The translations under genes and the position numbers were made by a program. The notes under the pieces are model-generated. The model ran no database searches. It was not told where the DNA came from and saw only the letters and a program-made list of their open reading frames with translations. Shown here one piece after another: positions 1 to 64,000 of a DNA stretch of 64,000 bases; position 1 is the stretch's first letter; the number at the start of each line of letters is the position of its first letter. The stretch is from Isoetes taiwanensis (taxonomy: Eukaryota > Streptophyta > Lycopodiopsida > Isoetales > Isoetaceae): assembly GCA_021234155.1 (NCBI GenBank), contig JAJEKV010000003.1, positions 32,161,166 to 32,225,165 on the forward strand, in the 5' to 3' direction.

Positions 1-3000
1 TACATCACCTCGGGTCATGCCAAAAGCATAAACCTTAACCTAATTCTGTGTCCTTCTAGTAGAGTTTGACTTATATAGCCGCCACATTGACACTCCCTAT
101 TGCCAGGGTACCTAGAAAGGAGCTAGAGTCTAGAGCTGCCCAAGTCACCTCATGTGTAGAGATTGGACTCCCCTAAACCAACTTTGCTAGGACCTTAGAG
201 TATGCCTCAAACATCATGGAGGTCTTGCAAAACAACCCTCATGTCATGCCATACCACACGTCCTAATGTCCATAGACTTGGAGATTATAGATATGTCTCG
301 ATATCTTTGCTTTCGAGCCATCTTGCTTGCTTATAGAGCCCAAAATATTGTAGGAGAGCCCTTCAAGTAGACCCTTAGACTCTAGAATATCTGGCGTTGC
401 TTTTCGAGAAGTCTGAGGGCGAGCCCGAGAAGAGCTAGAGGCGCAACTTCTTGAAGACATCAAGGTCCCGGCCGATGTCTGGGCAAATAAGGAAAGGAGA
501 CGAAAAAGCGGGACCCAAGAGAGGGAAGCATAGCGACAAACACCTAAACAGACAAGCGAGTAGAACGGGGACACCCCTTAGGCCTAGCATCAATCTTCAT
601 CAAATGGGAAGGATATTTGGTAACCAGCGGCATCAAGAATTTTCTAGATGTCAACCTCTCGGCTACCACGTCCATGAGCTCACATCAGAAAGAGGATCTC
701 GACGCCTTCACCAACTCGACGCACATGAGTTCAAATGGAAGAACGCAAGGCAGCAAAATACAGGTGCAGGAAGACGTTAGACATCGACGCCGCGTTAGCA
801 TCACGAGCTAGGGCCAGAGGGCATAATCTTCCGTCGAGGAGAGAAGTAATGGCGACACAGGAGCGTATAAAAACCAGAGGGAAGATCACCATGACCGTGC
901 AGCCCAGCAGCTCAAGTGAATGTCATGCAACGTCAACAAAAGGAGTAATCAAGCTAGGCAACCACAAGCACCTAAGGCTGACCAAGATGAGCTTCCAGCT
1001 CCCTTGCCGCCGGCGAGGAGACCCGCGAGGAGGAGATGCATATCGGGGAAGGAACATCTCTATATCAGCATTAGGGGTAAGATCAAGGCGAGAATATTAC
1101 GCTTTCGAACAAGAATTCCGGACGAAACACCTAGAAACCAAAGGAAGGACGACCTTACTATGTCAGCCAAGGAGATGCGAATGGATAGGACCCAAGGGAT
1201 GGAGGAGACGACCTAGCCAGCAGGTACAAATCACGCAAAGGCGACCAGAAGGAGCTATGATAGGTGCAATGGAGATGACCATACTTCCGAGGGCCGCAGG
1301 GGAGAGGCACCACCGAATGAAGCAAAGCCCAAGCAGCGGAGTCGCACTTTCGGAAATTCAACTGCGGAGGAATGACAATGCCTGCCTACCGACCACAATC
1401 TCAGAGGTGTGAAGACATTCAAGAATGTCCAACTGCAACAACCAGGTGATTCTACTCAAGCGATCAGCGCCGCGCACATCGGCAACCTTTGCGACAACAC
1501 ACCGTGTATGTAGGGGCGTTGGCGGTCACCGCATTCCTCACGACGACGGACATACACATTAAGGAGGAGCATCTTTTCAAGGGATCACATCGGCGAACAC
1601 TCTTCACAACTTGCCGTGGACGAGCTTGGATCGGACATGAAGCTCTATAATAGTAGCAAGCATCTCAAAGAATCGAAATCAACCGTAAGCGAAGAAGATG
1701 CAGCAAAACCCAGAAGAATCAAACGCTTAGCGATAGGAGGAGGGAAAACCCTAAAGGAGTATAAACATTTAAGTAGATCTTCGTAGTTGTTTTGGAAAAG
1801 TGGATGAATTAAAATCCCAATGTAAATGCGTATATGTCTATTGTATATCTAGGGTGTCCACATATATAGTGGAGAAACATGAGTTTAGAGTCATGTTTTA
1901 CGGACTTAGCGCTTAGATCAGGAAGCTCCTTCACTTCGACTGCCTGCCAGATGAGGAAGCAAGGAAGCACAACTGTAGCCCAAGATCAAAATGGAAGAGC
2001 AACTACGAGGGAGAAACGACCAGAGCCCAAGCAAACCTTCGACTCCAAACACTTCGGGAAGTGCCTTCCAATAGAAGACCGCTCGTCCACCCAATGTCAG
2101 AATAACAGACAACACCGGTCATGTCAAGATCATCAGCGCTGCACCAGGACATCGTCAGGACGCAACACTACATCTTGTGGCAGCAGCAACACTTGACGAA
2201 CTTATGACACGAGTGGCCTCAACAATAGAAGGAGGAACGACCCGACATCAACGAGCCAACTAAGAAGGCAACATCTCGACGACCATAGCTCCACCTTGTG
2301 GTAATATAGGGTGATGCCCTATGACACGGGTATTAGATGGAGATGCACTTACGAAAGGCACTGCGACGAGGAAATATGCCTTCAACAACTAGGTGATGGC
2401 TTTCGTCGGTACTCCTACCAAGAATTAGAAGAGAAGAAGCCAATCACATCTCCGACATGGGCACATCAAATGCCCAAGGTAGAAGCATTCGGCACCTTTA
2501 AGCGACAAGGATAGCAAATGAAGCACCTTCAAAGAAAAAGAGAGTTCAAGATAACAACCCGGGCTATCCAGCGACAAGAGTATATCTAAAGGCGGTACTT
2601 CTTCAACTCAAGGGTAAAAGCTGCGCACATATAAGGATCCATCATCCCGGACAAGCGGAGCCATCAGGGAGGAGAGCCATGATGCCTTACTTGCCAGAGA
2701 GACCGACATGCATAGAGGGATAAAGGCCAGGAACTGAAAGCTGGAGAAGCACTAGCAACCGACTTCTTCCACGAGCTCCCTAGAGGCAGCGGGGAGGATC
2801 AAAACCGACGAGCACAATCTAAGCCACGGAAGGTACCTCAAGGCGGGGAAGACAGCATAGCACGGTGGAGCGTGACAACGTCCAAGCCATGTGATCGAGG
2901 GGATCAAACAAGGAAGTTGGAAACTCGATGGAGAAGCAACTAAGCGAGGCGAGCCGATGACTTGCACGCGGACTTGCATGCAACTTGGTGAACCCAAGGA

Positions 3001-3967
3001 TGGACGATTCAAAGAACAAGCTGCAGAAGAGCACAACTCGGAGGAGTATAGCCAAAGGAATCGCCCTGACCTCAAGAGGCGCCTTCAAATAGCTTCAAGT
3101 ATCATGAAGGGGGAGCGATTACCGCCCGAGAAACGAGGATCGAGGAAGCGAACCCGAAATGTCGAAGCATCAGCGACCACCACACCTTTAGTTAGAATGT
3201 GATGCAAAGCGTGTTGTGCCATAGCCGACAAACATCGGAGGGCCCAAGTACATCAACAAGTACCGAGTGCAATGGTGGCGATACAAATAGGAGGATATGG
3301 ATCGTCAACACCATTGCACCGGGAGGAACACCGATGACATTGCCAAGGAGTAGGTGTGCAACTCGGAGGGAGGCACAAGGGGGACCTAATAGCTCTAGTA
3401 GTAATTGTAATTATGTAAGTTATATGCTTTGCATATATAGTTCCCTTGTTATTCCCCCCCATAGCGTAACAGATCAAAGGAAGAGATGTCAGGCAATTTG
3501 CAGGGGTGAAGCAATCAACATCCTCAACACTCTTCGGGCAACAAGAGGACTCGATGTATGAGACGTCGATGGAGTCGAAGAAACAATATCGGATACAGAG
3601 TCGTCCTTTAGCCGCCAAGACAAAGAGTTCAAGATGAAAGATCTTTTTCAACGGCGCCACCTTCAAGGCTTTTGAAAAGCGGCATGGAAGATTTCAAGTG
3701 ATCAACTACACCATCAAGCCACTAGCAATGAGCGACTCGGAAGAACGTCACCTTGCTACTTCAAGCAGGCAACGAGTGGATGAGCTTCTAGCAAGGTCAA
3801 GGATCTAAGGCCATGGGGCCTAGTAGGTTAAATGTAGGGATGATAACATCCATATTGGGATTAGAAGGCATTGTTAGATATTCTCGCCGAAAGGATTGCC
3901 CCAATATTGAGCTAAGCGTCAAGTATTGGGAAGGAAACGCATAGGAGTAACTAAAATTATACACGAT
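1..3967. other. Purine-rich, repeat-like DNA with no recognisable gene
   Basis: Long A/G-rich stretches on the + strand leave several medium reading frames open, but none shows a domain I recognise. The texture (GAGGA/GCGG-rich pseudo-coding DNA, many small frame changes) resembles the interior of the decayed LTR retroelement further right. The block ends exactly at the 8-bp target duplication of the hAT element at 3960, so it was the insertion target. It may be the interior of the outer LTR element whose 3' LTR lies at 25397-26906, but no reverse transcriptase, integrase or LTR could be identified here. Confidence 0.4.
735..1412 (+). CDS. Hypothetical Arg-rich ORF, probably not a real gene
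   Basis: A 225-codon open frame, the longest in the left 4 kb. The product is very rich in Arg, Ser and Thr and has no signal peptide, membrane segment or known motif. A second frame is open across 920-1216, as expected of stop-poor purine-rich DNA rather than of selection. I see no promoter or introns. It could be a decayed gag-like ORF of a retroelement. Kept only because it is the best candidate in this stretch. Confidence 0.12.
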   Translation: MEERKAAKYRCRKTLDIDAALASRARARGHNLPSRREVMATQERIKTRGKITMTVQPSSSSECHATSTKGVIKLGNHKHLRLTKMSFQLPCRRRGDPRGGDAYRGRNISISALGVRSRREYYAFEQEFRTKHLETKGRTTLLCQPRRCEWIGPKGWRRRPSQQVQITQRRPEGAMIGAMEMTILPRAAGERHHRMKQSPSSGVALSEIQLRRNDNACLPTTISEV

Positions 3968-3983
3968 CAGGGTTGCCCTTAAG
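3968..3983 (+). repeat. hAT left terminal inverted repeat
   Basis: Sixteen bases identical to the reverse complement of 9520-9535, directly adjoining the duplication TACACGAT at 3960-3967. Confidence 0.93.
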
Positions 3984-5660
3984 CCCAAATTTTGATAGGT
4001 GTAATTTAGAATATAAGGCGAATCTTAGCTTTTTTTGGTTAGTTATGTTGGCGAATTTTTTCCGAGCTTCGATAAAAGTTATAGCAACCTTGGCGAATCT
4101 TTCATTCGTCGAGCGATGGAATATATGCTTTTTGCCCAAGTAAAATTTGGGTTTGCAATTTATATCTCTTAAGTCCCTACACACAATTGTAAGACATAAT
4201 GAATACACATGCATGTTACTCCACATTGGTGTATATATCTTCACAAGAGAAAGGTCAAGCTATTTATCGTCAACAACAAAAACGTAAATCACAGCTATCT
4301 ACTGGTACCCCAAGGCATTAATTTTTATATCAATTGCCTTCAACATCCATAATGCAATTGAGCAATAAAATGCTTAGATCATGCAGTTTCTACATCGAGA
4401 TAATTAGTCATTAGAAAAACAAATAATACCAAATCCAACAATTGGTGCTTATGCGAGATCTTAAGTTTTCGAATAGATGCCTGAACCCTAGATTTGTACC
4501 ACAAAATCTAACCTCAGTCGTCGTCACCAATCTAAAAAGTTTGATGTAAGGATATTTGTGGAAACAATTGAATTGAATTGTGGAAACAATTGTTATATAT
4601 TGAATTGAATATGTTTGTGGCAGACGTAAGGGCCAGGATACTGCAAAATACAAAAAATCGAAACATGTTATTTGGGATCATGGAAATTTCCTATTTGCTA
4701 TTCTTATATAGCAAAAAATCAATCGAATAGTTAAAGCATTTGGGTTCGACGACCTTAACTTCGCATTCAAAGTGCCGTCTCAACGTTTCCCAAAGCCGGA
4801 TTGCTTAAATAACATACAGAAACAACTAGTCGGATGAGTCAGATCTATTAAATCGATCTGTATTTGGCTTTTGCAGATGTTTAACATTGCAGAATAGCTC
4901 TTTCTCCTATCAGATCTACAGTCAAAGGAGCTTCGAAAACGAATCAATGCCAAAGCTACAGTGTTTTCACTGTAGCAAAATATTTTAATGGTGTTTGATT
5001 TTGTCAGGAACATAACAACATGGAAAACATTACAGATACTATCCACGAACTCTTGCACTCTCCTATTTCTGATTATAATTTAACTTCTACATGCACTAAC
5101 AATCATTATCAATCAAGTTCAGGCTACTGTGGCACTGCATTTGGGCAAAAATAATAGCAACATAACAATAGTCACCACAGAATATGATCAAATAAGAACA
5201 TTTTCCTGCAATAATTAGAACCTTCAACCTGTTTTAACTTCAAAATGCCAGTTGCTTTGGGAAAGCCAGTTGCTTATGCACATGCACCTGGAGAATTATC
5301 TCAGACATCAAATATAACGTGTTTTCAACACGGAGAAATCTATGCCATGATTAATTTATAGACCAGTTAGATAACAGGGAAATTACTGTACAACAACATT
5401 GCATGCTTGTCAAAACACTTCCAAATTTTAAAAATCAGTCTGGTTCACAACATGTTGCTGCTGCATGTCCTATCAGAATCTATCTGAAATATGTTGAACT
5501 CTTATTATGCTCTTATCATTTCTGAAATATCATTGTCAATAAACTACCAGCTCAGATAATGATAACTACTAGATGTCAATGAACTATCATTGTTCTTATC
5601 ATGCTGAACTACCAGCTTCTAAAACCTATACTGCAGGAGATGGTTCTCTTGTTTCATTTT
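3984..5660. other. 3' non-coding part of the hAT element
   Basis: AT-rich sequence between the left terminus and the end of the transposase gene. Open frames here are short and unrelated to known proteins. I see no internal insertion. Confidence 0.5.
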
Positions 5661-5667
5661 GCGCTCC

Positions 5668-8514
5668 ATCCATCTGAAACTTGAGGCACTACAGCAGCAA
5701 GACTACTAGAGCATCCTTGAGTTTTAACACATGATTGATTTTCTCTTCTATCTTTTGAATCCCATAATGCTAATGCCCGCTCATATGGAAAGTCATTCAC
5801 TGAATAGGTGCAAGTATATGCACGTAGGACGGATGTCTAAACTTTTGTTCAACCTATTGCGTACTTTATTCTTGAGGTAGCCCATGATGCTAAAAGTTCT
5901 CTCGTCTTCCACCGAACCTAAAATCATTGTCTGGCAAAGAATAACAAGCCTAAAATATTCTGGCATACGATCTTGAAGCACTTGGCTGCTACTAAGCCAT
6001 ACCCATAATCTTGTAATAGCACCAAATTCCTTGGGATCTTTGAGCTCACTGCATTGAGACCACATGGTTTCTCCGAAGCATTGCGATTGTTCCAGCAAAG
6101 CGTCACCATCTATTGCACCATTCAAGCTACTCTTGCCTACACCTAGAGAAACAGTTTTAGAAAAATGGTCTTTCAAAGTGTGTACCTTATTTCTGAAATC
6201 CTTTTGTACCACTTCAAGCGGCTTTGCGCTGATCCAATACTGTGGATACACAATGGACATTGCATCCAATAATTCATCTCTTGGAAAACGTTCTGCTATT
6301 TCTGCTTTCAAAGTAGTAGCTATCTTTTTGAGATTTTGCCTCACGGTTAAAATGATCTCTGGAAATGCATCTTTAATGACAGGCAGTCGGCGCACAAGAC
6401 GCCCTTGAATTCTTCGTTTCTTCGTATACATCTACATACACATAGTGAAACTTTAGTAAACAAATGAACAACAAAATGAATGATAAATAAATGCATACAC
6501 TGCTCTGTGAGGATGTGGAATAGACAACCTGCACTAATCTGGAATGCACTTTCATGCATATTTTATCCGCGGCATCAACTTCCAAAATGCTTTTGTTGCT
6601 ACCAATGTCAATTAAATTGTTCCATATCACAAACTTCTCCTTATCATAAGGCACATCGGAGAAGTAGGATACATAAATTCAAAGCAATGCATGCCATCTT
6701 CGGGCTGTTACATACTCAAAGAATATACATCGCGGCGCTTTTTGAGCAAGTTTTGTCAAAAAATTCATCTCCTTCAACATCGGCAACATGCCTTAACAAT
6801 AAGCAAACAACCAAATTTTCAGAAAGCTTGAAATATGTCCTATTAAACAAATGAAGTACCTGCTAAGGTCAACAAGGTCTCTAGATCCACGAGTCGTGCT
6901 AGTAAATCTCTTTGGTTTTCAGCCTCTCTTTTCCTTGTTTGGACGCAAGTTTATCCATCAACCCAACCAGGGAAGGATATTCTTGAAATAAACGTTGTGC
7001 AGGCTTATACAACGAGATCCATCTTGTACTCACAGTATTTAGAAGCTTATTGCCTTTAGTTAGACCTGCTGCCATCTTCTTGAACTTTCGAAATCTGCAC
7101 TACACTACAGCAGAATCTTAGTATCATGAAAATGAAACAGGAAATCATGAAACAGGAAATCATGAAACATCCAACTGCTTACCTTTTCGAGCTAACGACA
7201 AAAAAGGTATAAGTCTCCTTTATTAAATTCTCAAACTTGTTGACACACTCAAAGGTGTCAACAATCTTATATGCCAAGTTCATTCTATGTGCCATGCAAT
7301 GGATGCCAAGTGCATAAGGTGCCAAGCTTGTTTGGATTTTCACACTGAGGCCATTTCGGCATCCTTGCATAACAGAGCAACCATCTAGGCCGATGCAAAC
7401 AAGTTTCTTTGCAATGTCAACTGCAGACAGCCCCAAGATTCTATCAAAGCTATCTTGAACTATCACATAAATATTCTCCGCATTTGCATTTGATTGTAGA
7501 CGTGTGATTCCAACATAGCGGGCACACCTAACAAAGTTTTTCACATAATATACGGTCATACACAACCATGAAGAGTTGTCTTTTTGCGGTAGCCGTCTAG
7601 AGAGAAGGCAAAGTAATCACACCCCACGTAGCTCCTCACGCAAATCTTCCTTTAGCACTTCATCAATACAATCCATGAAACATCCATCCACTTTGTTTTC
7701 GACCAATGCGATTTGGGAAAGTTAGGAATGGGCTGCAATTCCAAGATGTCTTTTCTTTGAGGATAATCTGTCATAGGTCTACCCCGCTTCAAGACATGGA
7801 AAAGCGCTTGTAGCTGCACTATCTTTCCTTGCAAACTCTTATCGCAAGCTTTTTGTAAAAACTTCTAATGGGAGATACTTTTATGATTTTGATCCTTTCC
7901 AACTCTTTTTTATATGCTTCCACATTTTGCAAATGCCTACACTCTTCCTTCGTTTTCCATCTTTGCACATTTGTTTCCTTCCCATCGACCATCTTCTTCT
8001 CATATATTTTACCTGCATGCTTCTCTATAGTATCCAACTTCAATTGCAAATCAACGTGGTGGCCTAACTTCCATGAGCATGCTGTACACCTTGCTCTAGT
8101 TTTTTTCTGTGGAAATCCATGCTCGTCTTTCTCGTCCAGTGGCTCTATGAATGGAAAGTCTCTAACCTAATGATCTTTGAACTCTCTTCCACTAACCCAT
8201 TGATCTGATTTTCTTTTTCTTTTACTGCCTTTGCTAATTTGTGCAGGTTTATCGGGATGGGAAAGGTTTTCTTGGTCATCTTCAACCCGATTGTTATCTG
8301 CATCAAATGTGGAATGGGCAAGGTTTTCTTGGTCATCCTCAACCCGGTTGCCATTTGCATCAAGTGTGACTTGTTGTGCATCACAATCCACATTTACAAT
8401 GATAATATCCTCATTTGTATTGGCTGCTGCATCATAGAACTTATCAACCCCGTTCAAAGAACCATTTTCACCTTTGTTGCATGGTCTGAAGAATGACAGA
8501 ATTCCCTTTGTCAT
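5668..8514 (-). pseudogene. hAT transposase with TTF-type zinc finger and DUF4371-like core, broken
   Basis: Transposase of the plant ZNF862-like hAT group. Reading leftward: start ATG at 8514 (MTKGILSFF), an acidic N-terminal region with two tandem copies of a ~16-residue motif (NRVEDDQENL), a TTF-type zinc-finger region (ARCTACSWK near 8075), an element with FHVLKRGRPMTDY (7750-7800), the DUF4371-like core (VCIGLDGCSVMQG, IHCMAHRMNLA; 7240-7440), NTVSTRWISLYKP (~7050), and the C-terminal dimerisation region (SVEDERTFSIMGYLKNK; ~5870). Two GT-AG introns fit: 7095-7182 and 6792-6859. Damage: an in-frame TAG at 8167-8169 where relatives usually have Trp, a frameshift near 7830, and another near 5810 before the tail (DFPYERALALW). 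Not expected to make active protein. Confidence 0.88.
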
Positions 8515-8630
8515 ATTGGAATGAAGCTTGATAAGAATTGGTCCTGAAATACAAATGCACACAAAGGCATGGTTAGAATTATGATTTTTTAGTTGATAGA
8601 AGAAGTGCTTTGCTGGCAATTGCAAAAGAA

Positions 8631-9519
8631 GAGAGCAGGATCCTAGTTTTTAAGACCAAGCCTACTCCTTGGGACTTCCTTTACTATGAGAATGCCTTAT
8701 TAGGTAGGTGCCACAAAACGGAGAAAGGCATTCAACCAAATATTATGATAATCTGGATAATAATCCGACTTTATATTTTACAGTGGCATAAGCATTGGTG
8801 ATTGCTGCAAAGAAAACGTCACACTTTGGAGCTTTTATGTAAACTAATATTGCACCAACAATGGGTGAGACAAAACCTCCAAATAACTTTTGTACAACCA
8901 GTTGTTTCATATGATTACTGCAAGATTTATTGCTTTGAAGTATAATGCAGTTGCAGCAGGCAAACGTTTGCTAGATGTAAGCCCATTCTGCATTTTAGGA
9001 ACCACATGGAAAAGCCGTGGTGCCATTTGGAAGATAATATTTTCACCTCTAAATCATGTACGTTAGGATTGTTAAATTCTAAAATAAATTCTTGCAAAAT
9101 AAATTCTGAAATAAGATAACCTGAAGCGATTCATCTTTAAAAGATTCTAGCCTGTAGATTAAGAAGCTCAAATCCTCTTTAATGCATCTGATTCTAGCAA
9201 ATGAAATGCAGTTAGGCCATTCAAGAAAACTAGAAAAACTAGAAACATACCTAGTGTTAAGAGGCGATTCTTGAAATTGGATCTGTAAGAAAGATCGAAA
9301 GTGAGGCGAATCTATTTTTGAATCAATAACCAGGATCGTAAGTGAGGCAAAATATCAGATTTGCCGTTTAGCACGAAGGGCGAACAACTTAGTGGCGGGA
9401 TTTTTTTTCGTATAGGTGGTGGCTAATTTCCATTTTTTTATTTCAAACTGACCCTACTCAACATTCGTGTGCCAAAATCATAAGACCATTGAAATATAGC
9501 ATTTTTGCGAAATTTCGCC
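8631..9519. other. 5' leader side of the hAT element
   Basis: Presumed promoter and leader of the minus-strand transposase. A polypyrimidine-AG acceptor just upstream of the start ATG (AG at about 8545) suggests a 5'-leader intron. No protein is recognisable. Confidence 0.4.
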
Positions 9520-9535
9520 CTTAAGGGCAACCCTG
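9520..9535 (-). repeat. hAT right terminal inverted repeat
   Basis: Inverted copy of 3968-3983, followed immediately by TACACGAT (9536-9543). Confidence 0.93.
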
Positions 9536-9543
9536 TACACGAT

Positions 9544-10887
9544 TGTTACCAGACATCCAACATATTGAAACCACTTGGTGAGATTGATCTCCTCACTAAG
9601 AAGGAATCATTACTAGGATAATTGTTGACCATGTATAAATCTAGTACCCCCAAAAGAATAATCCAACCGAAAGAAAAGAAGTAATCTAACAAGTCCGGCC
9701 AACTTGTTACGATGACATCAATTCGATTGGTAGGAATATTCCAAGAGTTTAAATAACTAAGAAAGGGGGAATCTCTAGAATATAAAAGAATAGTACATGT
9801 AAGGTACATCTAAAATAACAATTATAGTAATCAAATAGTCTTTTGAGACAAAAGGAATTGTCATGATGACAAAACCTTGTGGTTTAGAATCGTTCTAACT
9901 AAGTAGGTAACCCATAACTATATTGAAATAAATGATAACATAATATGTGCATCCATCTTAGATGATTATATATGTCAGCTAAGGCAGTAAATTAATGCGC
10001 TAAGTAAGAAGCGTATAACCTCTTAAGGGGAGAGAATAGATATGACGTTGTGTACAACGTCATTAAAAGGTCTTGGGACCATTTTCTTTTTCAAGAAAGT
10101 GGGAGGGCTCAATCTTATGATTGAGCGTGCTTGCATCAAATTGAGTAACCAGTAGAATAGAGTTCACTCCGGCAATGGCGAAGAGAATAGAGCGTAAGCT
10201 AGATAGATACCTTAGTGCTCGGGTGGCCTTCAACGTCTTGAGACCGGCGTAGTAGCTAACTACACCAAGGAATGGAGCAAAACTATGGGAGCAACGCATA
10301 GCGACCAAGTCATCTCCAAATTACTCGGCCTGTAGGCTCAATGGGTGGATGCATTCTAGCCTTAGGTAAGGCGTGTGCATGCATTATAAGCTTTAATGTA
10401 TCTTATAAATAAGTTACATATAGATCCTAATAATTGCATAGAAATTCTTTGACGTTATATGTATCATCCGAAATAAGTTAAATAACAACGATAATGGAGG
10501 TAGCATGTTAATTAATCCTTCGCAAGGATGAAATTCCTTCCAAGGATAGCTATATGACCTCGGGGTCCTTATAAATATAAATAGAAAATAGAATTCGGAT
10601 ATACTTAAGTGCATCTTAGGGATATACTTCCAAGGGTAATGCAAGACCCAAGGAAGAGAATAAGAAGCACATCTAATTCTTGTGTATGATAATTAAAACC
10701 TTCTCTATGTAACAATAGGTCTAAAATCAGGGTTATTGCTTAAATAATCGCGATCTAAAAGTAATTAAATATTGTAAAGCTTAGAGTAAATATAATTGTA
10801 CTATCGGAAGTAATGCATCCGATACTATGATAATGTTAATTCATAAATATTACCTTAGGGTAATTATGTAAATCACATGCATTAAAG
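9544..10887. other. AT-rich retroelement-like non-coding DNA
   Basis: No ORF of interest. The texture (short hairpins, ATTACCTTA-type blocks) resembles the 3' non-coding region of the LTR elements at 22-25 kb. One near-perfect palindrome occurs around 10041-10062 (ATGACGTTGT / ACAACGTCAT). It is likely part of the outer retroelement into which the hAT and the 13.3-kb element both inserted. Confidence 0.35.
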
Positions 10888-10958
10888 GAGCCAGCAAAAA
10901 TCGGCTCAGGCATGTCGATTTGTGTAGATCTATAGCTTGCCTAGTTAAGTATAATCTA
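10888..10958 (+). mobile_element. Left fragment of the outer, interrupted LTR retroelement
   Basis: Matches the inner element just after its chromodomain: the block ATCGGCTCAGGCATGTCGAT occurs here and at 21780-21800. The homology is interrupted at 10958 by the inner element and resumes at 24265, where sequence matching 21830-22130 continues. This shows nesting of one family member in another. Upstream of 10888 the expected integrase coding region is missing, so the outer copy is rearranged or non-autonomous. Confidence 0.75.
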
Positions 10959-11015
10959 TGTGACGTTCCAGCATAATATACGCCCCAATACGTATATTAT
11001 ACTGCCACGTCACAC

Positions 11016-11039
11016 GTACATGTCACAAGTGACATGTAC
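11016..11039. promoter_or_regulatory. 24-bp dyad in the 5' LTR, upstream of TATA
   Basis: GTACATGTCAC and its exact inverse GTGACATGTAC separated by AA. The same dyad is at 22718-22741 in the other LTR. It lies ~170 bp upstream of the TATA box, a plausible position for a dimeric transcription-factor site. Function is inferred only. Confidence 0.45.
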
Positions 11040-11206
11040 TTGAGAGTAGGACAACGTTGCACCTAGGAGCTAAAGGTTGCACCTAGGGGGCAACCTTGGA
11101 TGTTGGGTATGTAATTAAACATACACAACAAAAGGTTCCTTGTTCATCCATTTCCAAATGGCTTAAAGCCATTTGCCCATGTGGATGCCCTAACCTAGAT
11201 AGGGTC

Positions 11207-11214
11207 TATATAAG
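11207..11214 (+). promoter_or_regulatory. LTR TATA box
   Basis: TATATAAG in the U3 part of the LTR, repeated at 22909-22916 in the 3' LTR. Transcription would start about 30 bp downstream. Confidence 0.6.
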
Positions 11215-12546
11215 GGCTAAAACCCTAGACCCTAGCTCTCCTTTCACTTTGCCAATTAGGGTTTTCTAGAGCTTCCTTTCCTCTTTCGCATTTAGGGCTT
11301 TCCTGGGCCAATTCGGCCAAGGTAAGGCTCGAAATCGCATTGCCGACTCGAAAAGTCGGTTGCACAACAAAGTTCTTGAGTAATTTTGTCCTCGGCAAGA
11401 TCAGGAGCATGGATGCCTTCCAAGGATCAGGAGCAAGCCAAGGAGCAGGTATCTAGTTGTTCTATTGTGCAAAACCGTCTTTAGGCATGGCAATATGCCG
11501 GTTTAGTATGTTAGATCATCTCTGGAAGTCTTGTAGATCCCTAGATCTGAGACTCTAACGAATGAACCTAACATTGGATGTTAAGTAGATAGATTGATAT
11601 GATTATCTCTGTTCTGTGATATTGTATGTATTCTACTCTGTGATCTCCTTGTTGTAGGAAGGGGGGTAGAGACCTAAAGGCTGTGTAGAAGATGCTCCTA
11701 GCATAGCACCTTAGTTCCCACATAATTGCGGCCCGTGCACAGGAGCCCACCTGGCTGTGGGTGAAGGGGCAAGGCCGGTTGATAAGGAGGAACTTGTCTC
11801 ATCGCGGACTGACCCCTCTGGTAGTAAAGCCTATCGGGGGTCTTTGCTGGCTAGGCTTAATAGCTTGTCACTGCGTGTGGGCAAGGTATGAGCTCGACAC
11901 TCGTGGGGTGGTGGATATGACCTTCCAGTGAGTTCAAGTCGAATACGGGCAGTGGCCCTCTAGCCGCCTGCGATGAGCATGGATACCTCTGGAGGAGAGG
12001 CAGCTCTCTTCCTGCCTCATCGGGGTTGGGGAGATGCAACCCAGCAGTAGTAGCCCCTCTGGCTACTCACCCGGCAGGCTACGGCCAAGTCCCAACACTT
12101 TTCGACCTACTACGCAAAGTGTGCGGGGAGGGGCGGATGGAGTGGACTACCCTAAGCCATGTTCTATGCCAGCCAAATCCATTGCCATGAATTCTGTCTG
12201 CAATGAACTCTGGAGGCCTAGCCGTCAGTCATCCCCCTTGAGTCTGAGCCCTGGGTAGGATCCCTCCTTTGTATTATTGTTATGAAGGTATTGCTGACTC
12301 TGTGATGTTGCTATTGTTATGGTGATTGTGTTGTATATTATTGGTTGTGCTCACGTTTGTTTGTTACGCTTCATGAGAATAGGTCGATCCGATGGAAGGC
12401 GGATGAATGACACATCCACTCTTCCCTTGCTGGCTCGCCCCCCATGGGAGTGGAGTGGTGGATGGCCCTGTCGAGGCGGTTTGCCGGGGGAATGCTCCTC
12501 CCAAAATGCGATGCGGGCATCATTATAAGGAGTAGGGGCGTCACGG

Positions 12547-12558
12547 TGGTATCGGAGC
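12547..12558 (+). promoter_or_regulatory. Primer-binding site, initiator Met tRNA
   Basis: TGGTATCGGAGC directly after the 5' LTR. It matches the usual plant initiator-Met primer site TGGTATCAGAGC except for CAG read as CGG. The same kind of change recurs elsewhere in this element. Confidence 0.85.
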
Positions 12559-12755
12559 ATGATCTTGGCATCCAAGATCGAGGCAGCCATTTCTCCCTTA
12601 GGACTAACAGTAGATTCGAGTCTTGGGGTATAGCCACCCAAGCAAGAGCTTCGAACAATTGGGAAATTCCCAATTTCTGGGTAGATTTTAGTTCCATGAT
12701 AGGTTGCTAGTGAAGTATAACATCTTTTCCAACCTAAATTGCCAAAAAAAATAGG

Positions 12756-12822
12756 CCACCCCTCACAGAGTGCGCCCAGCACCATTCGGTTTCGCCAAAC
12801 ATGGCGCCTTGTGTGAGTGGTT
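12756..12822. repeat. Hairpin repeat copy 1 (of 5)
   Basis: Imperfect inverted repeat with left arm ACCCCTCACAGAGTGCGCC and right arm GGCGCCTTGTGTGAGTGGT, around a short inner segment. It lies in the leader between the PBS and the H3-like ORF. Confidence 0.8.
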
Positions 12823-12962
12823 GACCTCCGTTGACATAGTTAGGTGTCCCAATTAATTAAGATAATGGTGTAGTTTGGCTTATTCCCTTAGTTCTAGATA
12901 GGTTTGTATGTTATAAGACTAAGAACCTCCCTGTAAATTGTAAAATAGCCTTGGAAACAGTC

Positions 12963-13036
12963 GACCCCTCACAGAGTGCGCCCAGCACCATTCGGTTGGT
13001 AATCCAACCTGGCCCAGGCGCACTGTGTGAGTGGTG
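12963..13036. repeat. Hairpin repeat copy 2
   Basis: Same outer arms as copy 1. The inner stem here is GGTTGG/CCAACC. It lies about 115 bp before the TATA box of the H3-like ORF. Confidence 0.8.
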
Positions 13037-13149
13037 GGTGTTTTGGAGTATGGTGAACCCAGATGAATGCCTTGTACCTTCGCTAATGCCCTAGTTTTTT
13101 TTTTTTTCCCCATATGAATTGCAGGTCCCAACCCTAAATCCCACCTCCC

Positions 13150-13157
13150 TATAAATA
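13150..13157 (+). promoter_or_regulatory. TATA box of the H3-like ORF
   Basis: TATAAATA 101 bp before the MARTKQTARK start codon, followed by a leader with TTAGGGTTT, common in plant 5' regions. It suggests internal transcription of the ORF separate from the LTR promoter. Placement is seen; use is inferred. Confidence 0.5.
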
Positions 13158-13196
13158 GAAAATTAGGGTTTCCATTTTACCCCACCTTTCGGGAGA

Positions 13197-13226
13197 ATGG
13201 CTCGCCCAAGAAGGCGATCTTGGTAA
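13197..13226 (+). CDS. Nine-codon upstream ORF
   Basis: ATG to TAA encoding MARPRRRSW, in the same frame as the H3-like start 54 bp downstream and separated by stops. It also begins M-A-R. It could dampen translation of the main ORF or be an alternative start region cut by a mutation. Confidence that it is translated is low. Confidence 0.25.
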   Translation: MARPRRRSW

Positions 13227-13250
13227 AGCTGAAACCCGCCAAACAAAAGC

Positions 13251-14410
13251 ATGGCACGGACAAAACAGACAGCCCGCAAGGTTGTGCCACCTGGTTATGT
13301 GAGCGCCCAGGAGCGAGCCGTCCGACAGAAGGCCAGACGGAGGCAGGTGCACATCGGGGAAGAGGAGGCACCGGTTGAACTAACCCTAACCACGAAGAGC
13401 AGAGCAGTATCGGAGCACCTTGATCGGGAGTGGGACGCGGGCGGGCGGAGCTGCAGAGGGAGATCTTCGGGATAATGAAGAACCTGGAAGTAAAGGAACC
13501 GAAGAAGAAGAAGAGGGAAAGAGAAGAAGGCGAAGAAATCCAAGCATGAAGGCCTAAGGAAAAAGGAAGAGCTAAGAAAGAGGAGGGAGGAGAAGGAACG
13601 TAAGAGGGAAGAAAAGGAGGAAGCGCAAAGAGGAGCGTGGGAGAGGGTGAGAGCAGAGAAGGGTAAGGACCCGAAGTGCCATGAGAAGCCAAGAAGAAGA
13701 AGATACCGGCCGCAAAGCTAGAACTATACAGGAGCCGGATCCCCGAAGCTCCCCATCTTCGCCCCGACCAACCCGAGGAGGGAGCGGAGGACACGAGCCA
13801 GGAGAGACTTCGGCCCTTCAATCCAATATACGGAGGATGAAGACCCCCGGGCTAATGCAACCGCAAATATCCTAAAATGGCCGCCAAGCACCCCAAACAA
13901 AGACTCAAGAAACCAAGGCCGCAGAGGGAGTCCTATATAAAAAACGGGACTTGCAAGACTGAAAGGGGATTAAAGGAGTATACCGCACATGAAAATGCAC
14001 GAAGAATACTCCAAATATTAAGAAGAAAGAGTGAAGACCATTGAGGGAGGTCGGCCAACGAAAGAAGAACACGTGAAGCTGCCCCGGAACCGCCAACCCC
14101 TCCAGAAGAAGCCGATGAAAAGGCCGTGGACTCAAAATTCAGCGAGGGCGCCCAAGAAATTAAGCACTTCAGCAGAGCTATGGCTTCCTCATTCCCGAGC
14201 CCCTTTGCACGCCTAACGAGGGAGATTTTGCGGGGAGTTCGACCCATCCAAACGGGTCACGGACGACATGTTGCTTTCGACTGCAGAGGCGTCGGAGGCA
14301 CATCATTACATTACCGAAGACTCATTGCGTGTGCTCAACACGCTAAGAGAGTGACTTGTATGCCCAAGGATATTAGACTAGCTCAGTTTATTAAGAAGGA
14401 GGGCCCCTGA
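13251..14410 (+). pseudogene. Histone H3-like ORF: H3 tail start, charged linker, H3 fold
   Basis: The ORF opens with MARTKQTARK, identical to canonical H3 residues 1-9 after Met, then diverges (VVPPGYV in place of STGGKAP). Next is a linker of some 290 codons rich in Lys, Arg and Glu (KKKKRERE, KEELRKRREEKERKREEK), likely helical with nuclear-localisation-like clusters. At 14156 an H3 fold begins: EIKHFSRAM (H3 EIRKYQKST), PFARLTREI (PFQRLVREI), CGEFDPSK in loop 1 with the same eight-residue spacing as canonical H3, EASEA in alpha-2 (EAAEA), and CAQHAKRVTCMPKDIRLA, then stop TGA at 14408. The spacing fits canonical H3 rather than CENH3. Frame breaks: one in 13440-13480, others in the linker, an extra base at 14228, and a loss near 14318-14329. 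It may be dead here or partly misread. Function unknown. Confidence 0.88.
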
Positions 14411-14552
14411 ACTATTGTAAATGACCTTTTCTTTGGTATAAGTCTATAATTTTGATAAATAAATAAGTCAAATCGAGTTTAAATAGGGTGTATTGCCGAA
14501 ATTCTACGTTTAGAAATAGCAAAGTTCGGAACAAACCAGGCATTTTGAATCC
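14411..14552. other. Spacer after the H3-like ORF
   Basis: Non-coding, AT-rich. It could hold the 3' end of the H3-like transcript. No clear poly(A) signal was singled out. Confidence 0.3.
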
Positions 14553-14627
14553 TACCCCTCACAGAGTGCGCCCCAACCCATTCGGTTTGCAAACCGATCC
14601 CACCCTGGCGCACTGTGTGGGTGGTTG
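14553..14627. repeat. Hairpin repeat copy 3
   Basis: Left arm ACCCCTCACAGAGTGCGCC, right arm GGCGCACTGTGTGGGTGGT. The inner stem CGGTTTG/CAAACCG differs from copy 2 but stays paired. Confidence 0.82.
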
Positions 14628-14755
14628 AGCATGGTTTGGTGCCAAATCTTGCCTAAATGCAGAAAGTAGGTATATTATTCGACCTAACTCATCCCAGTTA
14701 GTAGGAATTGACCCCTAATCTGTCCAAATTGGCCAACGCCGAGTCAAATGGAGCT

Positions 14756-14831
14756 CCACCCCTCCACGAGTGCGCTTGGACCCATTTGGTTTGGAATCGA
14801 TTCCAGTGAGGCGCCTTTGTGTGAGTGGTGA
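14756..14831. repeat. Hairpin repeat copy 4
   Basis: Most diverged copy: CCACCCCTCCACGAGTGCGC opens it and GCGCCTTTGTGTGAGTGGTG closes it. The inner palindrome is GGAATCGATTCC. Confidence 0.75.
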
Positions 14832-14963
14832 ACCCCAAACTCCACCACAACTTGCCCAAATAAAGGCGAGTTAAGTAAAGGCTCAATCCTATCTATCTCG
14901 ATGAGATACCCGGATTATGTCTTTAGTTCTCTAGTTTAGCATCATTAGTGACCTAAACAGCAG

Positions 14964-15038
14964 CCCCACCCCTCACGAGTGCGCCCCAACCGGTTCGGTT
15001 TGCAAGCCGATCCCACCTGGCGCCTTTGTGTGAGTGGT
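14964..15038. repeat. Hairpin repeat copy 5
   Basis: Left arm ACCCCTCACGAGTGCGCC, right arm GGCGCCTTTGTGTGAGTGGT. Inner stem CGGTTTG/CAAGCCG has one wobble pair. About 160 bp upstream of the next TATA-like box. Confidence 0.8.
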
Positions 15039-15200
15039 CTCGTAGAATTGATCCAAGTTGTCCTTAGGCGAACCAAAATCATTGCTTAGGGACCCTTAGG
15101 AGCATTTCCAAGCTCGGTTAGCCTATAAATCATACCTCTAGACCCCGAGAAAGTCAGGAGAATTGTAAACCTAAAATTTTCCCAAAATTAGGGTTTTGCC

Positions 15201-15208
15201 TATAAAGG
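15201..15208 (+). promoter_or_regulatory. TATA-like box before the second ORF region
   Basis: TATAAAGG preceded by AAAATTAGGGTTTTGCC. The arrangement mirrors that before the H3-like ORF (hairpin repeat, TTAGGGTTT, TATA), suggesting two internal transcription units of similar design. Confidence 0.35.
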
Positions 15209-15402
15209 GAACCAAGTGTCATTTGCACCTTCCAACCTCGCTCTCTGCTCCAAGCCGATTTCCACGATCCTTAGGGCGGCGCACGCATCATGCGTCATCC
15301 CCGGCTCCTCGGTGCTCATGGCCACTTCTTCATTCAAGCGATAAGTGCAGCGCCCACGGACTCTCATGTGGGTGAAGGCGACATCGAATCATCTTCGGTG
15401 TC

Positions 15403-15738
15403 TTAGAGAGGGAACTTGACATTGAGGCCACCATCAACGCCACTCCCTTCTACCGGAACATCATATGCGAGTTCCATGCCAAGATGGGACCCTTCCGGTA
15501 GAACTCCCCACCTTGTGTAGGGTATTTTGCACCTAACACTGCCCTCAAGTCAGCCCTGCAAGATATCCCAAATGTAGATAAGTACTTAGAGAATAAAGCA
15601 GTCCGCCTTCCCAACTACATGTCCATCTCTGTCAATAGGAGGAGGTACTTCTCCTATCTGGCCATTTGTAACCATCTTTCTATCTCTTCGGGGTCAAACC
15701 CAGATAGGGGAACCCTCAGTGCAGCCCTTAGAAGTTGA
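15403..15738 (+). pseudogene. Unknown retroelement protein, N-terminal part
   Basis: Open frame with one internal stop, reading RELDIEATINATPFYRN, EFHAKMGPF, ALQDIPNVDKYLENKAVRLP and SISVNRRRYFSYLAI. The pattern EFHAKM followed by a FAP-type segment vaguely recalls the plant 'putative transposon protein' domain found in front of gag in some gypsy elements; that assignment is weak. It probably continues in another frame into the acidic ORF at 15749. Confidence 0.4.
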
Positions 15739-15748
15739 ACCCATAGCC

Positions 15749-16378
15749 ATGGCCGCAGCAGAGGAGGAACGGATGCGACTCGAGTACGAGCAAGAAGAAG
15801 AGGAGGAGGATGAATATGAATCAGACCCGGAAGACCTGGATCTAGAACAAGAGAGGCAGCAGGCGGAACAGCAGATCCAAAACTTCGAAGAGGGACTGCG
15901 AGCAACAAGAAGAGCCCCACCACTCGGGGAGGGCATTACAAGCTTGACGCCGGTGTTCATAGCAGGCGAGGCATATCTAACCCTTCACGACATCAAGAAT
16001 CTTCCACAGTGCCGCGACAGAGGCCTTAGGGTGGATGAGATTTTACACCTTTTACGACAGCAGGCAGATCTCGACGACTTCATCGATCGAGAAGCTCAGG
16101 ACTTCCCTATCAGCATAAGAGAAGCCAGGACCTTCACCGGCGAGACATCATCAGATATAGAAGCTTACGCAGGCATCAGACAGATGATGGCCGAAACGGA
16201 ATTGCCCTCGGAGGAGGAGTTCATGGCAATTCAGGAACAAATGGGCATCAAAGGCAAGTCCACATCAGCATTATTACCGAGCTCGCCAACACCCATCACG
16301 AGGCGGCATGGAGGCGGTATCAACCTAAGGAGGCTGGTGCACCAAGACTTGAGAGCTAGAGGAGATACCGGTGGATGA
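15749..16378 (+). CDS. Acidic coiled-coil ORF of the retrotransposon, function unknown
   Basis: Open for 210 codons from ATG 15749 (MAAAEEERMRLEYEQ). The first ~50 residues are a highly acidic coiled-coil-like segment; the rest (GITSLTPVFIAGEAYLTL, LHLLRQQADLDDFIDRE) is soluble and helical-looking with no motif I recognise. It lies between the H3-like ORF and gag. Reading-frame remnants continue to ~16830 (DMERLL, SDYSKEEASTN). It may be the C-terminal part of the protein begun at 15403. An acidic protein beside a basic H3-like one could be a histone partner, but that is speculation. Confidence 0.45.
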   Translation: MAAAEEERMRLEYEQEEEEEDEYESDPEDLDLEQERQQAEQQIQNFEEGLRATRRAPPLGEGITSLTPVFIAGEAYLTLHDIKNLPQCRDRGLRVDEILHLLRQQADLDDFIDREAQDFPISIREARTFTGETSSDIEAYAGIRQMMAETELPSEEEFMAIQEQMGIKGKSTSALLPSSPTPITRRHGGGINLRRLVHQDLRARGDTGG

Positions 16379-16839
16379 CTTGGCGGGAAGGCACTGGGGC
16401 AACTTCCTCGTCTGCCGAAGAAAGCGGGGGCATGATAAAGGCGCTCGGATATTACTGCCGTTCTTCTTTGGGCCGGAAGAATAGCGGTCATTCACCGCCA
16501 ATTTAGTAAAGGGTGAAGAAGGGGTCTTTATGCTTATCGCCCTCTCGGGGTTTGGACACCATGCACGATTACCTCCAAACATCGACTATGTTGTCACGAT
16601 CAAGAGAGCGATTGCATTGACCATCTTCGACTTTGCAATCCCTTATAGGCGGCGAGATACAAAGCGATGACGGCCAGCGTATACATCGGATAGGAGAATT
16701 CAAGACATGGAGCGATTACTCTAAGGAGGAAGCGTCAACAAATATTCTCGGGGAACTTAACGGGGTCATTAGAGTGCGGCCCAAGTGAAGAAATTTTGGA
16801 GGACCACCACGATTACCTCAAGAAATTTCAAGAGTAAAA

Positions 16840-17160
16840 GTCTATTAATTTGCATGTAAAAGCTTATTATATATGAATATAATATATATCTCTTTTGTAT
16901 ATAATTGCTCCCTCAAATTGTATAAACAAGTAAAACAACGTAACACACAAAACAAGAACTAATGGTCGGAATGTACTCTAATGTGCATGCGGCTAGAGTA
17001 CCTAGAAACCTTGATGAACACAACGTGACATAACAACAACGTTACCTCGCCAAGGCGCCCAAATGAGGAATTTCTTGATTAGATCGCGGTAACACGGAGG
17101 AGGAGCTATCCAAATCAGATCGACATCCACGACATAAGGGCATTGCTAGCGGGGGCAGCA
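16840..17160. other. AT-rich spacer before gag
   Basis: Contains an AT-rich stretch (TATTATATATGAATATAATATATATC) between the acidic ORF and gag. No coding signal seen. Confidence 0.35.
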
Positions 17161-17170
17161 ATAGGAGGAC

Positions 17171-17810
17171 ATGACTGAATGTGCCCTTGCGGAAACGCTT
17201 GACTGGCGAACAAAGGTAAAAGGAAGAGAAGCGGTAGGAGAAGATCTCCCTAGCTTCCGGGATCCTCAAGCTCCATTTCCGGATACGGATTCCGGTGATG
17301 GAAGAGGTGGAAGAAGAGGCCGAGCTCACGGGCAGGATCCAAACCGTGTGAGGGCAGATCCGCGGTACCGAGTAAGAAAGTTGGCTCAGCCCCAGTAATG
17401 TGTGGAAAGCCGGGGAAGTTAGAGCGTTTTCGGGGGGAAAACAGTCCGAATGGAAGCGAGAGGCATGGCTGGATGAGATGAGTGAGTATGGCAAGCGCCA
17501 ATGGCATGAAAGACAAAAGACAAAGGCGGGGGTAGCAACAGCAAACCTCAAAGGGTGCAGCGAATTTGGTGGAAGGGTATGCCAAAGCACATGGGCGAGG
17601 GACGGTTGCAAATTCAGGAAGTTCGCCAAGGCGTTCAAACATCATTATGTACCAAGAGAACATAAGTGCAACATGATGCAGCAGTTTTATAGGCTGCAAC
17701 AAGGCAACAAATCAGTCCAAAAATACACGGAGGAATTCATGAGACTAAGGCTTTATGTGCCAAAGTTGAGTGAAAAGCATCTGCGGTGGAAGGCTATATT
17801 GAAGGCTTGA
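17171..17810 (+). pseudogene. gag: Gag (capsid) of the chromovirus
   Basis: The Retrotrans_gag pattern is clear at 17590-17780: FAKAFKHHYVPREHK, FYRLQQGNKSVQKYTEEF, MRLRLYVPKLSEK. A Gly/Arg-rich N-terminal part lies at 17171-17398 with a stop before the capsid frame, and the capsid frame closes at 17808, so the gene is split by frameshifts. Product: the structural protein of cytoplasmic virus-like particles. Confidence 0.8.
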
Positions 17811-18168
17811 GCGATGAGATCCGCTTAAGCTTGTAAGGGCAATAAACCCGAAGTGTCGGTCGAGGAGAAGCAAAGGCCATAAGTTTGCAAGGAACAGGTC
17901 CACAAGAGCAGGCATCAAGGCAGCAATATTTCCAGGATAAGGGGAAGAGCACAGGGGGCTATAGCCCAAGGGCGGCAAGCCCAGTAGCTAGCAAAGCGGT
18001 ACAATTCAAATTATGGGAAGCAAGGCAGCATAAAGTAGTGGCAAGCGGGAAAAAAAGCAGGTAAGCTTCAAGGAGCAAGGAGCCAAGTCTAACTACTCCC
18101 AAGCGGTGAGGCAATTTTGCTAGATCCATTCCCAAGGAAAAGAAGCGGGAATGTATAGAGAAGCGGTG

Positions 18169-18209
18169 TGTTTCGGATGCTTCCGGCCGAACATAGGACC
18201 AACAATTGC
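18169..18209 (+). pseudogene. Gag zinc knuckle (CCHC), one base short
   Basis: Cys-Phe-Gly-Cys at 18169-18180, then His-Arg-Thr-Asn-Asn-Cys at 18192-18209. The spacing is C-x2-C, about four residues, H-x4-C, as in nucleocapsid knuckles that bind genomic RNA. Eleven rather than twelve bases separate the second Cys and the His codon, shifting the frame. Confidence 0.65.
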
Positions 18210-18387
18210 CCCCGATTATGAATGCGGCATTGGCGAGCGCTGGGATGGGAGACACCATCGGACCTTGAGGCGATGGCGAAGCGCGGGATTACATCCATGG
18301 TGAGTGTCACATCTTTTGCGACTATTGATCTGAGGAAATGAGAAAGTCGGTATAAGGTAATCTCAGCGAAGGAAAAAGCCAAGAAAT

Positions 18388-18440
18388 CCTTTATAGTATT
18401 GATAGACTCTGGCAGGCGGTCATAATTTTGCATCCCCTAG
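18388..18440 (+). pseudogene. Retropepsin active-site region
   Basis: FIVLIDSG followed by a frame-damaged segment ending HNFAS. Asp-Ser-Gly (codons 18405-18413) is the aspartic-protease signature in this position of plant gypsy pol. Confidence 0.65.
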
Positions 18441-18819
18441 GATGGTAAGCATGTTGAAGTTAAAGCCGTTAAAGTCCAAGCCCGGGCGGTGGTGTTAGCC
18501 AATGGAGCAATTAGGCATCTGGCCGAGGGAAGAGAATAAACTTCAATGTAGACTTGCCGGTGTTAATGTTGCATTGGGCCGGAAGTCATGAATATAGGCA
18601 AGTATGATCTCATTATTGGAATGGAATATCTTGGACCAGCGGGGAGCAATCATCGATTGTGGGAAGCGTAAGGTGACCTTAACAACGCCAGAGGGCAAAG
18701 TCATCGAAATCCGCGGTAAAAAGTAACCCCAATCATGCAATGCATGAGTAGCGAAAAATTGCTTAAGTGCATAAGAAAGCAGCGGTGGCCTATCTCCTTA
18801 AGCTTGAGCTCCAAGATCG

Positions 18820-20260
18820 AGGAGCGGGGAGAAATAAAGAGATCAAAGAATCTAGCAAGCTTCCGAGGCCAATAGCAAAGTTGATCGAGGAATTTCACGA
18901 CTTGTTCCTCGATGAGATTAAGCGCAACGCCCCTATAGAGGAGTCGAGTGTGAAATAGCACTTGAACACTGGGGCCGAAGCCTACAAGCAAGGCACCTTA
19001 TAGGATGTCAACCGAGGAGTTGACATGAGTTAAAAAAGCAGTTGCAAGAATTGCTAGACCTAGGGTTCATAAGACCTAGTGTCTCCCGTTCGAACCCCTA
19101 TTCTCTTTGTGAAGAAGAAGGATGGCAGCCTTAGGATGTGCATTGATTCTGCTTGATTAAATAAGCACACCATCAAAAATAAGTATGCCTTGCCTAGGTC
19201 GGATGACTTAATGGATCGATTTGCGGGGAGCAAAGATCTTCTCAAAATAGATCTCGGATCGAGGATATCACCAGATTAGGATCAAGGAGGAAGACATTCA
19301 TAAGGCAAATAAGGAGGACAAGATATGGGCACTATGAGTTCCACAGTTATGCCCTTTGGACTGTCTAATGCACCAACAACATTCATGAGGTTAATGAGCG
19401 GCGTCTTCCATGCGAATTTCTAGATTCCTTCATCATAGTCTTCTTCGACGATATCTTGGTTTCTGACAAGTCACGTGGAGGAGCACGCCCAACACTTGAG
19501 GAAGGTGCTTGAAAAGTTAAGAAGGCATCAACTCTTTTTGGCGGTTATCGAAGTGCCGCCAGAAGCGGAAAGAGTGGAGTACTTGGGGCACGTGATCACA
19601 GCCAGAAGGCATTTCCACGGCACCTCGCGAAGATAGAAGGCGTGATCGGCTGGCCGGCACCAAAGAATACGATGAAGTCGGGGAGCTTCCTAGGGCTAGC
19701 AGGCTATTATAGAAGATTTGTGAAGAATTTTGCCAAGGTAAGCGCCATTAACGGATCTCACAAAAAGGTGGGAAGATAAAAGATTGGGCAGCCCATCGGC
19801 AAAACAAGGCCCGAAAGCATTTGAGACATGAAGGAAGCTTTGACGGCGGCGCAAGATGTGGTCTTGCCGGATCCGACCAAAGATAAGCTCGTGGCAACAG
19901 ATGCTAGCGAGGATAGCGGCGGCGGGATCCTCATGTGAGGGAGGAAAGAGTAGTGGCCTATGATTCTAAGAAGTTGAGCGGCCGAACAGCGCTACCAACG
20001 CATGATCGGGGAGCTCCGGCTATAGTAAGGGCTTTAAGAATTTGGAGGCATTATTTATTGGGAAGAAAATTCAGTTAGACACGGATCATCAAAGCCTCAA
20101 TATATATTTCGCTTGGCCAGCTCCTTAATTTGAGGCAAAGGAGATGGATGGAATTCTTGGAAGAATATGACTTTGAGATAAGTTACAAGCCGGGGAAGCT
20201 CAATGTGGTTGCGGATGCCCTTTCCGAGGAAGCCATTGGCAACCAGAATTCATTGTAACG
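18820..20260 (+). pseudogene. pol: Reverse transcriptase and RNase H of the chromovirus
   Basis: RT landmarks in order: KLIEEFHDLF, PILFVKKKDGSLRMCID (19095-19150), HTIKNKYALPRSDDLMDRF, MPFGLSNAPTTFMRLM (19345-19395), the catalytic FFDD (codons 19441-19452), EEHAQHLRKVLEKL, VEYLGHVI. The RNase H part follows: VLPDPTKDKLVATDAS (Asp codon 19900-19902), a degenerate GGILM, AAEQRY, and NVVADALS near 20205. At least six frame breaks, several at expected CAG/CTG codons. It would copy element RNA to DNA; broken here as written. Confidence 0.88.
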
Positions 20261-20499
20261 CCATATCAACACTTGTAAGTGAGTTTGGCAAGAAGATTGA
20301 GGAAACATTGCCGCGGACCTGGACTTCAAGGAAGTTTGGGGTGAGCCTTTCCAAAGAGGCGGGGACCGACAAGGAAAGGGAGATGTTCGGGCACTACAAG
20401 AAGGAAGGGAACTTGCTATATTATAAAACAAATTGTGTGTACCAAAATCTTCGCAGTTAGAAAGCTTATTTTGAATGATACACACAATAGTCCCATAGC

Positions 20500-21808
20500 A
20501 GGGCATCACGGGGGTTCATGAAGATATATTTCAAGATTAGAAGCGATTATTATTGGCCCGGCATGAAGAAGGAAATAGCAAGATATATTAGAGAGTGCGG
20601 ATATGCCCGTGAGACAAAGGCGAACGACTCAGGATCAGGTGCCTTGGAACCATTGCCCGTGCCAAATGCTAAGTGGGAGGTGATAAGTATGGATTTTATT
20701 ACGGGACTCCCAAGAGCGCAAGGGGCAAAGATGCCTTGATGGTGGTAGTAGATAAGTTGTCAAAGATGGCACACTTTGTGCCGTGCGAGGACAACAGATC
20801 TGACATTAGACCACGACCAACCTATTTGTTAAGGAGATTTTTTAGGCTCCATGGCATGCCAAGGGAGATAATCTCGGATAGAGACTCCAAGTTTATGAGT
20901 GCCTTTTGGCGGGACCTATTCACCACCATCAGGGCGAAGCTTTTCGATGAGCGCGGCATATCATCCCCAAGCGGATGGTCGGGCGGAGAGGACCAGCGGG
21001 ATCATCGAAGATATGTTAAGAAGCTATGTATGGAACAAGCAATCCAAGTGGGATGATTTCATCTACCTAGTAGAGTTTTGCCAACAACACCAAGCGAGGA
21101 GTCATCGCAGATGAGTCCTTTTATGATTAATTACGGGTATCGGTGTCTTACCCCGGATACTTGGCACAACCACTGTGTCCAAGGTGGAAGTCTCCAGCCA
21201 GATGCTTTGAAATGCAAGACTTGGTGGAGGAAGTGAGAGGATATCTCCTTGCAGCAAAGAAGCGGAGGCGAAAAGCATCGTGAGACAAGCATAGGGCGGT
21301 AAGAGAATTTGAAGTGGGAGACAAAGTGTGGTTGAAGATCAAAGTCAAGCAGGCCAAGCTCCGCATCGGCAATTGCAAGAAGCTTGCTCCAAGATGGGCT
21401 GGACCCTTCAGAATAGAGAAGAGAGTAGGTAACCAATCCTACAAGTTGGACTTGCCAGCACATCTTAAGATACATAAGGTTTTCCACGTAAGTTTGCTAA
21501 AGAGGCACACCCCAAACCCCGAGGAAATATTGGAGACAAATGAGTTTTTAGAAATGACGGACGAGCATATTGAAATCGTTCCGGAAGTCCTTCTTAATAG
21601 ATCTTATAAGAAGACAAGAAGGTCAAAATTCCTCCAATATCTTGTGAAGTGGAAGCACTTACCAGTGGAAGACGCTACGTGGGTACTTGAGTCAGATCTC
21701 AAGAAACAGTACCCCGAGTTTATGGAGCAATCCAAGGGTCGGCTCGTCACCGAAGTAGTCGACATCAGCAACCAAGAAATCGGCTCAGGCATGTCGATTT
21801 GGGTTTAG
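20500..21808 (+). pseudogene. Integrase with GPF/Y module and C-terminal chromodomain
   Basis: Zinc-binding region remnant at 20500-20620 (HHG, YYWPGMKKEIARYI). Catalytic triad visible: Asp in MDFITGLP (20692), Asp in IISDRDSKF (20877), Glu in GRAERTSG (20986). The GPF/Y region is KLAPRWAGPFRIEKRVG to HKVFHVSLLKRH. The chromodomain occupies 21578-21727 (VPEVLLNRS, FLQYLVKWKHLPVEDATWVLE), with aromatic Trp in VKWK and TWVLE. The last ORF (21314-21808) is intact; frame breaks lie near 20740, 20940 and 21090. Chromodomains of this family steer integration by binding methylated H3. Confidence 0.9.
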
Positions 21809-22378
21809 AGTTAAGCATGTGTAGCTAAGGCTAATCTACGCATGTAGCCTATGCTAGGCATGGGTTGCATGCGTTGTTACCGATGATGAGACCACTACGG
21901 TGCTCTCTAGGGCGTGGTGTAATGTCAATGTAGGCATGACCGCGTTTCCGCTTTGTTTGAGTGGAAGGTAGATTAGAAGTCTACTATACGTCCCCGCGGA
22001 AGTAGGCGACCTCGAGAAGAAAGGAGGTCATTGAGAGATGCATTGATAGGAAAAGCACCTTTAGCCCCATATATGTTTTGATAGGAGGAATCTATCCTTC
22101 ACGCCCCATATCACGGGAAGGATATCCTCCTGTTGAGCAACTAGAGGTGTAGGCATGGCGGCATATAGGCATATAAGTATTTGTCTCTTGACGAGGATGG
22201 GAGAAACATAATCTTCCTATCTTAGAAGAGATATGCCTTGCATCCATATAATTGTATTTAATGGGTGGTTCCCTTACAACCAACCCTTATAATAATAATT
22301 AAATATGTACTAGCGTGGCGTACATCCTACTTGAGGCAACTAGAAGAACCGAGCGGCAGGAGGGTAACGCTACAAGAA

Positions 22379-22414
22379 CTCACAACGCATAGTTTTGCCA
22401 TAATGTGTTGTGAG
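22379..22414. promoter_or_regulatory. 3' hairpin of the inner element
   Basis: CTCACAACGCAT pairs with ATGTGTTGTGAG across a 12-nt loop. Equivalent hairpins with a changed but still paired stem occur in the outer element at 24781-24815 and 25063-25097. Confidence 0.55.
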
Positions 22415-22647
22415 GAGGCGACGGGAAGTTTTTAGTTAAAACCTTAAAGCTATAATTGATGTCAATTTTGTTTATAGTCAATTATGAAGTAGAGGACGGA
22501 AGAGCCTCTCACCATAGTACAATTACAGTAAACTATAAATATTACTTGAGGTGATTAATATAATATGGATATGTAAGTGTTGTAATTGCAGGATATCACG
22601 GTACCCAAGGTGGGGGAGGAGGCGTGATGCCGGGACGACATCAAGTC

Positions 22648-22660
22648 AAGGTGGGGAGAA
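22648..22660 (+). promoter_or_regulatory. Polypurine tract of the inner element
   Basis: AAGGTGGGGAGAA directly before the 3' LTR start TGTGGCG. The same tract precedes the outer 3' LTR at 25384-25396. Confidence 0.85.
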
Positions 22661-24264
22661 TGTGGCGTTCAAAGCATAATATAGCCCTATCACATTATAT
22701 TATACTACCCGTCCTGCGTACATGTCACAAGTGACATGTACTTGAGAGTAGGACAACGTTGCACCTAGGAGCTAAAGGTTGCACCTAGGGGGCAACCTTG
22801 GATGTTGGGTATGTAATTAAACATACACAACAAAAGGTTCCTTGTTCATCCATTTCCAAATGGCTTAAAGCCATTTGCCCATGTGGATGCCCTAACCTAG
22901 ATAGGATCTATATAAGGGCTAAAACCCTAGACCCTAGCTCTCCTTTCACTTTGCCAATTAGGGTTTTCTAGAGCTTCCTTTCCTCTTTCGCATTTAGGGC
23001 TTTCACGGGCCAATTCGGCCAAGGTAAGGCTTCGAAATCGCATTGCCGAACTCGAAAAAAGTCGGATTTGCACAACAAGTTCTTTGAGTAGCAGGTGTCC
23101 TCGGCAAGATCGGGGAGCATGGACGCCTTCCAAGGATCAGGAGCAAGCCAAGGAGCAGGTATCTAGTTGTTACATTGTGCAAAACCGTCTTTAGGCATGG
23201 CAATATATGCGGTTTAGTATGTTAGATCATCTCGGAAGTCTTGTAGATCCCTAGATCTCGAGACTCTAACGAATGAACCTAACATTGGATGTTAAGTAGA
23301 TAGATTGATATGATTCTCTATCTACGTTACGTGATATTGTATGTATTCTACTCTGTGATCTCCTTGTTGTGGGAAGGGGGTAGAGACCTAAAAAGGCATG
23401 TAGAAGATGCTCCTAGCATAGCACCTTAGTTCCCACATAATTGCGGCCCGTGCGGGGAGCCCACACATTTTGTGGGTGAAGGGGCAAGGCGGTTGATAAG
23501 GAGGAACTTGTCTCATCGTGGGGTGACCCCTCACGGTAGTAAAGCCTATCGGGGGTCTTTGCTGGCTAGGCTTAATAGCTTGTCACTGCGTGTGGGCAAG
23601 GTATGAGCTCGACACTCGTGGGGTGGTGGATATGACCTTCCAGTGAGTTCAAGTCGAATACGGGCAGTGGCCCTCTAGCCGCCTGCGATGAGCATGGATA
23701 CCTCTGGAGGAGAGGCAGCTCTCTTCCTGCCTCATCGGGGTTGGGGAGATGCAACCCAGCAGTAGTAGCCCCTCTGGCTACTCACCCGGCAGGCTACGGC
23801 CAAGTCCCAACACTTTTCAGCCTACTCTGCAAAGTGTGCATGGGAGGGGCGGATGGAGTGGACTACCCTAAGCCATGTTCTATGCCAGCCAAATCCATTG
23901 CCATGAATTCTGTCTGCAATGAACTCTGGAGGCCTAGCCGTCAGTCATCCCCCTTGAGTCTGAGCCCTGGGTAGGATCCCTCCTTTGTATTATTGTTATG
24001 AAGGTATTGCTGACTCTGTGATGTTGCTATTGTTATGGTGATTGTGTTGTATATTATTGGTTGTGCTCACGTTTGTTTGTTACGCTTCCGCAGATAGGTC
24101 GATCCGATGGAAGACGGATGAATGACACATCCACTCTTCCCTTGCTGGCTCTGCCCCCCATGGGAGTGGAGTCAGGTGGATGGCCCCTGTCAGGCAGCTG
24201 CCAGGGGGAATGCTCCTCCTTCGAGTACGATGCGGGCATCGTATAAGGAGTAGGGGACGTCACA
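22661..24264 (+). repeat. 3' LTR of the inner retrotransposon
   Basis: Starts TGTGGCGTTC and ends GACGTCACA, followed by ATCTA. It contains the same dyad (22718-22741) and TATA box (22909-22916) as the 5' LTR. It keeps CAG/CTG at several sites where the 5' LTR reads CGG or ACG, and the reverse at others. Confidence 0.95.
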
Positions 24265-25396
24265 ATCTACGCATGCAACCTATGAGGTAAGGGTTGCATG
24301 CGTTGTTACCGATGATGAGATTACTACGGTGATCTCTAGGACGTGGTGTAATGTCAATGTAGGCATGACCGCGGTTCCGCTTGGAAAGTCTACTTCTGTC
24401 CCACGGAAGTAGATGACCTCGAGAGAAAGGAGGTCATTGAGGAATGCATTGATAGGAATAGCACCTCTAGCCCCATATATGCTTTGATAGGAGGAATCTG
24501 GCCTTCACGCCCCATATACGGGAAGGACCTATCCTCCACGTTGGGCAACTAAAGGTGTAGGCATGAGCGGCATACAGGCATTATAGGGCGCTGCCTCCTC
24601 GGCCACGATGGAAGAATCATCCTCTTCCTACGCCGGGAGATTAGCCATGCATTCATGTAGATAGGTGGGGTGGTCACCATATAACCAAAAGTTTAATTAA
24701 TATAAATGGTAATAACGTAGTGTTGACTGCTTGAGCCAATAAGAAGCTACGGAGGGCCACGAGGTCGAACTCACTTAAGACTTGCAACACAAATTTTGTT
24801 ATAACGTGTTGCAAGGGATGAAGAGTACCTTAGAAGTGTAAATTTTGTATGAAATTGATAAACTTTGATAAACTTAAATGTTGTATTAAGTAAGGTTAAT
24901 AATTACCTTGCGTGGATTAAGTTATGAAATCATAAGTTAATTGGATAATGAAATAGTACAGTAATGTCTTAAACATTACCTTAGAGTAATTCTAATAATT
25001 AAGATAGTAAGTATGTAATTATAGATATTGTAAAATTAATACAGGATTTTAAGGTGCGAAGACTTGCAACACAAATTTTGTTGGAATGTGTTGCAAGGAA
25101 TGAAAAGAGCACCTTAAATAATAATTGTATATGAAAGTGTTAAATTGTGATAAACTAAATGATGTGATAACGGAGACTAATAAGTACCTTGTTTTAATAG
25201 AAGTTACGATTTGACAAGTTATTTGATAATGTAATGGCGTAATAATGAATTAAAAATATTACCTTAAGGTAATCTTAATAAATGTGTAAGTATTATAGTA
25301 GTATATCGTATGCATCAGGTTGATTGCGGGTTAGGAAGATTCAAGGTGGGGAGACCCACGATCTGCGCGGACGACATCATTTCAAGGTGGGGAGAA
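24265..25396 (+). mobile_element. Right interior of the outer retroelement, with duplicated hairpin
   Basis: Continues the homology interrupted at 10958: 24265-24560 matches 21830-22130. Two ~280-bp direct repeats (from 24779 and 25061) each start GACTTGCAACACAAATTTTG and contain the hairpin CTTGCAACAC/GTGTTGCAAG (24781-24815, 25063-25097). A polypurine tract, AAGGTGGGGAGAA, closes the segment at 25384-25396. No coding sequence. Confidence 0.75.
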
Positions 25397-26906
25397 TGTG
25401 GCGTTCGATGACGATATCTACGGTCTCAAGGCATTATACCGTCTTTGCGGAAATCACACGCATACCGCGCGATCCAATCGGCGTAATGCGCCCGGCGTGT
25501 ACCCAAGCAAAGGTCGCCCTAGGGGGCAACTTGCAATGGTGCGCACACTTAGCAATGCGCGCACTTTTAGACCTTTAACCCATTAAAGGTAGACCAAGGG
25601 TCATGGAAACCCTAAACCTAGCGATAGCCTACATAAGGCACCAAACCCTAACTTTCCCTTTTAAGCCCACAGACCTTAGGAGCTCGATTCGGCGCTGAGG
25701 AGTCAATTCCAACTCCACGATCTGTCAAGTGCGCCCCGGCTTGTCGGATCGTCCTCCGACTTGCATTTGAAGCGAGCGAGAGACATGGACACCTTTGGAT
25801 CGAGAGGAGTGAACCCGGGGATGGGTATTTAGTCGATTGAATAGCCTAAACCTTATTCCGACCTTGAACCCGGTGGGTTTAGCCTATTAAATCACCCCTA
25901 GTAGCCAGCGGATCCGAGATTGACTCTAACTAAAGAACCTAACTCTATGTATGATATAGATTAGTTCTTATTCTTTAGTTCTATGATGATGTGATGGGCC
26001 GGATGAATTACGTGAACTCCTTTGTATTGGGAAGGGGGTAGAGACTTGAAGCTTAGTAGATGATGCTCCTAGATAGTCCCTCTTAGTGCATTACTAGATT
26101 TCGGCTGTGCACAAGAACCACACACTGGTTGTGGGTGAAGGGGGGCGGGCCCGGCTAAGGAGGAGGTTCGTGTTACGACTCTTGAGCGATCCCTCCGGTG
26201 TGTAAGGCCTACTGGGGGGATCATTGTGACTAGGTCTAATGGCTTGCCAGCTGCGTGTGGGCAAGGCATGGGCTCGACACTCGTGGGGTGGTGGATATGA
26301 CCTTCTGTGAGTTCAAGTCGAATAAGGCGGTGGCCCTCTAGTCACCTTGAGTCAGCATGTAGATCTCTCGGAGGGAGTGATCCCTACACGCCCCATCGGG
26401 GCTGGGGAGATGTAACCCCGGTAGAGCGTAGCCCCTTTGGCTATGCACCCGTGGCTCTGATCCAGGTCCCAACCGTTTCGGCGTACTACGCAAAGTGTGC
26501 AGGGAGGGCGGATGGAGTGGACAACCCTAAGCCATGTTCTTATGCCCGATAAATCCATTGCCATGAATTACATGCGCAATGAACTCACGGAGACCCAAGC
26601 CGTCAGTCATCCCTTTGAGTCTGAGCCTTGGGTAGGATTTCCCATATGTATTGTGCTGATCTTTGTCTATGTAGATGTGATGGACCACCCTTCGAGGTGG
26701 ATATATGATGTTATGTTACTGACGTGTATGTTTACGCTTCCGCAGCTAGGTAGGCCCTGAGGAAGACGGGATAAAATGACCCCTTCACTCTTCCCACTGT
26801 GGACTCTAGGCGGTCACAGGGCCCTGTATCAGTGTGGAGCTGGTGCGGGGGATGAACTCCTGTTTGTACACGGTGCGGGCACCGTATACGAGTAGGGGAC
26901 GTCACA
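25397..26906 (+). repeat. 3' LTR of the outer retroelement
   Basis: Begins TGTGGCGTTC after a polypurine tract and ends GACGTCACA, as in the inner LTRs. Homology is patchy but clear, for example GGTAGAGAC at 26036 onward, TGGGTGAAGGGG near 26132, GGCAAGGCATGGGCTCGACAC and ACGTCACA. It is much more diverged from the inner LTRs than they are from each other, so it is an older insertion. The matching 5' LTR is not in the window or not recognisable. Confidence 0.85.
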
Positions 26907-27100
26907 GGCTACACAAAAACAGGGTGGTGATGGGGGCAACATACTCCCTCTCTAATATATCTGGAAAAAACTTTTATAGACCTAATTTAGATATCAGCTA
27001 TAGCACATAAAATTCTAGAAGGGAAGAAATATGACACTGAATGGAATAATATTGGGACATACCAGGGACTACATGAATTCTTTATTCTTAAACTAACTAT
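26907..27100. other. Spacer right of the outer LTR
   Basis: AT-rich. If the outer element kept a target duplication, its right copy would be GGCTA at 26907-26911. No feature recognised. Confidence 0.3.
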
Positions 27101-27102
27101 TT

Positions 27103-27408
27103 GTGATGATGTGTTACACAGATGCCATGAAGAGACTTAATAGAGCTGGAAATTCAACCAGAGAGATGGGTATAGCAGAAAATTCGGATGATGAGGAGGC
27201 TAGATTATCAAAGGCTAAGATGGAGGACCTCTTTATTCAACTAAAACAAGAGATGATACACGCTTTAGCCATCAAAAAGCTGCTAAAGAGGAAAGAGGTC
27301 TGGAGATACAATGGACTTAGACCTTATTTTCTTAACATGTTTCATATGTGGCAACAGAAAAGAGAGGCACGTCCTGCTCCTACTCGACTTCACAAACTTC
27401 TCCAGTGA
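27103..27408 (+). pseudogene. Charged helical gene fragment, unknown
   Basis: Open for 101 codons (EEARLSKAKMEDLFIQLKQE, FHMWQQKREARPAP). Helical and charged; no family recognised. Similar coding texture continues in pieces to 28100, so this may be the first part of the broken gene described next. Confidence 0.3.
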
Positions 27409-27714
27409 TGATTTAAATATGATGCTTAGTATGTTCGGGAAACGGAAAGTGGCAGGTCTCACCATTCAAGATCTGCTCAATGCTGCATAACAGGAAGGAT
27501 ACCAAGCTGAATTCGAACTAAAACTCAAATATCTACTATTATTATGCTTATCTTTTATTAGATCCTTTGCTGTTGTTAGATAAGGATCAAGTTTTACTTT
27601 GGAACATGATAGATATAATCTCTCGAGATCTAATCTTAATTTTTATGGTACATCGACCAACATGATATACTTATCTGATGTGTTTCGTTTAATATGAAAT
27701 ACAAAAAAAAACCT

Positions 27715-27765
27715 TGCCTTCAAAAAAAAAAAAAAAAAAAAAAAAAGAGAGAGAAAAAAAAGGGG
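27715..27765 (+). repeat. Poly(A)/GA tract
   Basis: A run of about 24 A followed by GAGAGAGAAAAAAAAGGGG. It could be an old retroposed poly(A) tail but no insert was delimited. Confidence 0.5.
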
Positions 27766-27912
27766 ACAACATAAATAAGTTTTTAGGAAGAAAGGATGCA
27801 CGTAAAGAGGACCTAGCACAGATTCAGCATGACAATGATAGTGTTCTTGACAATGCTAAGCAGAACAAACAAAGAGACATCAAGAACTGTGCAATAGGAG
27901 CTTGACCTTCTG

Positions 27913-30110
27913 ATGAGGGATAGAGTCAAGGAAGAAATGTTGAAGAAAGCTCAGGAACCATTGGAGAGAGCCATTCAAGAAAAGGAGTTATGTGAAAAGA
28001 GGATTGCAAAACTTGAGGAGGCTCATAAAGTTCAGTTTGAGTTCTGCAGACGGCTTGATGATATGTACAACTACATGATGCATTTTGCAGCTATTCTTCT
28101 TTAGCCCAAAACAAGCTTAATGATCTCTCCAGCACAAGAAAAATTCATATCTATGCATGGATATGTTTTCTATAGCAATGGCTTTGCCAATAATGAACCT
28201 ATCCTAGTTGCTCCATGCAAGCATTCATTTCATGTCTTTTGTTTCTCATATTCTATTTCTGCTAGACTATCCTGCCCAAAAGCATGCAGATGGGACGAAA
28301 ACAATTCAAAGATAAGGTGTGTACACTGGAGGTAAGCAATATTTTATAGTCTATATTTAATTTGCTACACCCAGGGGTTACTGCAATGTACAATCTGTTT
28401 ACATGTACATTAATGCACTTAAGGCTTTGCTATAGCATGTAGAAGCTACACCATAGATCAGGTGAGGTTGTTTTGAAATTGTTTTGCACTGTGTTGGAAG
28501 AAGTGATGTCTGATTCTTGGCTCGGTTTGCACAGTTTTTGAGGTTCCAAAAAAAATGAACTGCAAGAAGATGTAGCCGAGGAAAAGAAAGCAGACATTGA
28601 AGGAAAAAGCAAACTCACTCTTCCTACCGTAGTACAGGTTGAGGAAACTGGCACTTCAAGTGTGCACGGTGACATTCCAGATAATGATGAGGAACTTGAG
28701 AGATTGAGAGAGTAGGCAAAGGCCAATTCTGGAAAAGTAAAGGCAACAACAGAAAACGTGACCTCAAAGAAGAAGTCCATGACTAAGAAGGCACCGAGGA
28801 AGAAAATAAAACCAGTAGACGAATGTAGATGAATTTGTGTAATTGGTCACTGAACCCAGACTGCAATCCTGAATACAGGCCATAGTTTGTTCTGCTAAAG
28901 CAAATGTGAAGCTGAAGAAGGCAAGGATCCTTCCTAGAGTACTGTCTATTTGAACAAGATGTGCTGGACATGGATGATGGAAAATTTAACAACCGGCATG
29001 TGGATATGTATGCCAGATATTAAACATTGAACTTATTCATTTGTATGTGTAAGTCTACTTGACATGTTAGTAATTTCATCCCTTTCAACTTGTTATAGGC
29101 ACCTGCAGCTCTATGTCCTTGCAAATAAGAAGGCCAACGTCTGGTTCTTCCCACCAGACAACTTCGTGGAATTTGTAGCACACTACAAGGCAAGCAAAAA
29201 AGATAAATCTATGGCAGCCTCCCAATGTGGAAGAGATATTGTAAAGGCATCTCTTACAGGGATAAATTGGGCCAAGTGATGGATTATGATTCTAATATTA
29301 TGTACTGCCACTGAACATCACTCTTTAGCCATCTTCAACATGACCCCTACTAAGAGTAAGAACACCATAAATATCTAGATCTTCAATTCTGTCGAGGACA
29401 TTGATGTTGACATGGTTACACTCAGGGATAGGTTATGTACGTACAAAATTATTTTTTTGGACGTATAAAGTCCAAAAATACATATTTTTAGGTTAAAAAC
29501 ATATTTCCCGTATTTTTTCCTCGCCGGACAGAAAAAAATTTGCGTAAGCGAAACCTTAGTTTCGCGTAATCGCTTACGTGAAGGGAAAAAAAATTTAATT
29601 TTCACGTAAGCGAAATAGCTGTTTTACTTACGAAAATTGTTTTCGCATAAGCGAAACAGAGATTTCGCTTATGCGAAAAGTTTTCGACGTCGGAATTTTT
29701 TTTTGCCGTATTTTTGATGTATTATACTTCAAATTTGTGCCGTATCATTCGAAATAATATGTATTGAGTATAAAACATATAAAGTATTGAACCTATCCCT
29801 GGTTACATTTAAGAAGTATTTTGTATTTCACATCTGCTTTTATTGAAGTAAATTGAGTAGATTGGATACCATATTAGCAGCTTTCTTCATTCATTTGCTA
29901 CAGAGTTGATCTGGTCTTTTGCAAGCTCCACATCCTCACTATGGCACGCGGTTGTATCGAGTATCCCACTTTCTTGAAGCATGGACAAAAGCCTTCACCA
30001 CTTGTGAAGATTCATAAGTGTCCACAGGATGGGCAGTCATGTTGGCATCTGTGCTATAGCTTACATGCAGAAGTTCGTAGACACAAACTTGTGTATAGTA
30101 AAACTACCAA
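27913..30110 (+). pseudogene. Broken gene with possible Ulp1-like (C48) protease end
   Basis: Coding pieces in one direction: a coiled coil (EMLKKAQEPLERAIQEKELC, 27913-28104); a Cys/His segment APCKHSFHVFCF (28120-28330); a charged exon 28548-28835 (DNDEELERLRE then TAG, KKKSMTKKAPRKK); FLEYCLFEQDVLDMDDGKF (~28930); YVLANKKANVWFFPPDNF (29110-29275); EHHSLAIFNM and NSVEDIDVDMV (29312-29415); and CPQDGQSCWHLCYSLHAEV (~30020). His in HHSL, Asp in VEDI and Gln...Cys in PQDGQSC are ordered like the catalytic set of Ulp1/SENP proteases, which are often carried by plant MULE elements. Stops, frameshifts and a MITE break it. The assignment is tentative. Confidence 0.35.
29423..29801. mobile_element. 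Non-autonomous hAT MITE, 379 bp
   Basis: Ends CAGGGATAGGTT and AACCTATCCCTG are exact inverted copies. Flanks GTTACACT (29415-29422) and GTTACATT (29802-29809) are an 8-bp duplication with one mismatch. The inside is a set of hairpins built from CGTAAGCGAAA-type words, the best being TTTTCGCATAAGCGAAA facing its exact complement around 29640-29680. It interrupts coding-like sequence: the frame DIDVDMVT before it resumes with KKYF after it. Confidence 0.88.
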
Positions 30111-30445
30111 TGTGAGTGCCTCATACTTTTTGTCTTGTAAACAAATGACTTCCAACATCTATGTATGGTTGTCATATTTGCAGATTATCCAAAATTGGTT
30201 TGTGTTAAAGTATACGGAGTTTAGGGTCATGATGTTCTCATCCGAGCACTATTTTAGGAGTTCTACCACATTCATATTGCATCTGAAACTATTAGACCAG
30301 AAGCCCATCCCCATTGCCACTGTTAAACACTATTCGATTGTAAAAGATATATTTTTCACTGAATTTTGATGAATAAAAGCTCTTTTTATTCAACTCCACC
30401 ATACTTTATGGTTAAATTGCCTGTTCTTTCATAGTAGACGTACAG

Positions 30446-30672
30446 AAAAGGTTGATAGTATTTGATATCAATAATATTTTGGCAAAACAAATAAATAGGA
30501 CCCTGATAGCAGATGATCGGCTAGTTGGAAACTATGAGATAATAGGCAAGAAAGTGTTGTTTATAAGGCCCCACCTAGACAAATTCCTCGAATTTGTATT
30601 TGAGCACTTTGAAATAGGAATATGATCATCAATAGCTCCATGGAACCTATCAAGAGTAGTAGACAATTATTT
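30446..30672 (+). pseudogene. FCP1/NIF-type phosphatase domain fragment
   Basis: A clear exon after an AG acceptor: RLIVFDINNILAKQ, GKKVLFIRPHLDKFLEFVF, FEIGI, stop, SSIAPWNLSRVVDNYL. This is the pattern of plant FCP1-homology (HAD-like CTD phosphatase) proteins, in which RPHxxxFLxFxFExFxxGxWSS is typical. The first Asp motif reads DINNI rather than DxDxT, as in the presumed inactive members. TGA at 30623-30625 stands where Trp is expected. Rest of the gene not found nearby. Confidence 0.7.
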
Positions 30673-31089
30673 GGAGCTGCAGCTCAGCTTGGTCATGTTT
30701 CACGCAACAACATGTGTTCCTCTCCTTCAACCTTCTCACACACGTAGGCTCAAGCAGCTCGAACATTCTACCACTAATCTTCACTTTAGGATGTTCATCT
30801 TTGAATATCTCATACAAGAATTTAGCGCGCTCGCGGAGCCAGCGCCTATTGAGCTATAGGGCTTCCCCCCTTCCGCCCCCATTTTTTTTTTTTTTTGATT
30901 TGAGATGTTTGTTGCAGCTCTGGGTCATGATGGGAGATCTTGTTGTTGAGCCCTGATTTTCATAAGCCAGATACTTGCAAATTCCAAAATATCCATCAAA
31001 ACCCCCATTGTCAGAAGTTTGTGAGCCAAGGGAAAAATGGAACAAAAATGAAAGCTGCAACTTGGGGATGGAACAAAGATAAAAGCTAC

Positions 31090-31690
31090 AAACTTGAGGA
31101 GTCATTGTCAAGGATCGTAGTTGAAATTCATCTAAGAGTGTAAGAACTCATGATTCATTAACAATTTTAGTTGGCCAACATGACATTTAGTTGACCATTC
31201 ATGAGTATACACAGTCTCTAGTATGTCATTTCGTCTACCTCTATGTTTTATAATCTCATACCATGTCGTTTGAATTACAAATTTTGCATTGCATTGTTAA
31301 GGATTGTGGTTGAAATTTGTCTAAGAGTGTGTGATTTATTAGCAATTTTATAATCCATACCATACAATATCATATATAGAATCTTTGGATATGACACGAG
31401 AAACCATGATGAACACGAGAAACCATGGCGAGGCGGAAAAGGCATTAAAAGTCTTTCTAAACTATTACTTGGTCATTGAGAAATTTAGTGTTCTTTCTTC
31501 ATTGCCTTTGAAATACAAATTTTGCATTGCATCGTTGAGGATCATGGTTGAAATTTGCCTTAAGACTATAAGAACCCGTGATCCATTAGCAATTTTGTTT
31601 GCCAACATGGCATTATCATATATAGACTCTTTGAATATGACAAGAGCAAGTATGAGTAGGTGTAAACGGCTTTGAAATATTTCTAAACCA
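31090..31690. repeat. Three diverged direct repeats, ~120-130 bp
   Basis: Units at about 31100-31195, 31285-31395 and 31505-31640 share ...AAGGAT(T/C)GTGGTTGAAATT..., ATTAGCAATTTT and TATATAGA-CTTTG(A/G)ATATGAC. The ORF at 31385-31675 lies across them and is not convincing as a gene. Confidence 0.6.
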
Positions 31691-31841
31691 CTACTTGGTC
31701 ATTGAGTTTTCTGCTCTTGAGTTAAAATTGAATGTGTGGCAAAATCAGGTATGTACCGCCGAACGTTTACATGGTAATGATGCTAATCAATCATACACAA
31801 CACGACAAATTCCATGAGAGAGATCTAGCTCTAGTAAGATA

Positions 31842-34030
31842 ACAAACAAGGTTTAAAATGAAACGCACTTATTTAAGAAGTGCGTTTGGAAGATTCCTTC
31901 TGAAAATTTATAAAATTCTAAAATCCCTCTAAAAAGGGCCCTTTTATTACCTTTAGTCCAAAGATTTATAAAACTGCTCGTGAAAACAGACATTTTAAGA
32001 AGACTTAATATTAAGGAAAAACACACACAAAAAAAAAATCCCATTGTAGAGGGGGAAAGAACTACAATGAAATTCAAAGATTGACTATGGGGCAAATTCG
32101 TATGAAGAAATTAGATGCTTTTGTACCTTGTCCCTGAAAGTTTTTATATTAGCTGTGTTAGAAGACAGGAAATTTGTTATTTCACAACCATTTTGGCTGA
32201 ACATCCTAATGGACCCTAAAACACATTGGGAGGCAGTTGAACAAACTTCTTGAATGACAAACCATTGTTTTTGCATCACATAGTATTACAAATACCAATA
32301 CATCCACGATGTCTTGTAGTTAAGTTTGAAGTTTTAGTTGATGATCAAGTATAAATTTATACCGAGGGATACAAAAGTTGAAGTAATGAAGCCATGTGAT
32401 TACATGCCCTCCTTTTTATTCTCGGAGATGTATTTACGAGCACATACCAATCTACAACATGGTGATGCTCAAAAGATAGTCAACCTCCTTAGCAATGTTG
32501 AGCATATTCATCACAATACATCATCATCAGTAGCAATGGGCACCATGCACATTTCTCTGGCGATGAAGTATTCGTGCGCATTTTACCTTTTCCTATATAT
32601 TTTGTAAATAAATAGGTAAACTTCTGAGGGGTTGCTACTCCTCGCTCTCCTCTGGATAAACCATGTGGTTTCCTTCTAGTCAATATTTTGGAGTTCTTTG
32701 CCTTTAGTAGCAATTTTTTAGCTGCCTGGAGTGAAGTTCGCATGTATGTAGAGAAAAAAAGTAGAAATAACAACATGATTCGACTACTTTATGCTCTAAC
32801 ATTGCATTACAAGCTCAGAAAATTTAGAACCGTTTTAGAACTTTTTAGACTAAAAAACTAAGAACAGTGTGTAAAATTATCCCTTATGTGTGTTACTTTA
32901 GTAGTTTTCAGTTGCCAAACCCTTTGGCGAGCAAGAAAGACCCCAAAAGATTTTACACGATATATACTTTATCTCTGGACTGCATATATATATACATATA
33001 TATATAAAAGTCTTATATATATATATGCAATTCGGTATAAATTTATACCGTTTCTCCGTATAGATTTATACCGCAAGAGTTCTCTTTTCTTGTCGGATAT
33101 ATATATGTAATTATGTGTATATATTATATATATATACACATATATGTGTATAAATTGGTTGTCTGAAGGTTTTCTGCGGTATAAATTTATACGAGAGTCT
33201 TTGTCGCCGCGGTATAAATTTATACCGAGAGAGCTCGATGGTATAACGAGGGAGCTCTCACGGTATAAATTTATACCGTGAGAGCTCTCATGATGAATCG
33301 AGAAACTCTCGCGGTATAAATTTATCTGGCTTCGAGTCCTCTTGCGGTATAAATTTATACCGCTCAAGTCCACTTGCGGTATAAATTTATACCATGCGAA
33401 CTCTACGGCATGTCATATCCAAGACAAAGACTACCTATTGTGGTATAAATCTATACCACCCAGAATTTATTTTGAAGGCGTTATGTCCACGCATTGTCAT
33501 CGTGGTATACATAAGTCTATAGCAAGACGGATGAGCAAATAAGAGCAAGTATATAAGACGAAGAGCGAGCGTCTTCGACTCCAACTTGCGCTTCAAAGTG
33601 TAAGTTTGTTCAATGAGGCATACTTTCATGTGAAAATGTTTGCTTCAATGAGGCAATGTCAAAATGTGTTGCATTTTTTACAGTTTTGTTCATACTTTTT
33701 GTCTTGATTTGGAAAACTTTGAATAAAATACCTTTTGGCACTTTTAGTGTGCTTGCTGTTTTTTCCAATGTCTATTTTGTTTAGTTTTTGAAAATATTAC
33801 TATTTCGCAAACCAAACTAGGGGGGCCAAAAAGGGATGTCAAACAATTTTGAATGGAAGCTAAGTTCACACCCCCCTCCAAAATGATGCCTAAAATTTTC
33901 AAATTGTCACACTTGTCACAAATATACCACAAAAAGGGACATTTTTGGGGGGATTTTAGGGAATCTTTCAAAGATTCCTTTTGAAGTGCGTTTTGAGCAA
34001 ATTAGTGCGTTTCATTTTAAACTTTGTTAA
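31842..34030. mobile_element. 2.2-kb element with long terminal inverted repeats
   Basis: The left end (ACAAGGTTTAAAATGAAACG, 31846 onward) is matched in inverse at the right end (34030 back to about 33930). Similarity runs ~95 bp with gaps, including GCACTTATTT/GCACTAATTT, AAGATTCC and the AAAATCCC block. No transposase is encoded inside. Long arms suggest a Mutator-like or foldback element. I could not define a target duplication: TAACA occurs at both edges but is ambiguous. It holds a palindrome array. Confidence 0.65.
33033..33458. repeat. Palindrome array GGTATAAATTTATACC
   Basis: About nine full or partial copies of the 16-bp palindrome GGTATAAATTTATACC (33033-33050, 33057-33074, 33176, 33209-33227, 33260-33278, 33311, 33344-33361, 33376-33393, 33440-33458), spaced irregularly at 15-50 bp by unrelated, often GAGAGCTC-containing DNA. 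One further copy lies at 32347. The unit at 33252-33287 extends to a perfect 36-bp palindrome. Flanked by (TA)n tracts. Confidence 0.85.
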
Positions 34031-34722
34031 CATTGAGAAGAAGAATTTTGTTGATTGGAGAATGATGCTAGGTGGCACTAATGTTGGATGACATATCTTA
34101 TGCATAAGGGCGTTAATAAATAGATTTAAAACACTAGGGGCAACAACGTATTTTATGCAATGAGAGAAAGATGTTGAAACATTAAAACAATTACTTATTT
34201 AAATTATTTGGGCAGCAAGCAGGATTCCCTTCAATTGTGGTCGCCACAAAGCCACAGGGTAAGATTTTTTCCCCTACCCTAAATTTAGTCTGCAAGCAGG
34301 ATTCGTTGCTGCTAGAATACTCCTGATGGGAGTTTAAAAATTAGATCCTGCTTTCCTGGTCTTTGGATAATGCCACCATAGCTGAATATGTACTTTTTCC
34401 TCGCCGGCGTCCGGTTTTTAGCAGCATTGGCAGGCGGCATGATAAAATCGATGGATAGATCAAGAGGGAAGCTGTATTCATGATCAGGTAAATTGATTTG
34501 GAGGAGTTTTCGCATCTTCTTTTGTTTGGTTGCATCTATTTTTTCTGGCTTTTTTTGTTTGGTTTTTCTTGCAGCTACATGACAGCAGAGCCCAACAGAA
34601 AGAATTGATTATGAAGCAAGTTGCTAAGATGAAGATGTGTTTTCAGTACTTATGCTCTTTAAAATATTCCTCTTTCAATCAGATGTTCTGTGATTTAGAT
34701 TTCGGCCAACTCCACCTCTTAG
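34031..34722. other. Unassigned non-coding stretch
   Basis: No gene seen. Short T-rich tracts and small ORFs only. Confidence 0.4.
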
Positions 34723-34740
34723 TCTAATCTGGGTATCAAC

Positions 34741-35597
34741 TTTTTTTTTTTTTTGAAGAACTGTGTCGTCAATATATTAAAAGAATGGTAATGTTACAAA
34801 GCAAGTGAGGAGCATGGAGAACTGCCTCAAAGAGACAACGATACCTCGACACTCCACAACGAACTCACACAAAAACTACAACTCTACTGCTGTACAAACT
34901 ACCATCACCATCTACAACACCCAAGAAGTCCTGCCAAATGGCAAACTTCCGCTCTACCAATCCTGGGAACACCAGAAAGCTTTGAAATAGCTTGTACCTG
35001 AGTCGAGGAATCTGAGAGCCTGCAGGCTGCTGAATCCCCTAAAAGATCCACAACCGCCGCCGTTTCCAAATCAGCCACACCAACCAAGCCACGCACAGAT
35101 GCAAGGCTTGCTTCCGCAAGAGCGGCCAAGCACCAGGATACACATGAAGCAGCAACTGCTGGCTAGTCAATCTCACCTGAAACCGAGCCCTAACCCAATC
35201 CCAGGCAGCCTGCAAGTGAGGGCATAAAACCAGACAATGCTCCACAGTCTCACGATGAAGGCCACAACAAGGGCAGAGAGGGCTCACACCCGGCCTAAAC
35301 TGACTCACAAGGGCATTCACCCTGATACAGCGGTGCACCACCTGCCACAGAAGCACCCTAACCTTCGGTGGGGGAAGTGAGCTCCATGTCCACGTCCAAA
35401 CCGAGCGCCATCGAGAACCCGGAAGCTGCAGAGACCACTTACCTGAAGGGGGCAGTGTGTCATGAATAGCCAGCACCCGGTAACAAGACCGCACAAAACA
35501 AGAAGACACAACATCCGGATGAATCTTCCAAATCTGCACCACCACATCATCCTGAGGGACTATAGGTATGTGCAGCGGAATACTCCTCGCCACTTGT
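34741..35597 (-). mobile_element. 5'-truncated LINE fragment with target duplication
   Basis: Minus-strand C-terminus of a plant LINE ORF2: KVRVLLWQVVHRCIRVNALV then CPCC...ETVEHCLVLCPHLQAAWDW (zf-RVT zinc-binding domain) and LVWLIWKRRRL. Its poly(A) appears as the T run at 34741-34754. The sequence TCTAATCTGGGTATCAACTT occurs at 34723-34742 and 35598-35617, a long target-site duplication typical of LINE insertion. Only the last ~200 codons are present, so it was dead on arrival. Confidence 0.92.
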
Positions 35598-35617
35598 TCT
35601 AATCTGGGTATCAACTT

Positions 35618-36470
35618 ATAACCCTGAAGTCGAATTTTTAGCAAATTTTATGGTCTGCTGCTTGAATCACAGAATTTTTTATGCCCGAAGTTACTCGTTT
35701 TCCAAAATAGAGCTTTGCTCTCTCAGCTACTCTACCCAATGACAACTTCGATCATTTCTTACATCGGGAATGCCAACAAAACATGGTTCAGAGGTCGATT
35801 TTGTGACCTATCAAATAAAACCGGGTTCAGAAGCCTAATTTGATGCTCTGAAGGCCGATTTATAGTTTGCAGTTAAGAATTTCCAATTTGTGAGCATAGA
35901 ATCATGATTGTGACCTTGTTCTGAGGAATCCCTTAGAACTGGCAGCAAGATATGAGCTTGCTTTCTTCCTTTGATAACGTTTCCGAAATCAGGAAGCGTA
36001 TGTTTATACCATAAGATTTCCCAATGGTTGAGGCCTGTATTCGTATGTCAAACCGTATTTTGCTGACGCTGGCAACTGAGATTCCGAACCCTAGAATCTT
36101 GGCGGGCATATAGGAGGTTTTTTTTTCTATTTTTGGTTGTTACGTTTTTGGGTAGGAAGGCGCGGAGAGGTCCTGTGGAGGCGGCCAGGCTTTTGCCGGA
36201 AGCCATAGCTTCAGTTGCATGTTTTTCTTTCTGTAGTTTTTTTCCAGAAGCCATAAGCTTCAGTTGCATAGCCATAGCCAGGCTTGCGCTTTTCGTGATT
36301 AGTAGGAAACCCTGCTAGGGCTCTTCCAAGTCTGGATCCTGCTAGGGTTCTACCTCCAGCATTTGCGCATCTCCCTTCTTGGGTTTGCCGGATCTGTATG
36401 TAGCTGGCCGGTAATGCTCTGTGACGAATCTGTATTTAGATAGGCTGTGTTTTGCAGGGCTTGGAGCGTT
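35618..36470. other. Unassigned non-coding stretch
   Basis: No gene recognised. A short direct repeat, GAAGCCATA(A)GCTTCAGTTGCAT, occurs at about 36199 and 36246. Confidence 0.4.
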
Positions 36471-36504
36471 GTTGCACCAGATCCTTGGCATAGCCACAAA
36501 AGAA

Positions 36505-36590
36505 GATTGTCGGAGGCTGGTTCATCGGGTAAGCCAAGGGCATAGGATTCTTGTTGGGGTTCGATTCCCCAAGCCCTGGTCTGTTGCAAG
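36505..36590 (+). ncRNA. tRNA-like pol III promoter, decayed SINE head
   Basis: A-box-like TGGTTCATCGGG (36518-36529) and a perfect B box GGTTCGATTCC (36558-36568) within a T-arm-like GGGGTTCGATTCCCC. The acceptor arms do not pair, so it is not a tRNA gene; a tRNA-derived SINE is the best reading. SINE end points not found. Confidence 0.45.
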
Positions 36591-36633
36591 TCGGAGCTGT
36601 ATGAGGGATCCAAAATTACTTACATAAGAAATC

Positions 36634-36901
36634 ATTGGTTTTGTTTTTTAGGTGCCTCCTTAGAAATCGGCCCCTCTGTGACGAATCTGAGAAGCCTGTA
36701 CTCTTTGGAAATGGGAGGTTGCTCTTGTAGGCCAGAGCTATGGCGGAGTTCTTTAGGTGCCTCCTAAAATAAACGCATAGTGAATGAGAAAAGCAGAGAA
36801 AAGCTTGTTGCAGAACTTTGAAAGCCCTCGTTTGTATCAGGGATCCGGAATCAGTGATCAGAGCTATTGGTTTTATTTTTTAGGTGCCTCCTTAGAAATC
36901 G
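36634..36901. repeat. Pair of ~37-bp direct repeats
   Basis: TTTTAGGTGCCTCCTTAGAA with flanks occurs at 36634-36670 and 36867-36901, each ~20 bp after GGGATCC. It marks a local duplication, perhaps within an old SINE or retrocopy. No gene. Confidence 0.5.
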
Positions 36902-37042
36902 GGTCAAATAGCCAAAGGTGGGCCCCATCGTTGACCCCATCTTGACTTGCGTTTGAGGGCTCCAAGTTCGCCCCATGGCATATGCTGTGGCATATGCCAG
37001 CATCCAATGGCCCAAAAAAATTTTGAGACAACCGAAACGATA

Positions 37043-37190
37043 ATACACCCGAACCAAAAGGGGTTTAAGGGGGATTTTAATTTAAATATGTTGGATCCAA
37101 ATGGTTTATGTTAATTAATGTTAATGGTAGTTATGTGTTGGTTGTTATACTAAAAAAAAATTTGGGCCCTTCGGGCCCTAACAAAAGCAA
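37043..37190. repeat. Interspersed repeat, copy A
   Basis: Shares with 41203-41430 the blocks CCAAAAGGGG, GGGGGATT(T/C)TAATTTAAAT, TTGGA(T/C)CCAA, TTAATTAAT and a closing GGCCCTTCGGGCC-type hairpin after an A/T run. Both copies are probably ends of the same mobile family. Confidence 0.6.
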
Positions 37191-37199
37191 ACATAGGTA

Positions 37200-38300
37200 A
37201 ACTTTAAGGATCTATATATTAATTACTAAGAAGCTTGGCATGGTTCATGCTAGAACATGGATTAGTTTCAAGACGAACATGCAATTTGTCCAGATATAAA
37301 GATAGCAAGAATATATTTAACACTGAGCTATGAGTGTATGATAAAATATTGGTATGAGTGTATATGATACAGCTATCGAATAGCTGCTCTTTTTCCACTA
37401 AAGCAAAATATAAGAACCACCTTATTTTAATTAACTTGCATTACTATTCAAACGTGTATGTCCAATCTTGATACACCAATGCCACGTCTAAACGTGTATG
37501 TCCAATCTTGATACACCAATGCCACGTCTGCCCCTGTATCAAGTGATTTTTGCTGTTAGCCTTCCAAGTCCAGAATTAGATAAGCTCTTATCCAGAATCC
37601 ATTCTAAAAAAATCTCCAGCCGATCCTCTAGCTTATTTAGATTATTCAATAAAAAACTGACATCTTCTAATTATAATGCTGGTCTATCAACAGCACTGCA
37701 ATATAAGCATTCCATTCAGGTGCTAGGCTTGATGCACATCAGGCTTCTCATGCTAAAAAACCTCAAATCCATGTTATGAATTCAAGAAGCAACTTAAAGA
37801 CACCAAACCAGTACCTTAGCTTTGAACTGTTAAAGAGCCACAACATCAAAAATTTCAGTTCTCAAGTATAAGATCTTAACTCAGCTAATAATACAACCAC
37901 CCCTAAAAAATGAGGCTTCTTATATCAATCACCAATCTTAATGTAACCTTTTAGAAACTAGCAGCTTGAACAAATGAAATATTTTAATTACAACCTTGAA
38001 CTCTAGCCAAGTTCGTACCAAAGATTACCCAGCAATAGGCTGCTAGCACTTTAGGGGTAAGATTTTTAATTCCTGTGACCAGAATGGGAGATATCAGAGC
38101 AAAGGTCAGCCTAAGAGCTTGATTTTCCGGATTTGGGACCAAGAAAAGAGGCAGAAAAAGAGGCAGCAGCTGAAAATCGGCCAAAAAACCCCTCGTGTCA
38201 ATCACCCATTCATACTATGTCGCCAAATTCACACTTCTACAATAGATCCTTCTTCACATCACAGGGTTATGCTCAAAATGTAGAGCTGTTTTGACTGTAA
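37200..38300. other. Unassigned non-coding stretch
   Basis: AT-rich, with a perfect ~45-bp duplication at about 37450-37527 (AACGTGTATGTCCAATCTTG repeated). No convincing coding sequence. Confidence 0.4.
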
Positions 38301-38317
38301 AATCATACCTGTCACAG

Positions 38318-38704
38318 CATCACTTCCGGAATAACATGTTGGTTTTCATTTCATCAAATATTTGCAGAGCAAACAGAGAAACAGAGTTATCTGGAAGTGA
38401 TAGCAAAGCATAGTGTCACAAACCTGTAATTATGAACAAACTCATCCTGCTCCTACAAAGCTTTAATCACGAACTCCACTTTACCTTTAGATCCTTCCTC
38501 ACATCACAGGGTCTGGGTTATGCTCAACACAGAAAGGCTCTTGGGGATGAAGACGGGACAGATCCTTCTAGGCTGGCAGCGAAATTATGTGCCAGATCTT
38601 TGCCTCTACCATCACTTCCGGAATAACATGTTGGTTTTCATTTCATCAAATATTTGCAGAGCAAACAGAGAAACAGAGTTATCTGGAAGTGATAGCAGAG
38701 CATA
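38318..38704. repeat. 95-bp direct duplication
   Basis: 38318-38412 and 38610-38704 are nearly identical (CATCACTTCCGGAATAACAT to GATAGCA/GAGCATA). A shorter matching segment (AGATCCTTCNTCACATCACA) precedes each, so ~290 bp was tandemly duplicated and then partly diverged. Confidence 0.85.
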
Positions 38705-38809
38705 ATACTGACACAGAATTTAGAGTGTGCAGACCAAAGGGAAGGCTCATGCAAAGGGGCAAGGTTATGGCGCCATCATCGATTCCACAAACCCTAACCG
38801 TGCCCTAAT

Positions 38810-40950
38810 TCCGGCTGTCTCGGGCTTAAATTATAAGCCCTTGGATCTTTTGGGATTAAAAGAGGGCTCTCTTTCTAAGCCCTCTGATCTTAACCATTGA
38901 GAGCATGAAACAAAAATTGCACAAATTGCATGCAAAAACTTGGTGCACTCTAGATATCAATCAATCTTGTTAATTTGGGATTTTCCGGTATGGTGGAAAA
39001 TGTTTTTGGATTTTTTTTTAATTGATTTCCTAAGATTTCGTGGGTTTTCGGCGCCGGGAAATATTTCCGTCATTCCAAAAATCGGGACAAGTTTTTATGG
39101 TATCATTTTGAAGGAGCTTTTTGGTTTCGTGGGCATCTCTCATCCGCCTTGCTCCACGATTGGAAACTGCAAAGGTGTCGAATGATCCTATATCCATGCG
39201 ATTTCAAGCATCTGCCACATAGATTGTAGCTGACGATCCTCTGCAGACCAGATTTTAAAATTTTAATCACTGCCAGAAGAAGAAGACGCCTAAGGGAAAA
39301 ATTTCTAGCAGTGTCGGATCATCTGCCGGAGAGCTTGCTAAAGAGAATCCATGCCACGATTTCTCAAGCCATGCAGGGATCAGTTCAGGTATCAGTTGAT
39401 CAAAATCGGCTGAAGGTGTGAAGCATTTAGGGTTTATGCTTTTTCTGAAGGTTGATTTCATTTTGTTATATGCTTGCCAAGATTTCCCATTATCTGCCCG
39501 TGATGATAGACATGCCATTGTAATTTTTGCTAGGCCCATATATATTCTGATTGTTTTCTAATTCTTTTTGCAGAGCGGAGTGATAAGAGCACCGGCATTT
39601 TATAGGGATCGTTTGCAAGACAAGCTGCTGGTAATTTAAGAGGTATAGATAGTCCTCTTGGTGATTTTCACTTATAGTCTCTAGATTACAATCTAGAATG
39701 TTACTGGATGCACTACATATAGAGGATTAGACTTTCATGTTTAAATAATACTAGCTTGCTCTTCTTTGTGCTTTCACAAGAAGACCAAAAATTTCCATGC
39801 ATGCACTACACTTAATTGCAAGGATAGATCCAATTGACGGTACTCTACTTCGTTTGGAGAAGTTCATTTGGAAAAAAAAATGTGCAGTTAGGGAAAGTTT
39901 GAATTTTTGACATTTAGGTGAATATGCAGATAGCAGGCTTCTGATCAATCTCTGTTGTTGTGAGGCTGAATGTGCAGATAGTAGGCTCCTCAGAATTAAT
40001 CTCCGTGTTTGTGAATTTAACATATTCACTTTTTAACTTATTTCTATTCATGGATGCACATCATTGACGTTTTTGCCTGTTGTGTTCTGTTTGCAGTGCA
40101 TCCTCCCATCTACAACGATAAGCTTACACAAGGCAACCTATTTTCTTTATTCCAGGGTATCTGGAGTTTAGCTATGTAAGAGCAAGAATTAGCAATGGCA
40201 CCATGGCTTTTCATTAAAAGGCCAGTTTTCTTAATTCCTTTTGATGATATTTTCTTCTAGGTGCTTGCTGGTTACATCAATCTAGCATATATGGTACTTG
40301 ACGTTGTTATGATTTGGTCTAGCTTGCTCCAACAACTTTGCATGTCATATCGATGATGTATACACATTCTGCAAACATTTTGTTCATTTTGTTTAGACAT
40401 TTCAAGCATATTTTCTTTTGTTCTCATATGGGAATGACCTTTCTGATTCTTTGAGATAGGGATTGAATTTTTTCCTTTTGAGAGGATGCATAGCATCTCA
40501 GCATGCATGCCATCATTCAAGGTCTATATGCCATTTGATTACGTTGCTAATGATTCATGTCTCATGCTTCTAAGCTAGATTGCTGACTGCTAGATTGCTA
40601 TTCAATTGGCTGCAACTAGCAGTTTATCTAATATTAACAATGAATGGATCGTTGTTTTAAATTGGTGTAGATCAACTAATAATACTTTGGTGGATTCTTT
40701 CGTTGTATATAAGGAGTGCAATCTATGGATACTTGGATGTGTTTGGCTAATCTCTGTAAGTCTCCTTAGTTTTGTCCCTTGGTTTCCCCTTCCCAATGAC
40801 ATGGGACTTTGTCTCTTTCAGAAGGGTTTTGCATAGCTCATTTGGCACTACAAGCAATGCGACTCTAGAGGTAAGAACTTAATTGTTGTCACTTTCTGGA
40901 CAGATGTTTAACATAGCGTTGTTTGTCATATCATTTTAAGTGCCTACTGC
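38810..40950. other. Unassigned non-coding stretch
   Basis: No recognisable gene. Pyrimidine tracts followed by CAG (for example near 39572 and 40095) look like intron ends, so remnants of host introns are possible. Confidence 0.35.
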
Positions 40951-40953
40951 AAT

Positions 40954-41200
40954 TTCACACGGGGGGTGACTCCGGGCAACGAGAGCTGTTGGATAGGCAT
41001 ATTCACCCCTCATTCCTTAATCTACACCGTATGTAAAGTTCCTCGTTTGTGGGGTATGCAAGTACAAAATTTGCTATACTGTATAACAAGATTCGCAAAA
41101 TACTATAAGATTTCAAGCGGAATACTATATAGTGTTGATTTTGTACGTGCAAAATACAATTATGAAGGCTCTCGCTGCCCTATGTCATCCCCCGTGTGAA
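40954..41200. mobile_element. Small MITE with ~30-bp inverted ends
   Basis: Left end TTCACACGGGGGGTGAC and right end GTCATCCCCCGTGTGAA face each other; similarity extends to GGGCAACGAGAGC / GCTCTCGCTGCCC. Length 247 bp, no coding. Family and target duplication unresolved. Confidence 0.7.
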
Positions 41201-41202
41201 TA

Positions 41203-41430
41203 TGCACCCAAACCAAAGGGGGCTTATGGGGGATTCTAATTTAAATGCGTTGGACCCAATGGTTGTGTTAATTAATATCAATGATAGTTGTGTTGGTTGT
41301 TAATGTCAATGGTTGTTATGTGTTGGTTGTTATGTGTTGGAGGATTTAATTTTTATATGTTGGATGTTAATGATTTGTGTTGCGTGTTTTTTTTTTTGGC
41401 CCCTTCGGGGCCTTATGGACGTCCCCCCCT
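41203..41430. repeat. Interspersed repeat, copy B
   Basis: Homologous to 37043-37190 with internal expansion of GTGTTGGTTGTTA words; ends GGCCCCTTCGGGGCC after a T run. It lies directly beside the MITE at 40954-41200. Confidence 0.6.
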
Positions 41431-42058
41431 CCCGGATGTGACAAAAATTTTAGAATTCAAACCAGAAAAAAACTAGAATTCATTTGAGACTTTCATCACC
41501 TGTAGCTTTTGAATTTCATCACAATAAAACAAATACAACATAAGTAAAAGTTACCATAAAGATAGAGCGGATTGATCCTGAAAGTCATAAAGTTTGCAAC
41601 ACCCATACACAAACATTTTTCAACTGGAATTTAACAGCAGCCTTTGGCCTCCATGGATTCTTGTGGTGAGAAACCAAAGTGGGAAACTTTTCTGCTTGTT
41701 AACACAAGGATCTAGAAGCCTTGGAATTTGCTTAATAACTGCCTCAAAATCTAAAAATGCATGGTAATTTTTTGCAACCTTCATTCGGAATGAGCCATAA
41801 GACAATATCAATAAGCGCAATCCTCAGATTAATCGGTGGTAGGATGTGAAAGCCTACCAAACCCTGCCGAAAAATTGCTGTTTTAGCATAGATAACTTAG
41901 TCAAACATATCCATATCATACACTATCAAAAAGATCTCGGAGAGAGCTTTCCAACGCAATAAAAATTATCTCAAACAGAGCTCCGGATCAAAAGTTATGA
42001 TAAGAAATGTGTTGCCGACGGGGAAACTGCACTACATGCGCCCTTCAAGCCCTTCATG
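41431..42058. other. Unassigned non-coding stretch
   Basis: No gene seen. Confidence 0.4.
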
Positions 42059-42062
42059 TGTC

Positions 42063-42238
42063 CATTATGCACCACACACACAAAAAGAGGGCTTTTGTTG
42101 TGAGCCATTGGTTGTTGACCATTATGCACCACACGCACAAAAAGAGGGATTTTGTTGTGAGCCATTGGTTGTTGACCATTATGCACCACACGCACAAAAA
42201 AAGGGCTTTTGTTGTGAGCCATTGGTTGTTGACCATTG
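42063..42238. repeat. 57-bp tandem repeat, three copies
   Basis: Units begin CATTATGCACCACAC at 42063, 42120 and 42177, almost identical, with a partial fourth. Because 57 is 19 codons, frames stay open on both strands; those ORFs are by-products. Confidence 0.93.
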
Positions 42239-42299
42239 GAAAAAAAAGGCTAAAATCAATGGCTTAGAAATGGTGCACTCTAGATGTACGCATTAGTAC

Positions 42300-44490
42300 A
42301 TCCATTTGAATACATCACGAAATCATAGCAAAACCTTAGTGAAAAGCGTACAAAAACACAAAGAAAACCCCCTGTTATTATGCTACATATTAGACCATTG
42401 ACTATTACATTTTTGAATCTGAAGGATAAGCTATAGTTTAGCATGATGTTGTGGATGAATTTTGTGGGTTGTTTAGGAGTGTACTTCCCCTACTTGAAGC
42501 TTCCAAGCATATCCTTGCCAAATCAATAACATGCACTCTAAGTGGGTTGGTTATTGTAAATTCTCCACATTTAACATATGTAAGATAGCGTGGGTATGCT
42601 GGACCAGATTCAACTGGTCTCTACAGCTACTTGACCTGTCAAGATAAGAGCTAGGTCCAAGCTTTGGAATATCACTTCAGATCTACAATTTGTAGCTTAT
42701 TGCATTAGTTTATAAATGTACATCGTCACACACAAGCTTCAGTTGGAGCTACAGAAGCATTATAAAGCCTGAGTTTAAAAGAGGCAAACTGTCTGCAGCT
42801 GAAGATCCTTATTTTACATGGATGATTTTTCTTGCAGATCTAGCAAAGCTTCAAGACTTGACTGACTTATTATTTCTTCTTTGATAAACTTTTTTTCAGC
42901 ACATGTGTACTAGCTTTAGCCTATCCTCCAAAATGGAAGGACATACCAATTGTGTTGCATCAGACCAACCACCTACTTTGTATGTGCTAGAACGGACAGA
43001 AAAGAGAAGCGGAAAGGACAAAAGGCCAAAATTCCACAAAGAGAAAGGACAATTTTTACTTTGCTACCTTCTGCTTCATAGAGTAAGCCAAGGCGCATGC
43101 TTAAAGATGTTACGTGACTTCTGAATGCTTCACATCATGGATCCATGTTAATCATTACTCAAAGCCAGTCAACAAAAGTAGTTGTAGACTTAAAGGTAGT
43201 CAATAAAAGAGTAGTACATATTTTAGTCTTCCAATACTGATGTTTCTAGACGCAATAGTGTTTTGCAAAAATTGGATGTATGCTCATTTGCAAAGATTAG
43301 CATCTTATGCTTGCTTTGCAATTGTTGCGGAGCATAATTGTGTGTTTATCCATGCATAAACATCCTTGATGACAATCATTTTAAATGGTAGTTCGTCTGT
43401 ATACTGAACAATAACTTCATTTCACAGGAACTGTTCATGGTTGTTCATGTATTTCCAGTTGTACTCTACACAGCTATTGTATGGAGATTTCTGAATGCTT
43501 TTCAAATTATTTGGGCACTTCTGGGGAAATTAAGTTCTTACTGTTGTACATGCACTTAGCATGTACTAAGAGGATGTTGACTTTGGGAGCAGCATAGGCC
43601 CGTGCTAATATTTATCGACACTATTTCTTGAAGTACTAATTTGCACATTATTTGAAATACTATTCATGGAGACCATTCATGGATCAATCCATAAGTGTAG
43701 ACGACATAAATGAAAAGATCAAAAGAATTTTAGTCAGAAAAGCTAATAACCTGAGACATGCTTGCAGTTCGGCAATGGCTATGATATCAACTTTGGACAT
43801 GTTTTATATTCAAGTAGAACATGCAGATTGTAAGGCAGGTTAGATCTTTTATGCATTGCATTTATAGCATTCTTCAACTTATAATTTCGTACTCTTCATA
43901 TGTCCCACGGGCTAATTTATAAGTTTGCTTGGCATCTTTCTGCAGACTATAATCATGCACAAGTTACCATGTTATAAAGCATTTCACATTTGCTTCTCCT
44001 GTTTGAATCCTCTGTTGCAGGTTATTTTGAGCTGGGCCATTCTTGGATGTAATAGATCCATGTTTCTAATTTTATTAGTTTCTGCTCCATACTTTGGGTA
44101 CGCCTATCTGCGTACTGCTTTGTTTTGGCAAACAAACTGATGAAAAGACATGCATCAAGTTGACTTTCTGCCAAAAAATGAAACCCACATTTCTCAAACA
44201 CTGCCCACATGTGGCTAGCACCAGAAAAGAGAATAATGATATTGCAGCAGTCAAATGCCCAGGAATGATTAGGTTCTGAATTTATAACATGTCAAACTCC
44301 TCCTGTATATTTGTAGTGCAAAGACCGTATCTTCTGTTGAAAAATGATAAAACCTTTAGAGCTTCTTTTGAATGCATATTTATGCAATGAAAACATCGTG
44401 TTTGCATGTACTTTCTAATTTTGAGTTCTTACAACTTGGAAAATACAATGTCACTACTCCAACAATAAATGCTTTAAAATCATCCAATCA
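42300..44490. other. Unassigned non-coding stretch
   Basis: Short ORFs only (42903-43124, 43652-43843, 43925-44140); none has a recognised motif. AT content and pyrimidine-AG signals suggest intron-like or old repeat DNA. Confidence 0.35.
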
Positions 44491-44510
44491 TCTAGGTAGA
44501 AGACATTCTC

Positions 44511-46045
44511 TCAAGCATAAGAGTGCACATCCAAATACTCCTCAAAAATCAATCGCCTCTTGCGAGGGGCAAGTGAAGAACAATGATACGACTTTACAAT
44601 GTAACCTTGAGCTTCTTGGAGAACACGATTATCTGCCACATCCAGACCTTTGAAGATTACCAATCTTCGTCTTTTCCAGATAGTCCAAAGCAACCATCCT
44701 GCTGCTAGATGAAAAGCTTGGCCTTGTAACTCTGTCCAGGTACTTGGGTAAATTGCCAAAAGCAGTTGACTTGTTAGTGAAACCTGAAAAAGGGAAAACA
44801 ACCAGTCCCATACCTGTCTAAGGTGTTCACACATGAAAAAGCAATGCTCAATGGTCTCAGATCCACGCTTGCATACTGGACACTGATTTGATATTCTAGG
44901 GTTAAACTTATGGACAAGCACATTAACCCGTAGACACCTATGAAGAATCTGCCACCAAAGAACTGCCACTTTAGGATGAAGTAGCTTGTCCCATGCCCAA
45001 GACCACACCTTCTGCCATTGAAGAGGAGGAAGTTGAAGAGACCACTTATTAGACGGAGGAAGAATATCAGTATGAAGCAACAACCGATACATAGAGTTCA
45101 CAAGTTTGCACTCCTTAATTTCTTCATGACAAACCCATACCAAAATAGCTTCTTGGTGTGGCAGAATAGGCTGTAGAAAATCAGCAACTTTTTGCCAAAG
45201 AACTCTATCCCATCGCCCCAATAGAAACTTTAAGCGAAAAGCCTCCCATGTCAAGAATCGGCTCGAGTCATACCATGCTGCAATAGTTAAGATTCCAAAG
45301 CACTTTTCCAACGTCTTTGAGTCAGCGGGTGCATTGTAAAGCAAAGTGGTTGATTGTCTACCGAGGGATCCACCAACAAGGTGCGATCAAGCGTACACAA
45401 GCAGTTGGACTGATGTGAAATAAAGTTTTGATTGTGTGGGAATCTAACAATCCCTTTAAGAATGGAGAAGCATTATGATAAGGCCGCAACTCATAAAATA
45501 AACTCCATGGAAAAACGAGGTTTGAGTGTGACTTTACCAAAAGGGATCTGATGGGTAAGAGCACATGCAATAAGCCGTAACCCGGAGAATCATCCTTACC
45601 TACGAGAAGCCGCCAAATGAATTTTGAGATCATAACCTTACTACGCAAATGGAAATCTGTCATGCCCAAACCTCCAGCCAGACTTAGGTTTTATACACTT
45701 AGACCATGCAACCTTCACCACTACCCCTGCTTCATTTCCACCCCAGATAAAGTTTCTAACAACACCCACAATCTCCTGAAACTTTGAGTGGGAAGCAAGA
45801 ATGGCAAAAGCCATATAGACATGTGTGTTGCTTAAGACATGCTTAGCAACTCTTACCCTTCCAGGCATAGATAGCTTAGCCGTATCCCACCAAAAAAGGT
45901 GCCTCCGCAACCCCTCGATTATAACATCCCAAGCATCAGAAGTTGAAACATGAATACCCACTGGGATACCAAGAAGCTTGGTTGCCTTCCCATGAGGCAA
46001 CACCTTCCAGGGGTAAGCAAGAACACATGGTGGGACTTCATCATC
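44511..46045 (-). mobile_element. LINE ORF2 C-terminal fragment
   Basis: Reading leftward: YPWKVLPHGKATKLLGIPVG, HLFWWDTAKLSMPGRVRVAK and FIWGG (RT thumb and connection region), GMTDFHLRSKVMISKFIWRL, then KVAVLWWQILHRCLRVNVLV, QCPVCKRGSETIEHCFFMCE (zf-RVT) and WLLWTIWKRRRLVIF. Frames change at about 45650 and 45350, so it is broken. Related to but distinct from the fragment at 34741-35597. The upstream RT catalytic part is missing and no poly(A) or duplication was found. Confidence 0.9.
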
Positions 46046-46403
46046 TAGAGTTCACGATGAGTTATCTATATTAACCATACTTATTATCATCTTATCTCTT
46101 TTATGCTATTGCTTATATTGCATTCTCTTTTATGCTATTGCTTATATTGTGTTTGGACATATATGGATAAACAACTGAGGTGACCGGACTCTCGCTAAAA
46201 CATTGGATACCCAATTGTATATCATTCCATTATTCAACAACATTATTGCAAAAATGAGGTTTTCGATTGTGCTTATTTTTCGTTGTATTAAGGAAATGGG
46301 ACCTCTCATGATAATAAATCTAGCCAATGTTCACCTTATGTGATGTTCTAATAAATATGGGACATGGTGTATTGGAAGCTTATCTTCACAGATCCATAGA
46401 ATA
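46046..46403. other. Unassigned spacer
   Basis: AT-rich; CTCTTTTATGCTATTGCTTATATTG is duplicated in part at about 46095-46150. No gene. Confidence 0.35.
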
Positions 46404-46659
46404 TCTATACTTCAATAAGAATGTGTAACAACAAAGCTTAATTTGACATCAAACCCCACCCCATATTAAACCTTATCCCCCTCTTCAGACATAGTCAGAT
46501 CATACCTAAAGGTTCTATTCCAAAGATTTAGACATAATCCATTCCCAATCATCACTTAGATCACTTGCATCTCTATCCAATAAAAACACAATGCAATTAC
46601 AAAATAACCACCCCTACAAATTACTACTAAAGCCCGGCAACGCCGGGCAACATAACTAG
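46404..46659 (+). mobile_element. Short non-autonomous Helitron
   Basis: The 3' end is distinctive: hairpin GCCCGGC-AAC-GCCGGGC (46632-46648), seven bases, then CTAG (46656-46659) followed by T, as Helitrons end (CTRR with a hairpin upstream, host T). The proposed 5' end, TCTATACTTCAATAAGA at 46404, follows an A and resembles TC-starting plant Helitron ends. No coding capacity. The 3' end is more certain than the 5' end. Confidence 0.6.
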
Positions 46660-46726
46660 TACTGATTAGTATGCCTCGTGCAATATGCCAATGAAATCAT
46701 ATGGAAACCATGCCAAAAAGCGTATA

Positions 46727-46757
<31 letters not shown>

Positions 46758-47560
46758 CCCTGTTATAATGCTAGATATTGACCCTAAACCGTGATCTATC
46801 AAATTTAATAATTTTGAATTCACTGTATGATGCAATGGCATCTGTCCGAACTGCATTCTTGACCTCTATCAATGAATCAAATATTGTTCCTTTAACTAGC
46901 TCCATATTGATAAGCCTTGTAACAATTCCTGCAATATTGGAATGAAAAGGAAAAAAAAAAAAATAGTAAAAGACATGTACCAGCAAAGTTCTGTACCAAG
47001 TCTGAATGAGGCAATAGTGAAGATTCATTCTGAAAATGAAAACATTGATTCTCCTTTCATGTCAAAATCGTGCGCAGAGTTGATGCAGAAGTTAATTTGG
47101 AAAAGAAACTAATTTAAAATAAGCCAGTACTACTATCGGATTCCCTTTCTCCAAACCGTTTATCAACGATGAAAGAATAGAGAAATAAAGAGCATGCAAA
47201 AACCGAAACATACCTGTTTGTGAAGAAGAGACTTGCTTTTTATGGATCGATGTGGGAGAATTCAAAGAAGTGCAAATTGATGTTTGGAATGATAGTTTGT
47301 GTACTAGATCTTGCAACCTGCCACCATCATTCAGCGGAAAATGAAGATACGTACAGAGAGAAGGGCATTTTGACAAATACAATGAAATTAGGGGCATTTT
47401 GACAATTAGACAAAAAAAAATTTAGAATTTTTTAGAATTTTCAAAACAAATTTTCATCTACACATATATAATCGAGATTCATCAAGATTCGATTCCCAGA
47501 TTCTTCAGATTCGGGTGGGGAAAAAAATAGGGTGGAAAAAATAATTGGGAGAAAATTTTG
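46660..47560. other. Unassigned stretch with poly(A) run
   Basis: Contains a run of about 24 A at 46733-46756. 46680-46800 weakly resembles 42330-42410 (AAAGCGTA, CCCTGTTAT, ATGCTA). No gene. Confidence 0.35.
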
Positions 47561-47575
47561 AAGGATGCCACGTTG

Positions 47576-47693
47576 ATGATCTTATCGGCTTCTGGAAGGC
47601 TCCGCTCCGTCGATGCTCTTCCCCAGGCTCGGCTTTCTCTAGTTCGTCTGCTCAATTCCGGGGAGCTCTGCTTTTACTCCGACCATAACCCAG
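47576..47693 (+). CDS. Possible orphan first exon
   Basis: ATG at 47576 opens MILSASGRLRSVDALPQARL and runs to a good donor, CAG|GTAATA, at 47693. Arg/Ser/Leu-rich, like an organelle-targeting sequence, and locally GC-rich as plant first exons often are. No following exon was identified, so this may be a gene fragment or chance. Confidence 0.25.
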
Positions 47694-47699
47694 GTAATA

Positions 47700-50600
47700 G
47701 TAAAACAAATTGTGTTTTTGTCATGCGTCTCTCCGGCTATGGCACTGTTCTGGTAAAGGTTCATTCTGGCATTAGATTAGAATCATCTCACTGGAAAAAT
47801 TCCAAAACAGAGCAAATTCTGGAGCAAATTGAAGAGACATGAGGACATGAGCAACCCTGGAACCGCATGCAGCGCCATATATTAGTATTTTCGGATTTGC
47901 CCCATAGCAGCATAGGGATCTGGACCCTCAGCATCGACCATGAAGAAATAGCTTTAGATATGGGGCAAATAGAGGCCTAGCTCTGAAAATGGTGTCTCCT
48001 TCTTCTTCCAGAAGTCTCATGCAACACGGCTCTATCTTTTTCGTGCTTTAAAGTGGGCTCCTCTGCACAAAGCATCTGTCTTCCTTCTGTCAACAAGTTC
48101 AACTTCTAGTCAGTATTGATGTTTTAACTTAACTGCAGCCCCTTCTTATAAGTATGGGTCTGCACAATCTGAGACCATTCCCTTCTGTAGCCCATTTTTA
48201 ATGAAGGCTTTGAGCTTATCTTTTTCAGTAGAATCGGATCCTTCCAGTCCCTTTCCATAGTTTGAATGTGCGCTTTATATGTATTTGCTTCTGGAAGCAG
48301 ATTATTGCCGATGCCCCAGGTACCCATTCTAGTCTCCTGATGCATACCTGAAGCTTTTAGCATTTTTTTTGGCTAAGGGGCAGTTATTTGGGCTGTTAAA
48401 TCTCGTTACATGTAAATTTTATCTGGATAGCAACAGAGCCTTGTGGCCTTTCTTGCCTCAAGATGGTGGAAAGTGGCCCATTCCATGCTTTTTGCAGCCG
48501 TTTTCCCTTGCATGCAAATTCCATAATTTCATATTGGCAAGTCTGCCTTCTCGAAAGCAGAACGGTCTCAATGTGTTTCTGATGGCTTACTACATGCAGG
48601 GAGGAATGCCATGGGCCAAAGTTTTTTTTTGGGGATTATTAGTCTTTCTTTTCCTGTGCTCTTATACATCAATATCTATGGCTAGGAGGTTCCATTTAAT
48701 ACAAAGAAAGGGTTGCATTTAGTACCGATGGATCTGTAGCCAAGGCACGGCAGAAATATCATAGAGGCCCGAAGTGCATGAATTTTGATTCACTCTGCTA
48801 TGGGTTCTTGCATTGATGTGCACAGAAGGCTAAGCTAGAGGACAATAAGGCTGTGCCAAGGCTTTGCTATTCTAATTTTGCTCCTATTTTAGATCTGTGA
48901 GCTTGAATGGTGAATGCTATGACTGGCAATTGGAAGGCTCTGCTAATGAGAGTATGGAGTCTAGTCTGAATAATGCTTTTTATTCTTTTGTGAAGATTCA
49001 GAATGGTGGAACAATTTGCAGTTCTGTCAAGGATGGCATTATGGAGATCAACGCATCAGAATCTTTGCTGGTAGGAATATATGAATTATATGATTATTGC
49101 TTGAGTAGCACAGCACAAACATTTGTTAGAATCTGATATTGTAGATTTTAGGTTTGATTTAAGTGGTGGATAAAGTACATTTATTTCCTTTATTGATGAA
49201 TTATCTAAGTTTCATTCCTTATGGTGCCAGCTTCTACAATAGTTTGGCAGGGCAACATGGGATTTGCAGTGGGTTCAACCATTAAAGGTGCCATTTCTCC
49301 TTTCATCAACCCGTGTAGCCTAGTCTTTATCCTTTTGTTACATGGTCTGAGAAGCTAGATTTGTAGAAGACCTCTGTTTAAAATCTCGTCTTCTTTATGC
49401 ATCTAGAATTTATAGGTCCTATCTTCTTTATGCATCTAGCATTTATAGGTCCTGCATCAACATACCACAATAGGCAAAAGATAGCCAAGGCATCACCATT
49501 CAAGAAGCAAATTATGAACATGGCATCCCTCCATCTTCTTCGAAAGAGTGGATCAGGAAAAACAACCACATCGTGGTATTGGCAGTAGCAATTTATCATT
49601 TTAATGTCTAGGATGAATACAATAAATGTTACAAAAATGTTTATAAATGCCTTGCATATCTGAAAAAAAAAGATGATTTCTGTGGTTCATGTATCATATG
49701 AAATTCTTCCTTTGTTACACGTTCTTAAACTTCAAAGTGCATCTTTCTTTGGCCTCCTTTCTTCTAATTGTTGGAAGTGCATCTTTCTTTGGCCTCCTTT
49801 CTTCTAATTGTTGGAATTTGTTGGTGCAGAATGTAATAGGTCCAATGCACCATCTGGACTTGCTGCTGTTATGGCACCTCAGAGTATGCCAGACAATGCA
49901 GATTCTTTAGTATTTGTTCAAGACACATGAGCATCAATGTGACCTAAAACATTTCCGTCTCATTCGTGCATATTGGTAAGCTTTTTTTATCCCAGAATAT
50001 TGTACAAATGAATAAGTTTTACCTTTCGTAGTCTTGGACTTGCTGCTGTTATGGTTTGCTCGAGGCACATTTGTAAGGACTTGAAAACAGGAGGACAAAT
50101 TCTTTCTATTAATGCAAGCAATGTATCTTCAAAGCAGAAATGGTTGCCCTTGCAATGTTTTAAATAGTAGAGCAAGTGGTAACCAATTGTAAATCAGAGT
50201 CTAAAGATTTATATTCTCCATTTCAGGTTCTATTGTCTATAATTTCCTATGCATATATCAGAAAAATCTTTAAGTTTCCATGTATATATCTGAAAATTTC
50301 TAGGAATTTTGAAGGCACTGCCTTTCCATCGTCATTCTCAAATTCCTAATTTCAATTGCAAAAAATGCTCCTTGCATCTTCTTCAACATATACTGTCCCT
50401 ATGCCACTTAGATGAGGGAAAACAAATGTTAAGTATGAAAGGAATCCCTAAAGTGTTAAAATAAACAATGAACCATTAATAACATTGCCATTCGAAAAAA
50501 TACAACTCCAGATCAATTTTCTAGTGACATTACCATTTGAGAAAATACAATTTCACATCAGTTTTTTGCTTTTGTTGAAGAAAACATTTAATAAGAAAAA

Positions 50601-50860
50601 AGAAGATAGATAGGTGGAGCAAGATTGTTTATTACTATCTTCGCACCATTCAAAATTGGTAGATATATTTTCTACTATAAAATGTCAGACACGAATAATG
50701 GATTCAACCTTGCACTTTATGGAATCAAAGAAATGTTCGCGCGCGATAAATTTCTTGTAAATATAACTATACAGGCAATTTTAAACTTGAATTTCAAGGA
50801 ACCAGAAATACAAGGGGGCTTTTAAAGTTGAAGGGAACCGTTATATGCTAACCAAGCAAA
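47700..50860. other. Unassigned non-coding stretch with short tandem duplications
   Basis: ORFs at 48369-48722 and 48897-49136 show no known motif. Two exact local duplications: a 33-bp unit at 49389-49454 (TCTTCTTTATGCATCTAG...) and a 40-bp unit at 49735-49814 (AAGTGCATCTTTCTTTGG...). Otherwise nothing recognised. Confidence 0.4.
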
Positions 50861-50894
50861 AGTGAATGAGGACAAGATTTTGAAAAACTTCTAG

Positions 50895-51200
50895 ACAAGC
50901 ATTAGGTATTCCTCGTTTTGCAGCACGTTTTCGAAGCGTACCTACTCCTGTGGTAAGACGTTAAACTGCCATACCCAAGGTCACGGGTTCAACGCCTCGT
51001 TGTGAAAGTGGCCATGCAATGTAAAGTTGGTGGGGGAAGGACCCACTTCAGCAATGTAAAGTGGTGGGGACAGGACCCATCTGGGTGTGTTGAAAGTGGT
51101 GGGGACAGGACCCATCTGGGTGGGTGTGTTGAAAGTGGTGGGGACAGGACCCATCTGGGTGTGTTGTAAAGGCCTTTGCCTTTTGCGTGACGTTAAAATC
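50895..51200 (+). mobile_element. tRNA-derived SINE with internal tandem repeat
   Basis: Head with TGTGGTAAGACG-type A box near 50950 and B box GGTTCAACGCC at 50986-50996. The body carries three tandem copies of GTGGGGACAGGACCCATCTG...GTGTTGAAA (51058-51175). The 3' part reads GGCCTTTGCCTTTTGCGT and then a TTCTTCTTCT tail. Borders not defined. Confidence 0.6.
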
Positions 51201-53063
51201 TCTTCTTCTTCTAGCAAAATTTAGCACTAGCATTATTTGATCTAAGTTATGTGGTAATTTGGTGCTAATTTGGTCAAGACTGTCATGTTCTGATGGAAGC
51301 TAACATTTACAACCCTCAAAATTCAAATTTCGGTACATAAAGAGAGCTATAAGTTCCTAAGAAAATCTTCAGGCCGTCTCAAATTTCACAAAATACAGTT
51401 TTTCTGGTTTTGGATCTCCAAAATTGAGCCGTTTTGCTGTCACTTCAATTGTGCTGCGCCCAAAATACATCTTCACTTCTACCTCTCTGCCTTTGCCCAA
51501 ATGCAAGCCCTCTGATACATCCAAGTTGTAGCTACATTCCTCTACACAACCTCCTCCTGTTGTATGAACTGGGCATTCTTCATCTGATGACAACATGCAC
51601 AGCAGCATCTTTTTGTCGTCATCATAGAATGGGCTGAAATTGCATTCTACACAAGAATCGATCAACACAGATTGATTTTTCTGGACATACTTTTGAAAAA
51701 TGTCACCACAACGCTTCACTCCGTTTCGATCAGTGAACACATGTTTTACAGAATGACAATCACGAAATACATGCGTTGAACTTATTCCATAAGTTTTCTT
51801 AGATATCCTGGAGAGCACAAGATTTGCTTGAAAACCAAACTTGACAGCCCCATGCAACACAGCAGCTCCAGGATTTACTGGAATGATAATATCCTCCACT
51901 TTATGGCCAAACCCCTCCCTTATTCGGCTAACCATGTATGTATTCTCCGAAAATCCTCCTACTATCAAGATGCACTTCACTTCTGGGCACACTTCTAACT
52001 GTTGTTTTACTAGCTGAATTGTTTTATCCACCTCGGTATCAAATAACTCCTTGAATTTTTGGGTGCTCAAGTCTAGCTCTCCGTACTCATCTTCCGGCCT
52101 AATAATCCCCTTTGATCTGTCATATATTTTCCATGCAGTGCTAAGCTTGGACGGAATATCCCAACCCATGCCCACCGACGAAGAAGAGCCATCAAACGAG
52201 CATTTTTTACGAAGCCACCAATCAAGAACTTTGACAAAGAACGTTGGATCTCGCCTGATAAACTCTTGAAAACAGCCGATTTTAATTGATAAATAACGAA
52301 AGAAATTCCTATCTACAAATGTACCTCCACCCATTTCGCCACAGTTCCTTGCCGCTTCATGTACTTGGTACAGATTATTATTAGCTTTTCTGTGCACCAC
52401 TAGATCAATAGTTCCACCTCCAATATCCACAACCATGAATTTGTCTCCAACTCGCAGAGAAATATGATGGAGCTGCTTCTGGCAGTACATCGATGCGGCT
52501 TCGGGCTCCAAGACCATGCGGAGTTCATGGGAGCTTGCAGATGAATCCTTGCAGAATTTCCCTTGCACCATTCCGGCAATTTCACAGCAGATTCGCATCT
52601 GCTGCTTGGCAGCATCATCCCAAATCGCAGGCACCGTTACACACCACTGGACATCTCGCTTTTTAAAATGCTTCCCATATTTGTCCTTAAGATGATCCAC
52701 AATAAAATCCGACATGCATTTCAGATAGTCGGATATAAGCCTCTGGGCAGAGAGCCCATCGGGCATATCTTGTTCTTCAGAATCGGGAGCCAGCAGGAGC
52801 TTAAATTTGGTTGCAAAAACAGCTCTGTTTTGAACAGCTACAGTAATTGCTTGCCCTAAATCTTCCTGCCCACCAGAACTAGCAGGATCATAGCCAGTGC
52901 CTTGCTGTTGAAGCGCCTCCGTGTAAGCCAAAAGGGCAGGCCAGCCCCATTCTTTTAGCTCCAGCGACCCCCCTGCTCTTGTGTAGAACAAGCTCGTTTG
53001 GGTCTTGCAATACGTTTTCCCTGCGGCGGAAGGCCAATTCTCCACAATATGGACATCGGAAGA

Positions 53064-53166
53064 GGAGGTTAACCCTCCCCTCAAGAAAATTACGGCAAAT
53101 AACCCTCGAGGCCGGGAGGCCGAGAGGGTTGTTGCCGTAATTTTCGAGAGGGGAGGGTTGACCTCC
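53064..53166. repeat. Foldback: 44-bp arms, 15-bp loop
   Basis: Left arm from GGAGGTTAACCCTCCCCTC to TAACCCTC (53064-53107) mirrors 53123-53166 with few mismatches. It sits exactly at the left edge of the HSP70-like large exon and abuts the TTAA-flanked insert. The outermost arm bases encode the start of the apparent exon frame (RGGLTS), so that frame extends into inserted DNA. Confidence 0.88.
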
Positions 53167-53171
53167 CTTAA

Positions 53172-54135
53172 ACCGCAGTCCGAGCAAGTTCTGACATTTT
53201 TGTTCTTCTGTTCTGTATGTGTTATACCAGTTCGATGTTCAATTCTTCTCTATATGCTTCTTTTTGGTTTCATGGAAGAGTGTGGTTCCCAGGCGGGTTT
53301 CGGCTCCTTAGCATCCTATTTGGATTCAAGCTTAAGGATGTGATTTTGAAATTCTCGCAGGAAAAGTGATCCAGATCTATAAAAATAAACAAGCAGCGAA
53401 CTCACCATCTCTGGAGCTATGGAGATGCAACAGCGTTATTCCCAAGTGGGTTTTGACTCTTCAGCATCCTGTGCGAGAAACAAGAAAAAACAAGCGGAGC
53501 TTAGTGTGATGTCTCCTTTTGCCGGAGATTTGCAGTCTTTCAACAGGATCTGCCCTGCATCTTATTCCAACCATATCCGACCTCTGCAAATTGCTTCAAG
53601 CTTATTTTTTCTCGATTCCATAGCCATAACCATAGTTTCTCTGATTGAACAGTTTTCAAAGGGGGTATTTTGCAGATTTCTTTCAAGCCTCGCAGAGCAA
53701 ATGGGCCATTCTATTCTATGGAAAACGATGGCTGAAAACAGGGTATGCCGGAACAGAGAAATGGATATGCGGAAACAGAGCTATGGTTCAAAACAGGGTA
53801 TGCCGGAACAGAGAAATGGATATGCCGAAACCGAGCTATGGATATGCCGAAACCGAGGTATGCTGGAACAGAGAAATGGATATGCCGAAACAGAGCTTGA
53901 AACAGAGCTGTGCTAGAACAGACGACATGCAGAACAGAGATACGCTAAAACAGAGCTATGCCGAAATAGAGAGATGCGACTGTATCTTTTTTGTGAAAAG
54001 AATATTCGCAAGATTATTGTGATAATCACTGGAATATGCTTCAATTACGAATATTCGAATGATTATGGGAAATAACCCTAGCTCGATCCAAGGGTGGGCA
54101 ACGGTCAGATCAATATAACTTGCGAGGACTGCGGT
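53172..54135. mobile_element. 964-bp insert with 19-bp inverted ends and TTAA duplication
   Basis: Left end ACCGCAGTCCGAGCAAGTT and right end AACTTGCGAGGACTGCGGT match inversely at 17 of 19 positions. TTAA is present on both sides (53168-53171, 54136-54139). TTAA duplications are typical of piggyBac elements, but terminal sequence and the lack of a transposase do not allow a firm family call. It contains a minisatellite (53734-53978). Confidence 0.72.
53734..53978. repeat. Minisatellite, TATGCCGAAACAGAG-type units
   Basis: Irregular array of 12-17-bp words (GGTATGCCGGAACAGAG, ATGGATATGCCGAAACAGAG), including a ~60-bp higher-order duplication. ORFs over it are repeats read as Met-Pro-Lys/Asn-Arg peptides, not a gene. 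Confidence 0.85.
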
Positions 54136-54225
54136 TTAAGGATCATTGCGATGAGCAAATGCAAAACCAGAATAAGTGGTACCGAAATCAAGCCGCACTA
54201 CCACTGCCGGATCCATATGAAACAT

Positions 54226-55350
54226 ATCAGGGCTCCAGATTAGGGGGGTTCCTCCCCAGAATTTCCGGTTGAAGTTGTTAAAATCCGGTTTCTTTAATAG
54301 ATGCCGGCAAAATTTCCGGTCAAAATTTAGTAAAATCCTTGTTAAATCCGGTAAATTAGAGGATATTTTCTGAAAAATCCGGTAAGTACCAACAAAGCAC
54401 GGCATTTTGCCGGTTTAAGCAAAATCTAATCTGGAGGCCTGCATACGATACGAGGTCGAAGAAGAGCAAATCCGGCATTGATTGGCGAATTAATGCTGTT
54501 GTCTCTTAACGAGATGGGTTTGGTATTTCGTAAATATTCAAATATTTATAATCTCCAACTTCAAGATAGAAATTAAATTTCTCATCATTACCTATATAGC
54601 ATTATAGACCCGTGGAGCTAAAACCTATAGGGATCTGTTAGAAAGCTACTTACTAGACTAGCAACTGCCAAGCCAAGGGAGCCGGGTCCGAAATTAGAAT
54701 TTGCTTAACCATTAAAAATGCCTACTTACGCAGGGTTCGAAAAATTGGGGGTTTGGCTCGAGGATTGCCGGTTGAAACTCTTAAAGTCTAGTTGGGGTCC
54801 ATGGCTACTGCGGGTGGCTCCAACAAAAAATCCAGATATAAGGGTAATTGCATGGAAGGATTCATGCAAACACGCAAATTTCAGGGTAATTGCATGGAAG
54901 GATTCATGCAAACACGCAAATTTCAGGATCAAAGGTTAGGGGGGCGGGGATTTTTTTAAAGGGAATATAGAGAAATATATTTACTATATATACATTAATA
55001 ATATTAAAAGGCAAAACATTAAATATTGTGCATTTTCTTTTATTACAGCTAGCTAATTGGCTTACGGTCAGTTTGGGCGGGCGAGGCCATGCCATGCCGC
55101 TGCCTGGCTGACCGGGCTTGCCTTGGCTTGCCCTGGCCTGGCCTTGGTTTTGGGTGGCGTGGCTTGCAGCAAAGGCAAAGTGAAAGTAGATTTGCAATGT
55201 AGATTCGTAGGCTAGGCTGGTTAGCATTTAGCATATATGATTCTGTTGCAGACTTGCAGTGCATTGAATTGAAGATTTGTGAGAATGTGGTTGCCTTGCT
55301 GGTTGCCATACATCTGGCACTGCCACTGCCACATGATTTTAGAGGATTTT
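54226..55350. other. Upstream region of the HSP70-like gene, unassigned
   Basis: 54240-54420 has several TTTCCGGT/AAATCCGGT words. 54848-54931 holds a 42-bp perfect tandem duplication (AGGGTAATTGCATGGAAGGA...). 55070-55160 is GC-rich with GGCTTGCC/CCTGGC words. Promoter not identified. Confidence 0.4.
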
Positions 55351-57440
55351 AGAGGAAGACTAGTAGAATTCTTGGGCCAAATTTGCAGCATATATTCAAG
55401 AAAATAAACAGAGAGAAGAATGGTTTAGATAGCAATGAAGAGTCATTGTGGTATAACTGTTTAGTAATAGATGAACAACCTGTGATCTGAAGGAGGTTAA
55501 CCACATGCTCAAAGTCATTGAATGACCAAGTTCTAGCTGCTACAGTGTATGCCACCCTGAACAAATTCAATATAGCTCCATCAACAGATTCATGCATCTT
55601 TTGAACTGCAACAACAACAGGCTTTCTTGGCTTTGCATGATCTAATTTCCTTGCTTCTGCAGTAAGATGGCTCTTGCAAGCAGCATGCTCATTAAAGTTA
55701 GATGTCTTGAGATTTTTGCATCCCCCTTTTGCATATGGACTATTCTCTGTAATTCCAAACATTAGTACTAAGAAACTAACATTCAAAACAATTGTGTGCT
55801 AACTTTAACAATTTAAAACTACCTGTTATTGCAAAGGATTCAGAAGTGGTACAGAAAACCACATTCTAATCCTTGTCATATCTCATTCATTCCCATGTTT
55901 TTAACCACTTGTACTTAAACACCACTTGCTGATTGGAATCTCCCTCTTCCTCATTTCCACTTTCATCTTCATTGCTATCTAAACCATTCTTCTCTCTGTT
56001 TATTTTCTTGAATATATGCTGCAAATTTGGCCCAAGAATTCGTCTACTAGCTATGCTTGTCAAAATTTCATTTCTGTATAAGTGCTAGTCTACACTCATC
56101 TTTAGTAGCAAAAGTGAAGGCCAGCCCGTTCTTTGGATTGCAGGTTGACGAGTCTACTGATATTGCCTCGCAACAGCATATTGTATTGTGCATTAGCTAC
56201 TTGGAGAATGGTGGTGAGCCCAAACGCAATTTCCTTGGAATTTTGAGAGTGAAAGATGCTGGTGCAGCCTCATTGTTTGAATCCTTATTGAATTATTTTC
56301 AACATGTTGCTGGCTTTGACATGTCTAAATTGGTGGCATTTGGTTCCGATGGTGCCTCGACTATGGCAGGGAAGAATACAGGTGTTGCTGCGAGATTGAA
56401 GCAAAGATACCCTTTCTTAACATCTATTCATTGTATTGCACATCGTGCAAATCTGGCCGTGGTTGATGCATCTAAGAAAGACATCATGGAATGGTTAGAA
56501 GAAATAGAAAACCTTGTGAATGCCATTGCTGGCCACTTTTCTTGTAGTAGTAAAAGATTGGAAAAATTATAGGTTTTGCTTGAAGAATATGCATATGACA
56601 TTTTAAGGTTGGATAGAATTCAGCAAACTCGTTGGTTGAGTAGGCATAATGCCATAAGCAAGCTATGTGATGATTTACCTGCTGTCTTGAAGTACACTGA
56701 AATAGAATCGTGTGGTATTTGGAAACAAGTGGCTAATTTCAGCCTAATATACCTGCTGCATTTTTTGGCAGACATCCTTGGTGGTCTCACAATATTAAGT
56801 AAGTCATTCCAAGTTGATTATGTTGACATAACATGTGTGCCAGAACATGTAAAAAGTACTATATGTGGCATTCAGTTGTACTATATGATTGAACCAACAG
56901 TAGACTTGAATGCATTTCAGCAAGATAGAAGAGGGTACCCCATAATTCTGGATTTTGGACCTCCCGAAGGATTTTTAGTGGCTTTGAGGTCTTCTTTGCA
57001 TGGAAATGAATATAGAGGATGCAAAATATCACGAGACATAGATGGAGCAGATTTGAAGATTGTGATTGCATGGCAGAAAAAGTTTGCTAGAGCAATTTGT
57101 GACTGTTCGCAGACCAGATTTGAAGATACATCTATTTTGCAACATTTTAGTGCTCTTTCGCCATTAAACTTTCCAAGAAATTCTATTAAGGCGCGCACAT
57201 TTTGGTGAGAGTAGTTTAGAAGCACTTATTGAATTCTATGGCACAATGGAGAAGGTGAGAGGATCGCAGCAAGAAGTACCTCCTTTGGTAGATTCAACGG
57301 TGCTAAGAAGAGAATATTCGGATTTCAAAATTCATGCTATGGCGAATTGGGCTCACAAGGATCTTGAGAATGTGTGCATGCTGATTGCATCAAATCCATC
57401 GAATGCATTAGGGGAGGGTGCCCACATATCCCTCACTTAA
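55349..57440. pseudogene. Rearranged hAT transposase, N-terminal part inverted
   Basis: The zinc-finger-side segment is on the minus strand (55349-55786: CKNLKTSNFNEHAACKSHL, YTVAARTWSFNDFEHVVNLL). The catalytic part is on the plus strand: 56057-56572 with FFGLQVDESTDIASQQHIVL, FGSDGASTMAGKNTGVAARL and IHCIAHRANLAVVDA; 56576-57208 with QQTRWLSRHNAISKL; and 57246-57440 with DFKIHAMANW. This is the ZNF862-like hAT group, distinct from the element at 3968-9535. Stops at 56570 and 57206 and a frameshift break it. Inverted ~80-bp arms (55358-55442, 55968-56049) bound the flipped piece. Termini not found. Confidence 0.85.
55358..56049. repeat. Inverted repeat bounding the flipped hAT segment
   Basis: ACTAGTAGAATTCTTGGGCC onward at 55358 reappears inverted at 55968-56049 with almost no differences over ~80 bp. 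Suggests an inversion-with-duplication event inside the element. Confidence 0.9.
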
Positions 57441-57444
57441 GAAA

Positions 57445-58110
57445 AGAATCCTTATAAGTCAAGATGCATACATCCAACCTAAGCAAATGAGGCATCAACA
57501 AAAAGGTGGCAACCTAAGCTTTTTGTTGCTCCAATTTTCAGGCCAATTGGACATGTGTACAAGAAGTTACAAGTGTTCAAAGTAGGGTTAGTCTGCTGCC
57601 CACCTTCCCGCAGCAAGTGCCCATCTACTGCGCACCACTTGCCCATCTATTGCGTACCAATTGCCCACCTATTACACATCAAATACCCATCTACTATCTA
57701 TTGTGCTCTACAACTATAAAATATTCATTCATACCATCCAATTTCACACTCCTTCTCACATTTGCAATCAACAAATCACTTTATCATGCATGCATAGTAC
57801 CAAAGAACATAAGATGACATCCAACAATGCGACAAACAAGGAGGAACGATGAAGAAAAAATCTGAAACAAGAAAGGAATAGCGTGCAAAAATTAGTTGCA
57901 TACTAATTTCTTGGATTTGGATTCAAAAGCTTGTCCCAAAGCTGCCATACAGTTTATACAATATGTTGCAGCCTAAAATTCATCAAAAAATTTGCAAGCA
58001 CGCTATATTTCTTGGGCACAAAGTGATCATATCATAATTCCATCATCATCACTACTTGAGGGGTAGTCGGGTATTGGCATCTACAAAGACAATAACCCAT
58101 AATTAGTACA
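57445..58110. other. Unassigned non-coding stretch
   Basis: Short C-rich tandem words (TTGCCCACCTATTACACAT, TGCCCATCTACTGCGCACC) at 57597-57690. No gene. Confidence 0.4.
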
Positions 58111-58114
58111 TGCT

Positions 58115-58465
58115 TCATTGAATGGGATAAATTTGAAATTCAAGCAAATTAGCAACCTTCATCATTTCTTCTCTCCGTGCCCTTGCATAATCCTCGTCCA
58201 TGTTCTTGGCTCTTGAAAGCACATCAGGGTCCACACCAACCTCAGCCATGTCTCGAATCATGCGTGCTTTGTTTATTCCATCAAGCATGTCTCCCGTAGG
58301 ACCAGTGTTCATGTTAGCATACCTGATCCATGCTTGTGTGTCCATTCCAATGCCATCATCATGTTGCACTGTTTGATCCATGTGGCAGGTCCCATTGTTT
58401 AAGAGGTGATTGAATGGTCTGTAATCTGCTAGGAACCGGTTTGGCAAGTGAAATATGCCCATCAA
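58115..58465 (-). CDS. Hypothetical ORF, 116 codons, possible transposon-gene fragment
   Basis: Met-rich product (HLPNRFLADYRPF, MDTQAWIRYANMNTGPTGD, SRAKNMDEDYARARREEMMK) with a charged C-terminal helix. Codon-like composition and an uninterrupted frame make it better than background, but no family is recognised. It may be the tail of a transposon-associated protein. Confidence 0.3.
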   Translation of the reverse strand: MMGIFHLPNRFLADYRPFNHLLNNGTCHMDQTVQHDDGIGMDTQAWIRYANMNTGPTGDMLDGINKARMIRDMAEVGVDPDVLSRAKNMDEDYARARREEMMKVANLLEFQIYPIQ

Positions 58466-58480
58466 TGCTTATCACTTGCT

Positions 58481-59265
58481 ACAGAGCCAAATTACAGTTC
58501 TGGAGAGGGGAGGTTGCCCGTCTGTCCCCAGGTCCTTGGGAGAGGACTTTTGGGGCAAGCAGCTTCGGGGGGGTTTTTAGGGTCCGTGCTCTGGCGTCAA
58601 CACCACCCCTCCATGTCAAGACACGGCGCAAGGTCCCGGCCGAATCTGAAAAGGAAAGGGCCTCCTGGTGCCCAGTTCCCCTATCCGACTGTTGAATCCT
58701 CGATTCATGGGCACTTCTTCGGGAAGATCCAAAAGATTCCAAGATCGATTCGGGGGAACTTGTCAAACCGTGGAGAGTCCTGCGTGTGCGACCATATAGA
58801 AACTGGAGTGTTTTGTTGTTTGGGCACCACGGAGGCTCCGGAATGGCAATTCGACTTTGCCAAGTCGTCCAAAATGGCGAAATCACCCTAGGGAGCAATT
58901 ACAAGGTCAGTTTTGCAAAAGAAAGAAACACTCATGCCCTAGACGGCAGTATCCGCCATCCACATCATAGGCCAATTGACTACGAATGTGCTGGACATGA
59001 GCTACTTTGGCGATTCTTGGAGGAGAGGTGGTCTTCTGGCCTTGAAACTTGGTCCCCAGGGCAATGTCGATGTTCTGAGTCCATTTGCAGAGCCAAATCA
59101 AGATTTCGGAGAGGGGAGGTTGCCCATCCGTCCTCAGGGCCTTGGAGAGAGGACTTTTGGGGCAAGCAGCTTCCGGAGGGATTTTAGGGTCCGTGCTCTG
59201 GCATCAACACCCCTCCTCCACATCAAGACACGGCGCAAGGTCCTGGCCGAATCTGACAAGGAGAG
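58481..59265. repeat. 175-bp direct duplication
   Basis: 58481-58657 and 59091-59265 match closely (AGAGGGGAGGTTGCCC, GAGGACTTTTGGGGCAAGCA, ACACGGCGCAAGGTCC). Several overlapping ORFs here (58414-59317) come from this GC-rich repeat and show no recognisable protein. Confidence 0.85.
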
Positions 59266-59300
59266 GTGTTTGGACCCTAGTTCACATTTATTGTCGATTT

Positions 59301-59470
59301 TAGGTAGAGGTGGCTAGGACAAGGACATGGACAACTCCACCTTGAGTGGAGGGGACTAGGTGTTCGGGCCCTAGTCCCATATTTCTTGTCATTTTTAGGT
59401 AAAGGTGGCTAGGGCAAGGGCATGGTTGGCTCCACCATGAGTGGAGAGGACCAGATGTTCGGGCCTAATC
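59301..59470. repeat. Two ~104-bp tandem repeats
   Basis: TTTTAGGTA(G/A)AGGTGGCTAGG...GTTCGGGCC occurs twice in succession. Non-coding. Confidence 0.75.
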
Positions 59471-59869
59471 TAGCCAACCCAGCCTATTCTATCTAGCCTA
59501 TTCCATCACCTTAAAGCCTACTCTATCTAGATCTAATCAAATCTAGCTTTTGATCCGACGGGCGCGGGGGGGAGGTGGGGAGGGCAAGGGAAATGGGAAG
59601 AGAGAGAGACAGGTGCATTGACGCGAGCTTCTTCGAAAAAGGAGGTACATCACCTAGTCATAGTAAGTGCAAACAGTCACAACTTAATGCTCACTAATGC
59701 TTTTGAAACTTTTATCACTTTTCATCAATAAAGATTTAAAGCAATGTCATTGCAACTAAAAGTTCATTGTGCATAATAGATAAGTCGTATTTAATTAAAG
59801 TGGGACAAATCTTGAATTTTGGGACTCGGACTGAAAATGGGACTCATACAAAAAAAAAAAAAAAAAAAG

Positions 59870-60250
59870 AGGGGTAGAGGATAAGTTGGAAGAAGGGGCA
59901 GGGGGGCATGGGGGAGAGGAGAGCAAAAGGGCAAAGGAGAAGGGGGGGGGGAGGGGGCACACCTTGATAAGGAGAAGGATAGGAGGAGAAAGAGGGAGGG
60001 GCCACACGCTCAAGAGGGAAGGGATAAGTTAGAAAGAAGGGGCAAGGGCAGCGAGGGGAGAGGAGAGCAAAAGGGCAAAGGAGGAGGGGGAGGGGATAAG
60101 CTGGAAGAAGGGAGAGGGGCGGGGCGGGGGAGGAGGGAGGGAGGGAGGGAGGGAGGGAGGGAGGGGAGGAGAGCAGAGGAGGGGGCAGGAGCAAAGGAGG
60201 AGCGGGAGGGGCAAAGGGGGGCAAGCCCTCACCCTCCCCCCCCCCCCCCA
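59870..60250 (+). repeat. G-rich low-complexity tract, quadruplex-prone
   Basis: GGGGAGGAGG-type sequence with about seven GGGA repeats at 60127-60165, followed by a C run (60228-60249). Many runs of three or more G within short spacing fit G-quadruplex formation. The minus-strand Pro/Leu-rich ORFs are artefacts of composition. Confidence 0.85.
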
Positions 60251-62120
60251 CAAAAAAAAAAGTATTAATTATTAATATATAATTAATAATTAATTAAGCA
60301 ATTAGATAATTAATTAAATCTATTGATAAAATAATCAAATATAAATTTAATTAAATCAACACTCTATTAGAAACCTTTCTCGACCCACTAGTCGAGAAGG
60401 CAATCTAATTCCAAAGACCAAAAAGCAATCGCGGATGCAGGCAAAGAGGCAAAGAAGGAACAAGCACCAAGGCAAACGAAAATCCATGGTACCAAAATCT
60501 CCATCTTCCGTGAACTTCCTCGGTTTTTTGCAAGGCTTTCCAGACTAAAGCTCCATTTCTATTCTTTGCCCTCAAGCTGGTACAAAAAGCTCCAGAGGCT
60601 AGAGAACGGCAAAAAGGGCTTGAATCTCGAGCAATAATCCAGAAAATATCCCGATCACGACAAAAAGGGCCCTTTGGATCTGGCTTCTACGGCCCAATGT
60701 GATAAAATCAAAGATCCAGTATGCAACAGGGTTTTAACACTCCGCATGGCACAGCGGCAAGCATGGATAACGTAACGGAAGGCTGGTAATTTCAACACTC
60801 TGTTATCTCTGCAATTTCAACACTCTGTTATTTCAACTTAACGATCTAACTCCGGCTTAGCTTGCTCCTGTTTTTAAAAGTCATAAATCCAGCAAGAGGA
60901 AGACTCGGCAAGCTCTTCTTCTGAATCGGCTCAAGAAGACAAGCTCCTGCTTCAAAATCGGCAAAGAAAAGTTTCTTCTTTTGAAAGTTTCTTCAGAATA
61001 GCTGACGGCTCTGGCTCCTCCTACTGCTGCCGCCGCCATCGCTGAAATGGAGGCCTGGAGCCGTTTCTTCCAAGGTCTGAAATATGGAATACAATGGTCG
61101 GATTCAAATACAGCTCTGAAATATGGAGATACAGCTCTGATTCAAATGGAATATAGTTCAAATATGAATACAGCTCTGATTCAAATGCCCCGGACTCCAT
61201 CTTTGCAAGCCCCGGACCAATAACCGCTTCTCAGCTTCTATTATATCTTCTAAATCGGCTACATCTGGGTCATTTTTTGCCTATTTTGGGCCAATCCGAC
61301 AGGAATAAATCTACAAGGAAAGGGCACAAGCCAGAGCAGAATCGTCCAGAGCATCTCCATCTTCGGCATCTTCATCTTTGGCTCCAAGAAATGCAAGGGG
61401 AAGCATCTCTCTGCCTCTGTGGAGCGACGGATTTGAAATAAATGGAGGATTTCCCAGAATACCAGTTATCTGCTGCACCATAGCTCGAAAATCTGGCTAA
61501 ATTCCATCATCCTCTTGTGTTACTTGCACTTCCTCTTGGTTGCAGATCTGCCGGTGGTACAAAAGCATCTGCGGCACAAAGGTGTGTACCAAATTTCAAA
61601 ATTCAAATATTGGGGGGAAAAAAAGGCGGGGTATAATAAGAGTCTTGAAAATAAGTCCCGTAGAGTAGTGTAAAGTGAGTCTTGAAAATAAGTCACGTGG
61701 GCATAATATTTATATGGTGCATTATTATTAGTTATAAGGGTAAGTATATTTATAAGGTGCATTATTATTAGTTATAAGGGTACATTATTTTTAAGTTATA
61801 ATGTGTATTATAGGTGCATGCATATGTTGCTATTTACATGTGCATTAGGCATTACTGGAAAATACATAGGAAATTTATGGGGAGGGTATTTTTTCATAGA
61901 AAATACATAGGATATTGTGTTTATTGAAAAATACATAGTATAGGATATTGTCTTATTAGAAAATACATAGTATATACTGTTTCATTTAAGAAAGCTATCT
62001 TTTAATAAAGCTATAGATAAACATTGACATATTAAAAAAGGGAGACAAGTAGGCAAGTAGGTTCGCCACATTTGTTGTATGTTTGATCACATGTGAACAA
62101 AGGTATAGTAATATGATATG
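60251..62120. other. Unassigned stretch with small tandem repeats
   Basis: 60260-60350 is (TAATTAAT)-rich. 61075-61195 repeats TACAGCTCTGATTCAAATG-type words. 61716-61780 holds two copies of GGTGCATTATTATTAGTTAT at 40-bp spacing. 61860-61985 repeats AAAATACATAG. An ATGGAGGCCTGGAGCCG motif at ~61045 ends in AAG|GTCTG, possibly a tiny first exon, unsupported. Confidence 0.4.
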
Positions 62121-62149
62121 ATGTTTGAAGGTTATTCATTTTCGACCTT

Positions 62150-62930
62150 CTCGGACTTGTTGTGTTTTTCACTCCAAATGGCCTTAGACTTGTGTTTTTC
62201 ATCTTGAAGGGCCTTAGACCTGCGTTTTTTTATTTTGAAGGGCCTTAGAACTATGTTTTCCACTCAGACCTATATTTTTTACTTTGAAGGGCCTTAGAAG
62301 CGCCTTTCATTTCTTGTGAGTTGAGAAAGACTCTCAAACCTGTGTTTTTCGCTTTTTGAGCTGCCTTTCCGGCTTCATGAAGTCGAAAGGTCTTTGACCC
62401 CTAAAACCTGCGTTTTTCGCTTTGAGCTGCCTTTCTCGACTCGCGAGTCGAGAAAGGCCTTCTAATAAAACCTCACGTTTTTGGCTTTGGTACGCCTTTC
62501 GACTTGGCGAGTCGAGAAAGGCCTTCTAACCCCTAAAACCTGCGTTTTTCGCTTTGAGTACGCCTTTTCGATTTCGCCGGTCGAAAGGCCTTCTAACCCT
62601 TAAAACTGCGTTTTTCCTTTGAGCTGCCTTTCTCCTTTCATTGAGTCGAAAGAAAAAAGGCTGCGTTTCTCGACCTCGAACTCTTTTTTCGCTTCGAGCT
62701 TCCTTTCTCAACCCCCAAAGCTGCGTTTTTACTCTTGAGGATGCTTTTTCGACCCACGAGTCGAGAAAGGCCCTTAAAAAAATTTTCTTTTTTTTTTTTT
62801 TTCCTAGTTAAAAAAAAAGGAAAAAATTTTTTTTTTACTCACGAAGTTACGTTTTTTTCGCGAGTCGAGAAAGGCCATAGAGGGGTTTAGAGGGGCCTTT
62901 CTCGACTCATGAGTCGAGAAAGGCCCATAC
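62150..62930. repeat. Palindromic minisatellite, TTCTCGACTCnnGAGTCGAGAA core
   Basis: About a dozen irregular 55-70-bp units, each with ACCTGCGTTTTTCGCTTTGAG and then CCTTTCTCGACT...AGTCGAGAAAGG, then CCTTCTAACCCCTAAA. Left units (62150-62330) are more decayed. The last unit has a perfect 34-bp palindrome at 62893-62926. A lone related core occurs at 60377-60402. Non-coding. Confidence 0.88.
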
Positions 62931-64000
62931 CTACATTCTTGAGAAATGGCCCTTAGAACTGGTTGTTCTCTTATTTGTATTGTGCGTGGCATCACTTGCA
63001 CTAACTTGATTTTGCCTTTCCCGGTACAAATCGCGAACGAAAGGACATGATCGGGAGCCATGTCGGGGCTAAGTGTGTTGATTTCTATTCTCTTCAAGTT
63101 GCTCTTGTGGCTTGGAACGCCTTTAGACCTTGCTCGTATGTTGTTCCCGATGGAGGTGGTCCGTGTGCGAAGATGATGTAATATTTGTGTCAGCCCGACC
63201 ATCATGGTATCTTCAACCATTGTAAACTTTGGTTTCAATCTAGAACTTTGATTTCAATCTTTAATGAATTTCCTTTGTTTCAGTTGCATTGTTCTTGTTC
63301 TCGACTCGCTAATCAGGGAAAACTGGAGGAAAGCTTCGATGCAGAGTTCTAGACAAAAAATCGAATTAAGGATAGTTTTCGGGTCGGGGTGCTCTTTTTC
63401 ATGTAAATTAACAGGGTTCCGAAAAAAAATGGGAATGGAATGAGTCCCACTTTAATTAAATACGACTTAGATGTTAAATTTGCACTCTGAGTTTGCACTT
63501 AGCTGGGGATTTTAAATATTTCAATCCAATGCAGTTTTCCCAAGGGTATGAGGGCATATACCTGGAGATGTTAAGACTTTGTGAAGCAAGGTGCATGATA
63601 GATGTCAAGTTAGAGATTTCAAATATTTGAATCCAATGCAATTTTCCTATGTGTGCCTTTCCATGTCATTTTTTCTTGATTGATGCAGTCTTGCAGAACA
63701 ATGCGGCCCATATACAAAAGTCATATAGTTGTCCGCAAACTATGGAGGCAACAACAACATTACTAAGGTTCATATAGGTGTGGACAACAAATTAGTAGAG
63801 GCAACAACAACATTCCTAAGGTTCATATAGGTGTATTTGTATTTGTTGCCCAAACATTGCCCAGCAACGCTGGGTATGGTCTAAGCTATATCATATTGAA
63901 TGTTGTGTGCATATTCAAATAAGAACCTATAAACAGAGTGCCTCACTTTACATATGCACACAACAATTACAAAAACAAGAACTACATAGCGAGCATATTT
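62931..64000. other. Unassigned right end of window, Helitron-like hairpin
   Basis: The minus ORF at 62804-63238 has no known motif. 63730-63835 contains a duplicated GGCAACAACAACATT...AAGGTTCATATAGGTGT unit. 63860-63874 is a hairpin CCCAGC-AAC-GCTGGG followed by CTAA (63881-63884), like the Helitron 3' end at 46632-46659 with the same AAC loop, but the next base is G rather than T. Confidence 0.35.

What the first reader, a model, noticed from the sequence alone, without database searches (positions are those of the whole stretch)
13251..14410. A retrotransposon that carries a histone H3-derived ORF
Between the primer site and gag of a complete Ty3/gypsy element lies an ORF region with the H3 tail start (MARTKQTARK) and, 290-odd codons later, an H3 histone fold (EIKHFSRAM, PFARLTREI, EASEA, CAQHAKRVTCMPKDIRLA). 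Seen directly: both ends and their order. Known: these are hallmark H3 segments. Inferred: capture of a host H3 sequence that gained a long internal linker. I know of no described plant retroelement with this cargo but could not search.
Basis: partly seen in the sequence, partly recalled or inferred. Interest (0 to 1): 0.97.

Follow-up and report, generated by a model that had tools for sequence, protein, structure and literature searches.

The report
Retrotransposons carrying a captured histone H3
Jumping genes in this plant genome carry their own version of histone H3, a protein that packages the cell's DNA, and selection has kept it protein-coding in many copies, so these parasites may act on their host's chromatin with a stolen chromatin part.

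Summary
Confirmed and extended. The window holds an LTR retrotransposon (10959-24264; TSD, Met-type PBS, gag, integrase, chromodomain). Between PBS and gag lies a decayed ORF with the H3 start MARTKQTARK (13251) and an H3 fold (to 14407; PF00125 E 1.2e-6). A pattern for MARTKQTARK matches 1,051 genome places (reversed control 0), one for the H3 signature HAKRVT 4,979 (control 19). Of 40 tail places opened, 39 have an H3 fold about 1 kb downstream; four fetched copies are uninterrupted ORFs of 388-394 aa: tail, charged linker, H3 fold. A second architecture (20 of 20 loci opened) fuses an orphan N-domain to a nearly canonical H3 core (80 of 92 residues in one) behind the same LTR end and PBS (15 of 20). 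The fold is under purifying selection (dN/dS about 0.035 and 0.074, samples favouring well-kept copies). Fungal hAT DNA transposons with captured H3 are in print; I found no retroelement with one. Function is inferred: pairing with host H4 to enter or mimic chromatin. Against a K9-centred model: R8-K9 is kept in 1,051 of 1,888 tails, and by eye the chromodomain lacks two of three cage residues.

The parts
10954..10958 (.). Target-site duplication ATCTA, left copy
   Evidence: read directly; right copy at 24265-24269
10959..12545 (+). 5' LTR (TGTGACG...CGTCACG); end set to within 1-2 bases
   Evidence: 94.06% identical to the 3' LTR over 1616 columns, 55 mismatches, 35 gap openings
12547..12558 (+). 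Primer binding site TGGTATCGGAGC, one base from TGGTATCAGAGC (initiator Met tRNA type, recalled)
   Evidence: TGGTATCAGAGC behind a like LTR end in 15 of 20 tail-less loci
13251..13280 (+). ORF1 start: histone H3 tail residues MARTKQTARK
   Evidence: 1,051 genome places match a pattern for this peptide
13281..13985 (+). ORF1 linker, charged, decayed; window subfamily also in L029-L033, L047, L057
   Evidence: residues 11-290 of P0122 had no relatives at E <= 0.001
13986..14407 (+). ORF1 C-terminal part with H3 histone fold, two frame changes inside; stop at 14408-14410
   Evidence: PF00125 E 1.2e-6; P0122 tblastn E 2.5e-12 and 4e-12
15502..16640 (+). ORF2 remnant (acidic stretch at about 15750-15900); unknown protein
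   Evidence: open pieces 15502-15735 and 15590-16375; 16509-16640 matches ORF2 of L024 and L028, 34-36%; no Pfam family above cut-off in the two open pieces
17376..17807 (+). gag piece
   Evidence: PF03732 E 8e-11
17394..19671 (+). gag to reverse transcriptase region, decayed
   Evidence: tblastn of the L014 gag-pol frame, E 7.7e-61
19684..21207 (+). RNase H and integrase region, decayed
   Evidence: tblastn of L014 E 1e-81; PF17921 5.4e-9 in 20491-20736
21284..21805 (+). Integrase C-terminus with chromodomain (about 21581-21730)
   Evidence: PF24626 2.7e-22, PF00385 1.2e-10
22661..24264 (+). 3' LTR (TGTGGCG...CGTCACA), behind a purine-rich run GGTGGGGAGA
24265..24269 (.). Target-site duplication ATCTA, right copy

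Best explanation
Shown: a chromodomain-bearing Ty3/gypsy lineage of this plant carries, as an ORF between primer site and gag in many copies, a protein made from a histone H3. One form keeps the H3 N-terminus (ARTKQTAR, often K9) ahead of a long charged linker and a diverged H3 fold; the other has an orphan N-domain instead of the tail and keeps an almost canonical H3 core. Selection has kept the fold protein-coding over long divergence. Inferred: the protein pairs with host H4 through the kept fold and is taken up by chaperones and chromatin, as the single H4 of bracoviruses is. There the long N-terminal part, and in one form the tail with its K4, recruits or diverts chromatin factors so that the element's DNA is less well silenced or better packaged and integrated.
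For: H3 fold: P0122 E 2.4e-21 and 2e-19 to solved H3.3; P0001 E 2.7e-42. Tail and fold in one uninterrupted frame in 4 fetched copies. One element lineage: capsid, protease, RT and RNase H downstream (L025), chromodomain pol in L014 by eye, gag-pol stretches shared with the window in 5 of 7 loci compared, window-like LTR end plus PBS in 15 of 20 tail-less loci. Selection, NG86: tail-less core median dN/dS 0.035 (69 of 105 pairs usable) against 0.128 for its N-domain and 0.217 for its linker; tail-bearing core 0.074 (26 of 105 pairs; 15 of 18 cores kept). Positions for DNA and H3-H3' contact (roles recalled) in the 15 tail-bearing cores: R83 15/15, R116 15/15, T118 14 of 14 with a letter, H113 13/15, D123 14 of 14 with a letter (the end of L043 is out of frame). 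Tail: K4 in 1,888 of 1,902 places, host genes included, while its codons vary synonymously. Precedent: bracovirus H4 enters host nucleosomes (PMC9145170, passages).
Against: No expression, protein, localisation or chromatin data. The tail-bearing fold has lost R63 (P in 15/15), most of R128/R129 and half of K122, so a canonical nucleosome is doubtful for it. 837 of 1,888 tails lack the R8-K9 pair, and of 10 such places in a contig-order sample only 2 have the exact H3 signature downstream. S10 is gone in 40 of 40 opened copies. Most opened tail-bearing copies are broken (3 of 40 with a frame over 340 aa). Two of the four uninterrupted copies have a changed tail residue. Tail-less loci were picked for high PF00125 score and long open frame, which lowers their dN/dS. 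The K4 count is conditioned on the other residues being intact.
Confidence: 0.5

Rival explanations
1. Histone mimicry as a decoy: the protein need not enter nucleosomes. The H3 tail peptide (and a fold that binds H4 or chaperones) soaks up H3K4/K9 writers, readers or chaperones and so weakens silencing.
For: K4 in 1,888 of 1,902 places; S10, whose phosphorylation ejects K9me readers (recalled), absent in 40 of 40 opened copies; tail mimicry by influenza NS1 and others is known (PMC10208167, passages).
Against: The tail-less architecture does without it; the R8-K9 pair is not universal; a decoy needs no H3 fold under such constraint.
Confidence: 0.2
2. Packaging: the basic, histone-bearing protein condenses the element's RNA or cDNA in particles or shields it on the way to the nucleus, as virus-coded histones do for some DNA viruses.
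For: Lysine/arginine-rich stretch after the tail; place next to gag; DNA-contact positions largely kept.
Against: Near-canonical core constraint points to host partners; no fusion to gag seen in the loci read.
Confidence: 0.12
3. Integration targeting: the H3 part tethers the pre-integration complex to H4-containing chromatin or to the element's own chromodomain integrase.
For: The integrase carries a chromodomain.
Against: By eye the chromodomain keeps only the W of the aromatic cage, as group II plant chromodomains usually do (PMC3350952, passages); R8-K9 not universal.
Confidence: 0.1
4. Passive passenger: a histone sequence was transduced and amplified with no function.
For: Most opened tail-bearing copies are broken; in a fungus a hAT transposon amplified captured H3 to 784 copies, all inactivated (PMC6710886, abstract and passages); transduced genes in plant LTR elements are usually in one or a few copies (PMC7264820, first part read).
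Against: dN/dS 0.035-0.074 with synonymous change near saturation; four uninterrupted copies fetched and more listed; two architectures both keep the fold.
Confidence: 0.05
5. Not an element gene at all: host H3 gene clusters, retrogenes or gene-prediction artefacts.
For: Canonical H3 genes exist too (L001-L008).
Against: Window copy lies between LTRs with TSD and PBS; opened copies are fusions, not 136-aa H3s; tail-to-signature distance is 1.0-1.27 kb in 17 of 17 paired cases, whereas a 136-aa H3 gives about 0.34 kb.
Confidence: 0.01

Closest known systems
Histone H3 transduplicated by fungal hAT DNA transposons: Pyrenophora tritici-repentis (PMC3538342) and Pseudocercospora fijiensis and relatives (PMC6710886); abstract and passages seen
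   Same: a transposable element captured H3 and amplified it (26 copies in the one, 784 in the other); captured as transcript; in P. tritici-repentis most copies look functional
   Different: there a DNA transposon of a fungus; here an LTR retrotransposon of a plant, H3 fused to orphan domains or split from its tail by a long linker, several subfamilies, and selection on the element-borne fold over saturating synonymous divergence
Ty3/gypsy elements with additional ORFs (aORFs), e.g. orchid Gypsy elements with an m6A demethylase domain (PMC9289625, passages)
   Same: LTR retrotransposon of a plant that captured a host domain and kept it through family diversification
   Different: cargo is a core histone, upstream of gag, in two fusion architectures
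Single viral histones, e.g. bracovirus H4, H3s of large DNA viruses (PMC9145170, passages)
   Same: parasite-borne core histone with high identity to the host fold
   Different: those named in the passages I read are DNA viruses or virus-derived; here a reverse-transcribing element
Viral H3-tail mimics, e.g. influenza NS1 ARSK motif (PMC10208167, passages)
   Same: H3 N-terminal motif on a parasite protein
   Different: here the H3 start of up to 10 residues at the true N-terminus, joined to an H3 fold
Plant chromoviruses with group II chromodomains (PMC3350952, passages)
   Same: integrase chromodomain lacking most cage residues
   Different: no histone is mentioned as cargo in the passages I read

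Membership tests
Ty3/gypsy LTR retrotransposon | paired LTRs, TSD, PBS | tested here: met
   window; paired LTRs not tested for other copies
Ty3/gypsy LTR retrotransposon | gag and RT-RNaseH before integrase | tested here: met
   gag before IN in window; capsid, protease, RT, RNaseH in order in L025
Chromovirus | chromodomain at integrase C-terminus | tested here: met
   PF00385 1.2e-10 behind PF24626 in the window; L014 by eye
Chromovirus | complete aromatic cage for H3K9me (not required of plant group II) | tested here: not met
   by eye 1 of 3 cage residues; group II pattern per PMC3350952
Histone H3 | H3 fold | tested here: met
   PF00125 E 2.7e-42 and 2.4e-21, H3.3 best solved match for P0122
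Histone H3 | N-terminal tail ARTKQTARKS | tested here: inconclusive
   ARTKQTAR(K) in tail-bearing form, S10 in 0 of 40 opened; tail absent in 15 of 15 tail-less ORFs aligned
Histone H3 | incorporation into nucleosomes | not testable with these tools
   needs reconstitution
hAT transduplication of H3 (fungi) | hAT transposase and terminal inverted repeats | tested here: not met
   LTRs, gag and pol instead
Ogre/Tat-type elements with an ORF upstream of gag (recalled) | non-chromovirus pol | tested here: not met
   chromodomain present
Viral histones of DNA viruses | borne by a DNA virus | tested here: not met
   LTR retroelement; six peptide patterns of P0122 found nothing in viral contigs

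The most novel reading that the evidence does not exclude
A reverse-transcribing element family makes a histone variant of its own, loaded into host chromatin with host H4 (nearly canonical core form) and advertising a K4-type H3 tail or an orphan domain, so that a plant genome has been seeded with thousands of genes for a parasite-controlled nucleosome.
Probability: 0.3. Interest if true: 0.97.

Novelty: new variant of a known kind. Interest (0 to 1): 0.88.

Why it matters
Core histones are known cargo of some DNA viruses and of fungal hAT DNA transposons; I found no report of one in a retroelement (paper searches; listings of titles and abstract starts). Plants silence transposons through histone H3 marks, so an element with its own selected H3 makes an arms race on the histone itself testable. 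That H3 was also captured twice or more in fungi hints that it is a favoured cargo. Two natural architectures separate the tail question from the fold question, and uninterrupted copies allow biochemistry on natural proteins.

Tried and rejected
ORF2 as a second histone: its C-terminal stretch looked H2A-like by eye; hhalign to H2A, H2B and H4 scored no better than one shuffled version of each; Pfam gave nothing above cut-off for the three ORF2s scanned and the PDB profile search nothing; dropped. Structure: ORF1 of L025 folded at mean pLDDT 56, N-domain blocks 53-88, histone part mostly under 50, no PDB match below E 1.1; ORF2 model useless, pLDDT 33. Protein search with whole P0001 listed 120 of 4,516 hits, matched over 21-43% of the query, by the Pfam column through the histone part (the two read are multi-H3 predictions); residues 1-310 of P0001 and 11-290 of P0122 found nothing at E <= 0.001, with sensitivity limited to shared 5-residue words. 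A K9-centred model was set back. One capture or two: one branch (99/97) parts the 16 tail-bearing cores from tail-less and host rows, L046 being a long branch; tail-less (77/25) and host (77/65) are not firmly parted; undecided. An organism guess was searched once in the papers and led nowhere.

Dropped rows: L046, L048 and L050 (L050 misframed) were removed from the 18 cores, whose run ended in a script error after three of six comparisons (tail-bearing median 0.090 with those rows in); L043, L048, L050, L054 and L067 were left out and L069-L071 added.

Full report
What is in the window. The finding lies in an LTR retrotransposon at 10959-24264, flanked by the 5-base duplication ATCTA. The LTRs are 94.06% identical over 1616 columns with 55 mismatches and 35 gap openings. 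A Met-type primer site follows the 5' LTR. Downstream are gag (PF03732, 8e-11), an integrase zinc-binding domain (PF17921), a Tf2-type SH3 domain (PF24626, 2.7e-22) and a chromodomain (PF00385, 1.2e-10). Between primer site and gag, at 13251, an ATG opens MARTKQTARK, the first residues of H3; about 0.9 kb on is an H3 fold ending at 14407. The open piece 14045-14407 reaches PF00125 at 1.2e-6 and H3 chains of the PDB at 6.5e-6. Stops and frame changes break this copy.

The tail-bearing family. A degenerate pattern for MARTKQTARK (it also admits Ser at the two Arg positions, and host H3 genes are among the matches) finds 516 + 535 = 1,051 places in the 1.66-Gb genome and none when read backwards. 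I opened 40, chosen by eye from the first places listed and leaving out those that coincide with canonical H3 genes. In 39 of 40 (L041, the source of one query, included) an H3-fold match at E < 1e-3 begins 0.8-1.2 kb from the tail's start on the same strand; L053 has none. After K9 all 40 leave H3: position 10 is P 20, V 9, R 6, Y 3, A 1, F 1, never S. Several subfamilies are seen; the window's is L029-L033, L047 and the less decayed L057. Frames over 340 aa are open in 3 of 40. L041 is one open frame of 388 aa (P0122): tail, lysine/arginine-rich stretch, acidic and proline-rich linker, H3 fold at 286-383 with PF00125 E 2.4e-21 and H3.3 E 2e-19. A genome search with P0122 scored 106 of 35,087 first-look candidates and gave 111 matches; many rows run full length without a stop at 71-100% identity. 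Three fetched (L069-L071) are uninterrupted, 394 aa; the tail is MARTKQTARK in L069, has P for R8 in L070 and R for T3 in L071.

A check free of my picking. Lists of tails and of the H3 signature HAKRVT are complete for contigs C1-C79. Of 33 tails there, 17 have the signature 1,011-1,274 bases downstream on the same strand: 15 of 23 that are also in the K9 list, 2 of 10 that are not. Of 99 listed signatures, 17 have such a tail upstream; the others may be tail-less forms, copies with a decayed tail, or host genes. Genome-wide the signature pattern (Ser admitted for Arg) has 4,979 places against 19 for the reversed control.

The tail-less family. A PF00125 search scored 150 of 8,705 first-look candidates; the 15 best cover profile positions 2-122, and the 8 of them read are canonical H3 genes. 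Of the other 135 I took 20 with open frames of 337-494 aa, in 10-kb pieces: 20 of 20 hold an ORF with a nearly canonical H3 core at or near its end. Fifteen have a clear start and were aligned: an N-domain of about 210 residues, a charged or glutamine-rich linker, a basic stretch, then H3 from about residue 38 on. The core of L025 shares 80 of 92 aligned residues with a host H3, that of L028 82 of 94, that of tail-bearing L041 44 of 84. Residues 1-310 of L025's protein found no relatives at E <= 0.001 in a 5.8-billion-protein search limited to shared 5-residue words. Downstream of ORF1 come ORF2 (A1) and ORF3 (A2) of unknown kind, then gag-pol with capsid, protease, RT and RNase H (L025); in L014 gag-pol follows ORF1 directly and ends in a chromodomain by eye. 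In 15 of 20 loci the primer site TGGTATCAGAGC follows an LTR end, usually GGAGCGTCACA, close to the window's GGGGCGTCACG; in 5 it was not found there. Of seven loci compared with the window, five share gag-pol stretches (L014, L018, L025, L028, L021), two share a piece of ORF2 (L024, L028), five share the fold (L014, L018, L025, L009, L021) and L024 its last 26 residues. I conclude that window and tail-less elements belong to one lineage.

Selection. NG86 on 15 tail-less ORFs: core median dN/dS 0.035 (69 of 105 pairs usable), N-domain 0.128 (38), basic stretch 0.121 (57), linker 0.217 (51). For 15 tail-bearing cores, chosen by tail but required to be a single stop-free frame of over 80 residues: 0.074 (26 of 105 pairs usable, highest 0.135); four host H3 genes give 0.007 (4 of 6 pairs). 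Between L041, L069, L070 and L071 the core gives 0.037-0.179 and the linker 0.142-0.393. Both samples favour well-kept copies, so the values are low estimates; but median pS of 0.58 and 0.85 at the core with pN of 0.04 and 0.19 is not what a passenger would show.

Which H3 features are kept. In 15 tail-bearing cores R83 and R116 are 15/15, V117, T118, C110 and D123 14 of 14 with a letter, H113 13/15; R63 is P in 15/15, R128 is R in 3, R129 in 1, K122 is Q in 7. The tail-less cores keep nearly all positions tabulated, but vary at 64, 86-87, 102, 104-105 and 107. Contact roles are recalled. So the tail-less core could plausibly sit in a nucleosome; the tail-bearing fold looks able to pair with H4 but less able to wrap DNA normally. 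In the tail, K4 is kept in 1,888 of 1,902 places where the other residues to position 8 match, or 1,051 of 1,060 when K9 is also fixed, while the R8-K9 pair is kept in 1,051 of 1,888. The third bases vary widely.

How it may work. The evidence shows a captured, selected H3. What it does is inference. I think entry into, or mimicry of, host chromatin most likely, since the constraint falls on the fold that pairs with H4, and since bracovirus H4 sets a precedent (PMC9145170, passages). Tail mimicry, packaging and integration targeting are rivals. A scheme in which the element's chromodomain reads a K9 mark on its own H3 is weakened: K9 is not universal and the chromodomain has one of three cage residues by eye, as group II plant chromodomains usually do (PMC3350952, passages).

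Literature. Seven searches on retroelements and histones listed no title or abstract start that reports a retroelement with a core histone; two searches returned no paper. One search did list the nearest prior art: H3 captured by hAT DNA transposons in fungi. In Pyrenophora tritici-repentis 26 copies, 23 seemingly coding, with ESTs (PMC3538342, passages; PMC6710886); in Pseudocercospora fijiensis 784 copies, all but the original inactivated by RIP, with like events in five more genomes (PMC6710886, abstract and passages). So H3 capture by transposons is not new as such; an LTR element, the fusions and the selection on the element's own fold are what I did not find. The review on additional ORFs in plant LTR elements counts zero uses of histone (first of three parts read). 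The orchid case is the nearest domain capture in Ty3/gypsy (PMC9289625, passages). The library lacks most subscription journals and preprints, so absence is provisional.

Limits.

Noticed in passing
window 12758-12829, 12964-13035, 14554-14625, 14758-14829, 14967-15038: Five copies of a 72-base repeat around ORF1 whose ends (CCCCTCACAGAGTGCGCC and GGCGCACTGTGTGAGTGG in the reference copy) look inverted to each other by eye; they could form hairpins in the RNA leader and between ORF1 and ORF2.
   Followed up: no
window 10889-10958 and 24264-26906: The element seems to sit inside an older related element: the left flank matches 21767-21838, the right flank 21833-22175, and a diverged LTR-like stretch follows at 26012-26906.
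   Followed up: partly
L018:4575-6020, L011, L025, L021, L019, L024 (ORF2); L021, L024, L026, L028 (ORF3): Two further unknown ORFs between the H3 ORF and gag, conserved among copies; no Pfam family above cut-off in the three ORF2s scanned, ORF3 not scanned.
   Followed up: partly
G000, one search list (for example C4:86499-86524 minus): A frequent tail type ATGGCAAGAACTAAGCAAACCGCAAG that is not in the K9 list; those in contigs C1-C79 have no exact HAKRVT within 1.6 kb downstream; what follows it is unknown.
   Followed up: no
window 51372-53249 minus: Long open frame of 626 aa with a partial HSP70 match (PF00012, 1.3e-9).
   Followed up: no
window 44514-45386 minus: Open piece with a zinc-binding domain of a reverse transcriptase (PF13966, 7.7e-13), probably a LINE remnant.
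   Followed up: no
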